Positions 1-64,000 of a stretch of 64,000 bases of DNA are shown here, piece after piece. The DNA is from Gammaproteobacteria bacterium (GTDB taxonomy: Bacteria > Pseudomonadota > Gammaproteobacteria > Thiohalospirales > Thiohalospiraceae), in contig WFVH01000031.1 in assembly GCA_015491735.1 (NCBI GenBank), forward strand, positions 1 to 64,000, given 5' to 3'. How positions within the stretch are numbered: position 1 is the first letter of the stretch; the number at the start of each line of letters is the position of its first letter. Under the pieces are notes generated by a model. It was not told where the DNA came from. It searched no databases and worked only from the letters and a program-made list of their open reading frames with translations. The position numbers and the translations under genes are program-made.

Positions 1-278
1 AGCTGGGGAGAATCCTCGGCGTCGACCGCACCTCGGTGGCCCGCATCAAGCGGCGGGGACGGCTGGATCCCCATTCCAGGACGGGGGAACTCGCCAGCTG
101 CCTGATCCGCATCTTCCGCGCCCTCTACGTCCAGACGGGGAAGGACCGGGAGGCGCTGCGCCACTGGCTGAACGACTTCAACCACCATCTGGGGGGGCGC
201 CCGAGGGAGCTGATCCAGAGCATCACCGGCCTGGTTCATGTGCTGGACTATCTCGACGCCATCCGTGGCAAGATCTGA
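1..278 (+). CDS. Xre/MbcA/ParS-type antitoxin, 3' part
   Basis: The reading frame is open from base 3, so the gene begins before the window; about 91 C-terminal residues are visible. The segment HWLNDFNHHLGGRPRELI near residues 50-67 of the visible part matches the toxin-binding C-terminal domain (DUF2384) of Xre/MbcA/ParS antitoxins, where the pattern LGGRPxEL is typical. The stop lies 15 bp before a RES-domain toxin gene, the usual antitoxin-first order of Xre-RES toxin-antitoxin modules. In that family the antitoxin blocks the toxin and represses its own operon; the promoter and N-terminal DNA-binding part are outside the window. Confidence 0.7.
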   Translation, partial: LGRILGVDRTSVARIKRRGRLDPHSRTGELASCLIRIFRALYVQTGKDREALRHWLNDFNHHLGGRPRELIQSITGLVHVLDYLDAIRGKI

Positions 279-293
279 CCTTCGCGTAACCCC

Positions 294-1064
294 GTGACCG
301 CCCCGGAGAATCTCTGGCAACGGTGTGACGGCCCCTCCCGAATCGCTCCCCTGAGTGCCCGGCCGGTGCGGGTGGTAGAGTCGCAAGAGCAGGCGGCCAC
401 CAGCCTGCTGGTGGATTCCGCGGCGGAACAGCTGCTGCTGGAACGAATCCTCGAGGAGAGCAAGCCCCCGCTGCCGCCGGAGGGGGCAGGCTATCACTAT
501 CTCATCACCACCCCCTTCCGCTACCCGCCGCTGAAGTACGGCTCCCGTTTCGGCACGCGCACCCGGTGCGGGATCTTCTACGGCTCGCTGGCGGTGCGCA
601 CCGCCCTCGCGGAGTGCGCCTACTACCGGCTGCTGTTCTGGCACGGCATGACCGCCCCCCCTCCCCGAAACCGGCTGGACACCGAGCACACCAGCTTCAC
701 CGTCCGCGTGAAGACACGGCACGGCATCCGGCTGGAGGAGCCGCCATTCGATTGTTTCCGGGGGATCATCGCCCACCCCGCCGACTACCGCGCGACCCAG
801 CGGCTCGGCGAGGCGATGTATGAACAGGGGGTGGAGGCGTTCAGCTATCCCTCCGCGCGGGATCCGGCGGGGGGCGTCAACCTCGCCGTGTTCCGGCTCG
901 CCGCCATCGCCAGCCGGAAACCCGCCGACGACATCCAGTGGCTCTGCACCACCCGCGCCGATGAGGTCTCCTTCATGGCGGCGCACTCACGGGAGGCACG
1001 CTACCGCTTCCCCCTCCAGGCATTCCTCCATGGGGGGCAGTTGCCGCAACCGGCTCTCACCTGA
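294..1064 (+). CDS. RES-domain toxin (NAD-degrading family)
   Basis: Predicted 256-residue toxin of an Xre-RES module, beginning with GTG 15 bp after the antitoxin stop. The RES core is visible: SRFGTRTRCGIFYGSLAV with the conserved Arg near residue 85, the ALAEC segment with the conserved Glu at 107, and PSARDPAGGVNLAVF near 186-200 with the conserved Ser. Characterised RES toxins (MbcT, Res) deplete cellular NAD+. All three signature residues appear present, so the toxin is probably functional. An 8-bp-duplicating mobile repeat lies 89 bp downstream. Family assignment is strong; activity is inferred. Confidence 0.85.
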   Translation: MTAPENLWQRCDGPSRIAPLSARPVRVVESQEQAATSLLVDSAAEQLLLERILEESKPPLPPEGAGYHYLITTPFRYPPLKYGSRFGTRTRCGIFYGSLAVRTALAECAYYRLLFWHGMTAPPPRNRLDTEHTSFTVRVKTRHGIRLEEPPFDCFRGIIAHPADYRATQRLGEAMYEQGVEAFSYPSARDPAGGVNLAVFRLAAIASRKPADDIQWLCTTRADEVSFMAAHSREARYRFPLQAFLHGGQLPQPALT

Positions 1065-1153
1065 CCGCTGGCTACAGCCGTACCCGGGGCGGGGGGAGCC
1101 GCGCATCCATCGACTGGGGGCGGCCAGGCCGATGGTGTATCCATTACAGCCGG

Positions 1154-1305
1154 GTAACTATTCAGCATGGTATGAAACAAGCCAGTAACTGTTCAGATTG
1201 CCCCTGAAATCCGCCAGTTCAAGGCGAAAAATGGGCGTTTACGGGTGTAAATGACCCTTTTTCAACGCAGAAATGGCGGATTTCAGGGGTGAGCTGAATA
1301 GTTAC
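1154..1305 (-). repeat. MITE-like element, copy 1, with 8-bp target duplication
   Basis: A 152-bp element beginning GTAACTATTCAGC and ending GCTGAATAGTTAC, in the opposite orientation to the copies at 26432, 34244 and 45948. The perfect direct repeat ACAGCCGG flanks it at 1146-1153 and 1306-1313. The interior is itself a large imperfect palindrome (ccctgaaatccgcc near 1202, ggcggatttcaggg near 1276). GTAA ends with an 8-bp duplication are what the IS66 family produces; that link is inference. Confidence 0.9.
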
Positions 1306-1324
1306 ACAGCCGGAAGCATTTTGT

Positions 1325-3025
<1,701 letters not shown>

Positions 3026-3030
3026 TTATC

Positions 3031-3059
3031 CTTGAACTCGGTAAATGGTATCCTTATAT
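3031..3059 (+). promoter_or_regulatory. Possible sigma-32 (heat-shock) promoter for htpG
   Basis: CTTGAAC at 3031-3037 and CCTTATAT at 3052-3059 are separated by 14 bp, resembling the heat-shock consensus CTTGAAA-N13-17-CCCCATNT with mismatches mainly in the -10 C-run. htpG is a classical sigma-32 target in enterobacteria. A sigma-70 reading (TTGAAC, 17 bp, TATATG) of the same bases is also possible. Transcription from here would pass through the inverted repeat at 3078-3182. Confidence 0.4.
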
Positions 3060-3077
3060 GTTACTAAATATGTCACC

Positions 3078-3182
3078 AACCCGAACACAAGCAACTGGAC
3101 ACTGGGGGCTGTAGCGGCGTTTCGATCCCTTGCCATGAGCAAGTATGCTACGGCTGAGTGTCCAGTTGCTTGCGTTCGGGTT
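3078..3182. repeat. 105-bp inverted repeat in the htpG leader
   Basis: Arms of about 36-38 nt: the left begins aacccgaacacaagcaactg and the right ends in its near-perfect complement, with two or three mismatches and about 30 nt between them. As RNA it would form a long stable hairpin about 75 nt before the htpG start. No second copy was seen in the window. Confidence 0.85.
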
Positions 3183-3256
3183 AGTCATTCAATCAGTGTT
3201 TTGTATTTATTGGGCCGGTAGTATGTTGCCGGGTTAATCAAGGAGTCCAACAGAAG

Positions 3257-5152
3257 ATGACAACAGTAGAAGCACACAAGGAGACCCTGGGTTTTCAGGC
3301 AGAGGCAAAGCAGCTGCTGCAGCTGATGATCCATTCCCTGTACAGCAATAAGGAGATCTTCCTGCGGGAGTTGATCTCCAATGCCGCAGATGCTGCTGAC
3401 AAGTTGCGTTTCGAGGCGCTTAGCGACAGTGCCCTGTATGAAGATGACAGTGAACTGAAAATTCATGTCAGTTATGACAAGGATGCCAGAACCATCACCA
3501 TCCGGGATAACGGTATCGGCATGTCCCGTGATGAGGTGATTGAGAATATCGGGACCATCGCCAAATCGGGGACCCAGCAGTTTCTGCAGAGTCTGACCGG
3601 AGATCAGGCCAAGGATGCCAAACTCATCGGCCAGTTTGGCGTGGGGTTCTATTCTGCTTTTATTGTCGCCGACAAGGTAACGCTGACTACCCGCCGGGCC
3701 GGGATGGGTGCTGAACACGGTGTGCGCTGGGAGTCCACGGGTGAAGGGGATTTCACCATCGAGACCGTGGAGAAGGCGGAGCGGGGGACAGAGGTTGTTC
3801 TGCACCTGCGCGAAGGTGAGGACGAGTTCCTCGACGGCTACCGTCTGCGCAACATTATCCACAAGTATTCCGACCACATCGACATCCCGATCATGATGCC
3901 CAAAGAGGCAACCGGCGAGGAGAAGGCCGAGGGTGAAGAGCAGGTCAACAAGGCGTCGGCGCTGTGGACCCGTCCACGTAACGAGATCAGCGATGAGGAG
4001 TACAAGGAGTTCTACAAACATATCGCCCATGATTTCGAGGACCCGCTGGCCTGGAGCCACAACCGCATCGAGGGCAATCTGGAGTACACCTCACTGCTCT
4101 ATATTCCCAAACGGGCGCCGTTCGACCTCTGGGACCGGGAGCGCCGCCACGGCATCAAGCTCTATGTGCGCAAGGTGTTCATTATGGATGACGCCGAGCA
4201 GCTGATGCCCAACTATCTGCGGTTTGTACGGGGTGTGATCGACTCCAATGATCTGCCGCTCAATGTCTCTCGTGAAATTTTGCAGCAGAGCAAGGTGATT
4301 GACTCCATGCGCTCCGGTTCCGTGCGCAAGGTGCTGGATCTGCTGGAGAGTCTGGCTAAAAACGAACCGGAAAAATACACCACCTTCTGGTCCGAGTTCG
4401 GCCGGGTGATGAAAGAGGGGCCGGCGGAAGATTTCGCCAACCGCGAGCGTATTGCTGCTCTGTTGCGCTTTGCCTCCACGCACAATGATGATGACAGCCA
4501 GAATGTCTCCCTGGCCGATTACATCAGCCGTATGAAAGAGGGGCAAAAGACGATCTACTACATCACTGCCGACAGCTTCAACGCTGCACGTCATAGCCCC
4601 CATCTCGAAGTGTTCCGCAAAAAGGATATCGAAGTGCTGCTGCTGTTCGACCGGGTGGATGAGTGGCTGGTCTCTTCGCTTACCGAATTTGACGGCAAAC
4701 CGCTGCAATCCATCGCCAAGGGCGAGCTGGATCTGGGCGAACTGGAGGACAAGGAGGAGAAAAAACAGCAGAAAAAGGTTGCCAAGGAGTTCAAGGAGCT
4801 GGTGAAACAGGTCACCAAGGCGCTGGGTGATCGGGTCAAGGAGGTGCGTTTGACCCATCGCCTGACCGAATCTCCCGCCTGTCTGGTGAGCGAGGCCCAT
4901 GACATGGGTGCCAATCTGGAGCGCATACTCAAGGAGGCCGGGCAGGAGATCCCGGGCAGCAAACCCATCCTCGAGCTGAATCCCGAGCATCCGCTGGTAC
5001 TCAAATTACGGGACGAAAAACCCGGTAAACGTTTCGATGACTGGGTAGAGGTGCTGTTCGATCAGGCGCTGCTGGCGGAAGGCGGGCAGCTGGATGATCC
5101 AGCCACCTTTGTGGGACGGTTGAACTCACTGCTGCTGGAGTTGAGCAAATAG
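3257..5152 (+). CDS. htpG: Molecular chaperone HtpG (bacterial Hsp90)
   Basis: 631 residues, near the 624 of the E. coli protein. It is a cytoplasmic ATP-dependent chaperone. The GHKL nucleotide pocket is complete: [15 protein letters not shown] (residues about 33-47), DNGIGM (about 80), and the lid and glycine motif [11 protein letters not shown]. The middle domain contains the conserved [19 protein letters not shown] segment, followed by the C-terminal dimerisation domain. AGGAG at 3241 serves the ATG at 3257. The gene is monocistronic, with lapA starting 127 bp later. A heat-shock-like promoter and a long inverted repeat precede it. Confidence 0.98.
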
Positions 5153-5279
5153 CAGCGCTTGCCCGTCCGAACAGGCGGGCTGGTTGATAAAGGTCAGCTC
5201 CAGTCGCTCTTTTTACTGGCGCAAACCGCCATTGCGGGATAGGATACCGGATAATAGTCGATTAAAGGATGGAACAGAG

Positions 5280-5573
5280 ATGAAACGCATAGTTTTCCTT
5301 TTGTTTTTCCTGATAGTGCTGGGAGTGGGGCTGAGCTTCGCCGTTATCAACGTCGAACCCGTAAGGGTGAACTACTATCTTGGCAGTATCGAGATGCCGT
5401 TGGCGCTGTTGATCGTGCTGTCCATAGCCACAGGAGGCGCACTTGGTGTACTGGCCACCATGGGCAGGATAGTGGGTGCAAAAGGTGAGGCCCTGCGTTT
5501 GCGCAGAACGCTCAACGGCGCACAGAAAGAGCTGGAGCGGCTTCGTTCCGCCCCCCAGCCTGACAACCAATGA
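5280..5573 (+). CDS. lapA: Lipopolysaccharide assembly protein LapA
   Basis: 97 residues, DUF1049. Two transmembrane helices are visible: IVFLLFFLIVLGVGLSFAV near 4-22 and LALLIVLSIATGGALGVLA near 39-57, followed by a short cytoplasmic coiled tail rich in Arg and Glu. In enterobacteria LapA is an inner-membrane partner of LapB in controlling LpxC turnover and so LPS amount. The start was chosen at the ATG preceded by GGAACAGAG; an in-frame extension to 5184 adds no conserved sequence. It ends two bases before lapB, so the pair is almost certainly co-transcribed. Confidence 0.93.
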   Translation: MKRIVFLLFFLIVLGVGLSFAVINVEPVRVNYYLGSIEMPLALLIVLSIATGGALGVLATMGRIVGAKGEALRLRRTLNGAQKELERLRSAPQPDNQ

Positions 5574-5574
5574 G

Positions 5575-6783
5575 ATGAACGCCGAGACAGCTCTTTTTCT
5601 GCTGTTACCCGTTGCGGCGGTCTCTGGCTGGTTGTTGGCGCGCCGCCAGGAGGGTCGTCGCGGCGGTAACGAGACCAGCCGGTTGCCGCCGGACTATTTT
5701 CGGGGGCTGAGCTATCTGCTCGACGATCAGCACGACAAAGCCATCGATATCTTCATCCGCATGCTGGAGGAGGATAGTGAAACGGTGGAACTCCATCTGG
5801 CGGTGGGCAACCTTTTTCGTAACCGGGGAGAGGTGGATCGCGCCATCCGGATTCATCAGAATCTGGTCAATCGCACCACGTTGAGTGATGAACAGCGGGT
5901 TCAGGCCATGTTTGAACTGGGCGAGGACTACATGCGCGCCGGTTTGCTCGACGGTGCCGAAAACCTGTTTCAGGAGCTGGTGGAGAAAGAGGCGTATCTG
6001 TCTGAATCCCTGCGCCATCTGATTGATATTTTCCAGCAGGAAAAGGATTGGCGGAAGGCCATTGACGCCGGTTTCAAACTGGAACAGGCCGGGGCGACGG
6101 ATGTCCGCCCCATGATCGCCCAGCACTACTGTGAACTGACTGAAGAGGCGCGCCGGAAAGGGGAACTCAAGCTGGCGCGGGAGATGCTCAAGCGCGCCCG
6201 CGCCACCTGGCCCCGGTGCGTTCGCGCCAGTCTCATCGAAGGCGGCATGGCGATGGAGGCGGGGCGGTACGAAGAAGCGCTGCTGGCTTTTCAGCGGGTT
6301 GAACAGCAGGATGCCGATTACCTGCCCGAAGCGATTCCCATGCTGCATGCGTGCTATCAGCAACTGGGCATGCCACAACAGATGCTGGATTATTTGCAGA
6401 CCATGGTGGAGCGCCACGGCGGTCTTGGCACCATGTTGGCGCTGGCTGCGATGATCTGCGAGCGCCAGGGTGGTGAGCAGGCGGCGGCTGCCTTGCTGGG
6501 GTATCTGTGTGAACATCCATCACTGCGCGGGCTGGATCAGTTCGTCGAACTTGTATCCCGATGTGACAATATCGAAGATCAGTCGATGTTTGCCAATCTG
6601 GGTGGTGTTATCAAACGGTTGGTGGAGGATGATCCCGACTACCTGTGTCACAACTGCGGTTTCCAGGGCAAGGTGCTGCACTGGCAGTGCCCGAGTTGCA
6701 AACATTGGGGAAGTGTCAAGCCCCTGCACGGTATTCAGAAAAAGCCGCCGTCAAACAGGGTATTGTCGCTGGTAGCCCCCTAG
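5575..6783 (+). CDS. lapB: Lipopolysaccharide assembly protein LapB (YciM)
   Basis: 402 residues, about the family length. An N-terminal membrane anchor (ALFLLLPVAAVSGWLLA) is followed by tetratricopeptide repeats over about residues 35-350 and a C-terminal rubredoxin-like metal knuckle with CHNCGF and CPSCKHWG. Known LapB proteins adapt the FtsH protease to LpxC, limiting LPS synthesis. The start at 5575 is one base after the lapA stop; pyrF follows after 30 bp, the order seen in many gammaproteobacteria. Confidence 0.96.
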   Translation: MNAETALFLLLPVAAVSGWLLARRQEGRRGGNETSRLPPDYFRGLSYLLDDQHDKAIDIFIRMLEEDSETVELHLAVGNLFRNRGEVDRAIRIHQNLVNRTTLSDEQRVQAMFELGEDYMRAGLLDGAENLFQELVEKEAYLSESLRHLIDIFQQEKDWRKAIDAGFKLEQAGATDVRPMIAQHYCELTEEARRKGELKLAREMLKRARATWPRCVRASLIEGGMAMEAGRYEEALLAFQRVEQQDADYLPEAIPMLHACYQQLGMPQQMLDYLQTMVERHGGLGTMLALAAMICERQGGEQAAAALLGYLCEHPSLRGLDQFVELVSRCDNIEDQSMFANLGGVIKRLVEDDPDYLCHNCGFQGKVLHWQCPSCKHWGSVKPLHGIQKKPPSNRVLSLVAP

Positions 6784-6813
6784 CGTTGTTCTCGAAGAGC
6801 GGCCACTCCAAGC

Positions 6814-7524
6814 ATGCAGGACAGACCTTTTTCTCCACCACGCATTGTTGTCGCTCTGGATTTTCCTGATCCGCAACCGGCGCTGCGGTTTGTCCAGCAG
6901 CTGGATCCGCAGCGCTGCCGGATCAAGGTGGGTAAAGAGCTGTTTACCCGCGCAGGGACGTCGGTGGTGGAACGGTTGACTGGTTCCGGTTTCGATCTGT
7001 TTCTGGATCTCAAGTTTCATGATATTCCCAACACTGTTGCAGGCGCCTGTGCCGCTGCCGCCGATCTGGGTGTGTGGATGATCAACGTTCATGCGCTGGG
7101 TGGCCGCCGGATGATGGAGGCGGCACGCAGCGCTATCGATCGGTGCAGTCATCGACCACTGTTGACCGCAGTCACCATTCTCACCAGCATGAACGAAAAT
7201 GCACTGCACGAGATAGGTCTGCAGGGAACACCTCAACAAAACGTCAGGCGTCTTGCAGCCCTGGCCCGGGAGAGTGGAATGGACGGTGTCGTGTGTTCCC
7301 CGCATGAGGCCGCTGAATTGCGGCGGCAGCATGGCGCCGGATTTTGCCTCGTGACTCCCGGAGTGCGGCCATGCTGGGCTGGCAAGGGTGATCAGGAGCG
7401 GATCATGACACCCGCAGAGGCGTGCCGGTCAGGTGCTGACTATCTGGTTGTTGGCAGGCCGGTTACTGCTGCTCCCGATCCACTGAAAGCGCTTGCCGCA
7501 ATCGAGGAAGAGCTTCCGGGCTGA
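6814..7524 (+). CDS. pyrF: Orotidine 5'-phosphate decarboxylase
   Basis: 236 residues. It decarboxylates OMP to UMP, the last step of de novo pyrimidine synthesis. The catalytic DxKxxD motif is intact in [13 protein letters not shown] (Asp65, Lys67, Asp70). The substrate-phosphate loop is represented by VTPGVRP and by the C-terminal segment [12 protein letters not shown]. It lies just after lapB in the same orientation and probably belongs to that operon. It faces maf, whose stop is 55 bp away on the other strand. Confidence 0.97.
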
Positions 7525-7578
7525 GGCGCCGGATCTTCTGCGGGAGACGGTGTGGTTGACCGGGAACAAGCGAACGTT

Positions 7579-9566
<1,988 letters not shown>

Positions 9567-9607
9567 TTACAGGAAGATGCCTCGGCGTGAGAAGAGCGGG
9601 GAGATGA

Positions 9608-12600
9608 TCAACGCTCCATGGTAAACAGCAGATCAACCCCGCTGCGGCGGCCGGACTCGCTCTCCAGCAGCCAGTGTTTGCTGATCTCGTAGCGGGCTCG
9701 CAGAATGTTGCCGCCCTCGGTCAGGCCAATCACATACTGCACGTAGAGGCGTGGTGACAGATATTTTCCCAGTACCAGAGAGGTTTCGTCTTCTGTGGTT
9801 CCTGACTCTACGGTTACCTCGTCGATATCCAGCTCTTTGCCGAGCCGCTTGGCCAGCCAGGCGCCACCTGCCAGTTGCAGGGAGTTTGCCGCTTGGCTCA
9901 GGCGGGTGCCTTCGCTGCTGCTCGCTTCGCGCAGCGGTTTGCCGATAAGCAGATAGGCGAGAATATCGCCATCATCCATGGGAGGTGACGAGAATAGCTG
10001 CAGCTCCGGTTTTTTGAGCCGTCCGAACACATTCATTCCGGCCTCCACATCCCGGCTCTTGCGGACGATGCGGAACTGCAGCCCGGGATTGTTCAACGGG
10101 CTGGCGGCATACAGCAGGCGGCCCTCGTCGATAGTGATCTTCTGGCCGTAGATTTTATAGCTTCCATCATGGATCTCCAGTTCTCCCTGGGCGATTGCCG
10201 GGCGGTTCGGACTCTCGATGATGGCCAGTTGACCGGAAATCCGGCCTTCGAATCCATGGCCACGAACCTCGATCTTTTCTCCCAGCGTCAGGGCGATGGA
10301 GGTGGCGATGGTCCAGCGTTTCCGCTGTTGCGCCGCCTCCCGTTCCGCGCCAACGATGACAACATCGGGTGATACCGGGACCACCCCCTGTTTTTCCGGT
10401 AGTCTTATCTTCGCTCTGGGGATGTCGACATAACCCGAGATCTGAACAGTGTGTGGCTGGATGTTGACCGTCAGATCCGGCGTGGCAATCACTTTTGCCT
10501 CCGGTATCCGGGCCACCTCGATATCCTTGCCTTGCAGCCTGAGTTTGGTGCGCCAGTCGTGCAGTGATTCGAGATCGGCCTGCCCGGAGATGGCGAGCGT
10601 ACCCGGCCCGGAGCGGGCGCTGCCCCGCAGCAGCAGCTTACGGTTCTGCCGGATCGCTGCCTGCAGCATGATTTCGTTCAGCGTCAGCCCCAGATCGGGG
10701 AGCATGAAGGAGCCATTGGCAAGTTTGGCCACGCCATTCACCTGTGGCGCGCCAACGCTGCCGGCAAAAGAGAGGTCGGCCATCACTTTCCCGGCCGGTT
10801 GATGGATTTGGGGAGCAAACAGCGGTAGCAGATCGAGCCTGTTCAGCGTGATCGTCAGCTCACCATCGAGTGGCTGGGTGGCTGCGAGAGGATCGGCTGA
10901 GTGCCAGCCGGGCAGTTGCCACCGGCCGCGGGCGGAGCCGGTTTGCAGCAGGTTGGCATCCAGGGTTGCCAGTACTCCCGCTGCATTTTTTTCAACCTGC
11001 AGCGCGATTTCCCGGTAGGCGGTGTCGTAACGCTCATTCCCCGGCGCCATGTAGCCAACCTTGCCGTCGCGCAGGCGCAACGCCAGATGAGCGCCATCGA
11101 TGGCTCCCTCCCGATAGGTGAGCCGGGCCGCTGCGTCAGCCGAACCGCTCAGGGAAAATCCCTCTTTTGGCAGCCAGTGTTGCAACCATTTCAACCTGAA
11201 ATCCTGCAAGGAGAGATCGGCAAGCCAGCTGCCGCCCCCGGATTTTCCGCCATCGATGCAGAACCGGGCGGACTCGCGCCGCCAGCACCAGGAGGAGAGT
11301 GACGCCACCGATCGGCCGAGTGTCAGTTCGCTGCGCCGCTGTTGCCGCCACTGCTGTCCGGGGAGGGCGATATGGCCGTTTTCCAATACCGCATGCCAGA
11401 CGCCATTCTGTAACCTGCCACGGATATCGCTGCTCAACCGGGTGGTTCGATCCTGCTCCAGTCGGAGCTGGAACCGGTGGCCGTCAGTAGTACCGCCGCC
11501 GCTGAAGGAAAACCGCTCCAGCCGGTTTTCCCCGATGTGAATGTTGTCCAGTTCGCCTGTTATCAACCAGGCGCTGTCCTTCTGAAGACCAAAATTTAGA
11601 TCACCCCGCAGTTGCTCGGTCAGATACTGTTTCCAGCCGACACCGTCACCCTGTAACCGGAGCTGAAAACGGGGGGCCTTGCGCGGCCCGGTCATCTTGC
11701 CGGATGCATCGAGTTTTCCGGTCATATCCGGCCAGAGGTGGGCCAGATCCGGCGCGTCGAGTCGCCACCGGGTGTTCCATTTTGTTCCTACCGTCCCCGA
11801 TACGGCGAGCCGGGCGCTGCCGGAGTCGATTCGCACGCTGTCCAGATGCAGGATGCCGTTGGCGAGACTGAGCCTGCCGCTGGCGTTGAGTGGATATTTT
11901 TGGATCGTGCCATCCAGTTTCTCCAGTTCCACTTCGTTGTTGCTGCCGTCTCCTCGCCCGGAGAGCTGCAGGCTGATTGTTCCCCCGGGCCACCTCTCCC
12001 AGGCCAGGGCGGGATCGAGTTTTTCGGCAGAGAGTTTTGCGCTCCAGCTCAGCGCCGGCCGCCAGTTGAGGTGGCCGCTGCCTGTCCACTCTCCTGCCAG
12101 CCAGCTTGCGTGCAGTTTTTCCGCCTGGACTCCCGACAGATTGCCCGAACCGTTGATCTCCAGCCGTGCCGCTGGCAGCTTTTTCACAGGCAGATCCATC
12201 TCTGTCCGGAACAAATACCGTTTGGGGTTCCCCCTCAGATGCACTGTTCCCGCCGCACTGACAATGGTGGCAGGCGGGGCGATCCAGCGCCATTTTGCGG
12301 TGATATCGAATGCCAGTTGCGCCGTTGTCTCAATCTCCCCCTCCGCCTTGACCGACCCCTGGGGCACATCCGCATCCATCTGCCGGATAGTCAGGGTGCT
12401 GTTTTGGTAGTTACCGCTGAAATGAATCCTTTCCAGCTCAACCGGTGCGGCGTCACCGGTTCTATTGAGCCGGAATCCGGTTACGGCCGCCTGCTCCAGA
12501 TAGAGGGGCAATGGCAGGGAGAACCCCTGAAAAGGTTGCTGCGGCTCTTTTTTGCTCAACGGGGTGATCTGCAGTTGGTCGGCGTTCAAGGCGGTAATCC

Positions 12601-12883
12601 GGATGCGGCCCCGCAGCAGGGATTCCGGCCGCCAACTGAGGGCGAGCCGGTTTGCGCTCAGGGCGATATTTCTGTTGCGGTAGTCCACCCCCTGCAACCG
12701 GATATCACCGAGCAGACGGCCGTGGACCGAGGCGATGCGCAGTTCACCGCCGGTTGCTGTCTGCAGCTGCTGCACGCTCCAGCGCAGACCGGTTTCGGTT
12801 CCCAGCAGCAGTGCTGCGGCGCTGGCAAACAGAACGGCAGCCGTCAGCAACAGCCCGAGCATTATCCGCATCAGGCGCGTCAC
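9608..12883 (-). CDS. tamB: Translocation and assembly module protein TamB
   Basis: 1091 residues. TamB is a long periplasmic beta-structured protein spanning from the inner membrane towards TamA in the outer membrane; it helps outer-membrane protein assembly and phospholipid transport. An N-terminal signal anchor (MLGLLLTAAVLFASAAALLL, about 8-27) is followed by repetitive amphipathic beta-strands and the conserved C-terminal DUF490 domain (about 750-1091), including GDILAYLLIGKPL and the terminal barrel-like strands. It is shorter than the E. coli protein (1259), within family variation. The GTG start overlaps the tamA stop (GTGA), indicating coupled expression. Confidence 0.95.
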   Translation of the reverse strand: MTRLMRIMLGLLLTAAVLFASAAALLLGTETGLRWSVQQLQTATGGELRIASVHGRLLGDIRLQGVDYRNRNIALSANRLALSWRPESLLRGRIRITALNADQLQITPLSKKEPQQPFQGFSLPLPLYLEQAAVTGFRLNRTGDAAPVELERIHFSGNYQNSTLTIRQMDADVPQGSVKAEGEIETTAQLAFDITAKWRWIAPPATIVSAAGTVHLRGNPKRYLFRTEMDLPVKKLPAARLEINGSGNLSGVQAEKLHASWLAGEWTGSGHLNWRPALSWSAKLSAEKLDPALAWERWPGGTISLQLSGRGDGSNNEVELEKLDGTIQKYPLNASGRLSLANGILHLDSVRIDSGSARLAVSGTVGTKWNTRWRLDAPDLAHLWPDMTGKLDASGKMTGPRKAPRFQLRLQGDGVGWKQYLTEQLRGDLNFGLQKDSAWLITGELDNIHIGENRLERFSFSGGGTTDGHRFQLRLEQDRTTRLSSDIRGRLQNGVWHAVLENGHIALPGQQWRQQRRSELTLGRSVASLSSWCWRRESARFCIDGGKSGGGSWLADLSLQDFRLKWLQHWLPKEGFSLSGSADAAARLTYREGAIDGAHLALRLRDGKVGYMAPGNERYDTAYREIALQVEKNAAGVLATLDANLLQTGSARGRWQLPGWHSADPLAATQPLDGELTITLNRLDLLPLFAPQIHQPAGKVMADLSFAGSVGAPQVNGVAKLANGSFMLPDLGLTLNEIMLQAAIRQNRKLLLRGSARSGPGTLAISGQADLESLHDWRTKLRLQGKDIEVARIPEAKVIATPDLTVNIQPHTVQISGYVDIPRAKIRLPEKQGVVPVSPDVVIVGAEREAAQQRKRWTIATSIALTLGEKIEVRGHGFEGRISGQLAIIESPNRPAIAQGELEIHDGSYKIYGQKITIDEGRLLYAASPLNNPGLQFRIVRKSRDVEAGMNVFGRLKKPELQLFSSPPMDDGDILAYLLIGKPLREASSSEGTRLSQAANSLQLAGGAWLAKRLGKELDIDEVTVESGTTEDETSLVLGKYLSPRLYVQYVIGLTEGGNILRARYEISKHWLLESESGRRSGVDLLFTMER

Positions 12884-14739
12884 ATGTCCGGCCCTATGCT
12901 GAGATGAATCCGCCAGGGTCTGTCCTCCTCCTGAAATGCGGAGGCCAAATCCAGGCGAAGGGTGCCCACGGGCAGAAACCAGTGCAGCCCGAAACCGGCG
13001 CTCTGTTTGAGGGTAAAATCGTTGAACGAATTGAATGCGTTACCGGTGTCGAAGAAGGCGGCCAGGGCGAGGTTTTTCGAGACGGGAAGCTCATATTCGA
13101 CAGTGCCGGTCAAAAGGTGCTTGCCACCGATGGTTCTGCCACGGCTGTCTACCGGCCCCAGGGAGGCGTAGCGATAGCCGCGCACGCTGCGATCACCGCC
13201 GGTGAAGAAGCGCTGCGAGGCAGGCAGTTCATCCAGCTCCCCCAGCCAGCTGACTCCGATTTCGGCACGGGCGATCAGACGGCCGTGGTTGCCGATGGAG
13301 CGGATGAAGCTGGTGCCGAAACGGGTCTGGATAAAGCTGGTGTTGGACAGGATCTGCTCCGTGGCGCCTTTCAAGGTAAGGCGGGCTTGCACCCCTTTGC
13401 GGGTATGGATGCGGCTGTCCGCCTTGAGATATTGCAGCGAAACCAGCGGGATGAGCAGGGCGGAGTAGTCCGTTTCCCCTGCGATGTTGTAGTTCTCCAT
13501 CTCGTAGGTTATGGCGACAGTACGCTGCAGATAGCGCAGTTTGTGATTGGCGCTGACCCCGATTCTGCGGGTCCTGCGGCTGCTGGTGGCGGTCTGCTCA
13601 TTGACCGAGGCGGCAATCAGTTCGGAGTAGTCGCTCTGTGGACGATCCAGCGGAATACGGTAGCGCAAGGTTCCCTCCTGCCGAATCTCCGACACTTTTA
13701 CATCGCCACTGATTTTGTAGCCAAGGCGGTTATGGTAGCGGCGTTCGACGCCGAAACTGACGCGCGGCCCGGTGTCGGTGCCGTACCCTATCCCTGTCGT
13801 GTAACGGGTGGGCTTGCGTGGCTCCAGCAGCACCGTGACGGGTATCGTCTTGTCTACGGTCTGATCCAGCAGCGGCTGGATATTGATTCGCTGATAGTAA
13901 CCGCTGTTGCTGAGCGCCCTTTGCAGCTCGAGGAGCTTGTCGGCATCGTAGTCATCGCCGGGGTGAAAGGGCAGATACCGTTTCAGCAGGCTCTCTTTCA
14001 GGATATCCTGCTGGAACTCCACTGCGCCAAAGCGGTAGCGTGGCCCGGTGTCGATTGCCAGATCTATCGTGGCGCTGTAGCGGCGCAGGTCGACCACTAT
14101 TTCGTGGCGCTCCAGCTTGCGCTCCAGATAGCCCCGCCCCTGCAGCAGTTGTAGCAGTTCGCTCTTGGCTGATTCATATGCCTGCTGGCGCAGAGTGCTT
14201 CCCCTCTGCAGCGGGAAACGTTGGCGCCAGGCCTTCAGCACGGGATCATCCGCCCCCGGACCACGAAGGACCACCTCCACCCGCGAGAGTTTGATCGCGG
14301 ATCCCGGCACAATCCGGTAACTGGCTACCCAGCCATCTGCACCGGTGGTCAGGCTGGATGTGATCGCCGGCCGGTAGTAGCCAAATGGCTGCAAGGCGAG
14401 ACGGATCTCCTGTTCCGCCTTGCGGTGCAGCCGCCGGATGGCCTGCTCATCGAGCACCGTCCCAGCCGCCTGACGCTGCTTCAGGCTGAGGTTGGCGTAC
14501 ACATTGGCCTTCAGCTCCCCCTTTACCCCGCTGACCACAATTTTCAGCCGCGGATCGTCGGCCAGCACCACACCGTTGCCCGCCAACAGTATCAACCCGG
14601 TTAACCCGGCGACAATATATTTCGCATTCAGCCGTCGTGCGCCGGTCTGCTGCAAGACGGCAAAACGCTGCTGGAGCCACCCCCCAGCGCGTTTTGCCAA
14701 GGTCGGGCCGGCCTGTTCTCGAAACCCTGAACGCGACAT
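12880..14739 (-). CDS. tamA: Translocation and assembly module outer-membrane protein TamA
   Basis: 619 residues from the ATG at 14739, compared with 577 in E. coli. It belongs to the Omp85 superfamily: three POTRA-like domains over about residues 60-290, then a 16-strand barrel with the FFTGGDRSVRGYRYASLGP motif (VRGY) that plugs the barrel, and a final beta-signal. The signal peptide is YIVAGLTGLILLAGNGVVLA followed by DDP. The first 30-45 codons lie inside a palindromic repeat (14601-14758), and no good ribosome-binding site precedes the ATG. A TTG at 14655 would give a shorter leader with the same signal peptide, so the true start is uncertain. Confidence 0.93.
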   Translation of the reverse strand: MSRSGFREQAGPTLAKRAGGWLQQRFAVLQQTGARRLNAKYIVAGLTGLILLAGNGVVLADDPRLKIVVSGVKGELKANVYANLSLKQRQAAGTVLDEQAIRRLHRKAEQEIRLALQPFGYYRPAITSSLTTGADGWVASYRIVPGSAIKLSRVEVVLRGPGADDPVLKAWRQRFPLQRGSTLRQQAYESAKSELLQLLQGRGYLERKLERHEIVVDLRRYSATIDLAIDTGPRYRFGAVEFQQDILKESLLKRYLPFHPGDDYDADKLLELQRALSNSGYYQRINIQPLLDQTVDKTIPVTVLLEPRKPTRYTTGIGYGTDTGPRVSFGVERRYHNRLGYKISGDVKVSEIRQEGTLRYRIPLDRPQSDYSELIAASVNEQTATSSRRTRRIGVSANHKLRYLQRTVAITYEMENYNIAGETDYSALLIPLVSLQYLKADSRIHTRKGVQARLTLKGATEQILSNTSFIQTRFGTSFIRSIGNHGRLIARAEIGVSWLGELDELPASQRFFTGGDRSVRGYRYASLGPVDSRGRTIGGKHLLTGTVEYELPVSKNLALAAFFDTGNAFNSFNDFTLKQSAGFGLHWFLPVGTLRLDLASAFQEEDRPWRIHLSIGPDM

Positions 14740-14758
14740 AGATGCTTGCCGGGTTAAT
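14601..14758. repeat. Palindromic repeat (TTGCCGGGTTAA family) overlapping the tamA 5' end
   Basis: Outer arms: aacccggcgacaatatattt at 14603 and, at 14727-14757, the imperfect complement ending ttgccgggttaa. Inner arms: ggcaaaacgctgctgg and cccagcgcgttttgcc. The outer arms and the internal GGGCC...CTGAACGCG segment match the repeat at 37675-37786 and, more weakly, 39928-40110. It supplies the tamA start region. Confidence 0.8.
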
Positions 14759-14799
14759 GATAACCAGCAGATGATCAGAAAACATGCCATGAACAGCCA

Positions 14800-15402
14800 C
14801 TATCCGTCCATTGAGTTATTGCCGGGTTTGGCCAGACCGCCGGTCAATACGAAACGCATGGCATCCTCCTTGGAGAGATTGAGCGGCTGGATTCGGGAGC
14901 GGGCGACCAGTACGGTGTGCCCGCCAATCATATAGCCCAGCGGGATGTAGACGACGATATCGTCACGCTTTTCCACCTGTTCAGAGAGATCGGCCAGACT
15001 ATCGCGGGTAACGAAACCGATGACCCGCAGGCCGCTGTCCATGGAGACAGTGACCACCTGCTGCATCCCCGTATCCGGGCTTTGGGAGATGAACGAGAGC
15101 AGATCCCGGATGGAGCCGTAGACCGATTTAATCAGCGGGATACGGTAGAGGAGGTTCTCCCACCAGCCGAACACGGTGCGCACCAGCCACGACTTCATCA
15201 GCACACCCACCGCAAACACCAGCAACAGGCTGACCGCCACCCCGGTACCGGGAAGGTAGTACTGTTCCGGCAATACCATGCGCACCAGCCTGCCCAGCAG
15301 GGACTCGGTGGTGATCGCCAACCAGTAGAGAAAGTAGAGGGTCGCGGCGACAGGGACCAGTGTCACCAGGCCGGTAAAGAAGGTCGTGTTCAATCTGGAC
15401 AT
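14800..15402 (-). CDS. DUF502 family inner-membrane protein
   Basis: 200 residues, function unknown. Two hydrophobic helices are visible: FFTGLVTLVPVAATLYFLYW near 8-27 and GVAVSLLLVFAVGVLMKSWL near 53-72. A conserved soluble domain with WENLLYRIPLIKSVYGSIRD and YIPLGYMIGGHTVLV follows, as in DUF502 proteins of many bacteria and chloroplasts. The ATG at 15402 is preceded by GAGGAG, which decides the start over longer in-frame extensions. It lies 60 bp downstream of the tamA ATG on the same strand and is likely transcribed ahead of it. Confidence 0.88.
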   Translation of the reverse strand: MSRLNTTFFTGLVTLVPVAATLYFLYWLAITTESLLGRLVRMVLPEQYYLPGTGVAVSLLLVFAVGVLMKSWLVRTVFGWWENLLYRIPLIKSVYGSIRDLLSFISQSPDTGMQQVVTVSMDSGLRVIGFVTRDSLADLSEQVEKRDDIVVYIPLGYMIGGHTVLVARSRIQPLNLSKEDAMRFVLTGGLAKPGNNSMDG

Positions 15403-15639
15403 CGGGTCGCTCCTCAATTGGTACGCATAGACTGTCAGAATACACGATAACGCCCGGCTGTTCGTTTCGGCTTCCGTTTCAGAGCACTCTGCTGGCAGAC
15501 GGGCTGTTTCCCCTGTTTGCGGCAACCGCTGTCGGGCAGTTTGACTTTTCCTGCTGAAAGTAAGGCAAGCGTCAGGCTGTTGAGTTCCATCGGCCGTTGT
15601 GGCGCCATCGTATATCAGGGTAAAACAAGAGGAAACGCT

Positions 15640-15668
15640 TTGATTATTGCGCCAAAGTTGCGTAGAAT
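15640..15668 (+). promoter_or_regulatory. Sigma-70-type promoter for the rpsP operon
   Basis: TTGATT at 15640-15645 and TAGAAT at 15663-15668 with exactly 17 bp between, 72 bp before the rpsP start. The rest of the 336-bp gap between the DUF502 gene and rpsP shows no gene. Assigned by pattern only. Confidence 0.65.
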
Positions 15669-15739
15669 TACGCGTTTTACCGCTGGCCACTGGTAGCGAA
15701 GGTGGCCTGCAATCGGGATCAACTGGAGAGAAACGGTCA

Positions 15740-16000
15740 ATGGTAACCATTCGCATGTCTCGTGGCGGTGCAAAGAAGCGCCCCTTTTATCATGTTGTCG
15801 TCACTGACAGCCGCAACCGCCGTGATGGCCGCTATATCGAGCGCCTGGGCTTCTTCAATCCTGTCGCCAGGGGCAATGAAGAGACGCTGCGGCTCGATAT
15901 GGAGCGCATCGATTTTTGGTTGTCGAAAGGCGCCAGGCGTTCCGAGCGTGTCGCCAAACTGATTAAACAGCAGGTCAAGCAGCAGGCAGTTGCAGAATAG
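15740..16000 (+). CDS. rpsP: 30S ribosomal protein S16
   Basis: 86 residues, the usual size. The N-terminus [20 protein letters not shown] and the segment [10 protein letters not shown] are characteristic. It is a structural protein of the small subunit body. First gene of the rpsP-rimM-trmD-rplS operon. The ATG at 15740 follows GGAGAG; an upstream in-frame extension carries no S16 sequence and overlaps the promoter. Confidence 0.98.
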
Positions 16001-16045
16001 AACACGGGTATCGTCAGCCGGAATCCGGGTGATGCCGGGCGGCAG

Positions 16046-16558
16046 GTGAGCGGGGCGTCCGACCGAAAAATCGTGGTTGGCCGGATTGCCGGGTTGTATG
16101 GTGTTCGTGGATGGGTCAAGGTTTATTCCTGGACCTCCCCGCGCGAGGCGATACTCGGCTATTCGCCCTGGCAGGTAAAACTCGGCGGCGAGTGGCGCAA
16201 GATGCCGGTAAAGGCGGGGCGCAAACAGGGCAAGGGAGTTGTTGCCCGTCTGGAAGGTTATGGCGATCGGAATGCGGCAGCGGGCCTGCTGGGCGCCGAT
16301 ATCGCCGTTTCCCGTTTTCAGCTGCCTGAAACGGCTGCCGGTGAGTATTACTGGGCAGACTTGGTTGGTCTGAAGGTCGTTACCCGGGATGGTGTAGAGC
16401 TGGGCGAGGTCAAAACTCTGATAGAGACCGGGGCCAACGACGTGCTGGTGGTGAGAGGAGAGCGGGAGCGATTGATTCCCTGTCTCTTCGGTGACGTGGT
16501 TGTCGCGGTCGATCTCGAACACCAATGGATGCAGGTTGATTGGGATCCTGAATTCTAG
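16046..16558 (+). CDS. rimM: Ribosome maturation factor RimM
   Basis: 170 residues. RimM assists assembly of the 30S head domain by binding S19. The N-terminal barrel begins VVGRIAGLYGVRGWVKVYS, and the C-terminal PRC-barrel holds YYWADLVGLKVVTRDG and the conserved ERLIPC segment. The start is GTG at 16046, 45 bp after rpsP. A 123-bp inverted repeat begins at the last base of its stop codon and separates it from trmD, an unusual break inside this normally compact operon. Confidence 0.95.
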   Translation: MSGASDRKIVVGRIAGLYGVRGWVKVYSWTSPREAILGYSPWQVKLGGEWRKMPVKAGRKQGKGVVARLEGYGDRNAAAGLLGADIAVSRFQLPETAAGEYYWADLVGLKVVTRDGVELGEVKTLIETGANDVLVVRGERERLIPCLFGDVVVAVDLEHQWMQVDWDPEF

Positions 16559-16680
16559 GTAACTGCCCGGCTTGCCCCCGAAACCCGTCAGATCAAGACA
16601 AAAAAGGTGAGGCTGCGCTCGTAAGCAACTATTTTTTAAGGCGAAACCGGCGGGTTTCGGGGGCAAGCCGGGCAGTTACC
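16558..16680. repeat. 123-bp inverted repeat inside the rpsP operon
   Basis: The arms are perfect over 30 nt: ggtaactgcccggcttgccc opens the element and its exact complement closes it at 16680. It resembles a GC-rich version of the MITE family (GTAACTG...TTGCCCC...TCAAG...CAAAAA) but has no target duplication (aattctag versus cccaaata). It starts on the rimM stop codon and ends 41 bp before trmD. Confidence 0.9.
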
Positions 16681-16720
16681 CCAAATATGTTACAGTTCGC
16701 TGAGCAGTTGAATCTTAGGT

Positions 16721-17512
16721 ATGCGATTTGATGTTATTACCCTGTTTCCGGGCATGCTCGATGCGGTAACCGGGTATGGGATAACCGGCAGGGCGGTTCA
16801 GTCGGGTCTGTTGCAGGTGAAAGGCTGGAACCCGCGGGATTTTACGCAGGACAGGCATCGAACCGTAGATGGCCGCCCCTACGGTGGCGGGCCGGGGATG
16901 CTGATGCTGTTGCAGCCGTTGCGATCGGCTATCCAGGCGGCCCGGGAGGATGATCCACTACCGGCGCAGGTTGTCTATTTGTCGCCGCAAGGACAGCGCC
17001 TCGATCAGGAGCGGCTCGAAAGGCTGGCCCGGCAGGATCGGGTTATCCTGCTCGCTGGTCGCTACGAAGGGATTGACGAGCGCCTGATCCAGACCGAAGT
17101 GGATCATGAGCTCTCGCTTGGCGACTATGTGTTGAGTGGCGGGGAGTTGGCGGCGATGGTGGTTATCGATGGCGTTACCCGCCTGTTACCGGGCGCCCTT
17201 GGCCACCGGGAGTCGGCGCAGCGGGACTCGTTCGCGGCGGGGTTGCTCGATTGCCCCCACTACACGCGCCCCGGGCAGATCGACGGGTTGGGGGTGCCGG
17301 ACGTGCTGCTTAGCGGTGATCATCAGGCTATCAGCCGGTGGCGGGAAAAACAGGCGTTGGGGCGCACCTGGCGGCGGCGTCCGGATTTGCTGAAAAAACT
17401 CGATTTGAGTGAACAACAGAATCTCCTGTTGCGGGAGTATATCCAGGAGCAACAGGGTAATGGGAATTTGATTGAAGCTGTCTCGGGAGAGAACGATGAG
17501 CAACATCATTGA
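16721..17512 (+). CDS. trmD: tRNA (guanine-N1-)-methyltransferase
   Basis: 263 residues. It methylates G37 at N1 in tRNAs with G at 36, preventing frameshifting. The SPOUT-family knot is visible: [11 protein letters not shown], the SAM loop [14 protein letters not shown], and [17 protein letters not shown]. The C-terminal domain contains [16 protein letters not shown] and [13 protein letters not shown], as in E. coli. Its last 17 bases overlap rplS. Confidence 0.98.
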
Positions 17513-18161
17513 TCAGTTGGAAGCGGAGCAGATGAATCGCGAGGTACCGGAGTTCGGTCCAGGCGATACGGTGGTGGTACAGGTGAAGGTGAAAGAGGGC
17601 AGCCGGGAGCGCTTGCAGGCATTCGAAGGTGTCGTGATTGCCAAACGCAACCGGGGTCTGAACTCCGCTTTTACCGTGCGCAAGATTTCACATGGCGAAG
17701 GGGTGGAACGCGTTTTTCAGACCTACAGTCCCGCAGTGGCCGGGATCAAGGTCAAACGGCGTGGGGATGTTCGCCGCGCCAAACTCTATTATCTGCGCGA
17801 ACGCCGCGGCAAGGCTGCGCGCATCAAGGAGAAGCTGGTTTCTGGCAGCGGTGCGAAAAAGGCCGCGGCCGCGAGCAGGGAGGAACCTGCGGCTTTGGAG
17901 CCAGCTGATGACCTGACCCGTATCGAAGGTATCGGGCCGAAGATTTCGGTGCTGCTCCATGATGCCGGTTTCAGCAGTTTTGCCGATTTGGCCGCCGCAG
18001 ACCCGGAAAAAATTCGGGAAATTCTGGCAGAGGCCGGCGGCAGCTATGCTGCTCATGACCCGGAGACGTGGCCGAAGCAGGCCGGGATGGCGCGCGATGG
18101 CAAATGGGATGAGTTGAAAGTCTGGCAGGACGAACTGGATGGTGGCCGCGAGAAGAGCTGA
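17496..18161 (+). CDS. rplS: 50S ribosomal protein L19 with C-terminal helix-hairpin-helix extension
   Basis: 221 residues, almost twice the usual 115-120. Residues 1-116 are ordinary L19 ([65 protein letters not shown]). Residues 117-137 are an Ala/Lys/Glu-rich linker. Residues 138-216 form a helix-hairpin-helix-like module ([20 protein letters not shown], then [20 protein letters not shown] and an Asp/Trp-rich end). The same kind of module appears as a tail on some L21 proteins and other factors. No stop or frameshift separates the parts. The ATG at 17496 follows GGGAGAG and overlaps trmD by 17 bases. Confidence 0.95.
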
Positions 18162-18214
18162 ATCCGGATAGTTGCACCGTTGCCTGTCGGGCCGACTGCC
18201 CGGTTGTATCCTCT

Positions 18215-18249
18215 ACGGCTTCCGGGTTGGTTCGCGGGAGCCGTTTTTG
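18215..18249 (+). terminator. Rho-independent terminator after rplS
   Basis: A nine-pair stem acggcttcc/gggagccgt with one G-U pair, a 12-nt loop and a following TTTTTG. It closes the rpsP-rimM-trmD-rplS operon and lies just before the ogt GTG start at 18261. Confidence 0.75.
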
Positions 18250-18260
18250 TTTGAGTCCGG

Positions 18261-18785
18261 GTGAATCGCTTGAACAGATATCAGGCCATCGTCGACGCAC
18301 CTTTTCCACCTCCTTTCTCCTGCTTGCTGGGGATCCGGCTCGACGATGGACTCCTTGTCGGAATCGACTATATCTTTTCAAATATCGAGCGGCGATCCCC
18401 GGCTACTCCGCTTGCCAGAGAGGTGATCAGGCAACTCGATGGTTATTTCCACAACGCTGATCACCGGTTTGATCTGCCCGTTGAGTTGCGCGGCACGGCA
18501 TTCCAGCTTCGCGTTTGGCAGGTGCTTGCCGCTATCCCGCTTGGTGAGCGATGGACATATGGCGCAATAAGCACGCGGTTGAACAGTAGCCCGCGCGCCG
18601 TTGGCAATGCCTGCCGTTCCAATCCATTGCCACTTGTCGTACCATGTCATCGGGTTGTTTCCGTATCCGGGCTGGGGGGGTATGATGGTCGAACGAGTGG
18701 GTCATATATCTCCATTAAACGCTGGTTGCTGGCGCATGAAACAGAGTACAGCCGATATTGCCGAGGCCGATCGCGCCGAGATTGA
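18261..18785 (+). CDS. ogt: Methylated-DNA--protein-cysteine methyltransferase
   Basis: 174 residues. It repairs O6-methylguanine by moving the methyl group to its own cysteine. The active site VVPCHRVV is at residues 127-133 (Cys129), preceded by the helix-turn-helix segment YGAISTRLNSSPRAVGNACR and followed by GLGGYDG. The GTG at 18261 is directly after the rplS terminator; no strong Shine-Dalgarno sequence is visible. The last 50 bases overlap xerD. The Ogt branch, rather than Ada, is chosen because no Ada N-terminal domain is present. Confidence 0.92.
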   Translation: MNRLNRYQAIVDAPFPPPFSCLLGIRLDDGLLVGIDYIFSNIERRSPATPLAREVIRQLDGYFHNADHRFDLPVELRGTAFQLRVWQVLAAIPLGERWTYGAISTRLNSSPRAVGNACRSNPLPLVVPCHRVVSVSGLGGYDGRTSGSYISIKRWLLAHETEYSRYCRGRSRRD

Positions 18786-19656
18786 AGCTTTTCTCGACGC
18801 TGTCTGGATGGAGCGGGGATTGACTGCCAATACGCTGGCGGCTTACCGCAATGATCTGCTGGGACTTGCCCGCTGGTTGGAACATTCTCATGACAGCTCT
18901 CTGCTGCGGGCAACCCGGGAGGCGCTGCTGGCCTATCTGGCTGAACGTGTTGGGGAGGGTGCAAGACCCCGCTCCAGCTCGCGGCTGTTATCCAGCATGC
19001 ATGGCTTTTACCGATATCTGGTTCGTGAAGGGCGCATTCGGGAAGATCCCAGTGCGCGTATCGATGCGCCGAAACTAGGCCGCTCTGTTCCCAGGAGTCT
19101 GACGGAATCCGAGGTGGAGCGATTGCTGTCTGCTCCCGATACCGATACCTCTCTCGGTTTGCGTGATCGTTCCATGCTGGAGTTGATGTATGCCACCGGC
19201 TTGCGCGTATCGGAGTTGGTAACCTTGGGTACTGGACAGTTGAATACACGTCAAGGGGTGGTCAAAATCAGTGGAAAAGGGGGGCGGGAGCGGCTCATCC
19301 CGTTGGGAGATGAGGCGCTTGGCTGGCTTGGGCGTTATTTGACCCAGGCCAGGCCGGCATTGATTCATGGCCGTCAGAGTGATGTGCTGTATGTTACGCA
19401 TCGCGGTGGCGGCATGACGCGGCAGGCGTTCTGGCATCTTGTCAAGCGTCATGCCCGAACCGCAGGAATCGGTACGGCCTTGTCTCCCCACACGCTGCGC
19501 CACGCCTTTGCCACCCATCTGCTGAACCATGGCGCCGATCTTCGTGTAGTGCAGATGCTGTTGGGCCATAGCGCTCTCTCTACTACCCAGATCTACACAC
19601 ATATCGCCCGTGCCCGCATGCAGGAGCTGCATGCCCGCCATCATCCGCGTGGATGA
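18736..19656 (+). CDS. xerD: Tyrosine recombinase XerD
   Basis: 306 residues. With XerC it resolves chromosome dimers at dif. The N-terminal SAM-like core-binding domain covers about 12-100 and the catalytic domain 115-300. All catalytic residues are present: Arg157 (ATGLRVSEL), Lys181 (SGKGGRER), His252 and Arg255 (PHTLRHAFATHLL), His278 (LLGHSALSTTQ) and Tyr287 (IYTH). Its position before dsbC is the usual gammaproteobacterial context for xerD, which separates it from xerC. It overlaps ogt by 50 bases. Confidence 0.95.
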   Translation: MKQSTADIAEADRAEIEAFLDAVWMERGLTANTLAAYRNDLLGLARWLEHSHDSSLLRATREALLAYLAERVGEGARPRSSSRLLSSMHGFYRYLVREGRIREDPSARIDAPKLGRSVPRSLTESEVERLLSAPDTDTSLGLRDRSMLELMYATGLRVSELVTLGTGQLNTRQGVVKISGKGGRERLIPLGDEALGWLGRYLTQARPALIHGRQSDVLYVTHRGGGMTRQAFWHLVKRHARTAGIGTALSPHTLRHAFATHLLNHGADLRVVQMLLGHSALSTTQIYTHIARARMQELHARHHPRG

Positions 19657-19717
19657 ACTTTCCGCAGCGGGGGTTACTCCAACGTTCACCATTTCTATTC
19701 AATCCAGAGAAAACCGT

Positions 19718-20443
19718 ATGAAAAAAATCCATGTTTCGTTGGCCATTGCCGTTATCGCTTTGAGCAGCACGGTGCTGCATGCGGAAAATGATGCCGAGGT
19801 GGCCATCCGGGCTGCTATCGAGAAAGTGTCGCAAGGGAGTGCCCGCCCGGATAGTATTCGGCCCTCCAGGATAAAGGGGCTGTATGAGGTTGTGCTTGGA
19901 ACCGAGGTTATTTACGTTACTGCCGACGGGCGGTATCTGTTGAACGGCGATCTGCTCGATGTTCAGCAGCGGCGCAACATCAGCGATGAACGGCGTGCAG
20001 TTTTGTACAAGAACGCCATCGATAAGCTGGATGAGGGGTCGATGATTGTCTATGCCCCGAAGGAGACCAGGCATACCGTAACCGTGTTTACCGATATCGA
20101 CTGCCCTTACTGCCGCAAGATGCACCATGAGATGGCAGAGTACAACAAGGCCGGTATCAAGATTCGCTATTTGGCATTTCCCCGCGCCGGCATCGGTTCT
20201 GATTCCTATAACAAAACGGTTTCTGTCTGGTGTGCTGACGATCGCGCTACTGCCCTGACCAGGGCAAAAAATGGCGAACAGATAAAGAAAGCGAGCTGCG
20301 ATAATCCGGTAAGAGAACATCTTGACCTGGTCAAACAGCTGGGCGTCAATGCTACCCCTACTCTGTTCCTGGAGGATGGCCGCCGGATACCGGGTTACGT
20401 TCCCGCTGAACGGCTGATTAATATGCTCGAACAGGGCAGATAG
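19718..20443 (+). CDS. dsbC: Periplasmic disulfide isomerase DsbC
   Basis: 241 residues with a signal peptide (MKKIHVSLAIAVIALSSTVLHA, cleavage near 22). DsbC rearranges wrong disulfides in the periplasm and is kept reduced by DsbD. An N-terminal dimerisation domain (about 25-85) is followed by a thioredoxin fold with the active site CPYC at 129-132, the cis-proline segment NATPTLFL, and a second cysteine pair near 183 and 206. The ATG at 19718 lies 61 bp after xerD, the same gene pair as in E. coli. Confidence 0.95.
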   Translation: MKKIHVSLAIAVIALSSTVLHAENDAEVAIRAAIEKVSQGSARPDSIRPSRIKGLYEVVLGTEVIYVTADGRYLLNGDLLDVQQRRNISDERRAVLYKNAIDKLDEGSMIVYAPKETRHTVTVFTDIDCPYCRKMHHEMAEYNKAGIKIRYLAFPRAGIGSDSYNKTVSVWCADDRATALTRAKNGEQIKKASCDNPVREHLDLVKQLGVNATPTLFLEDGRRIPGYVPAERLINMLEQGR

Positions 20444-20550
20444 CCCCTGTCCGGACAGGCAGCTCTGGCAGTTTTGCAGGAAACCCGGCCGCTTCTGTCT
20501 TCCTGTAGGGAGAATGAATATTATTGCCAGGTTAACAAAACACCGGAACG

Positions 20551-22431
20551 ATGCCTCTATTGACATTTCATGACGTATCCCTCGCCTATGGCCAACATGC
20601 CCTGCTGGACAGGGTAAAACTGACAGTTGAGCCGGAAGAGCGTATATGCCTGGTTGGCCGGAACGGGGCCGGCAAGTCCAGCTTGATGCAGATGATTGCG
20701 GGAAAGCTTGCGCCTGATGAGGGTGATATCTGGCGCCAGGAGGGGCTGCGCATCGCTTATCTCCCGCAAGAGGTGCCCGTCGCTGCACAACGTACCGTAT
20801 TTGATGTGGTCGCCGAAGGGCTGGGCAAGCTTGGGAGAACAGTCGCCCGGTACCATCATACGCTCGCGCAGATGGATAAACAGCCGGATAAGCGGCTGAT
20901 GGAGCAGTTGACCCGCTTGCAGGAGGCCCTGGAGGTTGCCGATGGGTGGCGGCTTGAGCAACGGGTGGAGACGGTGCTGTCACGCCTGCAACTGCCAGCG
21001 GAACGCATGCTGAGTGAACTGTCCGGCGGTTACCGGCGGCGGGTCTTGCTGGCGCAGGCTCTGGTCTGCGAACCGGATCTTCTCTTGCTGGATGAGCCAA
21101 CCAATCACCTGGACATCGAGTCCATCAGCTGGCTGGAGGAGTTTCTGGACAGTTACAAGGGGACGTTGCTGTTCATTACGCACGATCGGCTGTTTCTGCA
21201 GCGCTTGGCATCGCGTATAGTGGAACTGGATCGGGGGCAGCTTACCTCTTGGCCGGGCGACTATTCCAACTATTTGCGGAGACGGGACCAGCGATTGGCG
21301 GTGGAGGCTGAGCATCGTGTCAGGTTTGACAAGAAACTGGCCCGGGAAGAGAACTGGATTCGTCAGGGGATCAAGGCGCGGCGAACCCGTAACGAAGGCC
21401 GGGTTCGCGCGCTGCAGCAACTGCGCCGTGAGCGTAGCCAACGCCGGGAGCGGCCGGGCCAGGCCAAACTGGCGCTGGATGATGGTGAATACGCTGGCCG
21501 ACTGGTGTTCGATGTCAACACTATCAGTAAGCGCCATGCCGGTAAATTTGTCGTACGGGATTTCTCTGCCCGCGTCATGCGGGGCGATCGAATCGCTGTC
21601 ATTGGCCCCAATGGTGCCGGAAAAAGCACATTGCTCAAGCTGCTGTTGAATCAACTGGAGCCCGACACGGGCACCATCAGGTGTGGCACGAAACTGCAGA
21701 CAGCCTATTTTGATCAGCAACGAGTCCAACTCGAACTGGATAAACCGGTAGTCGACAATGTTGCAAATGGCAGTGAAACAGTGACGGTCAATGGTAAACA
21801 GCGTCACGTGATCAGCTATCTGCAGGATTTTCTGTTTCCACCCCGGAAAGCTCGCTCGCCGACCGGTTCGCTCTCTGGAGGAGAGCGTAACCGGCTGCTG
21901 CTGGCGCGGCTTTTTACTCGTCCCGCCAATCTGCTCATTCTGGATGAGCCAACCAACGATCTCGATATTGAAACGCTGGAGTTGCTGGAAGAGCTGTTGA
22001 TCGATTACCGGGGAACCTTGTTGCTGGTCAGTCATGATCGCGCCTTTCTTGACAACATCGTAACCAGCACATGGGTCTTCGAGGGGGAGGGCCGGATCGG
22101 AGAGTATGTGGGTGGATACGGTGACTGGCTCGAACAGCGGGACACGAAACATTCCGAAACAGGAAAAAAACCTGCCCGGTTACCGGCAAAGCCAAAAAAA
22201 AGAGAAACAACGGCCAGAAAACCAAGTTATAAACATCAGCGTGAGCTTGACTCCATTCCAGCCATAATTGAACGGCTCGAGCAGCAGAAGGCGGATCTGC
22301 AGCGCACTATTTCCCGGAGAGATTTTTATCGGAATTCATCTGAAACGATCGCACGGAAACTGGCCGAACTGGAGCAGCTGGACTCCGAGATGGAGCAGTT
22401 GTATAACCGTTGGGAGCAGCTGGAGTTGTAG
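20551..22431 (+). CDS. uup: ABC-F ATPase, Uup type
   Basis: 626 residues, with two ABC domains on one chain and no membrane segment. Walker A motifs are GRNGAGKSS (near 34) and GPNGAGKST (near 351); signatures are LSGGYRRR and LSGGERNR; Walker B plus catalytic Glu are LLLLDEPTNHLD and LLILDEPTNDLD. A charged linker (PARLPAKPKKRETTARKP) leads to a C-terminal coiled coil (about 560-626), which distinguishes Uup from EttA. Uup acts on ribosomes and affects precise excision of transposons in E. coli. The repeat-family half-site TTGCCAGGTTAACAAA lies just upstream (20524-20539). Confidence 0.92.
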   Translation: MPLLTFHDVSLAYGQHALLDRVKLTVEPEERICLVGRNGAGKSSLMQMIAGKLAPDEGDIWRQEGLRIAYLPQEVPVAAQRTVFDVVAEGLGKLGRTVARYHHTLAQMDKQPDKRLMEQLTRLQEALEVADGWRLEQRVETVLSRLQLPAERMLSELSGGYRRRVLLAQALVCEPDLLLLDEPTNHLDIESISWLEEFLDSYKGTLLFITHDRLFLQRLASRIVELDRGQLTSWPGDYSNYLRRRDQRLAVEAEHRVRFDKKLAREENWIRQGIKARRTRNEGRVRALQQLRRERSQRRERPGQAKLALDDGEYAGRLVFDVNTISKRHAGKFVVRDFSARVMRGDRIAVIGPNGAGKSTLLKLLLNQLEPDTGTIRCGTKLQTAYFDQQRVQLELDKPVVDNVANGSETVTVNGKQRHVISYLQDFLFPPRKARSPTGSLSGGERNRLLLARLFTRPANLLILDEPTNDLDIETLELLEELLIDYRGTLLLVSHDRAFLDNIVTSTWVFEGEGRIGEYVGGYGDWLEQRDTKHSETGKKPARLPAKPKKRETTARKPSYKHQRELDSIPAIIERLEQQKADLQRTISRRDFYRNSSETIARKLAELEQLDSEMEQLYNRWEQLEL

Positions 22432-22860
22432 CTATTGACCCGGACAATATCGAGCCAATTACTTTTGCGACGGCATAATGGTAATTATGGATGTTTTTAT
22501 ATGTTAATGTTCCTGTTTGAAACACCTGCCTGGTTTGCAGTACAATCCTCAAGCGCGAAGTTTGAACGGGCGGGTGTATGCTACTGCAGCCAAAAAAGAG
22601 AATAGCTGCGTGGTTGCCGAGTAGATTATAAAAAGCATTTTGGCGCGCCAGCTACAGCAGATGAAGCAACTGGCCGAACCCGGATAACAACGATATATTC
22701 AACAAGCACATGGAGGTGCAATACCTGTATCTGGTAAAACAATATAGTGTTCATTGTTTTTTGTTCCGATGTGAGGGGCAAATTCGTTTTCGTGACCAGA
22801 AAAACATTTTTTTCATTAAATTCAAACGTACTAACACAGGCGATAATAGAGCGTTATTCT
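22432..22860. other. Non-coding stretch downstream of uup
   Basis: About 430 bp, noticeably AT-rich. Short open frames exist, but none has recognisable protein sequence together with a ribosome-binding site. No hairpin terminator was found directly after uup. Confidence 0.5.
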
Positions 22861-23050
22861 GAGCGCCCCACACCTCCCGGATCAAGGCACGGCTCGCAGG
22901 AAAAGCTGGCCCTTTTCGAGCGCCGCAACACCGGGCCGGGAGGTGTGGGACGCTCCCTTCGGGCGAGCCTCCGGGTGGCCATCCGCAAGGCGCGGTGGCC
23001 TGACAGGGAAGCACCGGGCTGACCACCCAAAGACTCGCTGAATGAGGCTC
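22861..23050. repeat. Composite repeat: GC-rich inverted repeat plus segment shared with 53172-53285
   Basis: Left part: 20-nt arms gagcgccccacacctcccgg at 22861-22880 and ccgggaggtgtgggacgctc at 22936-22955, with one mismatch. Right part, about 22995-23050: the reverse complement of 53172-53245, sharing CTGACAGGGAA, CGGGCTGACC(A/G)CCCAAAGAC and CGCTGAATGAGGCT. No coding sequence is evident. Confidence 0.75.
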
Positions 23051-23229
23051 TATATCGTTTGTCTTGGTAACTATTGATATTTGCGGGATTTTATATTTGA
23101 AAAACCCTTGATCATGTGATATTAGGGATTCTGGTTATCGTCCGGTATTTCATCAAAGCCAATCCGGGACGAGAGGCGTGACGCGGTTGAGTACGCCATG
23201 GCAAGTTCTGGCAGGGAAGAGTCGATTCG

Positions 23230-24936
23230 ATGAGCAATGACAAGTTTTCACCTCAATTGTTGAGAGCCATTCTCAAGGCCGAGGGTGTCGAGAGCGATGG
23301 CAAGGGTATGGATGATATGCCTGTATTGACACCGCCAGGCCAGCCATCCCTGCAGAAGCTGGCGCCGCAGGAGCGAAAAGATGCATTGAGACAACTGGCT
23401 TCTCTGATATCACAGTTTCGTTCCCTATCCGTCGATTCCGATGAATTGATGTCGTTCCATCCCGAAGAGATGCCCAATCTGCTCCGGCTGTTGGCCGAGC
23501 TGGCAACGGAGGTCAAAGAGGATGAAAAGAACAGGGAGGAGAAAATAAAAGTGCTTCACGTGGCTGCGGCGATGCTGCGCCGAATGCTGCATGGATCCGA
23601 TACCAGCCACTATCGGGTCATGGGCCTGCCCACCGGCGCCACCCCGGCCCAGATATCAGAACACTATCAGTTGTTGTACAAACTGTTCTGGTTCGATGAA
23701 GCGGTCGATCCGCAGAGAAAGAGCCGTTTGCGCATCTCGGAAGCCTATACGGTGCTCAAGGAGCCGGAACTGCGCCGCCGGTATGATGAAGACCTGGCCA
23801 GGCTGGAGCAAACCCGCCTGGCGGGCAGCGAGCGCCGGAGAAAGCGCTGGCCGCTTGTTGCAGCTGTTCTGCTGGCGGTTTCGGGCGTTACTGGCCTGCT
23901 GCTGTTTTCCGGCGGTGGATCTGACGAGTCCGACAGGGAAGTCGCTCTCCAGCCGGGCACACCGGAAGAGGAGGTGGTCTCCTCCCTGCCGGAAAAGCAA
24001 GAGAAGATTGTCCATGAAACCGAGCCGTTATTACCTGATGCGTTTCCCGGCCATACTGCAGGGGAAGATGCCGTTTTGATGGGGGGCGGCACTGCTGCGG
24101 AGGATGGTGATGCCGGTGACGACGTTGAGACGGATGCGCAGCAAACGGAATCCCTGACTGCGGAACAGGTACAGGCCCCGAAGGGTGTAACTGCATCATC
24201 CCGCGAAGTGGAGACTTCACAAACCGAAAAAATCAGTGAGCAGAAGGAGCCCGGATTGCAGATTGCAGGAGTTGAAGCGGATTCCCCTGAACTGAAAAGC
24301 GCCGGAACACGGGTGGAAACAGAAGACAAACAGAGATACGAAATCGCACGGACCGAACCGATTCCTGCGGCGGCTCCGGCGCTAAACAATGAGCCAGCCC
24401 TGGAAGCTCCCTCTATTGAGTTGCCTTCGGCGGCGCCACCTGTCATCTCTCCGGCTACGCCCCAACCCCGTTTCTCTTCTCCCCGGGAAGAGAGCAAACC
24501 GGAAGCACCCTCCACAACCGCCATGCTGTCATCTCCACCTTCCGGAGTCGAAGCAACGGCTGCCCGTGAGCCGGATTTGGTTGTTATCGGTTCACCGGAA
24601 TTGTCCGTTGACGAGCTTACCAAGGAGCAGGTTCGCGCCATTTTTCTTGGCGAAAAGGCGTGGCTCCCAACCGGCGAGCGGGTTGCCTTTGCTGTTCCCC
24701 GGCGCAGTCGTATCGTTGACAAGCTGTTTTATCAGGGGATTGTCGGAAAGTCTCCGCGTCAGCTTGAAATCCATTGGGCAAAACTGCGCTTTCAGGGCAA
24801 ACAGCAGCCACCTGACTATCTGCCGGACGAGATGGCGGTCAAGGAGGCAGTCATCAGCTCGCCGGGGATGATCGGCATCGTGAAGAGTGATGTCGTCGAT
24901 GACTCGGTAAAAGTGCTTTTGACCATCAGTGAATGA
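23230..24936 (+). CDS. Membrane protein with degenerate J-like domain and periplasmic phosphate-binding-like domain
   Basis: 568 residues. Residues 1-125 are a charged helical region not recognised. Residues 126-190 resemble a J domain (HYRVMGLPTGATPAQISEHY, then AYTVLKEPELRRRYDEDL), but the HPD tripeptide needed to stimulate Hsp70 is replaced by WFDEA. One transmembrane helix (WPLVAAVLLAVSGVTGLLLF, about 207-226) is followed by a long Pro/Glu/Ala-rich linker (230-455). Residues 455-568 resemble the PstS-like domain found in small phosphate-binding-like proteins (VDELTKEQVRAIFLGEKAWL, GMIGIV). The likely topology is cytoplasmic J-like part and periplasmic C-terminus. It is followed 35 bp later by a porin-like gene. 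Function is unknown. Confidence 0.75.
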   Translation: MSNDKFSPQLLRAILKAEGVESDGKGMDDMPVLTPPGQPSLQKLAPQERKDALRQLASLISQFRSLSVDSDELMSFHPEEMPNLLRLLAELATEVKEDEKNREEKIKVLHVAAAMLRRMLHGSDTSHYRVMGLPTGATPAQISEHYQLLYKLFWFDEAVDPQRKSRLRISEAYTVLKEPELRRRYDEDLARLEQTRLAGSERRRKRWPLVAAVLLAVSGVTGLLLFSGGGSDESDREVALQPGTPEEEVVSSLPEKQEKIVHETEPLLPDAFPGHTAGEDAVLMGGGTAAEDGDAGDDVETDAQQTESLTAEQVQAPKGVTASSREVETSQTEKISEQKEPGLQIAGVEADSPELKSAGTRVETEDKQRYEIARTEPIPAAAPALNNEPALEAPSIELPSAAPPVISPATPQPRFSSPREESKPEAPSTTAMLSSPPSGVEATAAREPDLVVIGSPELSVDELTKEQVRAIFLGEKAWLPTGERVAFAVPRRSRIVDKLFYQGIVGKSPRQLEIHWAKLRFQGKQQPPDYLPDEMAVKEAVISSPGMIGIVKSDVVDDSVKVLLTISE

Positions 24937-24971
24937 GGCGGAATATTTTCGGGATTTATCAGGGGAATTAA

Positions 24972-26111
24972 ATGGAAATGCGCAGTAAAAGCTCTCTTCT
25001 TGCTGGGTTGTTGATGGTGACGTTGTTTTCAGCGCCCATAGCGGCGCTGGAGTTCGAGGGATTCGGCAGTGTCAGCTATCATAAACATGATGTAGTAGGT
25101 GAACATGCCAGCCGCAGTGGAGAGTATCCGGAGGGATTTACGCTGGGAGGTTTCAATCTTTATGCCTTTCAGGAGATAGGTGAGGGGACCATGGCCTTTG
25201 CCGAGTTCATCATCGGTGACTATACCGAGGAGATTGAAATGGAACGGTTGTGGATCAAACGGGTTTTTTCTCCAGTATTCGAATTCAAGGCCGGTCTGGT
25301 AGAGTCGCCACTTGGCTATTGGAACAGAACCTATCATCAGGGCGGACAGCTGCTTCAGGACAGTATAACGCGCCCGTTTTTTCTCAATTACGAAGATCAG
25401 GATGGCGCAATTTTCCCTATGGTAACGGTTGGATTTGAAATGGGAGGGACTACCCCCCTGAGGCATGGAGAGCTGGACTATACGATGATTTTTGGAAATG
25501 GCATGTCGCTCAATACGGCGGGCGAAGCGCATGACATGGACTCACTGCATGGCACCGACTCATCAGAAATCAAGATAAACATGCTGGCTGATCCAGGCGA
25601 TGACAAGCTCTTCATCTTCAGAACGGCATACCGGTTTCCCCGGTTTCCGCTGCAAATCGGGTTGTTTGGAATGAACAACCCGGTGGTAGAGTCAGGGGAG
25701 GGGAGCACAGCCAAAGTGGAGCATGGCGACAAACTGATAGCCCAGACGGTTGCGGGATTGGATCTCCACTTTTCTATGCATGGGTTCGAGACAATAGCGG
25801 AATACTATCACATCGACAATGATGATGCGGTTGGGAAAGTGAACGCCGATCCTGCCAGCGGATATTATATTCATTTCGGATATCAGCTTACTGAGCGGTT
25901 GAAGCCGCTTTACCGCTACGTCAATCTCGATATCGACGAAACAGATCCCTATTTTGCCTATCTTGGCATACGGGAACAGGAGCATCATGTTGTCGGACTG
26001 AGGTATGATCTCGACGAGAGCAATGCATTGAAGCTGGAAGTTCATCAAATGAAATTCAGTAACAAAACAGAATATCATTCACGGTTACAGTGGGCGTTTC
26101 TTATGTTCTAG
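24972..26111 (+). CDS. Outer-membrane beta-barrel (porin-like) protein
   Basis: 379 residues with a signal peptide ending near SAPIAA (about 26). The rest alternates aromatic and hydrophilic residues in beta-hairpins and ends in QWAFLMF, an aromatic-terminated strand as expected for Bam-dependent barrels. Sections such as FEGFGSVSYHKHDV, ETIAEYYHIDNDDAVG and GYQLTERLKPLYRYV resemble porin-like proteins found next to phosphate-binding-like genes. It follows the J-like/PBP-like gene by 35 bp and is probably in the same operon. The substrate is unknown. Confidence 0.8.
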   Translation: MEMRSKSSLLAGLLMVTLFSAPIAALEFEGFGSVSYHKHDVVGEHASRSGEYPEGFTLGGFNLYAFQEIGEGTMAFAEFIIGDYTEEIEMERLWIKRVFSPVFEFKAGLVESPLGYWNRTYHQGGQLLQDSITRPFFLNYEDQDGAIFPMVTVGFEMGGTTPLRHGELDYTMIFGNGMSLNTAGEAHDMDSLHGTDSSEIKINMLADPGDDKLFIFRTAYRFPRFPLQIGLFGMNNPVVESGEGSTAKVEHGDKLIAQTVAGLDLHFSMHGFETIAEYYHIDNDDAVGKVNADPASGYYIHFGYQLTERLKPLYRYVNLDIDETDPYFAYLGIREQEHHVVGLRYDLDESNALKLEVHQMKFSNKTEYHSRLQWAFLMF

Positions 26112-26431
26112 GAGTCTGCCGGATTTAGGTAATCGTAACGAGCAAAGGTGGTGAGATCTTCCTTCACCATGAAAGAAAGCAAGTGCTGACCACTAAAGAG
26201 AGTGAAGGGGGGCTGTTGGTTCCTGAAGGTGATCAGGCCGCACTGTTTATCTGCCATGCGAAGCGCCAGAGAAAAACAACGCAGGCATCCAGACAATTGT
26301 GTCGAGTCATTTGAGAGAACGCTGTGTGGCCCACCACGAAGGTAACGAGGGTGTGGGGGAGCGGCGAGGGCGCAGGACGGCCGGGGTACAATGGCTGTCC
26401 CGTTGGTGATCCGGGTGTTCCAAAATCCTTC
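26112..26431. other. Non-coding stretch between the porin-like gene and MITE copy 2
   Basis: About 320 bp. A minus-strand open frame (26108-26464) reads through and could be a remnant of an unidentified gene, but its N-terminus comes from the repeat and there is no ribosome-binding site. No terminator was recognised. Confidence 0.4.
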
Positions 26432-26583
26432 GTAACTATTCAGCTCGCCCCTCAAATCCGCCATTTCTGCGTTGAAAAATGGTCATTTACACGCGTAAAC
26501 TCCCATTTTTTGCCTTGAACTGACGAATTTCAGGGGCAATCTGAACAGTTACCGGCTTGTTTCATACGATGCTGAATAGTTGC
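26432..26583 (+). repeat. MITE-like element, copy 2, with 8-bp target duplication
   Basis: Begins GTAACTATTCAGC and ends GCTGAATAGTTGC (one change in the last bases). The direct repeat AATCCTTC is exact at 26424-26431 and 26584-26591. The internal palindrome is as in copy 1. Confidence 0.9.
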
Positions 26584-26591
26584 AATCCTTC

Positions 26592-27134
26592 AAGAGATAG
26601 CGGCATTCTTGGGGAAAAGGTGAAATAACAACTTGAACCTGTCGCCCTGATCAGCTCCTCAACCAAACTTTTTTTATCATCTGTAGCGTTGTTTTGCCGG
26701 GTTAACAAACAATCACTCCCGGTACCGCCATTTTATATCCTGTTTTTTCTGTTGGCTACCTGGTTCTGCTGTACAGAAACCGCGTTCTTTTCCAGCATAA
26801 AACCGGGGCATTGGTGCTCACAAGGATCGTTCAATCCGGCAGTAACGGCTCTTTACGCAAACTGTATAGAAAACAAAAAGAAAGAGATAAATCATCCGGT
26901 AGTAAAATCACGGACAACAGGTCAAAAAAAACGGCTTTGGGTTTTATGGAAACTCCTTATTTTGTCAATTATGTCAAGGAAATAGTCTAACATAATCAAT
27001 AGCTAAATAAGTTGCGCTTTTCAGGAAATTGTCGTTAAATTTCCCGTGCCTGGCAGCGGTTTTTTTGCCGCCGCGCTTGCGCACCCAAAATGGATTGTGT
27101 CTGTGGGACAGACAACAAAACAAGGAGTAACACA
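26592..27134. other. Leader region before the first polysaccharide operon
   Basis: About 540 bp, AT-rich in its second half. It holds a half-site TTTTGCCGGGTTAACAAAC at 26694-26711 and a short GC hairpin with a T-run (gcggtttttttgccgc near 27056-27071). A plus-strand open frame of 98 codons (26689-26985) has no recognisable domain or ribosome-binding site. AAGGAG at 27122 serves the epimerase gene. No convincing sigma-70 or sigma-54 promoter could be fixed by eye. Confidence 0.4.
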
Positions 27135-28166
27135 ATGCATATACTGATTACTGGAGGTGCCGGTTTCATCGGCTCCAATCTTGTCAAATATCATCTAAAC
27201 CAGGGTCACAAGGTTCATGTTGTCGATGACCTGAGTACCGGCCGTAAAGAGAATATCCAGCCATTTCTGCCTAACCCCGATTTTCATTTCGATGAGGGAG
27301 ATGTACTGACCTGGAGCGGACTGGAGAGAGCGGTCAGTGGCGCAGATGTGATTTATCATCTGGCCGCCGTTGTTGGTGTGTTCAAGGTTCTGAAAGAGCC
27401 CATCGAGGTGCTGGCCATCAATATCGCAGGATGTGAGCGGTTGCTTCGGGCCGCGCGCAACAGCCACTGGAACCCGCGTATCATCGTTGCCTCGAGTTCG
27501 GAGGTTTACGGCAATCGCCCCGTTGTCGACGGTGAACACATGCCGTTGCACGAAGAGCTGGAGCTGCTGATCACACCGGGAATAAATACGCGATGGAACT
27601 ACTCCATAAGCAAACTGGCGAACGAGGCGTTCGCTATTTCCTATGCCAAGGAGCATGACATGCATGTTACGGCGGTCCGGTTTTTCAATGTATGCGGACC
27701 CGGACAGAGAGGCCGCTACGGGATGGTGGTACCGCGGTTCGTCAATCAGGCCGTGAACAATGAGCCGCTGACGGTTTTCGGGAACGGCTCCCAGACCCGT
27801 TCGTTCATGGATGTCAGGGATGCCGTGAAGGCCCTGTTTGCGTTGGCCAACACAGAGAAGAGCGCTGGTGAAATCGTCAATGTCGGCAGTGACAGCGAGA
27901 TTTCCATCCTTGAGTTGGCGAAGCTGGTGAGAAAGCTGGCCAACAGTGATTCAGCCATCGAGCATCTCACCTATGAGGAGGTCTATGGCGAGGGCTTTGA
28001 CGAGATCGGCTACCGCCGACCCGCGTTGCAGAAACTGCAGACCATGACGGGCTTCAAGTCGCAATATGCTCTGGTTGATACCATCAATCATCTTATTGAT
28101 CTTTCGGCACCTGCAATCACAAGCGATATCGATGGCGACGTTTCCCTGGTTTGTTCTCGGGCCTAG
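27135..28166 (+). CDS. NAD-dependent nucleotide-sugar epimerase/dehydratase
   Basis: 343 residues, extended short-chain dehydrogenase. Residues 1-35 bind NAD (ITGGAGFIGSN, then DDLSTG). The catalytic residues are Ser in VASSSEVYG (about 121) and Tyr156/Lys160 in NYSISK. The segments RFFNVCGPGQRGRYGMVVPRF and GNGSQTRSFMDVRDAV are typical of UDP-glucose 4-epimerase and UDP-glucuronate decarboxylase relatives; exact substrate cannot be set. The ATG at 27135 has AAGGAG 7 bp upstream. The 3' end overlaps the glycosyltransferase by 35 bases, so it probably makes the sugar donor for that enzyme. Confidence 0.9.
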   Translation: MHILITGGAGFIGSNLVKYHLNQGHKVHVVDDLSTGRKENIQPFLPNPDFHFDEGDVLTWSGLERAVSGADVIYHLAAVVGVFKVLKEPIEVLAINIAGCERLLRAARNSHWNPRIIVASSSEVYGNRPVVDGEHMPLHEELELLITPGINTRWNYSISKLANEAFAISYAKEHDMHVTAVRFFNVCGPGQRGRYGMVVPRFVNQAVNNEPLTVFGNGSQTRSFMDVRDAVKALFALANTEKSAGEIVNVGSDSEISILELAKLVRKLANSDSAIEHLTYEEVYGEGFDEIGYRRPALQKLQTMTGFKSQYALVDTINHLIDLSAPAITSDIDGDVSLVCSRA

Positions 28167-29526
28167 TACCTTACTGAGCCTGTGGGGTGTCGTACGCGGC
28201 AGGAGGAGACCTCCTGCCGCCCCGCCCGCTGTCGATCTGCAGCAGTTTTCTGTCGATGTGGTCATCCCCGCCCTGAATGAAAGTGCGACTATCCCTTTGT
28301 GCCTTGCGTCGATTGCGCGGCAGACCTTGCAGCCAAGACAGATCATCCTGGTCGACGATGGTAGCAGCGATAACACGGTGGAGTATGCCCGGGCCTTTGG
28401 GGAGATAAGCGGTGTTCCACTTAAAATCATTCAGCGCGGATCACCTGTCGGCAAAACACCGACCCTGAAAAGGCAGGCCAGGGAGCTGGATTCGGATGTT
28501 GAGTTCGTTGTGGACTCGGATACGATTCTCGAATCGGACAACTACATCGAACGGGTGGTGGAAGAACTCTATCGAACGCCGGGGGTGGGGTGTGCATTTG
28601 GCTGCGTTCTTCCCCTGCGGGACAAGGATCGCCTGCAGATGCACCAGGACAAAAATATCAAACGGTTTTTCGAACGATATCCGGATGCGGTTTTACAGCT
28701 TGACGCCAGCTGGAAAAGCAGGATGCTGCGGGGCTTCACCAACCTGTACCGGGATGTTCTGTATATGTATGTGCAGCGGTTCGTCAATCGAGGGCAGATG
28801 ATGTTGTTCGGTTCCACCATCAACCCGGTGGGATGTGCAGTGGCTTACCGGAGAACCTATCTGAAAAAGGTGTTTGACCATTATGAACCGGTGTTTGGTG
28901 ACAATCTGACCAACTCGGAGGATATATTTATCGGTTTTGCGCTATTGAGCTGCGGCTATCGAAATGTTCAGATTACCGATGTCTACATGCGTTCTCAGGA
29001 GCCGGAAGCAACGCGCCTTCCCCGCCAGTTTTATCTCTGGTCATCCTCTTTTTTGCAGAGTTGTTACTATCTCGACGATCTTGTCAGGAGTCCTTTCAAG
29101 GTGTTCAGGCGTTACCGGCATCGCAAGCTTGTCGAAAAGAGGTTTGCGCAGGAGAACGGGGGAGACAGCAGGAAGAACGACGATCTTTATCGTCAGCCGT
29201 TTGGTGATCATGTGTTGAGGCGACTGGGCCGCCCCATGGGTTGGGCTGTGTTCCTGTCGCTGGGAGAGAAAATATTCTATCCCACAGCCATTGTCATCAT
29301 GATTGTTCTTGGTCTTTGGGAGGCGGTTGGTATCACCATTCTCGCGGAGGTAATCGTTACCACACTGGTTCTTACCTATGTTGCCACCGATCGCCACGCC
29401 ACCTATTTTTTCAAGGGCCTGGCGGCTACTCCAATACGTTATATGAGTCTCTTCTATGATTGGGTAACCGTAGGGCGCTTTGCCAAGGATATATGGATCA
29501 GCAAAAACACAAGATGGCGAAAGTAA
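28132..29526 (+). CDS. Membrane-linked family 2 glycosyltransferase (polysaccharide synthase-like)
   Basis: 464 residues. An N-terminal hydrophobic helix (WFVLGPSTLLSLWGVV) is followed by a GT-A domain with VVIPALNES, VDDGSSDN, VVDSDTILE (the metal-binding DxD region), TNSEDIFIGFALLSCGY (catalytic acidic residue) and LPRQFYLW, which sits where processive synthases have QxxRW. Two C-terminal hydrophobic helices follow (about 370-425). This order resembles hyaluronan synthase, NodC and PgaC. No c-di-GMP-binding PilZ domain or PgaD partner is visible. It overlaps the epimerase by 35 bases and stops 5 bp before the next gene. An earlier ATG at 28066 is possible but would lie deeper in the epimerase. 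Confidence 0.87.
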   Translation: MATFPWFVLGPSTLLSLWGVVRGRRRPPAAPPAVDLQQFSVDVVIPALNESATIPLCLASIARQTLQPRQIILVDDGSSDNTVEYARAFGEISGVPLKIIQRGSPVGKTPTLKRQARELDSDVEFVVDSDTILESDNYIERVVEELYRTPGVGCAFGCVLPLRDKDRLQMHQDKNIKRFFERYPDAVLQLDASWKSRMLRGFTNLYRDVLYMYVQRFVNRGQMMLFGSTINPVGCAVAYRRTYLKKVFDHYEPVFGDNLTNSEDIFIGFALLSCGYRNVQITDVYMRSQEPEATRLPRQFYLWSSSFLQSCYYLDDLVRSPFKVFRRYRHRKLVEKRFAQENGGDSRKNDDLYRQPFGDHVLRRLGRPMGWAVFLSLGEKIFYPTAIVIMIVLGLWEAVGITILAEVIVTTLVLTYVATDRHATYFFKGLAATPIRYMSLFYDWVTVGRFAKDIWISKNTRWRK

Positions 29527-29531
29527 GTAAC

Positions 29532-32500
29532 ATGGCGGTAAAGCTTCTTTTTCGGGTATGTTTCATGCTGGCTGTGGGATTGAGCACTCCGCCGGCCTAT
29601 AGTCAATCCACACCGCCGGAGGAAGGCCTCAGGGCCGAGATGGCGCAGGAGTGGCAAAGGGCGGTTTCGATATACGAGCGTGTGCTGAAAACGGAACCCG
29701 GGAGAGCTGATCTGTGGAAGCGCATTGCCGACATCAAAATTCACCTCAAAGACCCTGATGGCGCCATTGAGGCGCTGGAAAAAGCGGCGGAGATTCAGCC
29801 GCACAACGCTGCCTTGAACTCAAAGCTGGCCACCCTGCTCGGAATGCAGCATCAGCCCGAACGGGCATTGCGTTTTGCCCAAAAAGCAAGGGATGCCGAA
29901 CCGGGCAACACGGCGTATCTGCAGGCGCACGCCCGGTTGGCCAACTGGTTAAAGCGCTTTTCCGAAGCTGCGGAAAGCTATGAGCGGCTCTATGCCATGC
30001 AGCCTGACGATGAGCTGGCTCTGCGTAACCTGGCCAATAGCTGGTCTTGGGCAAATCGTCATGACAAGGCGATCCGGGTTTACGAAGAGTTTCTTGCCAG
30101 GCATCCGCGGAACGTGGAGATATGGCTCGCGCTGTCCCGTGAAAAAACAAGGCAGGGCGATCAACAGGGAGCGCTGTCTGCATTGAGCAAGGCGGCCCGT
30201 TTACGGCCGGACGATGCGCAGATCAGTGCCGAGCTTTCACGGCTGTACTCGATGAACAACCAGCCTGAAAAAGCCTTGGAGTACGCCCGCCATGCCACAA
30301 AATCGGAGCCTGGCAATATTGCCTATTTGCAGGCCCATGCGCAGATTGCCAACTGGCTGAAGCGTCCCGCGGAAGCTGTTGTGAGTCTCGAAAAAATCGT
30401 TGCATTGAGGCCGGATGACGACGAGGCGCGGCGCACGCTGGCAGACACCTACCGCTGGGCTGGAGAAGGGCGAAAGGCGACCGCACTCTATGAAGCCTAT
30501 CTCAACGAAAACCCCCAGGATTTGAAACTGTGGCTGACGGTGGCAGACAGCAAGGTGGGGCAGGGTGATGTCAGGGGCGCGGCGGCTCTGCTCGAGAAGG
30601 CCTTTGAAAAATTTATCCCTGCTGCCATCAAGCCAAAACGGGTGCGCCAGAAGGAAGAGAGGAAGTTGCCGGTTTTGCTCTATCACTGTATCGGAGACAA
30701 GGCAGACAACGACTACTGGTTATCGGCAAGTGAATTCGATGCCCAGATGAAACAGTTGAAAGAGATGGGTTATCAGTCCATTACCTCGCGCAATCTTGAA
30801 GACTATCTGTTTGATCAAGGACGGCTGCCGGATAAAGCGGTAATGATCACCTTCGACGATGCCTGCGCCAATCTCTATACCCATGCGTGGCCCATTCTCA
30901 AAAAATATGGTTTCGTTGCGGACATCTATATTTTTACCGGTGCCATCCGCCATACCGGGGCGGACAGAGCGAGTATCGTACAGCATGTCAACGGTAAGGA
31001 TACGCGGCTGGAGTACCTGATCTGGCCGGAGATCAAAGAGATGATCGGGGAAGGGCTGGTCATTGGCGCCCACAGCAAAACACATGCGGACATGGCCACC
31101 CTCACCCCGGATGAGCTAAAGTATGAGATCCTGGCCTCCAAATTGCGCATTTTCGCCGAAACCGGTGTCGTGGCGACATCGTTCAGCTATCCTTTTGGCA
31201 GTGGCTATAACCGAACCGAGGCCCATCGGCTGCTTCGTTCCGCCGGGTTCGATATCGCGTTTTCCGCCCACGGGGGCGTAGAGCATCTTCGCTTCATCGA
31301 ACCGATGAAAATCAAACGGGTCGAAATATGGGGGCCACATCCAAAGATCGATCCGGGAAGCCGGGGTGTTTCTGTCGTTCCGGATCCTTTTCGTCCCTAC
31401 GATCTGTTTCGTAACCGGCTGAATCCGGATGAGGCCGGAGTCCACTATGAGCAGGCACGCCTTTACGCTGCCGTTCAGGAAAAGAGGCTGGCCTATGAGG
31501 AGATTGAAAAGGCGTTGTCTCTCGAGCCGGGGAGCCGGCGCTATCTCAGATTCATGACGCAGCTGGCGGACTGGAACAACCGTGGGCAGCTTTCCGCAGC
31601 AATGGCCGGGTTCAATAAACTCCAGGTGCTGGGGGAGCAGGATGATGAGCTGCTACTCAGTCAGGCGAGAATGCTCTCCTATGCCGGCAAGATGGATGCG
31701 TCGGAACGCCTGTACGCGGCGTACCTGCGGTCCCGTCCGGATGACAAGGATGTATTGATTGAGCATGTCAAGGTGCAGTCTTGGCGGGGCAATGTTGGCA
31801 GGGCCGTTCAGCTGCTGAGTGATTATCGCCATCGATTCGGAGAGGATGATAGCTGGCGGGAAACGAAGATGGAGGTGCTTTCATGGGCAAATCGTCCGCA
31901 GGAGACCCGTAACCTGATTGAGCCGATAATTGAAAAAAAACCTGATGATTACCGAGCAAACTTTGCCCATGCCCTTTCCCTGCATTTCGGAAATGAGCCG
32001 CGCAAGGCGCTGGATGCGCTGAAAGAGGTGGAGCAGCGTTTCCCCGGCGCCGGGGGAAATCCTCTGCTGACAAAAATCATTACGGATCCACATCGCCCGG
32101 AGGTGGAAGGGAGCGTTGCATATGTCAGCTCGTCAGAGGAGCTCGATGCGCTATCCAGTCGTGTTCAGGGAAATTACTCGCTCAACCCGGAGACGAGGGT
32201 AAGTCTCGGTTATGTCAATGAGCGATTTACAGCCCAGGCCGGCAGCGGGCTGGAGAACATCGATGGTAGTGAGAATGCCGGATACTGGAGTATCCTGCTG
32301 GGTCTCCGCCACCGTTTTTCGCCACGGTTTTCAGGGGATCTCCATCTTGGACAGGCCTCGGCCGAAGGGGAGTCGCTACTCGTTTCCAAGGCCGGCGTGG
32401 ATATTGAACCGCTGGACTCCGTCGATGTTCGACTGGAATACTCCCGGGACTATTTTCATGACTACTACTCCAGCTCTCCCCGAACGATATCTCTGGGTAT

Positions 32501-32996
32501 CGAAGCGGACAGGAGCCGCCTGTCTCTGAATTGGCGACCCGGTTTTAACTATCATATTCTGGCGAGAGGGGGGTACAGCGAGTTCTCCGATGGAAACAGC
32601 AGCAGGGATTTCTCTTTCGCTGTTCGCCGCGCCATTGCGAGAACGCAGCACTGGAATACCGATTTTGGATTTTCCGCAGCGCTATTGGACTTTTCCAGGG
32701 AGCGGGACAACGGCTATTATGATCCTGATAATTACCAGCGGTACATGGTGAGCGGTACCGGCTACTGGAAAGCCGGAGACAAGGGGGGGGTGAATATATC
32801 GTTGGCGATTGGGGCGGCGAAAGACGATACGATGGACGGTTTCAAGTTCGCCTCTGAAGCCGGTATCAACGGAAAATACGATTTTGGCACCGACTGGTTA
32901 TTTGGTTTTGGAATCAGCGGTGTGCATAACGTGACGCGCGGCGGTGGGGCTTACACCGGGAATGGCGTCAATGTATCGGTGGTCAGACGGTTCTAG
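29532..32996 (+). CDS. TPR - polysaccharide deacetylase - TPR - outer-membrane barrel fusion protein
   Basis: 1154 residues. Signal peptide about 1-25 (MAVKLLFRVCFMLAVGLSTP start). Residues 30-365 hold about nine tetratricopeptide-like repeats (two LQAHAxxANWLKR copies). Residues 378-630 are a NodB/CE4 deacetylase: VLLYHCIGD, TFDDACANLYTHAWPIL (metal Asp 443), GAHSKTHADM (His 514 and 518) and SFSYPFGSGYN. Residues 635-845 are TPR-like again. Residues 850-1154 alternate as beta-strands (SLGYVNERF, VRLEYSRDYFHDYY, ISLGIEADRS) and end in VSVVRRF, an aromatic-terminated barrel. PgaA has TPR plus barrel and PgaB has the deacetylase; here both occur in one chain. The start at 29532 was chosen because it gives the signal peptide. 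Confidence 0.88.
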   Translation: MAVKLLFRVCFMLAVGLSTPPAYSQSTPPEEGLRAEMAQEWQRAVSIYERVLKTEPGRADLWKRIADIKIHLKDPDGAIEALEKAAEIQPHNAALNSKLATLLGMQHQPERALRFAQKARDAEPGNTAYLQAHARLANWLKRFSEAAESYERLYAMQPDDELALRNLANSWSWANRHDKAIRVYEEFLARHPRNVEIWLALSREKTRQGDQQGALSALSKAARLRPDDAQISAELSRLYSMNNQPEKALEYARHATKSEPGNIAYLQAHAQIANWLKRPAEAVVSLEKIVALRPDDDEARRTLADTYRWAGEGRKATALYEAYLNENPQDLKLWLTVADSKVGQGDVRGAAALLEKAFEKFIPAAIKPKRVRQKEERKLPVLLYHCIGDKADNDYWLSASEFDAQMKQLKEMGYQSITSRNLEDYLFDQGRLPDKAVMITFDDACANLYTHAWPILKKYGFVADIYIFTGAIRHTGADRASIVQHVNGKDTRLEYLIWPEIKEMIGEGLVIGAHSKTHADMATLTPDELKYEILASKLRIFAETGVVATSFSYPFGSGYNRTEAHRLLRSAGFDIAFSAHGGVEHLRFIEPMKIKRVEIWGPHPKIDPGSRGVSVVPDPFRPYDLFRNRLNPDEAGVHYEQARLYAAVQEKRLAYEEIEKALSLEPGSRRYLRFMTQLADWNNRGQLSAAMAGFNKLQVLGEQDDELLLSQARMLSYAGKMDASERLYAAYLRSRPDDKDVLIEHVKVQSWRGNVGRAVQLLSDYRHRFGEDDSWRETKMEVLSWANRPQETRNLIEPIIEKKPDDYRANFAHALSLHFGNEPRKALDALKEVEQRFPGAGGNPLLTKIITDPHRPEVEGSVAYVSSSEELDALSSRVQGNYSLNPETRVSLGYVNERFTAQAGSGLENIDGSENAGYWSILLGLRHRFSPRFSGDLHLGQASAEGESLLVSKAGVDIEPLDSVDVRLEYSRDYFHDYYSSSPRTISLGIEADRSRLSLNWRPGFNYHILARGGYSEFSDGNSSRDFSFAVRRAIARTQHWNTDFGFSAALLDFSRERDNGYYDPDNYQRYMVSGTGYWKAGDKGGVNISLAIGAAKDDTMDGFKFASEAGINGKYDFGTDWLFGFGISGVHNVTRGGGAYTGNGVNVSVVRRF

Positions 32997-33000
32997 ACCC

Positions 33001-33085
33001 CATGATTGAACTTGCAAGCCAGTTCAATCATGAAGTCTGATGTTTTAGTCAACAACTGTGCCAGAAAACACCTTCTGGCACAGTT
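33001..33085. repeat. Two adjacent perfect hairpins after the fusion gene
   Basis: Hairpin 1: catgattgaact (33001-33012) and its exact complement (33021-33032) around an 8-nt loop. Hairpin 2: aactgtgccagaa (33054-33066) and its complement (33073-33085) around a 6-nt loop. TTGCAAG occurs in loop 1 and again at 33088, and tgatgtttta/taaaacatatca frame the second. No T-run follows, so a terminator is unlikely. A half-site of the 41416 repeat (gtactccgtcaaggtaatca) follows at 33108. Confidence 0.8.
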
Positions 33086-33156
33086 GCTTGCAAGTTAAAA
33101 CATATCAGTACTCCGTCAAGGTAATCATTGAAGATGATGCGCAGGATGTTTGTTTC

Positions 33157-34116
33157 ATGACAGGATGCCGTTATTTGTCAACCGGGTACCGGGCTTTCGC
33201 GGCTATTCTGGTTTTCTTTCTATGCTTGTCTGTTTTCAGTCCACCCTCGGTTGCCGGGGGTAGCGGTATCACCGCCGGGAAACTGCTGCACATGAAACTG
33301 GTCGACAAGACCATCACTGATGCCGATCTGGATCACATCAAGGCGCTTGGATTCACTGTTCTGAACAGTGAGTGGGGAATGGATGCCGTTCCGCCTGCAC
33401 AGCTTTTGGCGCTGCTCGATCGGTTTCACCAGCGTGGGCTGAGGTTTATCGTCAATCTTTCCGACAGCGCAGCGTGGGGTTATCGGCCCGACGGTAACTA
33501 TACTGCGGATCAGCCACCCGTCTGGCAGGCCGCCAAGGTAAAGAGCTATATTGAAAGAATACGTCACCACCCGGCCATCTATGCCTACGATATATCCAAT
33601 GAAGCCGGGGAGAATTTGCCGAACGGGCTGCACATACGCATCAGCCTCGAACAGATGCGTGAGGCGGCCGCTGATGTCAGGTTTGCCGACAGAAAGCGTC
33701 CCGTTCTAATCCGTATGCGTTACTGGGACGAAATGGACGGTGATTTCACCGACAAAAGTCCTTTCGGAACAGATGTCGCGGACATCGTTATGTTGAACCT
33801 CTATAGTAACTACTCGACGGATGGTACCAGGGTGTTGCTGCCGAATATGGTCAAAGATTCGGGAAAGAAACTGGTGGAGAAGATACTGGCGGTGGATGGT
33901 TCGGTCAAAATCTGGATTAGCCTGGCCGCCTTTCGTGATATGCCTCATTTCATCAAGCCTGCCGTCGCCGATATCAAACGGGATATTCGGGCTGCAGTTG
34001 CCATTGAGGGGGTGGAAAGCATTGGGTTCTTTGGTTGGGGGAGTCCGGAGAATCGTGAGGGGTGGTATCTGCCACGTGAAGGGGCGGAGTTGCTGGAGTT
34101 TTTGCGTGTGCGATGA
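33157..34116 (+). CDS. Secreted glycoside hydrolase-like protein (clan GH-A type)
   Basis: 319 residues with a signal peptide (AFAAILVFFLCLSVFSPPSVAG, about 13-34). The TIM-barrel-like part has HIKALGFTVLNSEWGMD, RFIVNLSDSAAWGY, HHPAIYAYDISNEAGENLP, where NE would be the acid/base of a GH-A enzyme, and GVESIGFFGWGSPENREGWY near the end. A glycoside hydrolase family number cannot be set by eye. The ATG at 33157 is preceded by AGGAT and gives the signal peptide. It lies 160 bp after the fusion gene. Periplasmic hydrolase domains accompany PgaB, PelA and similar export machines, so a trimming role on the same polymer is plausible. Confidence 0.7.
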   Translation: MTGCRYLSTGYRAFAAILVFFLCLSVFSPPSVAGGSGITAGKLLHMKLVDKTITDADLDHIKALGFTVLNSEWGMDAVPPAQLLALLDRFHQRGLRFIVNLSDSAAWGYRPDGNYTADQPPVWQAAKVKSYIERIRHHPAIYAYDISNEAGENLPNGLHIRISLEQMREAAADVRFADRKRPVLIRMRYWDEMDGDFTDKSPFGTDVADIVMLNLYSNYSTDGTRVLLPNMVKDSGKKLVEKILAVDGSVKIWISLAAFRDMPHFIKPAVADIKRDIRAAVAIEGVESIGFFGWGSPENREGWYLPREGAELLEFLRVR

Positions 34117-34243
34117 TCTCAACACTTGCCTCCACAAGGCACGGCTCATTCCCCCGGCAGTCATATATACCCTGTTCAGCCATCGTTGCCGGGCCAATAA
34201 CAAGAGCGCAGTACGGTCATGTCTGCTGTTTCGTTTCATGGTG

Positions 34244-34395
34244 GTAACTATTCAGCTCACCCCTGAAATCCGCCATTTCTGCGTTGAAAAAGGGTCATTT
34301 ACACGCGTAAACTCCCATTTTTCGCCTTGAACTGACGGATTTCAGGGGCAATCTGAACAGTTACCGGCTTGTTTCAGACTATGCTGAATAGTTAC
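34244..34395 (+). repeat. MITE-like element, copy 3, with 8-bp target duplication
   Basis: Begins GTAACTATTCAGC and ends GCTGAATAGTTAC. The direct repeat TCATGGTG is exact at 34236-34243 and 34396-34403. It separates the first polysaccharide operon from the methyltransferase gene. Confidence 0.92.
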
Positions 34396-34436
34396 TCATG
34401 GTGTATGGTTGCCGATCCCTCGGGGAGAAATAGCGG

Positions 34437-35135
34437 ATGAGTGGAGTATTGAAAAGGGGGTTGCAAAAGGGTACCCGGATGCTGGTGGAAGAGGGTCCGG
34501 GATACACTCTCGATTGGATCCGGTATCACCTGTATGAGCGTTACCGGGAGTGGCAGTTGGGAATCGAGACTGCCGAATACCGGGGATGGGAGGCTGCCAA
34601 TGATAGCTCCCCGGAGAACAGTGTCTATGAGCCGGTTTGTTATGATTGTCTGGATCGGGTGTTGACATGGCTGGATATCGAACCGGATAAAGAGGTTTTC
34701 CTGGATTATGGTTCAGGAAAGGGGCGGGTCGTTACTGTTGCCGCAACCTATCCCTTCCGGGAGGTGATGGGTATTGAGTTGGTTCCGGAGTTGGTTACGA
34801 TCGCTGAGAACAATATCCGTAAAGCGGGTAAACAGCTAAAGTGCAATCAAGTAAATATCCTTGTTGCTGATGTTGTTTCATTTTCCGTTCCCGATAATGT
34901 TACGGTGTTTTTCCTTTTTAACCCGTTTTCCGGGGAGGTAATGAGAAAAGCGCAGGAGAACATCCACCTGTCGTTGATTAGAAATCCACGAAAAATCCGT
35001 ATTATCTATATGAATCCGATCTCTTCCCCGGATCCGTTCACACAGTGTGAGTGGTTGAATGAGGTACAAGCCATTTTTCCCGGCTGGTGGCGAAATATGC
35101 GCTTTGTTGTCCACTCAAACCGTTTTGACCGATAG
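34437..35135 (+). CDS. Class I SAM-dependent methyltransferase
   Basis: 232 residues. Motif I is VFLDYGSGKGRVV (88-100), followed by the acidic residue in MGIELVPELV and the motif IV-like VFFLFNPF. The N-terminal about 80 residues are not recognised. The substrate is unknown; the position in the polysaccharide region suggests methylation of a sugar or glycolipid, but small methyltransferases are poorly predictable. GGGGAG 11 bp before the ATG serves as ribosome-binding site. It is convergent with the deacetylase gene. Confidence 0.8.
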   Translation: MSGVLKRGLQKGTRMLVEEGPGYTLDWIRYHLYERYREWQLGIETAEYRGWEAANDSSPENSVYEPVCYDCLDRVLTWLDIEPDKEVFLDYGSGKGRVVTVAATYPFREVMGIELVPELVTIAENNIRKAGKQLKCNQVNILVADVVSFSVPDNVTVFFLFNPFSGEVMRKAQENIHLSLIRNPRKIRIIYMNPISSPDPFTQCEWLNEVQAIFPGWWRNMRFVVHSNRFDR

Positions 35136-35188
35136 GTTGTTGCGGGTCAGTATCGACACCGTTTCCCTCTTCGGTTCAAGAAATCCCG

Positions 35189-36190
35189 TTAGGCGAAAAG
35201 ACGGGGCAGCAGCGCATTTCCTTTATAGACAGACAAATCGGGAGATGGGCTGATTCTCTTTATGTCAAACGGATCGGCTATGCATCCATAGTTGGTTCCG
35301 GTGTTAAAAGAAAATCCAAGCGTGTATCCCGCCTCGCGCGCATTTTTCTTCGTTCTCTCGGAGAACGCATGATAACCACCCACAGGATAGGCGATTGAGT
35401 GGATCTCCCGAGACAGTTTTTGCTGCAGGAATACTCTGGAGTTACGTAGTTCCCCAAGCTCATCATCATCGTTGATAGTGGAGAGTACCCGATGAGAGAC
35501 AGTATGTGAACCGATGCTCAGGTTGCTTGTGTTTGCGATCTCCTCAATCTGCTCCCAACCCATTAGCTGCTCGCGTTGAGCAGAGCGAGGGGGAAATGCC
35601 ACCTCACACTGGTTCGACAAGCGATCCAGCAGATCATTCGATTTTTCGTGCGCCACGGCTTTCATATAGGTCAATAGCCGGTGCCGGGCCGCTTCCCTGT
35701 CTTCATGCGTAAGCAAGGAGATGCGTTCATTATCCAGGGTGATCTCTTTTTTTTCTGTTTGGCTGACAAAATAGGCAATAATATCCCACCAACCGAGCAC
35801 CGAGTTTTCTATGTTATAGGTGGGAATAAAAAAAATAGCCGGGATTTGGTGCTTCTTCAGTACAGGTAGCGCCAGTTGATAGTTGTCTCGATAACCGTCA
35901 TCAAATGTCACCAGCGCATTCTTGCCGAAAAACGGTTGTTTGGTATGAGTCAGATTGATCAGATCGTTTTCAGATAGCAAATTGAAATTTTCCCGCAGAA
36001 AAGCCATTTGCTGTTCAAACTCATATACGGAAGGGCCGAATACGCTTGGATCGAAGGGAGTGCTTAGCTTGTCCTCATATATTCTGTGATAATTTACTAT
36101 TGTCAACGTATTACCTGGAGTACGGCTGACCATATCCAGTAGCCGGGTAGTTTCGAGAATTTTGGCTAGCAGCTTCTTTTTTCCCTTCAT
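35189..36190 (-). CDS. Polysaccharide deacetylase family protein
   Basis: 333 residues, NodB/CE4 homology domain, no clear signal peptide. Visible motifs: LTIVNYHRI, LVTFDDGYRDNYQLALPVL (metal Asp near 98), IGSHTVSHRVL (two metal His) and IHSIAYPVGGYHAFS. An insertion with WWDIIAYF and a helical region (about 135-200) is typical of the XrtA-associated and O-antigen-linked members. The ATG at 36190 has GGAGGAG five bases upstream, which decides against the in-frame TTG at 36202. It follows the acyltransferase on the same strand; possible role: removing N-acetyl groups from lipid-linked sugar. Confidence 0.87.
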   Translation of the reverse strand: MKGKKKLLAKILETTRLLDMVSRTPGNTLTIVNYHRIYEDKLSTPFDPSVFGPSVYEFEQQMAFLRENFNLLSENDLINLTHTKQPFFGKNALVTFDDGYRDNYQLALPVLKKHQIPAIFFIPTYNIENSVLGWWDIIAYFVSQTEKKEITLDNERISLLTHEDREAARHRLLTYMKAVAHEKSNDLLDRLSNQCEVAFPPRSAQREQLMGWEQIEEIANTSNLSIGSHTVSHRVLSTINDDDELGELRNSRVFLQQKLSREIHSIAYPVGGYHAFSERTKKNAREAGYTLGFSFNTGTNYGCIADPFDIKRISPSPDLSVYKGNALLPRLFA

Positions 36191-36444
36191 TTTCTCCTCC
36201 AAAAATACTTCGTTTATCCTGAAAAGAGATATCCGGATCTTCCCACCCAGTGACGTTGACGTTGGTATATGGATAGCAGCCCCCGGCCATGGACACCTTT
36301 AATTTTATTGGATATCATGTGGTTTCCAACTAATCCTCATTCATTTTATCGGCTTAATCACAATATGGATCATGTCTCATCCGCCGGGCGCCGCTGCGCA
36401 GCAAGGCATCAAAAACCACATCTTTCATCTTTAGCTGACGGACT

Positions 36445-37629
36445 TCAGAGGCCGTCTGAGCCGCTACCTCCAACTGTTGAAACTTGTTCAGAACGGTTAC
36501 AGCCATTCTTCGTTTGAAACAGGGCCATTGTCTGTTTGTAGGCTTTTTTGCTTTTCTGCTCAATCCAGGCCCGGATACTCTTTCGTTGCAATCTGAACCA
36601 CACCATTCTGTAGTGATCGGTAGCCAGGCTCTTTTTGTAGCGTGAGTTTCCGGCCAGGAAATCATATCGGCCATAGTCGAGTTTGGCATTCATCATTATC
36701 GTGAAATAATGGGAGATCAGACCCGGCCTGGCATGGTTGTTATCGAGATAATTGAATCCACACTGATAGAACAAAACCTGGTCATCATATACATAGTTGT
36801 AGAGGTATCCGATGGTGTCGGTGGAGTTGTATATATGGACCAGTTGAATCATTCCAGAACAGAAAAACCTGTCAATCAATGTTTTGTGAAATGTCATAAA
36901 GTACTGATTTGAGAAGGCCCCAGGTTTTCCCCGCCTGTTCCACTCCTTTTGATGCAATGCGGCCAGATTGTCCAGCATTTTCAGCGCTTCCATCCTGCTT
37001 TCTGCCTGATGTATACGAATGTCACCCTGTTTTTCATGCTCCCGTATGGAACGCCTGATTTGTTGTCTTCTGTTTGGGCTGAGAAGAGAGAGATAATCCA
37101 TTCCAGTGTCTCTTATTCTTTTGAGATCGACATAATAGGAGTTGGTGTCTCTCTCTTCGATAATATTGAGATTATCCCGTTGTTGTTTAAAAGAGTGTTC
37201 CATTTCATCAAGGGAACTGCCTGATATCCCGGGCAGATAAAGCTCATCCCAATTTTCTTTGGTTGCCTGGCAAATTTCGTCGATGATATTGACTTTCAGA
37301 TCCGGCTGCACAAGTGCTCCGTTGCATTCGATAGATATTTCATCAAAATAGTCATCCCCCGTGGAGTTCAGGGATGCCGTCCTGTAGCAGAACAGTTTAT
37401 GGCGAATTACCGCCTTCTTCCCGATGAAAAATGCGATGACAGTTTCACCACTCAAACGTCCGGCTATCAGCTCTATTTTTGAGTGTTTCGGCAACGTTGA
37501 CAGCCAGACAGAGACCCATTCCCACGAGAGGAAAACCCCCCCTTTCGTTTTGGTTAGCATTTGGCGCCATATCTCTTCCACCTTCTCCGGGTTCTGAAGC
37601 GCATCTATCGTCTCATACTCTATTTTCAT
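36445..37629 (-). CDS. GNAT/FemAB-like acyltransferase (CelD/BcsL type)
   Basis: 394 residues. WEWVSVWLSTLPKHSKIELI in the N-terminal half and the later LLSPNRRQQIRRSIREHEKQ, GFNYLDNNHARPGLISHYF and YDFLAGNSRYKKSLAT are typical of the acetyltransferase domain (GNAT_6) in cellulose- and polysaccharide-linked CelD/BcsL proteins. Such proteins probably acylate cell-surface polymers; substrate unknown. The ATG at 37629 is used because further upstream the frame enters the palindromic repeat at 37675-37786. It is transcribed with the deacetylase at 36190, 254 bp downstream. Confidence 0.8.
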   Translation of the reverse strand: MKIEYETIDALQNPEKVEEIWRQMLTKTKGGVFLSWEWVSVWLSTLPKHSKIELIAGRLSGETVIAFFIGKKAVIRHKLFCYRTASLNSTGDDYFDEISIECNGALVQPDLKVNIIDEICQATKENWDELYLPGISGSSLDEMEHSFKQQRDNLNIIEERDTNSYYVDLKRIRDTGMDYLSLLSPNRRQQIRRSIREHEKQGDIRIHQAESRMEALKMLDNLAALHQKEWNRRGKPGAFSNQYFMTFHKTLIDRFFCSGMIQLVHIYNSTDTIGYLYNYVYDDQVLFYQCGFNYLDNNHARPGLISHYFTIMMNAKLDYGRYDFLAGNSRYKKSLATDHYRMVWFRLQRKSIRAWIEQKSKKAYKQTMALFQTKNGCNRSEQVSTVGGSGSDGL

Positions 37630-37674
37630 TTTTTTCAGGCGACTGTTGGCATGACCGGCAGTGTTCCATCCTCT

Positions 37675-37786
37675 ATCAACCCGGCAACAATAGATAGCGC
37701 GTTCAAGGTTTGAAGGACAGGTCTGCAAGACCGGGCCAAGCTGTTTTTGGAACCCTGAATGCGCTATCTATTGTTGCCGGGTTGAT
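37675..37786. repeat. Palindromic repeat of the TTGCCGGGTTAA family
   Basis: Arms are perfect over 26 nt: atcaacccggcaacaataga opens it and its complement ends at 37786; with mismatches the pairing extends to about 36 nt. The internal GGGCC...CTGTT...GAACCCTGAA segment is shared with 14601-14758. It lies between the acyltransferase and epimerase genes. Confidence 0.9.
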
Positions 37787-37824
37787 GTCTGTCTGTTCCT
37801 TGTTGTTTCTTCTGGATTGTAGCG

Positions 37825-38835
37825 TTATTTCAGGTTCCTGAAATAGTCAAAGCTCTTTTTCATCCCTTCCTGCGTGGAGACCAGCTGCCGCCAACCTGTT
37901 TTTTTCAGTTTTTCATTATCGAAGCGGTGTCCTTTCCACAGGTTGGCCGTTTTGTAAGGGGTAAAAATAGCGGGAAGCTGCCCCCTGGAGTATTGGTGAT
38001 ACCATTCTACCGCTCTTGAACCCATCTGTAGCAGAGGATAGGGAACCGGAATGGCCCGAACCTTTTTAACCTGCCGTTTGTAGGATTTGAGATACTCCCG
38101 GGAAGTGGGCAAATCATCATCGTGCACATTGAATACAGACACCCCTGCCATGTTTTTTTGGGCGCAGTGCACAATCGCCTCGGCGCAGTTGTCCACATAG
38201 CTGAGGGGTAGTATGTTGCTTCCTCCCAGGTGGAGAAATATACTCCCAAACTGCAGGCCTACTCTACCTGAAACAGCACTGCCGTGCGGGCCATAGATTA
38301 CCCCGGGCCTGAGAATGGTCAGAGGGAATTCATGTTCTTTTTGACAGGCCAGAAGCAGTTTTTCCTGGTGCCATTTCACAAATGCGTAGGGGTCTCTTCT
38401 TTCAGGGTGCGTCTCCAATGGGGTCTGTTCTGTAATGAGACTGCCGGCTGGCAGATTGGCTGCACCGTATACCGAAAAAGAGCTGACATGGACAACGTGT
38501 ATACCCGGGTTTTCAGAGATCACCGCTTCCATGAGATATTTGGTGCCAACCACCGTATTGAGAAACATGTCTGCCGGGGCTCCACTCAGCGATGCCGCCA
38601 AATGATAGATGGTATCGACACCCCTTATGGCCTCAAGGGGGTCTTTCCTGGAGACCAGGGTTCCCGTATGGTAATGGATATCTGCATCGGGATACTCCTC
38701 CTTGAGCCGTTCGAGCCGGCTCCTGTCGCTTCCCTCCCTTACCAGGCAGCGGATATGTCTAACTCCATGCAGCGCGAGCCGCTCCACCAAGGCCGAGCCG
38801 AGAAACCCGTTTGAACCGGTAACAAGAACTGTCAT
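37825..38835 (-). CDS. NAD-dependent nucleotide-sugar epimerase/dehydratase
   Basis: 336 residues, extended SDR. LVTGSNGFLGSALVERL binds NAD(P); VVHVSSFSVYG holds the catalytic Ser; Tyr150 and Lys154 in DPYAFVKWHQEK complete the triad; ILRPGVIYGPHG is the substrate loop. Substrate unknown. Its ATG overlaps the stop of the upstream oxidoreductase (ATGA), so the two are translationally coupled and probably act on the same nucleotide sugar. Confidence 0.88.
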   Translation of the reverse strand: MTVLVTGSNGFLGSALVERLALHGVRHIRCLVREGSDRSRLERLKEEYPDADIHYHTGTLVSRKDPLEAIRGVDTIYHLAASLSGAPADMFLNTVVGTKYLMEAVISENPGIHVVHVSSFSVYGAANLPAGSLITEQTPLETHPERRDPYAFVKWHQEKLLLACQKEHEFPLTILRPGVIYGPHGSAVSGRVGLQFGSIFLHLGGSNILPLSYVDNCAEAIVHCAQKNMAGVSVFNVHDDDLPTSREYLKSYKRQVKKVRAIPVPYPLLQMGSRAVEWYHQYSRGQLPAIFTPYKTANLWKGHRFDNEKLKKTGWRQLVSTQEGMKKSFDYFRNLK

Positions 38836-39923
38836 GTCGCTGTTTCCTGCCTGTTTATCTGATCAAATATCTCATCCATCATCCAGGCGATACGGAGGAT
38901 ATCTCTATGGGATACCGGGGGTGGGGTATCGTTTAGAATGCTGTCATAGAAACGGGAGATGAGATTGTGCATTCCTGCGAAAAAGTGGAAGTCGGAGCGT
39001 ATGAAGCGGCCAACGTTGCGCCACCCCTCCCTCCGGTACTGTTTCCCCATATTGAACGCCGGAAGCAACCTGCCCAGGGCGCTGGGCAGTGTTGGCTCCT
39101 GCTCCAAAGTGACTGTACGGGAGACGAAGTCAGCATGAGCAATATTTTTGGTTCCATACAGCCGCATGAAGTGGGCGGCCGGCTTTATGTGAGAGGAGAA
39201 GGTTGCATAGGCAGTAGTCGAGCTTCCCTGAATCATCAGCCTCAGCTCGTCCGGCATCTCATCGCGGATATCTCCCAGCCTGGTGGTTCGCCGAATGTCG
39301 CTAAACACTTTTATGACCGGCCGCTCATCCTGTACGAACTCGATGACCTTGTTGAGCAGGTGATCGATATTGTTCTGAAACAGTTTGCCTGGCAGGGCAT
39401 GTACCCAGTGAGTGCCGTTGCCCAGAATGGCCTTGCCAAAAGAGCCGCCGAGGCTGTATCCATAGAAGCTTTCTACATGAACAGGATCACCGATTACCCC
39501 TTGTCCGACCAGCTCTCTCAGCGTGAGGGCCGGTGGATCGAAGTAATAGATGTGTCCAATGGTGAGTTTGCGCCCCTTTTCCTGTGCGTATTCGACAAGC
39601 TGTCTCGTCTCCTTGTACGAAGGGGTAAAGGGTTTTTCGACATAGACATGACATCCGGCATCGATAGCAGATACAGCCAGCGGTAGATGAGCTTGAGGGG
39701 GGGTGGTGATATGCACCACGTCCGGCTGCTCTTTTTCCAGCATCTGTTCCAGTTTGTCGTAATACCGCGGCACTCCGTGGCGGGATGCAGCCTGCTCGGC
39801 CATCAGGATCTCCAGATCACAGACCGCGACCACTTCAGCACGGGTCAGTTTCTGAACTTCGCTTATGTGACCATCCGCTATCTGGCCACATCCCACGATG
39901 GCTGTTTTCAATGTCGTTTTCAT
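38832..39923 (-). CDS. Gfo/Idh/MocA family oxidoreductase
   Basis: 363 residues. The N-terminal Rossmann domain has AIVGCGQIADGHISEVQ and AVCDLEILMAEQAASRHG, followed by DVVHITTPPQAHLPLAVSAI and the hallmark CHVYVEKPFTPSYKE, where the Lys contributes to catalysis. The C-terminal alpha/beta domain includes NGTHWVHALPGKLF. Such enzymes oxidise nucleotide sugars, for example at C3. The ATG at 39923 is preceded by weak GGGAAC; longer in-frame sequence belongs to a palindromic repeat. The stop overlaps the epimerase start. Confidence 0.9.
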   Translation of the reverse strand: MKTTLKTAIVGCGQIADGHISEVQKLTRAEVVAVCDLEILMAEQAASRHGVPRYYDKLEQMLEKEQPDVVHITTPPQAHLPLAVSAIDAGCHVYVEKPFTPSYKETRQLVEYAQEKGRKLTIGHIYYFDPPALTLRELVGQGVIGDPVHVESFYGYSLGGSFGKAILGNGTHWVHALPGKLFQNNIDHLLNKVIEFVQDERPVIKVFSDIRRTTRLGDIRDEMPDELRLMIQGSSTTAYATFSSHIKPAAHFMRLYGTKNIAHADFVSRTVTLEQEPTLPSALGRLLPAFNMGKQYRREGWRNVGRFIRSDFHFFAGMHNLISRFYDSILNDTPPPVSHRDILRIAWMMDEIFDQINRQETAT

Positions 39924-39927
39924 TACT

Positions 39928-40110
39928 GGTTGTTCCCGGTACATATTTGGTGGCGGGGTCGGCTGCAACATGCTGACATGCCATTGCAGCGCCCCCGGAA
40001 GGTTTTGGCAACGCCGCCAGCGAGTGAAGCAACCCGTGACGGCGCGCTGCGCCTTGTTCCGGCCCGTTTCTGAAACTCCGAATACCGCGTAAATTGTTGC
40101 CGGACCAATA
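39928..40110. repeat. Diverged palindromic repeat of the TTGCCGGGTTAA family
   Basis: Its right side (TTCCGGCCC...CTGAAACTCCGAATACCGCG...TTGTTGCCGGACCAAT) parallels the right side of 14601-14758, and the left begins with the imperfect complement ggttgttcccggtacatatt. It fills the gap between the GT4 and oxidoreductase genes. Confidence 0.55.
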
Positions 40111-40134
40111 GCGGCAGGGCGTTGAGGCCCCTGT

Positions 40135-41256
40135 TCAATGCAATAGCGACAGATAACCTTCCCGGTAGGTGCGGGCTGTTCTTTCTGCACTGTATTTTTT
40201 TGTTACCAAAGTATAGCCGTTGTTCCCCAGACGGCTGCGTTGTTCCGGATTCGTCGCCAGCGAGTCCAGGTTGCTGACCAGTCGCTGTTGATCGTCCGGA
40301 GGGGCCAGAAGACCGGTTTTCCCCTCCGAAACGAGTTCGGGTAGACCGCCTACCGCGGTAACAACAACGGGTTTTCTGGCAGCCCATGCTTCAAGTAGCG
40401 CCATGGGCATTCCTTCGGAGTCACTGGTCAGGACGAACACGTCGAGCAGCATAATCCAGGGGAGTGGATCGAGCTGGAAACCGGCAAAGTGGACCAGGTG
40501 ATTGATTTCCAGCTCATCAGCGAGTTGCTCCAGTTCTGTGCGGCACGCCCCTTCTCCAACCAGAATCAAATGGACTTTTCTACCCATCCGGGCCAGGGCC
40601 GCAATCGCGTTCAGCAGCCTTTCCTGACGCTTTATCCTGGCGAGTCTTCCCACCGTTCCGTAGAGTGTGGCCTGTTTGTCGATACCCAATTGCTCTCTGG
40701 TGAGTGTTGTGCAATGGTGTCCTTCAGCCGGTACGGGGATTCCATTTGCCTGCACTGCAAGGCGATTTTTCGCCACCAGCCGATGCCTTGTCGCCAGGTT
40801 GTCGGCGACATTCTGCGAGACACAGTAGATTTTGTTCACCGAGCGGAAAGCCAGGCTTGCAAGCAGCCGCCGGCGCCAGCCGGAGTAGTCATGGTTGCCA
40901 TGTTCCGTATGCACGATGGCGGGGATGTTCAGGGTTTTTGCGGCCATGCCGATATAGAACGAGGCCGTCATCTGGTGGCAATGGATAATATCGGGTGCGG
41001 TTTGCTTGACAAGAGTTCTTAGCCGAACAGCCTCGGACAGCCTCATCAAGCCGGGTTTGCGGTTCAGTGTGATCATTCTGGCGCCGGCTTTTTGTATCTC
41101 GTCAGCGAGTTCGCCTGGATGATCCAGACATAACACGGTGACTTGATCACCTGCTGCGATACCCTCCTTGCACAGATAGAGCACCAAGCGTTCCAGCCCT
41201 CCACAATCGAGAGAGAGTACGGCATGCAGTATGTTTAGATTGGTTTCTCTGTTCAA
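40135..41256 (-). CDS. Family 4 glycosyltransferase
   Basis: 373 residues, GT-B fold. N-terminal ILHAVLSLDCGGLERLVLYL is typical of the XrtA- and colanic-acid-type GT4 enzymes; C-terminal donor-site features are TVGRLARIKRQERLL, LILVGEGACR and the E-x7-E motif in SEGMPMALLEAWAARKPVV. No membrane helix is seen. It probably adds a sugar to a lipid-linked repeat unit. The first available start is TTG at 41256, with GCGGGA as weak ribosome-binding site. A truncated MITE copy lies immediately upstream at 41288-41348. Confidence 0.9.
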   Translation of the reverse strand: MNRETNLNILHAVLSLDCGGLERLVLYLCKEGIAAGDQVTVLCLDHPGELADEIQKAGARMITLNRKPGLMRLSEAVRLRTLVKQTAPDIIHCHQMTASFYIGMAAKTLNIPAIVHTEHGNHDYSGWRRRLLASLAFRSVNKIYCVSQNVADNLATRHRLVAKNRLAVQANGIPVPAEGHHCTTLTREQLGIDKQATLYGTVGRLARIKRQERLLNAIAALARMGRKVHLILVGEGACRTELEQLADELEINHLVHFAGFQLDPLPWIMLLDVFVLTSDSEGMPMALLEAWAARKPVVVTAVGGLPELVSEGKTGLLAPPDDQQRLVSNLDSLATNPEQRSRLGNNGYTLVTKKYSAERTARTYREGYLSLLH

Positions 41257-41287
41257 AGTCTGTTTTTCCCGCAGGAACTGCCCCGTG

Positions 41288-41348
41288 GTTTGCCCCTGAA
41301 ATCCGTTTTTTCTGCGTTGAAAACGGGCTGTTTAACCCTGTAAAATCA
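41288..41348 (+). repeat. Truncated MITE-like copy
   Basis: Matches the left half of the family (TTTGCCCCTGAAATCCG, then TCTGCGTTGAAAA and a diverged TTTAACCCTGTAAA) but lacks both terminal GTAAC ends. It lies just upstream of the minus-strand GT4 gene, where its promoter would be expected. Confidence 0.7.
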
Positions 41349-41415
41349 CATGTTGCCGGCCCAGTTGCAAAGCAGGGGAACGGCGATGGGTATTCGTTTT
41401 GCCGGGTTAACGAGA

Positions 41416-41534
41416 CTGGTACTCCGTCAAGGTAATCAATACAGCGTTCCTGTGGTGTATTACAGCAAGGCGATACAGCCACGGGCGCTGACAGGCCGGC
41501 TGCATTCTGAAAGATCGCCTTGACGGAGCACTGG
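41416..41534. repeat. 119-bp inverted repeat
   Basis: Arms ctggtactccgtcaaggtaa at 41416 and the imperfect complement gatcgccttgacggagcact ending at 41534 (about 22 nt, three or four mismatches). A single copy of the left arm lies at 33108-33127 and a weaker one at 45868. The half-site TTTTGCCGGGTTAAC precedes it at 41398. Confidence 0.75.
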
Positions 41535-42031
41535 ATCTGTTCCAAACCCGGCTATTATCTCACAGTACCAGGCCGCCAATCTACCGGTGTGCCGGGTTTG
41601 CAGCGGCTGTCATGCTGCTATATGCTACTACAGTCGTATGTGAGCCAGGGGTGGGTTTACATTGTTTTTTCAAAGGGCTATCCGCCACTTTTTATGTGTT
41701 ATCAACCTGACAGCAGCGGACTCTGCTTCGGGAGGTTTTCGGGAGGTTGTGGCCGCGCCTTGTCGGCCATTTTAGCATAGACTGTTTTCGTCCGATATCT
41801 CTGTGCATCGCCAGATGGCGGCACATTCGATGTTCGGGTAGTTGTGTTTTTCCTTGTTGGAAGGGGTGAGATGAGCATGCTCTCAGTTACCGGAAAATGT
41901 AGTCAACGGACAGATGAGCGCCTGGGTGCAACTTTCGGGGTCGCCGGGCCAATGATATCGGGGAGGAAATATTTGTCCGGGACTGCAACCGGGCGATGGA
42001 TCTATTCGGTCTCTGTCCTCCAGGGGTGTTG
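41535..42031. other. Non-coding stretch upstream of the acetyltransferase gene
   Basis: About 500 bp. Short plus-strand frames of 60-86 codons show no recognisable protein. A GC-rich palindrome-like section lies near 41735-41775 (gggaggttttcgggaggttg). No promoter could be set with confidence. Confidence 0.4.
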
Positions 42032-43105
42032 ATGCGTAAACCGACCTGTTTGATTCGCCTGGCGGATCCCGGTGATGCAAATGACAGATTTGCTATTGAA
42101 AGATTGTGGGCCGACAATCTCTCCTCTCTCGACAGCAGTATCATTCCGGCCCGCTACGATTGGCTCTATCGCCAGAATCCTGCGGGACATGCGCATACCT
42201 GGCTGGCTATCGATGCTGATGATGGGAGAATTGTGGGATGCGCCTCTGTACTGCCACGGGAAATGGCGGTTGGGGGAGAACTCCTTCAGGGAGGAATCGC
42301 AATCGATTTTGCCGTGGATCGGCTGTATCGGACGTTTGGCGTTGCGCTCCAGCTGCAACGGGCAATTTCCAGAGAGGTCTGGGGGCAGGGTATCCAGCTG
42401 ATGTTCTGTTTTCCCAACAAGGCGTCACGCGGGGTTTTTCAGCGTGTAGGATACAGGAAAGCCGGGGAGTGCTGGCGGGGAGCCCAACTGCTCCGGTCGT
42501 ATCCCAAGCTGCGTGAACGGGGTTATTCCCGGCCCGCTGCAACGGTAGCCGGATTCTGTATCGATCTGATCTTTTATCTTCGCAATACACTGTTTTCCGA
42601 ACAGAGGGGGGTGCGGGGGGAGTTGACGGACGCGGCGGATGAGCGCTGGGAACGTTTCTGGAACAGGATACTGCCCGATTTACAGTTTGGTGGCGCTCAC
42701 AACCTGGACTATTTACGTTGGCGGTATCAGCACTGCCCCTTCGGTTCTCACCGGTTTTACGGCCTGTTTGACAGAAACGACAGCCTGCTGGGCTACATTA
42801 TATTTACCAGGCAAGGAGATGTGTTGATAATCGACGATTTTCAGGTGCTGAACCAGGGTCTGCTCAAACCGTTACTGGCCCGGTTCTGGAAGGAGATGCA
42901 GGGAAGTGGCGCTACGGCTATCAATGCCAGTGTCGTGGGATCGGCGTCTCTGCTGGAGCATCTGGGTCAATCCGGTTTCGTGGCGCGTGGTGTCGACGGC
43001 TGGGCTGGCTTGCTGACTGCTCCCGGGTTGGAGACTGAGCTGCCTGGCGTGTTGGCTACAACGGGCGGAAAATGGTATATGGCCGATGCCGAGGTTGATC
43101 TGTAG
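42032..43105 (+). CDS. GNAT-family acetyltransferase
   Basis: 357 residues. The first half has the GNAT order: IRLADPGDANDRFAIERLW, WLAIDADDGRIVGCASVLPR, GGIAIDFAVDRLYRTFGVAL and LMFCFPNKASRGVFQRVGYR, where PNKAS replaces the usual SN..a..ly. The second half (about 210-357) may be a second GNAT-like fold and is not recognised. GNAT proteins in such loci usually acylate a sugar or amino sugar. The ATG at 42032 was used; a GTG two codons upstream is also possible. It is divergent from the GT4 gene and convergent with the flippase gene. Confidence 0.78.
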   Translation: MRKPTCLIRLADPGDANDRFAIERLWADNLSSLDSSIIPARYDWLYRQNPAGHAHTWLAIDADDGRIVGCASVLPREMAVGGELLQGGIAIDFAVDRLYRTFGVALQLQRAISREVWGQGIQLMFCFPNKASRGVFQRVGYRKAGECWRGAQLLRSYPKLRERGYSRPAATVAGFCIDLIFYLRNTLFSEQRGVRGELTDAADERWERFWNRILPDLQFGGAHNLDYLRWRYQHCPFGSHRFYGLFDRNDSLLGYIIFTRQGDVLIIDDFQVLNQGLLKPLLARFWKEMQGSGATAINASVVGSASLLEHLGQSGFVARGVDGWAGLLTAPGLETELPGVLATTGGKWYMADAEVDL

Positions 43106-43178
43106 CGCTGCAATGGCTACTTGCATGGAAGTGGAGCGGAGTATCCGCTTGGGCCACCACTGCATCCTCTCACTATTG

Positions 43179-44645
43179 CTAACCCCCTGTCTGTTGCCTC
43201 CGGGCCGATAGCTGTTTCGTCAGCTCGAGCAGATGAAACAGCTCCTGACGGCAGAGCAGCCAGGCCATCGTCAGAAATACGGTTATTCCGAGCATCACCT
43301 CGAGGAACAGCAGCAGTGCCAGTGGAACGGCATCTGCGATCATATGGCGCAGCAGGTGAATTGCCGCGAACATGATCGCGGCGGCGCACAGCGGTCTCAA
43401 AACTGAGGAGATATAAGAACGGCCGGGAAGCCGCAGGTATTTGACAGCCCGCCAGGAGGTGATCACGTATGTAATCGGGATACCGACGACCCATGCCCAA
43501 GACATTCCCGCAATGCCGCCATACAGGGCGCCAACATAAAGCATCGGCGCCAGTACTGCCAGCACGATCAACCAGTTCTTGAATGCTTCCAGCGGGCGGC
43601 CAGAAGCTTCGAATGCGGGATCCATCAGCTCCTGCGACGCCCGGAGCGGCAGAATCAGCGGAATCAAACTGGCTGGCAGGATGACAGCCAGCCACTTCTC
43701 TCCCAGCAGCAGCGGTACCAGGCTGGATGCGGTCGCCGCAAAACCGAAGAAAATGGGAAAAGCGGTGATCAGGATCAATCCGTTGGCCTTCATGATATAG
43801 GGGGCAATGTCGTTATCGGCCTGATGAATTTTGGCGTAGGCCGGAAGAGCTACCCGCTTGACCAGGGGTACCAGCTTGTTCATGGGGATGTAGGAGAGCT
43901 GCAGAGCAACGGCATATACTCCGAGCGTTTCCGTGTCCCACAAGCGGCCACCAATGACGGTGTCGATGCTGACCAGGACAAACCAGGCGAGAAATGTAAG
44001 CGTCTTTATCCCGCCAAAGGTGATTAGATGAAGCGATTCTCCAAACCTGAACTGCGGTAAGATCATTACCGGGTGGGCGGCAAATTTGAGTGCCGCGCGC
44101 ATCAACAGTTCGCTCAGGTGTCCAAACACCAGGCTCCATACTCCAAATCCGGATATTGCCAGGAGTAATGTTACGATGGCTGAGACTGTCGCCGATGCCA
44201 GCTCAATCAGGGAGAGGGCCTTGAAACGCATTTTGCGCTCCAGCATGGCGGTTGGCAATGTCTCGACGGTTACCGTTAGGAAACCGATCAGCAACGCATA
44301 GAGAACCGGAACTATGCGTTCCTCCTGATAGAAGTCCGCAATCCACGGGGCGAGCAGAACAACCGCCAGGGTAAGCACCGAGTTGATTACGATCAGCAGA
44401 CCAAAAATCTGCCGCATCTGGACGTTGCTGAAATGGCGGGCCTGTATCAGCGCCGATGCCAGCCCCGCACCGCTGAACAGGGCAAAAAAGTACATCACCA
44501 CATCGGCCATGGCGTAGATGCCATAGTCCTCCGGCATCAGCAGCCGGATAACGACGAAGGTGACGCTCCAGCGCAGCAGTTGCGCCAAAAACTTGGTAAA
44601 GGTCATCCATTTGAGGGAGTGGACGACCTTGGTGGTAATGTTCAT
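43179..44645 (-). CDS. Polysaccharide flippase (Wzx/MATE-like)
   Basis: 488 residues with about 14 hydrophobic helices (for example FVVIRLLMPEDYGIYAMADV near 31-50 and TVETLPTAMLERKMRFKALS near 125). It belongs to the MOP exporter superfamily; homologues move undecaprenyl-linked repeat units across the inner membrane. The conserved RLLxPEDYGxYA near the N-terminus is typical of WzxC and EPS flippases. The start overlaps the stop of the upstream gene (ATGA), linking the two. Together with the ligase/polymerase gene at 46111 it indicates a Wzx/Wzy-type pathway. Confidence 0.92.
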   Translation of the reverse strand: MNITTKVVHSLKWMTFTKFLAQLLRWSVTFVVIRLLMPEDYGIYAMADVVMYFFALFSGAGLASALIQARHFSNVQMRQIFGLLIVINSVLTLAVVLLAPWIADFYQEERIVPVLYALLIGFLTVTVETLPTAMLERKMRFKALSLIELASATVSAIVTLLLAISGFGVWSLVFGHLSELLMRAALKFAAHPVMILPQFRFGESLHLITFGGIKTLTFLAWFVLVSIDTVIGGRLWDTETLGVYAVALQLSYIPMNKLVPLVKRVALPAYAKIHQADNDIAPYIMKANGLILITAFPIFFGFAATASSLVPLLLGEKWLAVILPASLIPLILPLRASQELMDPAFEASGRPLEAFKNWLIVLAVLAPMLYVGALYGGIAGMSWAWVVGIPITYVITSWRAVKYLRLPGRSYISSVLRPLCAAAIMFAAIHLLRHMIADAVPLALLLFLEVMLGITVFLTMAWLLCRQELFHLLELTKQLSARRQQTGG

Positions 44646-45823
44646 CGTGAAACAGATTGCTGACAGTTGGCCGGTGGTTCGAGAATAAAATCACGGTACT
44701 CTGACGGGTTGCCTTTTTTCCCTGCTTCCGCCGCTTTTATGATATTGAACATCTCGCGGGCGCTGACATAGTGCAGCCGGTAGTTGTCGCCATCATTGTA
44801 TCGCTGCTCCAGATAACTGAACATCTGATCGACCGGCTCGCCCAGCAGGCAATCCATATCCCTCTCTTGGGTGCCGTGGGTATACACTTTCACAAACAGC
44901 CACTCGGGTCTGCCCTGGACATGAATACCGGCTTTCATCCACAAATCGATCCTGTCCGGCGTCGGTGGATTGATGCTGCGGATATCCCCGTTTTCAATAC
45001 GGGGGAAGATACCCCATTTGCGGTTTTTCCAGTTCAGCATCAACGGACCCTGGATGATCATCAGATCCCCCCATGGTTCACCACCGACATACAGGTCACG
45101 TCCGTCATCGTGGGATTTGGGGGCGGTGGGGTCATCCTTGGCGTAATAGATGGCGTTTATTTTACGGGTTTGCGCACTACTGGGGGCTGAAGGAAGTGTG
45201 AAGTCGGCATAACACCCCGCTTCCTTCAGGATGACCAGTTCATTGTTGATACCGCAGCCACTGCCGTCCGCAAGCGAGTTGTCCAGCGCCCAGTTGCCAT
45301 GGATAAATCCCCATGCAGGTTTTCCCGTATCGGGGAAAAGGGTCATTGCGCCGTGCTTTTCTTGTAGCAAGCGGGTGAAACGTGACAGTTTTTCCCGCAG
45401 CCCGGCTTCGGTATCGTTGTCATGATGAAGGTGAATTTCCAGCTCGCCAAATCCATCGCTGCACAGACCCGCAATTGCATCGAGATGTTCCTGGCGGTAC
45501 TCCTCTTCGGGGTAGAAAAAGGTGTGTTTGGGATGAAATCCATCTGCATCATGATGCCTTCTGGCCAGGGGCGGATACTCCCGTACCCAGCGGTTGACAC
45601 GCTCGACCTCCTGCTCATAAGAGGCGCCTGCCCACATGGGCTCATAATGATCCACGAAACAGAACATGACGTGGGTTGGTCCACTGTGGTCCGGCCGCTT
45701 TTTCCGTTTCAGGTAGGAGTTCAGCCACAGGTGCATCTGTTTCTTTCTTATCTCTCTCCAGACGAGCGCAAGAGGGAGAAGTGCAAGCACAAACAAAAGA
45801 GCGACAAGTGTGAGATAGTTCAA
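44642..45823 (-). CDS. Membrane-anchored protein of unknown function, deacetylase/glycosidase-like
   Basis: 393 residues. An N-terminal helix (LTLVALLFVLALLPLALVW) anchors it. The rest has acidic and His-rich motifs: MFCFVDHYEPMWAGAS, FHPKHTFFYPEEEYR, FGELEIHLHHDNDTEAGL and WGFIHGNWALDNS, which recall the metal site of the (beta/alpha)7 deacetylase fold, but the canonical NodB motifs are absent. The start is TTG at 45823 with AGGA upstream. The stop overlaps the flippase start (ATGA). Its coupling to the flippase suggests action on a lipid-linked oligosaccharide. Function unknown. Confidence 0.6.
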   Translation of the reverse strand: MNYLTLVALLFVLALLPLALVWREIRKKQMHLWLNSYLKRKKRPDHSGPTHVMFCFVDHYEPMWAGASYEQEVERVNRWVREYPPLARRHHDADGFHPKHTFFYPEEEYRQEHLDAIAGLCSDGFGELEIHLHHDNDTEAGLREKLSRFTRLLQEKHGAMTLFPDTGKPAWGFIHGNWALDNSLADGSGCGINNELVILKEAGCYADFTLPSAPSSAQTRKINAIYYAKDDPTAPKSHDDGRDLYVGGEPWGDLMIIQGPLMLNWKNRKWGIFPRIENGDIRSINPPTPDRIDLWMKAGIHVQGRPEWLFVKVYTHGTQERDMDCLLGEPVDQMFSYLEQRYNDGDNYRLHYVSAREMFNIIKAAEAGKKGNPSEYRDFILEPPANCQQSVSR

Positions 45824-45947
45824 GGCAAGCGTCCTGGTTGATAAATGTTATTGTATAACTACTCGGCTGGTACTCCATCCAGGGACGATTCGGGCAGCCG
45901 CTTTCAAATTCTGCAACGCTCCGAGTAGCTGCTTTATTGTTTCATTC

Positions 45948-46099
45948 GTAACTATTCAGCTCACCCCTGAAATCCGCCATTTCTGCGTTGAAAAATGGTC
46001 ATTTACACGCGTAAACTCCCATTTTTCGCCTTGAACTGACGAATTTCAGGGGCAATCTGAACAGTTACCGGCTTGTTTCATACTATGCTGAACAGTTAT
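45948..46099 (+). repeat. MITE-like element, copy 4
   Basis: Begins GTAACTATTCAGC and ends GCTGAACAGTTAT. Flanks TTTCATTC (45940-45947) and TTTCACTC (46100-46107) match at 7 of 8 positions, so a slightly decayed target duplication. An imperfect palindrome (ctactcgg ... ccgagtag) lies just before it at about 45857-45928. Confidence 0.88.
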
Positions 46100-46110
46100 T
46101 TTCACTCTAT

Positions 46111-47559
46111 CTATGCCATTAACATCAAAATCTTGGTGATGATGTAGAGCATGACAATCGAGACCAGCGAAAGGAACACCCACAACCCCAACCGGTTGAA
46201 AAAACCGTACAGCGGCAGGCTGGAGGTGCGCAAACGGACGCCGGCATAGTGACTGGCGGCCATGGCGCACAAAACGAACAGCACGACGTTGTAGGTGCGG
46301 CTGAGGAAAAAGGCGCTGGTGGCAAATCCGATGAATGAAAAAAAGATCGTGTTGGCGATGGCGCTGTCTTCACGGCTGATTTTCTGCTCGGGATTGGTCT
46401 CTTTCCCCTCACTGTCTTCCTCTTTCTCCAGGCGCGGACAATCATCGTTCGCCGGCTTTTCACTATACTGCTCCACCAGCGCCTCCCACGGCTCCTTTTG
46501 GCGTGGCCGGGACGGCGGCTTGTGCAGATACAGCATCATCGCAATGCTCGACGACAAGAAAGAGAACCAGAGAATGTAGCCAAACACCCCAAGCTCCGCA
46601 AGCGCGAGCATGAAAGAGTTGTGTGCGGTCAGAAGATAGTGTTCGGTGAAACGATCGAATCCCACGCCAAAGAAAGGGTTTGACTTTAACATCTGAAACC
46701 CCTCATACCACGCTTCGATGCGCCCGTGAGCCGAAGATTCACTGGCGCTGATGGTGTCGATGCGGGTAGACATCAACAGTATGACGGGTATTATCGCCGC
46801 GCCGAAGACAACGGTTTTGAAAACCCCTTGATGGCGCCAGAGATAAAGTGCGGTCAGCACCGCAGTCGCCAAAGTCGTTCCACGGGAGTTCGTCAGCACG
46901 ATTCCATACAGAATCGTCGCAATAATGATGATCAAAAACAGTTTGACCACGGCGCTGCGGTAGAAAGACAGCAGATAGAAAGCCATCGGTAACGAACAGA
47001 CAAAGACCAGCCCCACATCATTGGGGTCGTTGAATATGCCAATATAGCGAATGCGCCCCAGGATGGGCACTTCGCCTGTCCAGCCGACCCCGGTAATCTT
47101 TTGCTGGATTCCGTGGATGGCCATTACCACGGCTCCCGCAACGAATACCCACATCAGCAGGCGCAGACGTCTGGCGGTGGTCGCCGTTGCGGCAATCAAC
47201 AGAAACAGCACATAGGTTGGAATCAGTTTTCCGGCGGCGGGAATCATCCCGCCAATCCAGCCGGACAGCCCGACTGAAAGTATCGTAAAACCGATCAGCA
47301 GGGTCAGCGCAACGAGCTGTTGTGTTTCGATGATCTTGTTTTCAGACAGGAGCCAGGCGATCAGGGCAATCGCCATGATCGCCGGGAGAAGCGGAACCCC
47401 TTGCAGGGCAGGCACGAACTCCTGTGGCCTCAAAAAAATCATGGCCAGATAAAAGAGGGTAAGGACGAAGGCAGGCCCGCCCGGTACGGGCGCGGGATCT
47501 GTCGCCGCATCATAAATACCGCTGTGGCTTGTCACTGTTTGTTCGTTGGTCGAATTCAC
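46111..47559 (-). CDS. O-antigen ligase/polymerase family membrane protein (Wzy_C)
   Basis: 482 residues with about 11 hydrophobic helices. The Wzy_C region contains the large periplasmic loop SAHGRIEAWYEGFQMLKSNP followed by GVGFDRFTEHYLLTAHNSFM, where R and the HNS motif are typical of O-antigen ligases and exopolysaccharide polymerases. Residues 345-405 form an unusual polar insertion (KPPSRPRQKEPWEALVEQY, then Glu/Lys/Asp-rich). The start is GTG at 47559 with a weak AGGT. The gene is divergent from the export genes at 47887. Confidence 0.87.
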   Translation of the reverse strand: MNSTNEQTVTSHSGIYDAATDPAPVPGGPAFVLTLFYLAMIFLRPQEFVPALQGVPLLPAIMAIALIAWLLSENKIIETQQLVALTLLIGFTILSVGLSGWIGGMIPAAGKLIPTYVLFLLIAATATTARRLRLLMWVFVAGAVVMAIHGIQQKITGVGWTGEVPILGRIRYIGIFNDPNDVGLVFVCSLPMAFYLLSFYRSAVVKLFLIIIIATILYGIVLTNSRGTTLATAVLTALYLWRHQGVFKTVVFGAAIIPVILLMSTRIDTISASESSAHGRIEAWYEGFQMLKSNPFFGVGFDRFTEHYLLTAHNSFMLALAELGVFGYILWFSFLSSSIAMMLYLHKPPSRPRQKEPWEALVEQYSEKPANDDCPRLEKEEDSEGKETNPEQKISREDSAIANTIFFSFIGFATSAFFLSRTYNVVLFVLCAMAASHYAGVRLRTSSLPLYGFFNRLGLWVFLSLVSIVMLYIITKILMLMA

Positions 47560-47683
47560 CTGATTTGAAAATCACCTTGTGCCAACAGGGAGAGTTCCCG
47601 GGGCCGTTGCTTCAGTATCGGCACGTGCTGCCGATTATACTCCTGTGAAAGTCGAAGTATACGTTTGCCTCTTCCAGGTCAAA

Positions 47684-47712
47684 TTGCCTTGATGAGAGCG
47701 GTATTGTACAAT
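47684..47712 (+). promoter_or_regulatory. Sigma-70-like promoter before the export operon
   Basis: TTGCCT at 47684-47689 and TACAAT at 47707-47712 with 17 bp between, 175 bp upstream of the wza-like start. The 327-bp gap between the divergent genes has no other recognised feature. Pattern-based. Confidence 0.45.
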
Positions 47713-47886
47713 GAGACGACTAGCGCCCGCTATTTCCGCCGGTTCGTTTTTATGTGACTACTGGCGTAAAATCAATTGGTTAGCAGTGGCGTTTGTTGCA
47801 AAAAAACAATAACAAAAAGGTGCCTGTTAGCCAAATAGCGCTGGCTGGATGATACGGATATGCAGTTGCCATCAGGAATATCGGGA

Positions 47887-48519
47887 ATGTTAAAATCAGT
47901 TGAAAATTCACTTGTCAAGACAATACCGCTTGCTCTGTTTTTGCTGCTCCTCTATGGTTGTGCCGCGCCACCGAAAAAGGCCCCTATTCCGGAGAACAAT
48001 GCACAGCCTTCCGCCGAATACCGAATCGGTATCGATGATGTTATTGCTGTATCGGTGTGGCGGAATCCGGAGCTTTCGGTAACCGGTCCCGTGCGTCCGG
48101 ATGGCAAGATAACCATGCCTATTATCGGTGATGTTCAAGCGGGAGGAAAAACCCCGGAGCAGGTCGCCGCCACGATCCGTGAACGTCTGGGCCAGTATCT
48201 CAGAGAACCCCAGGTCGCCGTCAGCGTGGTCGAGCTGGTCAGCCATACCTACCTGACCAGGATACGCGTCACCGGCGCGGTTGCGCAGCCTGTGTCCATT
48301 CCGCACCGCCCCGGAATGACGGTGCTCGACGCTGTACTCGCCGCCGGTGGTATAACAGAATTTGCGGCTCCCAACCGTACCACGCTGTACCGGAAACAGG
48401 GGGGGAAGTCCCGGGCCTTTCCCGTCTATCTGAAAGAGATTTTGTATCAAGGCAAACTGGAGACGAACTACGAGTTGATGCCGGGGGACATCATATCCAT
48501 TCCCGAGCGGCGTTTCTGA
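47887..48519 (+). CDS. Polysaccharide export lipoprotein (Wza/EpsE-like)
   Basis: 210 residues. A lipoprotein signal ends in LLLLYGC (Cys about 25). The Poly_export domain follows (YRIGIDDVIAVSVWRNPELS, GPVRPDGKITMPIIGDVQAG), then a SLBB domain (RIRVTGAVAQPVSIPHRPGM, VLDAVLAAGGITEFAAPNR). It lacks the extra SLBB and transmembrane helix of E. coli Wza, as is usual for the short XrtA-linked form. It probably forms the outer-membrane channel. ATG at 47887 has AGGAATATCGGGA upstream; another ATG at 47860 is possible. The chain-length gene follows after 19 bp. Confidence 0.92.
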   Translation: MLKSVENSLVKTIPLALFLLLLYGCAAPPKKAPIPENNAQPSAEYRIGIDDVIAVSVWRNPELSVTGPVRPDGKITMPIIGDVQAGGKTPEQVAATIRERLGQYLREPQVAVSVVELVSHTYLTRIRVTGAVAQPVSIPHRPGMTVLDAVLAAGGITEFAAPNRTTLYRKQGGKSRAFPVYLKEILYQGKLETNYELMPGDIISIPERRF

Positions 48520-48538
48520 GGGGTTAGTGATTTAGCAG

Positions 48539-50083
48539 ATGAATATCGAACAGTGGATCTATCTGGCGCGAGCCGAAATCAGAAGCAACAAGGGCAAAAT
48601 GGTGCTGATTTTTGTCGTTGTTTCGCTGCTGTTTCTAATCGCGGGGCTGTACTGGCCAAAAAAATATGAATCATCCACTACCATTCTGGCCAGCGAAAAA
48701 AATATCATTACTCCGTTGATGGAAGGGACCGCGGTAGCTACCGGAGTGCAGTCTCTGGCAGGTAACGCCAAGGAGATTATGTTGAGCCGCCGCGTTCTCG
48801 AACAGGTGATGGAGTATGCGGGCTGGCCGGTTGATAAAATGAGTCCGCTCGAAATCGAGATAACCGCGGAAAATATCTCCAAACGCACCCGGGTCGACAG
48901 CATCGGTGTCGGTTTGTTACGCATCTCCTACGTGGACAAGGATCCCCGGCGAGCATTTAAAACCACAGAACGCTTCGCGGAGCTGTTCATCCAGGAGAGC
49001 CTGCGGGCCAAGCAGAACGAAAGCCGAGCGGCATTCGAGTTTGTCGACAACCAGGTAAAGCTGTATCACAAAAAACTGCTCGACGCTGAAAGCCGTTTGA
49101 AAGCGTTTCGCGGCAGCAACGCCGATGCGCGGCCCGGCTCGCAAACCGATGTCGATGCGCGCATTACACAGTTGCGTCAGCAACTGGAGCAGACCCGCTT
49201 GCAGTTGAGTGAAGCACGTGAGCGGGAGAACGCCTTGAACCGGCAGCTGTCCGGGGAGGCTGCTTTTTCTGCACAGTTGACCAAAGAGCAGCAGTTCCGG
49301 GAGCGTATTGTCGAGTTGCAGCAGCAGCGGGACAATCTGCTGCTCAATTTCAGGGAGAGTCATCCTGATGTCATTCGTCTCAATCATCAGATCCGGGAGA
49401 TGGAGGATCTGATTGCCGCAGAGACCGCACGCCGCAAGGAGATTATTGCTGCATTGCGCGGGGGCAGAGACGACTCCAGAATAGCGGTTATTCAGAGCAA
49501 TCCACTTTACCAGCAGCTGCGGCAACAGCTTTCGGACACGCGCACCGAAATTGCCACCCTGGAGACACGGGTAAGAATTACCAACGGGTTCCTGACCGAG
49601 GCGCTAGAGCGCAGTGTGCGTATTACCGACTCCGAAGCGGAGTTGGCGGAGCTGATGCGCGATTACGAAGTAAACCGGACGCTGTACAGCGATCTGTTGC
49701 GCCGCCGGGAAAATGCCCGTGTATCGATGAGTCTCGATCAGGAGGGGCAGGGACTCTCTTTCAAGATTCAGGAACCCGCAGCCCTGCCGTTGAAACCGAG
49801 TGGCTTGCGTTTGCTCCATTTCATGATGGCCGGATTGCTGCTGGGTGGCGGGATTCCCCTGGGCATGATAGCAGCAGTTGTTCAGCTTGATCCGAGGGTC
49901 CGGCAGTACGGAACGCTGAAGCAGGATTTGAAATTACGGATTCTGGCTGTGGTTCCAACACTGCAAACATCACGGGATCGGCGCACCAAACAGCTGGTCA
50001 ACGCCAGCTTGGGATTGGTAATGGTTGCCGTGATTGTTTGCTATGGTTACGTTGGTTATCTGCGTTACACACAGGCGACATAA
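48539..50083 (+). CDS. Polysaccharide chain-length determinant (Wzz family, XrtA-associated type)
   Basis: 514 residues. Two membrane helices flank a long periplasmic part: MVLIFVVVSLLFLIAGLYWP near 21-40 and FMMAGLLLGGGIPLGMIAAV near 427-446, with a further C-terminal helix near 490-507. The periplasmic part is a long coiled coil (about 165-390) with repeated Gln/Arg/Leu heptads. The segment PAALPLKPSGLRLL just before the helix is the Pro-rich motif of Wzz proteins. The C-terminal cytoplasmic kinase of Gram-negative Wzc is missing; the separate ATPase at 50266 takes its place. Likely controls polymer length. Confidence 0.93.
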   Translation: MNIEQWIYLARAEIRSNKGKMVLIFVVVSLLFLIAGLYWPKKYESSTTILASEKNIITPLMEGTAVATGVQSLAGNAKEIMLSRRVLEQVMEYAGWPVDKMSPLEIEITAENISKRTRVDSIGVGLLRISYVDKDPRRAFKTTERFAELFIQESLRAKQNESRAAFEFVDNQVKLYHKKLLDAESRLKAFRGSNADARPGSQTDVDARITQLRQQLEQTRLQLSEARERENALNRQLSGEAAFSAQLTKEQQFRERIVELQQQRDNLLLNFRESHPDVIRLNHQIREMEDLIAAETARRKEIIAALRGGRDDSRIAVIQSNPLYQQLRQQLSDTRTEIATLETRVRITNGFLTEALERSVRITDSEAELAELMRDYEVNRTLYSDLLRRRENARVSMSLDQEGQGLSFKIQEPAALPLKPSGLRLLHFMMAGLLLGGGIPLGMIAAVVQLDPRVRQYGTLKQDLKLRILAVVPTLQTSRDRRTKQLVNASLGLVMVAVIVCYGYVGYLRYTQAT

Positions 50084-50110
50084 CCCCTGACAGGCAGAAA
50101 AAGCATAACG

Positions 50111-50229
50111 GCTCACTCAGATTGCCCCTGAAACTTGTCAGTTCAAGGTGAAAAATGTGAGTTTCCGCGTGTAAATGACCATTTTTCAACGCAGAAATGG
50201 CGAATTTCAGGGGTGAGCTGAATAGTTAC
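50111..50229 (-). repeat. MITE-like element, copy 5 (one end decayed)
   Basis: Right end GCTGAATAGTTAC at 50217-50229 is intact; the left end is changed to ATAACGGCTCACTCAGATTGCC and no target duplication is visible. Interior as in copy 1. It separates the Wzz-like and kinase-like genes. Confidence 0.85.
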
Positions 50230-50265
50230 CAATAAACAAACGGTTTTTTCAAGAATTGGAATACG

Positions 50266-51024
50266 ATGGATGACCTGGTGAAAACACAGCTTCTGGCTCG
50301 GGATGCCGGGCGCAATATCGAGTACCGTTTGGAATCCGCGCGTGAAATTGCCCGGATGTACGAGGGGGAACCCAAAACAGCCGCCCAGCTTGATGCCTGC
50401 AAGATAATCTATCCCGGAATGGCGGATCGCAAGGTGCTGGATGCCTTTCGTGGGCTTCGTTCCAAACTTTTCGGCATGAACCAGGGTGATGGTTTCGTGA
50501 TTATGGTGTCCCCCGTTGCCTCGGGTAGTGGAGGCAGTTTCGTCGCCTCAAATCTGGCCGCGGCAATAGCGCTCGACAACACCAAAACGGCGCTTCTGGT
50601 CGACTGTGACCTTCGCAACCCCGGTCTGCATGAACGCCTGGGTGTTGATTGTGATGTTGGTCTTGTCGATTATATCGAGCATTCAGAGGAGATCTCGATT
50701 GAACGGCTGATCCGCCCGACAGGCATTCCCCGTTTAAGGCTGGTGCCGGCTGGCCAGCGGCATGAAAGTATTTGTGACTATTTTACTTCGGTACCCATGG
50801 AGATGTTTCTCGATGAGGTGAGTTCCCGGTATCGGGAACGATTTGTCATTCTCGATGCGCCTTCGGTAACCGAGTCTCCAGATGCCAGAATTCTGGCTGA
50901 TTTGAGCGATGCTGTTATTCTGTGTGTCGGCTATGCCAAATCGACCCGCAGGCAGATTGCCGAGGCGGCCGCCGAGATCAACAGGGACAAACTTGCCGGC
51001 GTCGTTTTTTCCGAAGGCATCTGA
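50266..51024 (+). CDS. BY-kinase-like ATPase (CpsD/CapB family) with defective P-loop
   Basis: 252 residues, stand-alone partner of the Wzz protein. The order of motifs is that of bacterial tyrosine kinases: VLDAFRGLRSKLF (about 58-70), VSPVASGSGGSFVASNLAAA (81-100), Walker A' LLVDCDLRNPGLHERLG (110-126) and Walker B FVILDAPSV. In the Walker A the invariant Lys (GKS) is replaced by Gly90 (GGS), and no Tyr cluster is found at the C-terminus. It may therefore bind ATP poorly and act as a scaffold. The ATG at 50266 lies 36 bp after a MITE copy. Confidence 0.85.
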   Translation: MDDLVKTQLLARDAGRNIEYRLESAREIARMYEGEPKTAAQLDACKIIYPGMADRKVLDAFRGLRSKLFGMNQGDGFVIMVSPVASGSGGSFVASNLAAAIALDNTKTALLVDCDLRNPGLHERLGVDCDVGLVDYIEHSEEISIERLIRPTGIPRLRLVPAGQRHESICDYFTSVPMEMFLDEVSSRYRERFVILDAPSVTESPDARILADLSDAVILCVGYAKSTRRQIAEAAAEINRDKLAGVVFSEGI

Positions 51025-51039
51025 ACTTTTTCATCACGG

Positions 51040-52302
51040 ATGAAAGTATCTTCTCTCTACGTTCTGCTGGCCGTGTTGTGCGCCATGTCAGGCAACAGCG
51101 CAAGTGAATGGAGCTATTCCATCGAGGATGAGATGGGTTACTCCAGTAACATTGCCCGTGCTGCCGACAATGAGATAGATGAATACACCAATACGCTTCG
51201 TCTGGGCCTGAATTACCGGGAGAACAGCGTTGAGCTTGAAGGCAGGGTTGGAGCCAATATTGAATATCTCTCCTACCTGACCGGCGTGTATGAAAACGAA
51301 GTCCGCGGCTATCTGGATGCAAATGTCAAATGGATACTGTTGCAGGACCGGTTATTCTGGGCGGTTGAAGACAGGCTGTCCGTCGAGCCGGTATTGACCC
51401 GCCAGGCCTGGATGCCGGGAAACATCCAGCAGACCAATGTCTTTTCAACCGGTCCCAGCCTCAACTACCGTCTGGACACCGCAATGCGCCTGACGGCCGA
51501 TATGCGCTATATGAACTCCTATGCCGAAGAGACCGAAGGTTTCAACAGCGACCGCTGGTACATGGGTGCCAGTTTGATTCATGAGCGCTCTCTGTCGACC
51601 AACGTTTCGGCAAACCTGACCTGGCGCAGTGTGGATTTTGGCAGCGAATCTGCCGACGATTATCGCCAGCTCGGGCTATTCGCTGCCTGGGAGCGCCAGT
51701 TCGGCCGTTCGGGGCTGCTGCTGGAGCTGGGTGGACTTCATGTCGACTTCGATAGCGGCAACAGTGAGTATGGCCCCTATGCCCGCCTGTCCTGGCTCCG
51801 AACGATCTCGTCGACGAGCCGTTTTCAGGCCGGGTTCAGTCACGGGTTTTCCGACGCCGCAGAACAGGTGTCGGGAGGTACCAGAGTCGTGCCTGTCAGC
51901 ACAAATATCATCTCTTCGCAGGTGTATACGAACAGCAAGCTCGAACTGGCCTACCATCGAGAGTGGGCGCGCTTCTCCCTGGGAACCAGTTTAAGCTATC
52001 AGAAACAGGCGTTTCTGAGCAGCCCGGATCTGGATCAGCATCTGGTGAATCTGGGTGTCATCTGGGAGCGGGGGTTTGGGGGGGGCACCCGGATGGATCT
52101 GGGTATCTCCTATTTTGATACTGTTTACGAACTGGATGATCGAAACGACAAGACGTTGGCCCCCTTCGTCACCCTGTATTTTCAGCGAAGCTCCCATCTC
52201 ACCTACCGCCTGCGTGCCACACTGGAGAAAAGAGACAGCAGCGAAGAGGGTGCTGATTATACCGATTCAATGTTTTTTGCTACAATCAGCTATCGGCGTT
52301 GA
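51040..52302 (+). CDS. Outer-membrane beta-barrel of the exopolysaccharide system
   Basis: 420 residues with a short signal peptide (MKVSSLYVLLAVLCAMSGNSA). The mature chain is a series of amphipathic beta-strands (WSYSIEDEMGYSSNIARAAD, then LRLGLNYRENSVELEGRVGA) resembling the PEP-CTERM/XrtA-associated outer-membrane protein family (TIGR03016) and BcsC-like barrels; it ends in FATISYRR rather than a terminal aromatic. It starts 15 bp after the kinase-like gene. Likely assists passage of the polymer across the outer membrane. Confidence 0.78.
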   Translation: MKVSSLYVLLAVLCAMSGNSASEWSYSIEDEMGYSSNIARAADNEIDEYTNTLRLGLNYRENSVELEGRVGANIEYLSYLTGVYENEVRGYLDANVKWILLQDRLFWAVEDRLSVEPVLTRQAWMPGNIQQTNVFSTGPSLNYRLDTAMRLTADMRYMNSYAEETEGFNSDRWYMGASLIHERSLSTNVSANLTWRSVDFGSESADDYRQLGLFAAWERQFGRSGLLLELGGLHVDFDSGNSEYGPYARLSWLRTISSTSRFQAGFSHGFSDAAEQVSGGTRVVPVSTNIISSQVYTNSKLELAYHREWARFSLGTSLSYQKQAFLSSPDLDQHLVNLGVIWERGFGGGTRMDLGISYFDTVYELDDRNDKTLAPFVTLYFQRSSHLTYRLRATLEKRDSSEEGADYTDSMFFATISYRR

Positions 52303-52335
52303 TACTGTTTTGCTGTAGCGGGTGGTAATGGAGTT

Positions 52336-53064
52336 ATGCGAGGTGGCGGCAGACCGGACTTTATTCGCTATTATCGTGAACTCGAGCTAAAACCGGGGAG
52401 TGAATGGGAACAGGCGCGTCGGCAATTCAAGCTGTTATCTCAAAGGTGGCATCCTGACCGGCATCATCACAATCCTGATGAGAAGCTGCGTGCCGAGCGG
52501 AAACAGCAGGCAATCAATGAAGCGATGCGCGCCATTTCCGACTATTACAGAGCAAACGGAAATATGCCGTTGCGCCCCCGGGTCAAGCCCGGTTCGCGGC
52601 CGATTGATATTCCCGGCTGTGCAGCCGGGGATCATACGCCGGATATGGACTCTGTTCTACAAAAAGAGGGCGGCTCTTCCGGCGCGTGGTTTTGGTTTGT
52701 TCTGCTGCTGTTTGTGGTTTCGGCCCTCTGGCTGTTGCTGCCCGGGCAGACAAGATACCCTGTACCTGAACCCGGGATCCGGGCTGACACACAGGATCTG
52801 CAAGCTGGCCTCTATCGGGAGGGGGCAGAATTGCCGGACAACAAGAAAAAACCTCCACCGGAGACGGTTTCCCCCGCGCCTTCCGGTAGTGAAGAGTTTA
52901 TTCGCATTGGCTCCAGCCCCGAGGATGTGATCCGCATTCAGGGCGAGCCCTTGTTCAAGAACGGTGCACGATGGGACTTTGGTCCATCCTATATTGAATT
53001 CCGCTATAACCGGGTATCAGGCTGGCACAACTCGCCCATGCGGCCTTTGCGAGTGAAAGAGTAG
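52336..53064 (+). CDS. J-domain membrane protein
   Basis: 242 residues. Residues 10-72 form a J domain with an intact HPD motif at 39-41 (SQRWHPDRHHHNPDEK). One transmembrane helix (WFWFVLLLFVVSALWLLLPG, 118-137) follows. Residues 186-240 hold IRIGSSPEDVIRIQGEPL and WDFGPSYIEFRYNRVSGWHN, a motif pair that recurs after J domains in other proteobacterial proteins. It could recruit DnaK to the membrane near the polysaccharide export complex. It starts 33 bp after the barrel gene in the same direction. Confidence 0.8.
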   Translation: MRGGGRPDFIRYYRELELKPGSEWEQARRQFKLLSQRWHPDRHHHNPDEKLRAERKQQAINEAMRAISDYYRANGNMPLRPRVKPGSRPIDIPGCAAGDHTPDMDSVLQKEGGSSGAWFWFVLLLFVVSALWLLLPGQTRYPVPEPGIRADTQDLQAGLYREGAELPDNKKKPPPETVSPAPSGSEEFIRIGSSPEDVIRIQGEPLFKNGARWDFGPSYIEFRYNRVSGWHNSPMRPLRVKE

Positions 53065-53130
53065 CAAAATGGATTGCAGCCCTTAAAGCTTTTCGTGTTG
53101 GCTCGATATACTATTAAGACGAACGATAAT

Positions 53131-53170
53131 ATTAACCCGGCAACACAATATATCGTGTTGCCGGGTTAAT
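53131..53170. repeat. 40-bp perfect palindrome (TTGCCGGGTTAA family)
   Basis: Arms of 16 nt, attaacccggcaacac and its exact complement, around the 8-nt loop aatatatc. Two half-sites of the family are placed head to head. It might also end transcription after the J-domain gene, but no T-run follows. Confidence 0.85.
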
Positions 53171-53171
53171 A

Positions 53172-53285
53172 AAGCCTCATTCAGCGGGTCTTTGGGCGGT
53201 CAGCCCGCAAAGTGCAGTGGTGCAGGCAGGGTGGTTCCCTGTCAAGCCGCCGGAACGCCCCTCCTTTGAGTGGTTTCCAGGGCAG
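53172..53285. repeat. Repeat segment shared with 22956-23050 (opposite orientation)
   Basis: Begins AGCCTCATTCAGCGGGTCTT and includes GGTCAGCCCG and TTCCCTGTCA, the reverse complement of the 3' half of the repeat at 22861-23050. It lies between the J-domain and GT4 genes; no coding sequence is evident. Confidence 0.7.
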
Positions 53286-53325
53286 ACATATAAAACATGT
53301 GCGTATTTTGTGATGTGATAGCAGT

Positions 53326-54549
53326 TTGAATTTCAGAGTCCTGTTTGTGATCAAAATCCTTTTATCCACCGTTATCTACCCCAACCGCTTTGAAATCAAC
53401 CGGGGGGTGTGCATCAAAAAACAGGCTGTGGAGCTGGCTCGCAAAAACAGGTTGGTAGTTCTTGTTCCTGTTCCCTATTTTCCGTCATTCCTGTCGAACA
53501 ACAGCCGCGCATTCTATGCCAGAATTCCCCGGGAGGATGTGATTGACGGACTCGCGGTGCAATATCCCCGATTCTTTATCATTCCCAAGCTGTTCCGGTT
53601 TCTTCATGGGCCATTCCTGTTTTTGTCGGTATATCGTTATTATCGTCGGACAATAAAAAAAGAGCGGCCGGACATTCTGCTGGGTTTCTGGACTTTTCCC
53701 GATGGGTTTGCCAACGTTCTCATCGCAAAACTGTTCAAGCTTCCCGTCGTTATCGGATGCCGGGGCTGCGATATCAACCAGCTGACCAACCCTTATCTGC
53801 AAAGAAAGTTGATAGCCTGGGCGCTTCGTAATTGCGACCAGGTTCTTTCTGTCAGTGAGGCGTTAAAAAAAGAGATAGTGGAACGGCTCGATATTCCACC
53901 CGGGCGCATAACGGTGATCCCCAACGGGATTGAAGAAGGACGTTTTTTCCCGCAGGACAAAAACAGGATGCGCGAGGCTCTGGAGTTGGATAAAGGCCAC
54001 CATATTACCCTGTGTGTGGCTAGACTGGAGCCGGTCAAGGGAGTTGAGGTATTGGTCCGGGCGTTTGCCCGCATTGAAGGGGATGACAATCGACTGATCA
54101 TCATCGGTGATGGGAGTGAAATGCAGACGCTCTCCACCCTGGTTGGCAGGTTGGGTGTTTCTGATCGGATTTCGTTGGTTGGCTCAAAACCGTACGATGA
54201 AATTCCCCGGTGGGTGAATGCTGCCGATCTGCTGGTTCTTCCCAGCATTTCCGAAGGCTGGCCAAATACGTTGATGGAGGCTTTCTCCTGTGGCAAACCC
54301 GTTGTCGCCTCCAGGGTAGGGGGGGTACCCGAAATTATCGACTCTCCTCAACTGGGAATCATGACCAGTCCCGCAGATGTGGATGATCTTGCCCGCGGAA
54401 TCCAGGAGGGTATGGCGCGTAACTGGGATGCCGATGTCATTCGCCAGCGTGTACTGGGCAGGAGCTGGGCCGTCGTCGCGGATGAATTGCAGGCAGAGTT
54501 GGAACGGGTGCTGCAGCGGCGCAACGCTTTGCCTGGTTCTGTCTGCTGA
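53326..54549 (+). CDS. Family 4 glycosyltransferase
   Basis: 407 residues, GT-B fold. N-terminal acceptor domain with STVIYPNRFEINRGVCIKKQ and ILLGFWTFPDGFANVLIAKL; C-terminal donor domain with CVARLEPVKGVEVLVRAFAR, IIIGDGSEMQTL and the E-x7-E motif in SEGWPNTLMEAFSCGKPVV. It belongs to the branch often found with XrtA exopolysaccharide genes. The start is uncertain: TTG at 53326 or GTG at 53347; neither has a strong ribosome-binding site. It is the last gene of the polysaccharide region and is convergent with the cytochrome gene. Confidence 0.88.
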   Translation: MNFRVLFVIKILLSTVIYPNRFEINRGVCIKKQAVELARKNRLVVLVPVPYFPSFLSNNSRAFYARIPREDVIDGLAVQYPRFFIIPKLFRFLHGPFLFLSVYRYYRRTIKKERPDILLGFWTFPDGFANVLIAKLFKLPVVIGCRGCDINQLTNPYLQRKLIAWALRNCDQVLSVSEALKKEIVERLDIPPGRITVIPNGIEEGRFFPQDKNRMREALELDKGHHITLCVARLEPVKGVEVLVRAFARIEGDDNRLIIIGDGSEMQTLSTLVGRLGVSDRISLVGSKPYDEIPRWVNAADLLVLPSISEGWPNTLMEAFSCGKPVVASRVGGVPEIIDSPQLGIMTSPADVDDLARGIQEGMARNWDADVIRQRVLGRSWAVVADELQAELERVLQRRNALPGSVC

Positions 54550-54615
54550 CCCGGCAATGTCCGACTCGAAAACAGGTCACCCGGCGCACTGATCTGACCG
54601 TTTCTCAACCGCCTG

Positions 54616-55923
54616 TCAATGGGCAATCCGCGCCCAGTAACTGTCGAAGTCAAAGCCTGGACTGTGGGGTTGGGTGTGGCACTGGTTGCAAATCTTTTCC
54701 CTGGGCCAGCCAGCATTTGGCGTTGCCAGCCTCCCTTGCGATTCCACATGCGCCCTGCCGGCACCGTGGCAGGATTCGCACTGGACATCGAGCAGGTGCA
54801 TGGTTAAGCGGGCATCAATATAACCGCCCGGTTTTTCAAAGCCTACAGTGTGGCAAACGATACAGTCTGGATCAAAGGACTTTCCGACCTCTTCGAGCTT
54901 TTCGAATGCGGCGGCATGCGGGCTTGCGCGCCATATTGTGTAAGGCTTTTCGTGACAGCCCTGGCAAGCCTCGCTGCCGGTATAAGGACTTTGCCCCGAC
55001 TGTAACTGTTTTCGTTTTTCGACACTGGCCAGGTAGGCGGCTTTCACCCCGGCATTGTATTCGTCGTACCAGGTTTTCAGGAAGGGGGCATCGGGAACGC
55101 TCTCCGGAAGCGGGATAACTTCATGCCGCCAGGAAGCGATACTCCCCTTGTTGTCGATTTGAAGGTTGACACGCCCCAGCCGCATTCCCCGCGATCCGGG
55201 TTGCAGTACCAGTGTTTTCCCGTGCTGCCGGGGTTGGCCATATTTTTCATAGGCGGATTGAACGATCAGAATATCGACGTTATCGAGCGCCATCGACTCT
55301 GCCACCCGTTCCAGTGATTCAGGGAAGCTCAATACGGTAAGCACCCCCTTTTCCCTGGTTTCCCGCAGCGTATTCTCTAACTGCTCGACAGGGGCGTTTA
55401 CCGGGTTATGATCCCCCCTCATCTGGCGAAAAGGTGAATCTTCAGGGTTCAGCCAGGCAAAAAAGGCCATCCTGACCTCACCATGTTCCAGGTCTTTCCG
55501 GGAGGGGAAAACGGCTTGTCCACGCCAGTTGGTGACCACCCAGGGCAGGGGTATTTTTTTTATAAAATCAACACCGTAGGATAAATCCCGCCACTGCAGG
55601 CCAATGGCGTCATAGTCCATTGCAGCGATCCCTTTCAGGATATACTCGCTTTTCAGCCGATCCCGCGGAGAGGCGTTGGCGAGCAGACCACCTGACGAGA
55701 TGAGAAACAGTGAAGGGTTCTGCCGCCGCAGCTCCTGAATTTTGCTGGCGCGCCGCAAAATACCGCCCAGATCACCCGCCTCGGAACAGCCACAGGGTTC
55801 AAGCTCTCCATCGAGATTGCCCGAGTAGATGATGGTAGCCGAGGTTCCCCCGCTTTTTTCTGCATGCGAACCGCCCGTTATTCCCATCAGCAGCACCGCA
55901 AGCAGCAGCATTTTCTTGTTCAT
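54616..55923 (-). CDS. 5'-nucleotidase-like domain fused to a tetraheme cytochrome c
   Basis: 435 residues, periplasmic. Signal peptide MNKKMLLLAVLLMGITGGSHA. Residues 28-275 resemble the metallophosphatase domain of UshA and SoxB relatives (IIYSGNLDGELEPCGCSEAG, GGILRRASKI, YDAIGLQWRDLSYG), but the usual DxH metal ligands are replaced by a CxC. Residues 315-420 carry four CxxCH heme sites: CQGCH 320-324, CIVCH 354-358, CESCH 382-386 and CNQCH 412-416, arranged like cytochrome c554-type modules. The ATG at 55923 gives the signal peptide. An electron-transfer role is likely; the substrate is unknown. It is divergent from yceD. Confidence 0.85.
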   Translation of the reverse strand: MNKKMLLLAVLLMGITGGSHAEKSGGTSATIIYSGNLDGELEPCGCSEAGDLGGILRRASKIQELRRQNPSLFLISSGGLLANASPRDRLKSEYILKGIAAMDYDAIGLQWRDLSYGVDFIKKIPLPWVVTNWRGQAVFPSRKDLEHGEVRMAFFAWLNPEDSPFRQMRGDHNPVNAPVEQLENTLRETREKGVLTVLSFPESLERVAESMALDNVDILIVQSAYEKYGQPRQHGKTLVLQPGSRGMRLGRVNLQIDNKGSIASWRHEVIPLPESVPDAPFLKTWYDEYNAGVKAAYLASVEKRKQLQSGQSPYTGSEACQGCHEKPYTIWRASPHAAAFEKLEEVGKSFDPDCIVCHTVGFEKPGGYIDARLTMHLLDVQCESCHGAGRAHVESQGRLATPNAGWPREKICNQCHTQPHSPGFDFDSYWARIAH

Positions 55924-56048
55924 GAATTTATCCACGATGATTACACAGTCAGACAGAGAGTCTGATTTTGTCCCTGAGAGACCAAATACTCGGCCAATGG
56001 TTCCCTTTGTGCTGCAATCTGTCAAGCGCATTGCGGTTGTATTCACCC

Positions 56049-56077
56049 TTTACAGCGCATATTATTAATTTTACAAT
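56049..56077 (+). promoter_or_regulatory. Sigma-70-type promoter of yceD, nearly leaderless
   Basis: TTTACA at 56049-56054, 17 bp, TACAAT at 56072-56077. Transcription would begin near 56084, only about 3 bases before the ATG at 56087, and no Shine-Dalgarno sequence precedes that ATG. It suggests leaderless translation or a still earlier promoter. Confidence 0.5.
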
Positions 56078-56086
56078 GCTCCTCTT

Positions 56087-56602
56087 ATGTTTGCCGGTTT
56101 GCCACAAACAGTCGATCCCTACCGTTTGGCCGAGGCGGGAGAGCGCTATGCGGGGCGAGTGGAGCAGTCCGTTTTCAAGCGGCTCGGTTCAATGGCTCAT
56201 CCGGCGGGACGCCAGTTCAAGCTCTCCCTCCGGTTTGGAGTGGAGCAGGGGATTCCCTGCCTGCGGGGCCGTTTGGCCGGCGATATTGCTGTAACATGTC
56301 AGCGCTGCATGGAGCCGATGGATCTGACCATCGACACCCGCTTTCTGTTCGGGTTCGCACGCAACCAGGAGGAGGAGCTGCGCCTGCCGGATGGGTTCGA
56401 ACCGCTCCGGATCGAGCAACGGGAGTTGGCGCTTTTTCCTGTCGTGGAGGACGAGCTGCTGCTGGCATTGCCTATGGTGGCGCTGCATCCACAGTCAGTG
56501 TGTCCGGCAGAGGCTGACACGGCGGTAATGGATGAGCAGGCGGAACGCGGCAGAACGAGTCCTTTTTCCGTGCTGGCCGCCTTGAAACAAAACAAACAGT
56601 AG
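56087..56602 (+). CDS. yceD: YceD/DUF177 protein (23S rRNA accumulation factor)
   Basis: 171 residues, near the E. coli length of 173. A conserved CxxC in VTCQRCMEP (about 71-76), the segment LALFPVVEDELLLALPMVAL and the C-terminal NPF-like SPFSVLAALK match DUF177. The protein is needed for normal 23S rRNA levels in plants and enterobacteria, probably through the large subunit. The order yceD-rpmF-plsX-fabH is conserved. The start at 56087 aligns with the E. coli N-terminus. Confidence 0.92.
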   Translation: MFAGLPQTVDPYRLAEAGERYAGRVEQSVFKRLGSMAHPAGRQFKLSLRFGVEQGIPCLRGRLAGDIAVTCQRCMEPMDLTIDTRFLFGFARNQEEELRLPDGFEPLRIEQRELALFPVVEDELLLALPMVALHPQSVCPAEADTAVMDEQAERGRTSPFSVLAALKQNKQ

Positions 56603-56629
56603 CTGCCCGGCAAGTTGCAGAATTTGAGC

Positions 56630-56745
56630 GTAACTGCCTGGATTGCCGCTGAAAGCGGTCAGTTCAACGCAACAAGCACGGGTTTACAGCAAGTAAATGA
56701 GTATATTTCAATGCGGAAACAGAGAGTTTCAGGCGCAGTTGTCGT
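56630..56745. repeat. Decayed MITE-related element between yceD and rpmF
   Basis: GTAACTGCCTGGATTGCCGCTGAAA..., TCAGTTCAACGCAA and a closing TTTCAGGCGCAGTTGTC follow the layout of the family but with many substitutions. It separates yceD from rpmF, normally adjacent genes. Confidence 0.65.
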
Positions 56746-56772
56746 AAATATTGAACCGAGGAGCAACAGGTC

Positions 56773-56952
56773 ATGGCTGTACAGAAAAGTAAAAAATCCA
56801 CATCCCGGCGCGGCATGCGCCGAGCGCATGATGCGCTGAAAACGCCCACTCTTTCTGTCGATCCGGTCAGTGGCGAGACACATCTTCGGCATCATGTGAC
56901 AGCCGATGGCTACTACCGCGGACGTAAAGTTGTCGGTGCCGGTGACGAGTAA
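56773..56952 (+). CDS. rpmF: 50S ribosomal protein L32
   Basis: 59 residues: [20 protein letters not shown], then [17 protein letters not shown] and [16 protein letters not shown]. It is the non-zinc form (no cysteines). It is a small structural protein of the large subunit. GAGGAG about 13 bases before the ATG is the ribosome-binding site. The order yceD-rpmF-plsX is the common one. Confidence 0.97.
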
Positions 56953-57014
56953 TATACACTTTCTGTATACTCCAACGTAGACAGGCTCATGCCGGAGTAT
57001 GGATGGAGAGCGAG

Positions 57015-57046
57015 TACGCCCCTCTCACGGGGCGTATCTGTTTTTC
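57015..57046 (+). terminator. Rho-independent terminator after rpmF
   Basis: Eight-pair GC-rich stem tacgcccc/ggggcgta with a 6-nt loop, followed by tctgttttt. It would separate yceD-rpmF transcription from plsX. Confidence 0.8.
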
Positions 57047-57090
57047 GGCAATCCCGTTTATAACTGCTCGGCAAATTGCAAAACTCCATG

Positions 57091-57213
57091 GTAGCGGCTC
57101 GGATTGCCCCCGAAGTTCGTCTGTTCAAGGCGAAAAATGTGAGTTTGCGCGTCTAAATGACCCTGCTTTCAACGTGGAAATGGCGGTTCTCAGGGGCAAG
57201 CAGAGTGGCTGCC
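57091..57213 (-). repeat. Decayed MITE-related element between rpmF and plsX
   Basis: GGATTGCCCCCGAAGTTCGT, TTCAAGGCGAAAAATGTGAG, then TAAATGACC...TTTCAACG.GGAAATGGCGG and CAGGGGCAAGC reproduce the minus-strand layout of copy 1; both termini are lost. Together with 56630-56745 it flanks rpmF. Confidence 0.75.
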
Positions 57214-57253
57214 CCCAATTGACAGGGACTAACGGACAATAAAAAAATACACG

Positions 57254-58300
57254 ATGGGACAGCACTGTACAGTTGCCATTGATGCGATGGGGGGAGACCA
57301 TGGCCCGATCGTCACCGTCCCGGCGGCACTTGACCTACTGGCGGAGATGGAGGAACTCACCATTCATCTGGTGGGTGACAAGGAGCGGCTGGAAGAGGAG
57401 CTTGAACAGCATGATGCGGTTCCGGATAACCGTTTGCAGATAACCCATGCTTCGCAACGGGTGGAAATGAGCGATCTGCCCTCTCACGCCTTGCGTAGCA
57501 AGAAGGACTCGTCGATGCGAGTCGCAATCAATCTGGTCAAGGAAGGGGAGGCGCAGGCCTGTGTCAGCGCGGGAAACACCGGCGCCTTGATGGCCACTGC
57601 CCGTTTTGTTCTGAAGACGCTTCCAGGTGTCGACAGGCCGGCCATTTGTACCGCTTTGCCAACCATCGAGGGGCATGTGCATGTTCTTGATCTGGGGGCC
57701 AATGTCGACTTGACTCCAGCACATCTGTTTCAGTTTGCCGTGATGGGCTCCGAGCTGACCAGCGCCGTCGATGGAGTGTCTGCGCCAACGGTAGGTTTGC
57801 TTAATATTGGTGAAGAGGAGATCAAAGGGAACGAAGCGGTAAAAGAGGCGGCACGGCTCCTTGCTGACAGTCCGCTGAACTATATCGGTTATGTCGAGGG
57901 CGACGATATTTTCAAGGGGAGTGCCGATGTAGTGGTTTGCGACGGTTTCGTTGGTAATGTCATGCTCAAGACCACGGAAGGGGTGGGAAAGCTGATCACC
58001 CACTTCATGCGTCAGGAGTTTCAACGTAATCTTTTCTCCAGGCTTTCGGCCCTGATTGCCCTGCCTGTGATGAAACGGCTGCGAACCAGAGTCGATCACC
58101 GGGCCTACAATGGTGCCAGCTTGGTGGGGTTGAGAGGCATCGTCATCAAAAGTCATGGCAGTGCCGATCGCTTCTCCTTTACCAATGCGATTCGTGAAGC
58201 GGTGCGGGAGGTGAAAAAAGGGGTACCGGGGAAAATAGCTGCCCGTCTGGAAACAGTACTGGTCGAGCCGCAACTGAAACAGCAGGGACAAGGGCATTGA
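57254..58300 (+). CDS. plsX: Phosphate acyltransferase PlsX
   Basis: 348 residues. It makes acyl-phosphate from acyl-ACP for phospholipid synthesis. N-terminal [12 protein letters not shown] and [15 protein letters not shown] are signatures; later [19 protein letters not shown] and [15 protein letters not shown] are typical. ATG at 57254 has only a weak purine-rich leader, after a decayed repeat. The 3' end overlaps fabH by four bases (TTGA). Confidence 0.97.
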
Positions 58301-59265
58301 GTCATTCAGAAATCATCGGCACAGGAAGTTATCTGCCGGAAAAAATCCTTACCAACCGTGATCTGGAAAACATGGTCGATACCACGGACAAGTGGATTAC
58401 CGAGCGAACCGGAATCAGGGAGCGTCGCATCGCCGCAGATGGACAAACCACCTGTGATCTGGCTGAACATGCTGCGAGAGAGGCGATTGCCGCTGCAGGT
58501 ATCAACAAGGATCAGGTCGATCTGATCATCGTGGCAACCACCACCCCGGATCGTATTTTCCCTAGCACGGCCTGTCTGCTGCAGGAGCGCCTCAATATAC
58601 ATGGCTGCCCGGCATTTGATATCCAGGCGGTTTGTACCGGTTTTATCTATGCGCTTGGAGTGGCCGACAGATTTTTACGCAGCGGCGGCGCCCGCTATGC
58701 GCTGATTGTTGGAGCGGAGACGATGTCGCGCATAACCGACTGGAGTGATCGCGCCACTTGCGTCCTGTTTGGTGACGGTGCCGGTGCGGTTGTCGTTGGC
58801 ATGGGCGAAAAACCCGGTATTCTGTCCACCCATCTGCATGCTGACGGATTCTACAAGGATCTGCTGACTGTCCCGACAGGGATTTCTCAGGGGTGCGCCG
58901 ATCTGGATGATGGCCGTGGCTATATAAAAATGCGGGGCAATGAGGTTTTCAAGATGGCGGTCAATACCCTGGGGCGAATTGTCGATGAAACGCTGGCTGC
59001 AAACAGGATGGAGAAAAGTGATGTCGACTGGCTGGTTCCGCATCAAGCCAACATCCGCATCATTTCTGCTACGGCAAAAAAACTGAAGATGTCCATGGAT
59101 CGTGTTGTCGTTACCGTGGATCGGCATGGCAACACCTCTGCCGCCTCTATTCCACTCGCTTTTGACGAAGCGGTAAGGGACGGCCGTATCAAGCGGGGAG
59201 ATACTGTCATGCTGGAAGCCTTTGGTGGCGGTTTTACATGGGGGTCTGCTCTTCTAGTCTATTAA
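58297..59265 (+). CDS. fabH: 3-oxoacyl-ACP synthase III
   Basis: 322 residues. It starts fatty-acid synthesis by condensing acetyl-CoA with malonyl-ACP. The catalytic Cys113 is in [13 protein letters not shown]; the His is in VPHQANIRI and the Asn in GNTSAASIP. The N-terminus [15 protein letters not shown] is typical. The start is TTG at 58297, overlapping the plsX stop, with AAGG upstream. Confidence 0.97.
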
Positions 59266-59287
59266 CTTGTAAACTGAAGGTAATAAC

Positions 59288-60217
59288 TTGACTTGTAAAG
59301 CATTTCTGTTTCCTGGTCAGGGTTCGCAGTCTGTGGGGATGCTTGCCGGACTGGGTAAGCGCTACCCGCTGGTGACCGAAGTTTTCGCTGAGGCCTCCGA
59401 AGAGCTGGCTTTCGATCTGTGGCAGTTGATTCAGCAGGGACCGGAGGCGGATCTCAACGCCACCGCCAACACACAACCGGCGATGCTGGCCGCCGGAGTC
59501 GCCGTATGGCGCCTTCTGGAGCAGGAAGGGGAAGAACCGCCGGCGATGGTGGCGGGGCACAGCCTGGGTGAATATACGGCGCTGGTTTGCGCCGGCGCGC
59601 TGGCTTACCGGGATGCCATCGGCCTGGTGGCTGATCGCGGCCGCTATATGCAAGAAGCCGTTACCCCGGATGAAGGCGCAATGGCTGCGATTCTGGGGAT
59701 GGAGGATGCAAAGGTCATTGCCGTCTGTGAACGATCGGCGCAAGGAGAAGAGGTAGCCGCCGTAAATTTCAACTCACCGGGCCAGGTGGTTATAGCCGGA
59801 ACTGCCGCCGCCGTGAGGCGGGCGGTCGAGCTGGCCAAAAGTGAGGGCGCCAAAAGGGCCATCGTGCTCCCTGTCAGCGTCCCTTCCCATTGTGCGTTGA
59901 TGCGGGAAGCCGCCGAGAAGATGGCGACGCGGTTGTCTGCTGTCAACCTGTCAACGCCGTCGATACCGGTAGTGAACAATGTTGATGTCAGCATTGAAAC
60001 AGAACCGGATGCCATTCGAGACGCCCTGGTGCGCCAGTTATATCGCCCTGTGCGCTGGGTGGAGACCATCAAATTTATTGCGGCACAAGGAATTGATACC
60101 GCCCTCGAGTGCGGGCCAGGGAAAGTACTGGCCGGCTTGAACAGGCGCATCGCCCGTGATATGAGCGTATTTCCCGTATTTGATGAGGATAGTCTGCAAA
60201 ATGCCATTAAAAAATGA
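59288..60217 (+). CDS. fabD: Malonyl-CoA:ACP transacylase
   Basis: 309 residues. It loads malonate on ACP. FLFPGQGSQSVGM opens the fold; the nucleophile Ser92 is in VAGHSLGEYTAL, and the catalytic His is in VPSHCALMR (about 201). The start is TTG at 59288 with GAAGGT upstream. The last 17 bases overlap fabG. Confidence 0.97.
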   Translation: MTCKAFLFPGQGSQSVGMLAGLGKRYPLVTEVFAEASEELAFDLWQLIQQGPEADLNATANTQPAMLAAGVAVWRLLEQEGEEPPAMVAGHSLGEYTALVCAGALAYRDAIGLVADRGRYMQEAVTPDEGAMAAILGMEDAKVIAVCERSAQGEEVAAVNFNSPGQVVIAGTAAAVRRAVELAKSEGAKRAIVLPVSVPSHCALMREAAEKMATRLSAVNLSTPSIPVVNNVDVSIETEPDAIRDALVRQLYRPVRWVETIKFIAAQGIDTALECGPGKVLAGLNRRIARDMSVFPVFDEDSLQNAIKK

Positions 60218-60944
60218 GATTGCGCTGGTAACCGGTGCGACAAGAGGAATCGGCAAAGCGATTGCCGAAGCGTTGGGAAACTCCGGAGCTGCTGTCATCG
60301 GAACCGCTACCAGTGCTTCCGGCGCCGCACAGATTACAGGGAATCTGGGTTCCCGTGGTATTGAAGGCCGTGGCCTGGTGCTGGATGTGACGCAACAGGA
60401 CTCCATCGATGCGGTACTGTCCGAAATGAAGCAAAACGGGGGTATGCCGACGATACTGGTCAATAATGCCGGTATTACCTGCGACAATCTGTTGATGCGG
60501 ATGAAGAATGAAGAGTGGCAGCGTGTTATCGACACCAATCTCAGTTCCGTTTTCCGTCTTTCGCGTGCCTGTTTGCGCGGTATGAGCCGGGCGCGTAAAG
60601 GGCGAATCATCAATATAGCGTCAGTCGTTGGAGCCATGGGCAATGCCGGCCAGACCAATTATGCTGCTGCAAAAGCCGGTGTTATCGGTTTTACCAAGGC
60701 TTTGGCGAGAGAGGTGGGCGCCCGTGGTATTACTGTAAATACCATTGCACCCGGTTTTATCGATACCGACATGACGCGCGCCCTGTCAGACGAGCACAAA
60801 CAGGCGCTGTTGGAACAGATTCCCCTCAACAGGCTTGGACAGGGTGGGGAGGTTGCCGCCGCCGTGGTTTTTCTTGCTTCGCCAGAGGCCGGGTATATTA
60901 CCGGCGAAACGCTTCATATCAATGGTGGTATGTACATGGCCTGA
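60201..60944 (+). CDS. fabG: 3-oxoacyl-ACP reductase
   Basis: 247 residues, classical SDR. It uses NADPH to reduce 3-oxoacyl-ACP. TGATRGIGKAIAEAL binds the cofactor; NNAG at 88-91; the catalytic residues are Ser141, Tyr154 and Lys158 (NYAAAKAGV); PGFIDTDMT follows. The ATG at 60201 is used because it follows GAGGAT and gives the standard N-terminus; it lies within the fabD 3' end. Confidence 0.97.
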   Translation: MPLKNEIALVTGATRGIGKAIAEALGNSGAAVIGTATSASGAAQITGNLGSRGIEGRGLVLDVTQQDSIDAVLSEMKQNGGMPTILVNNAGITCDNLLMRMKNEEWQRVIDTNLSSVFRLSRACLRGMSRARKGRIINIASVVGAMGNAGQTNYAAAKAGVIGFTKALAREVGARGITVNTIAPGFIDTDMTRALSDEHKQALLEQIPLNRLGQGGEVAAAVVFLASPEAGYITGETLHINGGMYMA

Positions 60945-61073
60945 ATAGTGTGTCGGGTTAACAAATGTCATGGGGACGTGTCCGTTTGCTGGCATCGGAT
61001 AAAAGTTTGCAATACAATACCCCGCGCAGCGCAAGCCAAGCTGCCTGGAAACATATCAAGAGGATAAATTCGT

Positions 61074-61310
61074 ATGAGTACTATCGAAGATCGCGTCAAA
61101 AAGATCGTCGCAGAGCAACTTGGGGTCAAAGAGGAGGAAGTGACGGAAAATGCTTCCTTTGTAGACGACCTGGGCGCAGACTCACTCGATACAGTTGAGC
61201 TGGTGATGGCGCTGGAGGAGGAGTTTGATACCGAAATCCCAGACGAAGAGGCTGAAAAGATCACCACTGTCCAGCAGGCTGTTGATTACGTCAAAGCACA
61301 TCAAGCCTGA
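61074..61310 (+). CDS. acpP: Acyl carrier protein
   Basis: 78 residues, the usual size and very acidic. The phosphopantetheine site is Ser37 in [16 protein letters not shown]. It carries the growing acyl chain for the Fab enzymes, and for lipid A. It is separated from fabG by 129 bp containing the repeat-family half-site TCGGGTTAACAAATG at 60954-60968. A terminator follows at 61328. Confidence 0.99.
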
Positions 61311-61327
61311 TTGCCGCAGGTTTACCG

Positions 61328-61363
61328 GGCCGCAAGTGTCGTGCAGGGTGCTTGCGGCCTTTT
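61328..61363 (+). terminator. Rho-independent terminator after acpP
   Basis: Nine-pair stem ggccgcaag/cttgcggcc, 14-nt loop, then TTTT. acpP transcripts are probably made in excess of fabF because of it. Confidence 0.85.
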
Positions 61364-61370
61364 GCGTTTG

Positions 61371-61486
61371 GTAACTATTCAGCTCACCCCTGAAATTCGC
61401 CATTTCTGCGTTGAAAAATGGTCATTTACACCCCTAACCTCCCGTTTTTTGCCTTGAACTGGCGAATTTCAGGGGCAAATAGTTAC
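61371..61486 (+). repeat. MITE-like element, copy 6 (short form)
   Basis: A 116-bp version beginning GTAACTATTCAGC and ending CAAATAGTTAC, lacking the 35-nt right extension of copies 1-4. Flanks TGCGTTTG (61363-61370) and TGTATTTG (61487-61494) match at 6 of 8 positions. It sits between the acpP terminator and fabF. Confidence 0.85.
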
Positions 61487-61541
61487 TGTATTTGCAACAC
61501 CAGAGGTCGCGCGACAGATTTGGATCAGGAGGAGACTTGAT

Positions 61542-62780
61542 GTGTCTAAACGGCGAGTAGTGGTTACCGGACTTGGCATGGTGTCTCCTGTCGGGCTGGA
61601 TGTGGCTGTATCCTGGGAGAATATACTGGCGGGTAACAGCGGTATCGGGGAGATAACCCACTTTGATACCTCTGCTTTCAGCACCCGCTTCGGGGGCGTG
61701 GTCAAAGGGTTCGATGTCACCCGGTATATGCCCGCCAAGGAGGCTCGCAAGATGGATGTATTCATCCATTACGGCATTGCCGCCGCCGAAGAGGCCCTCA
61801 ACGATGCCGGACTCGAAATCGGTGAGGAGAATGCCGATCGCATCGGCGTCGCCATCGGTTCCGGCATCGGGGGGCTGCCGGGGATTGAAAAAGGGCATGC
61901 AGCCTACATGAAAGGGGGGCCGCGCAAGATATCACCATTTTTCGTACCGGCCAATATCATCAACATGATATCGGGTCATGTATCCATAAGATATGGACTC
62001 AAAGGACCCAATATCGCCTTGGTGACTGCTTGCGCCACCGGGACACACTCTGTGGGGGATGCAGCACGCATCATTGAATACGGCGACGCCGATATCATGC
62101 TTGCCGGGGGAGCCGAGATGGCCACATCGCCCTGCGGACTGGGCGGCTTCGGGGCAGCGCGCGCGCTCTCAACCCGGAATGAAGATCCGGCCGCCGCCAG
62201 CCGGCCCTGGGATCAGGGGCGGGACGGGTTCGTCCTCAGTGACGGTGCCGGTGTTGTTGTGCTGGAGGAGTATGAACATGCACGGCGGCGGGGCGCCCGT
62301 ATTTATGCGGAGGTGGCCGGTTACGGTATGAGTGGTGATGCCTATCACATGACGGCCCCTTCCGAAGGGGGTGAGGGAGCCAAGCGCTGTATGCTGAACG
62401 CACTGCGTAATGCCGGTATCAATCCCGAACAGGTCGATTATATCAATGCACACGGCACCTCGACTCCTGCCGGAGATATCGCTGAAACCATGGCCGCCAA
62501 ATCGGCGTTTGGGAGCCATGCCTGCAAGCTGGCGATGAGTTCCACCAAATCCATGACGGGGCATCTGCTCGGAGCAGCCGGTGGTATCGAAGCGATATTC
62601 AGCATCTTGTCTATCCGCGACCAGGTGGCGCCGCCGACCATCAATCTCGACAACCCTGACCCGCAGTGTGATTTGAACTATGTCCCGCATACTGCACAGG
62701 AGATGAAAATTGATGTTGCCATTTCCAATTCGTTCGGTTTTGGCGGCACCAACGGGACTTTGGTATTCAGCAGGGTGTGA
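61542..62780 (+). CDS. fabF: 3-oxoacyl-ACP synthase II
   Basis: 412 residues. It elongates acyl-ACP, including the palmitoleate-to-vaccenate step. The catalytic Cys164 is in [15 protein letters not shown]; the two His are in [11 protein letters not shown] and [11 protein letters not shown]; the end [12 protein letters not shown] is typical. The start is GTG at 61542, shadowed by an out-of-frame ATG at 61540, with AGGAGGAG upstream. A short MITE copy lies between it and acpP. Confidence 0.97.
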
Positions 62781-62888
62781 ACTGAGATCCACCTGTGTTT
62801 GGTTGCCGGGTTGGCTGGCCATACACGGAGCGGCTCTCTTCTCTTGCTGAACCTGATGGAATGCTCCCGGTTGCGGAATACGGACTCG

Positions 62889-64000
62889 ATGGCGTACGAC
62901 AACAAACTCTCCCCCATTATCCGCAGGTTGGATCAGTACAGGGATCTGCTGCCGCTGCTCGAAGCCAATCCGGAACGTTACCCCTACCTGTTGGAAAGCG
63001 CCAGCAACGGCACCCCCCATGCCCGGTACGATATCCTGTTTGCTTTTCCCGGTGAACGTCTGGTTCTGGATAGTAACGGTCAACTCACCGGCCCGGCAGA
63101 AAGAGACGGTTTCTTGTCGGCGATGGATAAATGGTGGGGCCAGAAAGCGATACAAAACAGCGGGATAGAGCACCGGCTGCCATTCATCGGCGGCTGGTTT
63201 ATCTATCTTGGTTACGAACTGGCGGGCGAGATTGAGCCGCATCTTGAAATACCCTCAACCCCGGACGGATTGCCCACCGCTTTTGCTACCCGTATTCCCG
63301 CCGCCATCATTCGTGATCACAAGAGCAGGCAAACCTCTCTGGTAGCGGAGCCGGAGAGTGAAGCACTCATCGAAATACTTGCCGATGATCTGGAATTGGC
63401 ATATCGATCGCCGCCCTCTGCTCCTGACAGGCCGCAGCCCCGGGCCACTGTTGTCGAAGAGCAGCCGGAGCGCTATCTGCAAGCAGTGGGTAGAGCCAAG
63501 CAGTATATTGTCGATGGTGACATTTTTCAGGCCAACCTGTCGCGCTTGTGGTCTGGCGCCTGCCTTCCGGACAGGAGAGCCGTAACGCGGCTCTATCGCA
63601 GTCTGCGCCGCAGCAACGCAGCGCCTTTTGCGGGTCTGGCCTGTTTCGATGGTGCTGCAATCGTCAGCTCATCGCCAGAACGTTTGGTTGCTGTGCGGGG
63701 TGGTACGGCAGAGATCCGGCCCATTGCCGGAACCCGGCCGCGTGACGAGAGCCAGGCGCAGGATCTGGCCAACTCCAGCGAATTGATTGCACACCCGAAG
63801 GAGCAGGCGGAGCATGTCATGCTTATCGACCTGGGGCGTAATGATCTTGGCAGGATATGTGTGCCAGGAAGTATCGAGGTAAATGAGCTGATGGTGCTCG
63901 AGAGTTTCGCTCATGTGCACCATATCGTATCCAATGTGCGGGGCCGGCTACGCCCCGGTGTGACGCCGGGGGAGGTCATTCGCGCCGTCTTTCCCGGCGG
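62889..64000 (+). CDS. pabB: Aminodeoxychorismate synthase component I (partial, runs off the window)
   Basis: About 370 residues are visible; the C-terminal end is missing. The chorismate-binding domain has AKQYIVDGDIFQANLSRLWS, IRPIAGTRPRDE, ANSSELIAHPKEQAEHVMLI, DLGRNDLGRICVPGSIEV and VFPGG. The FPGG ending and the position after fabF (pabC usually follows) favour PabB over anthranilate synthase. The motif PIKGT of E. coli PabB is PIAGT here, as in TrpE. It would supply 4-amino-4-deoxychorismate for folate. ATG at 62889; another in frame at 62856. Confidence 0.82.
   Translation, partial: MAYDNKLSPIIRRLDQYRDLLPLLEANPERYPYLLESASNGTPHARYDILFAFPGERLVLDSNGQLTGPAERDGFLSAMDKWWGQKAIQNSGIEHRLPFIGGWFIYLGYELAGEIEPHLEIPSTPDGLPTAFATRIPAAIIRDHKSRQTSLVAEPESEALIEILADDLELAYRSPPSAPDRPQPRATVVEEQPERYLQAVGRAKQYIVDGDIFQANLSRLWSGACLPDRRAVTRLYRSLRRSNAAPFAGLACFDGAAIVSSSPERLVAVRGGTAEIRPIAGTRPRDESQAQDLANSSELIAHPKEQAEHVMLIDLGRNDLGRICVPGSIEVNELMVLESFAHVHHIVSNVRGRLRPGVTPGEVIRAVFPG

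Follow-up and report, generated by a model that had tools for sequence, protein, structure and literature searches.

A CE4 deacetylase domain inserted within the TPR region of a predicted outer-membrane exopolysaccharide exporter in one gammaproteobacterial genus

PNAG and Pel research has yet to settle how the deacetylation of a polymer is coupled to its export. In E. coli the outer-membrane-proximal TPRs of the exporter PgaA bind the deacetylase domain of PgaB and raise its activity (PMC9384988), while in the Pel system deacetylation by PelA is enhanced by the exporter PelB (PMC12022489). In both systems the deacetylase docks onto the exporter; when the two are naturally fused, their geometry and a 1:1 stoichiometry are set. 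Fusions among related components have been described: the Zymomonas BcsZ-BcsC gene fusion shows that the pore can carry a fused periplasmic enzyme acting on the polymer, and in the GT-PgaB N-terminal fusions a CE4 deacetylase domain is fused to a glycosyltransferase (Bundalovic-Torma 2020; PMC7112194). A search of open-access papers turned up no account of the TPR-CE4-TPR-barrel architecture reported here.

The window analysed is a gammaproteobacterial DNA stretch of 64,000 nucleotides. Between positions 27135 and 34116 it carries four genes, all on the + strand, encoding an SDR, a membrane GT2, an exporter and a secreted GH-A-like protein (Table 1); all four had been proposed in the first-pass annotation at or near these positions. 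The GT2 ORF overlaps the SDR ORF by 35 bases and the exporter ORF begins 5 bases after the GT2 ORF, and the reading of the locus as an operon for polysaccharide synthesis and export is supported. The earlier remark that no PgaD or PilZ was seen is likewise supported: the cassette holds no PgaD-like gene, nothing being encoded between GT2 and exporter, and the Pfam scan gave no PilZ match in the cassette proteins, although another c-di-GMP site, or a gene elsewhere, is possible. A second CE4 gene (35189-36202) adjoins the cassette.

Table 1. Predicted genes and exporter domains of the cassette (positions in the window)
Feature	Position	Strand	Assignment or basis
SDR, extended (343 aa)	27135..28166	+	UDP-glucuronate-decarboxylase-like (UXS/ArnA type)
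Membrane GT2 glycosyltransferase (464 aa), putative polymer synthase	28132..29526	+	PF00535, E 3e-21
Exporter with inserted deacetylase (1154 aa)	29532..32996	+	
N-terminal TPR superhelix, ~10 repeats (residues 29-361)	29616..30614	+	Pfam TPR matches, AF2
CE4 deacetylase insert (residues ~377-630)	30660..31421	+	PF01522, PDB relatives, motifs
C-terminal TPR superhelix, six to seven repeats (residues 631-854)	31422..32093	+	Pfam/NCBIfam TPR, AF2
Outer-membrane beta-barrel, 16 strands (residues 857-1154, RRF at end)	32100..32993	+	AF2, PF21197
GH-A-like (beta/alpha)8 exported protein (319 aa)	33157..34116	+	Alignment of five homologues, AF2, Foldseek

The exporter comprises, in this order, a signal peptide, TPRs, a complete PgaB/IcaB-type CE4 domain, further TPRs and a predicted 16-strand barrel. 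In Pfam, TPRs flank Polysacc_deac_1 (residues 431-573, E 2e-18) on either side, and PgaA_barrel (PF21197) matches residues 984-1070 below threshold (E 3e-4, 20.4 bits versus a cut-off of 27). The AlphaFold2 (AF2) model (mean pLDDT 79.7; pTM 0.47, at which the arrangement of the domains is not fixed) places 20 helices in residues 30-361, followed by an alpha/beta domain (~381-576), helices of TPR type (634-854) and, in residues 857-1153, 16 strands. By block, pLDDT is about 81-92 for the N-terminal TPRs and mostly 85-95 for the barrel, and lower (about 31-85) for the CE4 and its flanks. Eukaryotic TPR proteins dominated the Foldseek matches of the full-length exporter, with BcsC among them, and a sequence comparison of the barrel alone with the PDB gave nothing credible. 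Pfam and AF2 bear out the annotated succession of domains in one protein, and the model has the two TPR superhelices around the CE4, and the C-terminal barrel, that structure prediction had been expected to reveal. Together with Foldseek, they predict the periplasmic TPR plus outer-membrane barrel characteristic of synthase-dependent exopolysaccharide secretion.

The CE4 insert carries the motifs LLYHC (H385), TFDD (D442/D443), HSKTH (H514/H518) and YPFG. The class motifs, which in CE4 enzymes hold the metal ligands and the catalytic base (TFDD and H(S/T)xxH), are kept as TFDD and H-x-K-[ST]-H in all five species that encode the fusion, pointing to a genuine member of the CE4 family and, with the motifs intact, to a putative periplasmic modification enzyme. 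Its PDB relatives are 4wcj and the PgaB structures 3vus and 4f9d. It is also the best conserved exporter domain (66-79% versus 49-69% for the others), with a dN/dS of about 0.1 where measurable. In the alignment with CE4-less exporters, residues ~364-628 form one insertion in the loop that joins helix B of one TPR to the helix A that follows; by this comparison the CE4 is cleanly inserted, with a single inter-TPR loop as its site. For two candidate sources, the genome's own PgaB and the adjoining CE4 gene, the tree gives no supported link to the insert.

The five species that encode the fusion belong to one gammaproteobacterial genus (57-66% identity to the window's copy), and each of the four others encodes it in a single ORF of about 1150-1170 aa. 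This recurrence removes the concern, raised with the first description, of an assembly error; together with purifying selection it rules out both such an error and a chance fusion. The cassette has both the CE4 and the GH gene in five of five species, while in 14 genomes from five other families the genes for SDR, GT2 and TPR/barrel occur with neither CE4 nor the GH gene, the latter being found in exactly those loci that have CE4. The CE4-containing loci form a single clade in the GT2 tree (support 100/100), and the GT2 is missing from three of the eight genomes of the genus. The module is sparse, since a phylum-wide GT2 search at E 1e-30 retrieved, in that sample, the own genome only. A plasmid collection yielded no close relatives; among the matches listed, most were NodC-like GT2s and standalone CE4s. 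As one genus has the deacetylase in the channel and its relatives have the channel without it, polymer editing and export appear joined in one protein, in line with the earlier proposal of a CE4 inserted within a TPR-barrel exporter that physically joins modification and export.

The SDR had been called an epimerase, an assignment that we revise: it most resembles the UDP-glucuronate decarboxylases (UXS, ArnA), whose Ser-Glu/Tyr/Lys/Arg set it has. Its best PDB matches are to UXS1 (E 1e-44 with the single sequence, 7e-61 with a profile), ArnA scoring lower, and S120, S121, E123, Y156, K160 and R294 are invariant across 10 homologues. The SSE/TSE and YxxxK motifs and an Arg equivalent to ArnA R619, aligned to UXS1, are present; this ArnA-type Arg has been described as a family marker of UDP-glucuronate decarboxylases (PMC10338323). 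The protein thus looks more like the UDP-glucuronate-decarboxylase type than an epimerase, and it likely supplies the nucleotide sugar. The GT2 has hydrophobic segments at its N- and C-terminus (read from the sequence), and D75-D76, D128-x-D130, S262-E263-D264, Q299 and W303 are invariant in 10 homologues. These segments and the motifs D, DxD, (S)ED and Q..W would suit an inner-membrane synthase, the GT2 having been annotated as of processive type. However, processive GT2s usually have an Arg in QxxRW, and because the motif here is QxxLW, we can only infer processivity.

For the GH-A-like gene the annotated end (34116) is retained, but the start moves, most likely to ATG 33157: in the longer GTG ORF the initial ~28 codons match sequence elsewhere in the genome, and the alignment with the homologues begins at the position equivalent to 33157. 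Retaining hydrolases of clan GH-A have an acid/base Glu after beta-4 and a nucleophile Glu on beta-7. Here N148-E149 is invariant in the alignment of five homologues, and no Glu lies in or just after the predicted beta-7 (KIWISLAAFRD) of the medium-confidence AF2 model (pLDDT 70.9). The best Foldseek match is PslG (5bx9, E 4e-9), GH5 enzymes also being high. The proposed secreted hydrolase has a GH-A-like fold but lacks, in this model, the usual second catalytic Glu; owing to that absence hydrolase activity is doubtful, and the protein may be inactive.

Taken as a whole, we consider it likely that the cassette represents an undescribed type of synthase-dependent exopolysaccharide system, in which the CE4 was inserted once in the genus, into an originally CE4-less exporter, just before the outer-membrane-proximal TPRs. 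The SDR would make or modify a nucleotide sugar, and the membrane GT2 would polymerise the sugar and pass the chain into the periplasm, to be received by the N-terminal TPR superhelix. Within the solenoid, the CE4 would take acetyl groups off the chain, the C-terminal TPRs would guide it onward and the 16-strand barrel would serve as its exit, while the GH-A-like protein could be an accessory factor, binding or trimming that polymer. The CE4 would be tethered beside the outer-membrane-proximal TPRs; because the matching region of PgaA is where the PgaB deacetylase binds and is stimulated, the built-in CE4 would take the place of a docking partner.

This explanation has a narrower version, which does not compete with it: a polymer containing a decarboxylated sugar, with the SDR making UDP-xylose, UDP-4-keto-pentose, or UDP-N-acetyl-xylosamine from UDP-GlcNAcA, and the CE4 removing N- or O-acetyl groups from the resulting pentose polymer. 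Although the kinship of the SDR to UXS/ArnA with its conserved residues, a TviB-like UDP-GlcNAc 6-dehydrogenase gene in one CE4-less module, and UDP-glucose-type and TviB-like dehydrogenases elsewhere in the genome (types read by eye) all favour this chemistry, SDR subclasses are poorly separated by sequence alone, the best partial NCBIfam match is LegB, the uncharacterised structure 8vr2 shares the marker Arg, and CE4 enzymes are not known to act on a pentosamine polymer of this type; we propose it tentatively. More speculative would be an uncharacterised class of synthase-dependent secretion system (SDR, GT2, TPR porin) in at least six gammaproteobacterial families, its polymer made from a decarboxylated nucleotide sugar such as xylose or N-acetyl-xylosamine, with the deacetylase built into the channel in one lineage. 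The CE4 might instead act on peptidoglycan, or be no more than a binding module, opening the wall for the exporter. Peptidoglycan deacetylases belong to the CE4 family, standalone YadE-like CE4s span the same region at 30% identity, and the exporter spans the periplasm; nevertheless, PgaB-type enzymes with an N-terminal YH motif are among the closest relatives of solved structure, 14 homologous exporters do without CE4, and a GH-like gene accompanies the insertion, a pairing of both functions also seen in PgaB and PelA, which makes this target unlikely.

We regard as very unlikely a rearranged PNAG (pga) system, with the GT2 as a divergent PgaC, the fusion as PgaA plus the PgaB deacetylase, and the GH-like protein as the PgaB hydrolase domain. 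The CE4 does match PgaB/IcaB-type enzymes and the TPRs and barrel are weakly PgaA-like, but no cassette protein reaches a Pga family cut-off: the exporter scores 104 bits versus 367 for PgaA (TIGR03939), its CE4 71 versus 322 for PgaB, and the GT2 42 versus 422 for PgaC. The genome has a separate pga operon, so the cassette is not its PNAG system; its only GHL13 lies there, in pgaB, and the GH-A protein is not a GHL13. Identity with Pga was rejected on the curated cut-offs and this operon. Furthermore, the insert has no supported grouping with the genome's own PgaB, and the module occurs elsewhere without CE4, always with the SDR. Rather than the rearranged PgaA plus PgaB first envisaged, the comparison points to a CE4 insertion into a CE4-less exporter, and the PNAG parallel holds as an analogy only. 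Judged by sequence comparison, SDR, GT2 and exporter are a module of their own, separate from PNAG.

The preferred reading, a CE4 inserted into the exporter of such a module, offers a ready comparison for the fusion in its 14 unfused relatives with the same synthase type. What is new here is the CE4-less SDR/GT2/TPR-barrel module in those genomes; as a whole the module seems to be an exopolysaccharide system so far unstudied, and its polymer chemistry is possibly new. Of the known systems, PslG (GH39) is the closest solved fold to the GH-A-like protein (about 15% identity, TM-score 0.48-0.60), which lacks the beta-7 Glu, and no psl genes are found in the cassette. The GT-PgaB fusions, in contrast to the present one, probably sit at the inner membrane and come from operons that lack pgaA, and in the BcsZ-BcsC fusion BcsZ is a hydrolase, insertion inside the TPR solenoid not being described there (PMC7112194). 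BcsC, the cellulose exporter, shares the TPR-barrel but has no CE4. Pel has in common a TPR-barrel exporter with a deacetylase-hydrolase partner, but its deacetylase is a CE21 in the separate protein PelA, and other Pel genes were not seen in the cassette. Finally, PgaABCD of E. coli shares the GT2, the TPR plus barrel exporter and the PgaB-type CE4, whereas the present cassette has no PgaD, an added SDR gene, a GH-like protein of another family and its deacetylase covalently inside the exporter.

All four open reading frames of the cassette described in the first-pass annotation were found in the window. The SDR and GT2 genes overlap by 35 bases, 5 bases separate the GT2 gene from that of the exporter and the GH-A-like gene comes next, an arrangement consistent with a single operon. 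For the GH-A-like gene, the ATG at 33157 seems the best start, since a longer GTG frame opens in sequence repeated at two other genome sites and homologues align from that Met. Pfam and NCBIfam placed TPR arrays on either side of Polysacc_deac_1 (CE4) in the exporter, with the PgaA barrel as a sub-threshold match, found a GT2 domain in the second protein and classed the first as an SDR of the epimerase family; no Pfam family matched the GH-A-like protein.

Features of the cassette and of the exporter protein
Feature	Position	Source
SDR gene	27135-28166 (+)	
GT2 gene	28132-29526 (+)	
Exporter gene	29532-32996 (+)	
GH-A-like gene, from the preferred start	33157-34116 (+)	
Exporter TPR helices, ~10 repeats	residues 30-361	AlphaFold2
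Exporter alpha/beta domain (CE4)	residues ~381-576	AlphaFold2
Exporter second TPR array	residues 634-854	AlphaFold2
Exporter 16 strands	residues 857-1153	AlphaFold2

The AlphaFold2 model of the exporter, built from 11 aligned homologues (mean pLDDT 79.7, pTM 0.47), agrees with the proposed order of TPRs, deacetylase, TPRs and C-terminal barrel. TPRs and barrel were confidently predicted, CE4 and its flanks more weakly, so that the seating of CE4 on the solenoid is not fixed by the model. E. coli BcsC was among the best Foldseek matches, the rest being mostly TPR proteins. That the fusion is an assembly error is contradicted by the presence of the cassette in five of eight genus genomes (the window's own counted), as the other four exporters, 57-66% identical to that of the window, are each a single ORF. 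CE4 is the most conserved exporter domain among the five species (66-79%), all of which keep the motifs TFDD, H-x-K-(S/T)-H and YH, and its dN/dS is ~0.1 where synonymous sites are unsaturated. Its relatives of solved structure include PgaB-type deacetylases.

Directly upstream (23230-26111) are genes for two further proteins, one with a DnaJ domain (568 aa) and one porin-like (379 aa); they are kept there in every genus member with a long enough contig (four genomes), and may therefore belong to the cassette in this genus. The adjoining polysaccharide cluster (35189-54549; standalone CE4, FemAB-like, SDR, GT4s, GNAT, Wzx-like, Wzy_C, Poly_export and Wzz genes) is apparently a separate Wzx/Wzy-type locus, and different genes lie in those downstream flanks that could be seen in other genus members. 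A ~153-bp dispersed repeat (26424-26596 and 45942-46097; ~40 copies listed in the genome, 92-98% identity), present at several contig ends, also matches on the opposite strand (~75%) and folds into a single long hairpin (z -3.9); it resembles a miniature inverted-repeat element.

The exporter part from CE4 to the barrel, used as query against 369 genomes of the class, picked out seven with exporters matching only beyond CE4. Together with seven more loci from one order, these form a CE4-less set of 14 loci, spread over five families other than that of the window. SDR, GT2 and TPR/barrel genes are present in all 14, while none has CE4 in the exporter, a CE4-motif gene within the retrieved stretch or the GH gene. 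The arrangement is looser in two loci: in one (L074) the exporter lies on the SDR's far side, and SDR and GT2 are kept apart by a dehydrogenase gene; in the other (L073, 3890-7663) the SDR is only 32% identical, a PgaC-like GT2 gene lies beside the module and the reading frame of the module's own GT2 is broken into two pieces, in sequence containing ambiguous bases. An N-terminal P...AEM...W signature and a Phe as last residue are common to the exporters in the alignment, and residues ~364-628 of the window's exporter form one insertion, at the junction of a TPR helix B and the next helix A. The GT2 tree, with a root left uncertain by a very distant outgroup, places the four CE4-containing loci whose GT2 is complete in a single clade (support 100/100); the simplest reading is that CE4 and the GH gene were gained together, once. 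In stretches from two other genomes (L060, 445-2256; L063, 589-2205), ORFs of 539-604 aa carry a C-terminal CE4 preceded by another 300-350 aa and may be further deacetylase fusions.

The first gene had been called an epimerase, but its top PDB matches are UDP-glucuronate decarboxylases (UXS1), and ArnA ranks above characterised 4-epimerases such as WbpP. The protein retains Ser-Glu, YxxxK and an Arg used earlier as a marker of decarboxylases (PMC10338323). One CE4-less locus has an extra TviB-like UDP-GlcNAc 6-dehydrogenase gene, and two nucleotide-sugar dehydrogenases encoded elsewhere in the window's genome were typed by eye, the first as UDP-glucose type and the second as TviB-like. With the UXS/ArnA-like SDR, these genes make a pentose or pentosamine polymer possible. 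The GT2 retains the D, DxD and (S)ED motifs, with Q299xxLW303 instead of QxxRW; in aligned homologues the Arg position holds Leu or Met. The putative hydrolase is modelled as a (beta/alpha)8 barrel, nearest to PslG and GH5 enzymes, with Asn-Glu at beta-4, but neither it nor any homologue has a Glu in or just after beta-7, and it may thus bind rather than cut.

The PNAG assignment of the cassette was rejected: no cassette protein passed the Pga cut-offs, and in the window's genome pgaA, pgaB and pgaC stand in an operon of their own, with a small membrane ORF where pgaD would be. In its exporter and modification enzyme the cassette fits synthase-dependent exopolysaccharide secretion; its GT2 may be processive. 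As to a c-di-GMP receptor, no PilZ domain was seen within the cassette. In E. coli, the deacetylase domain of PgaB docks on the outer-membrane-proximal TPRs of PgaA and is made more active by them (PMC9384988), and PelB likewise binds PelA and raises its activity (PMC12022489). By analogy, the polymer would pass along the exporter TPRs and CE4 would act on it; as CE4 lies in the solenoid directly ahead of the outer-membrane-proximal TPRs, covalent linkage could couple deacetylation to export as between PgaA and PgaB. No description of a deacetylase within a TPR array was found in the open-access literature searched; precedents are BcsZ-BcsC of Zymomonas for an enzyme-pore fusion and the GT-PgaB proteins for a CE4 fusion (PMC7112194).
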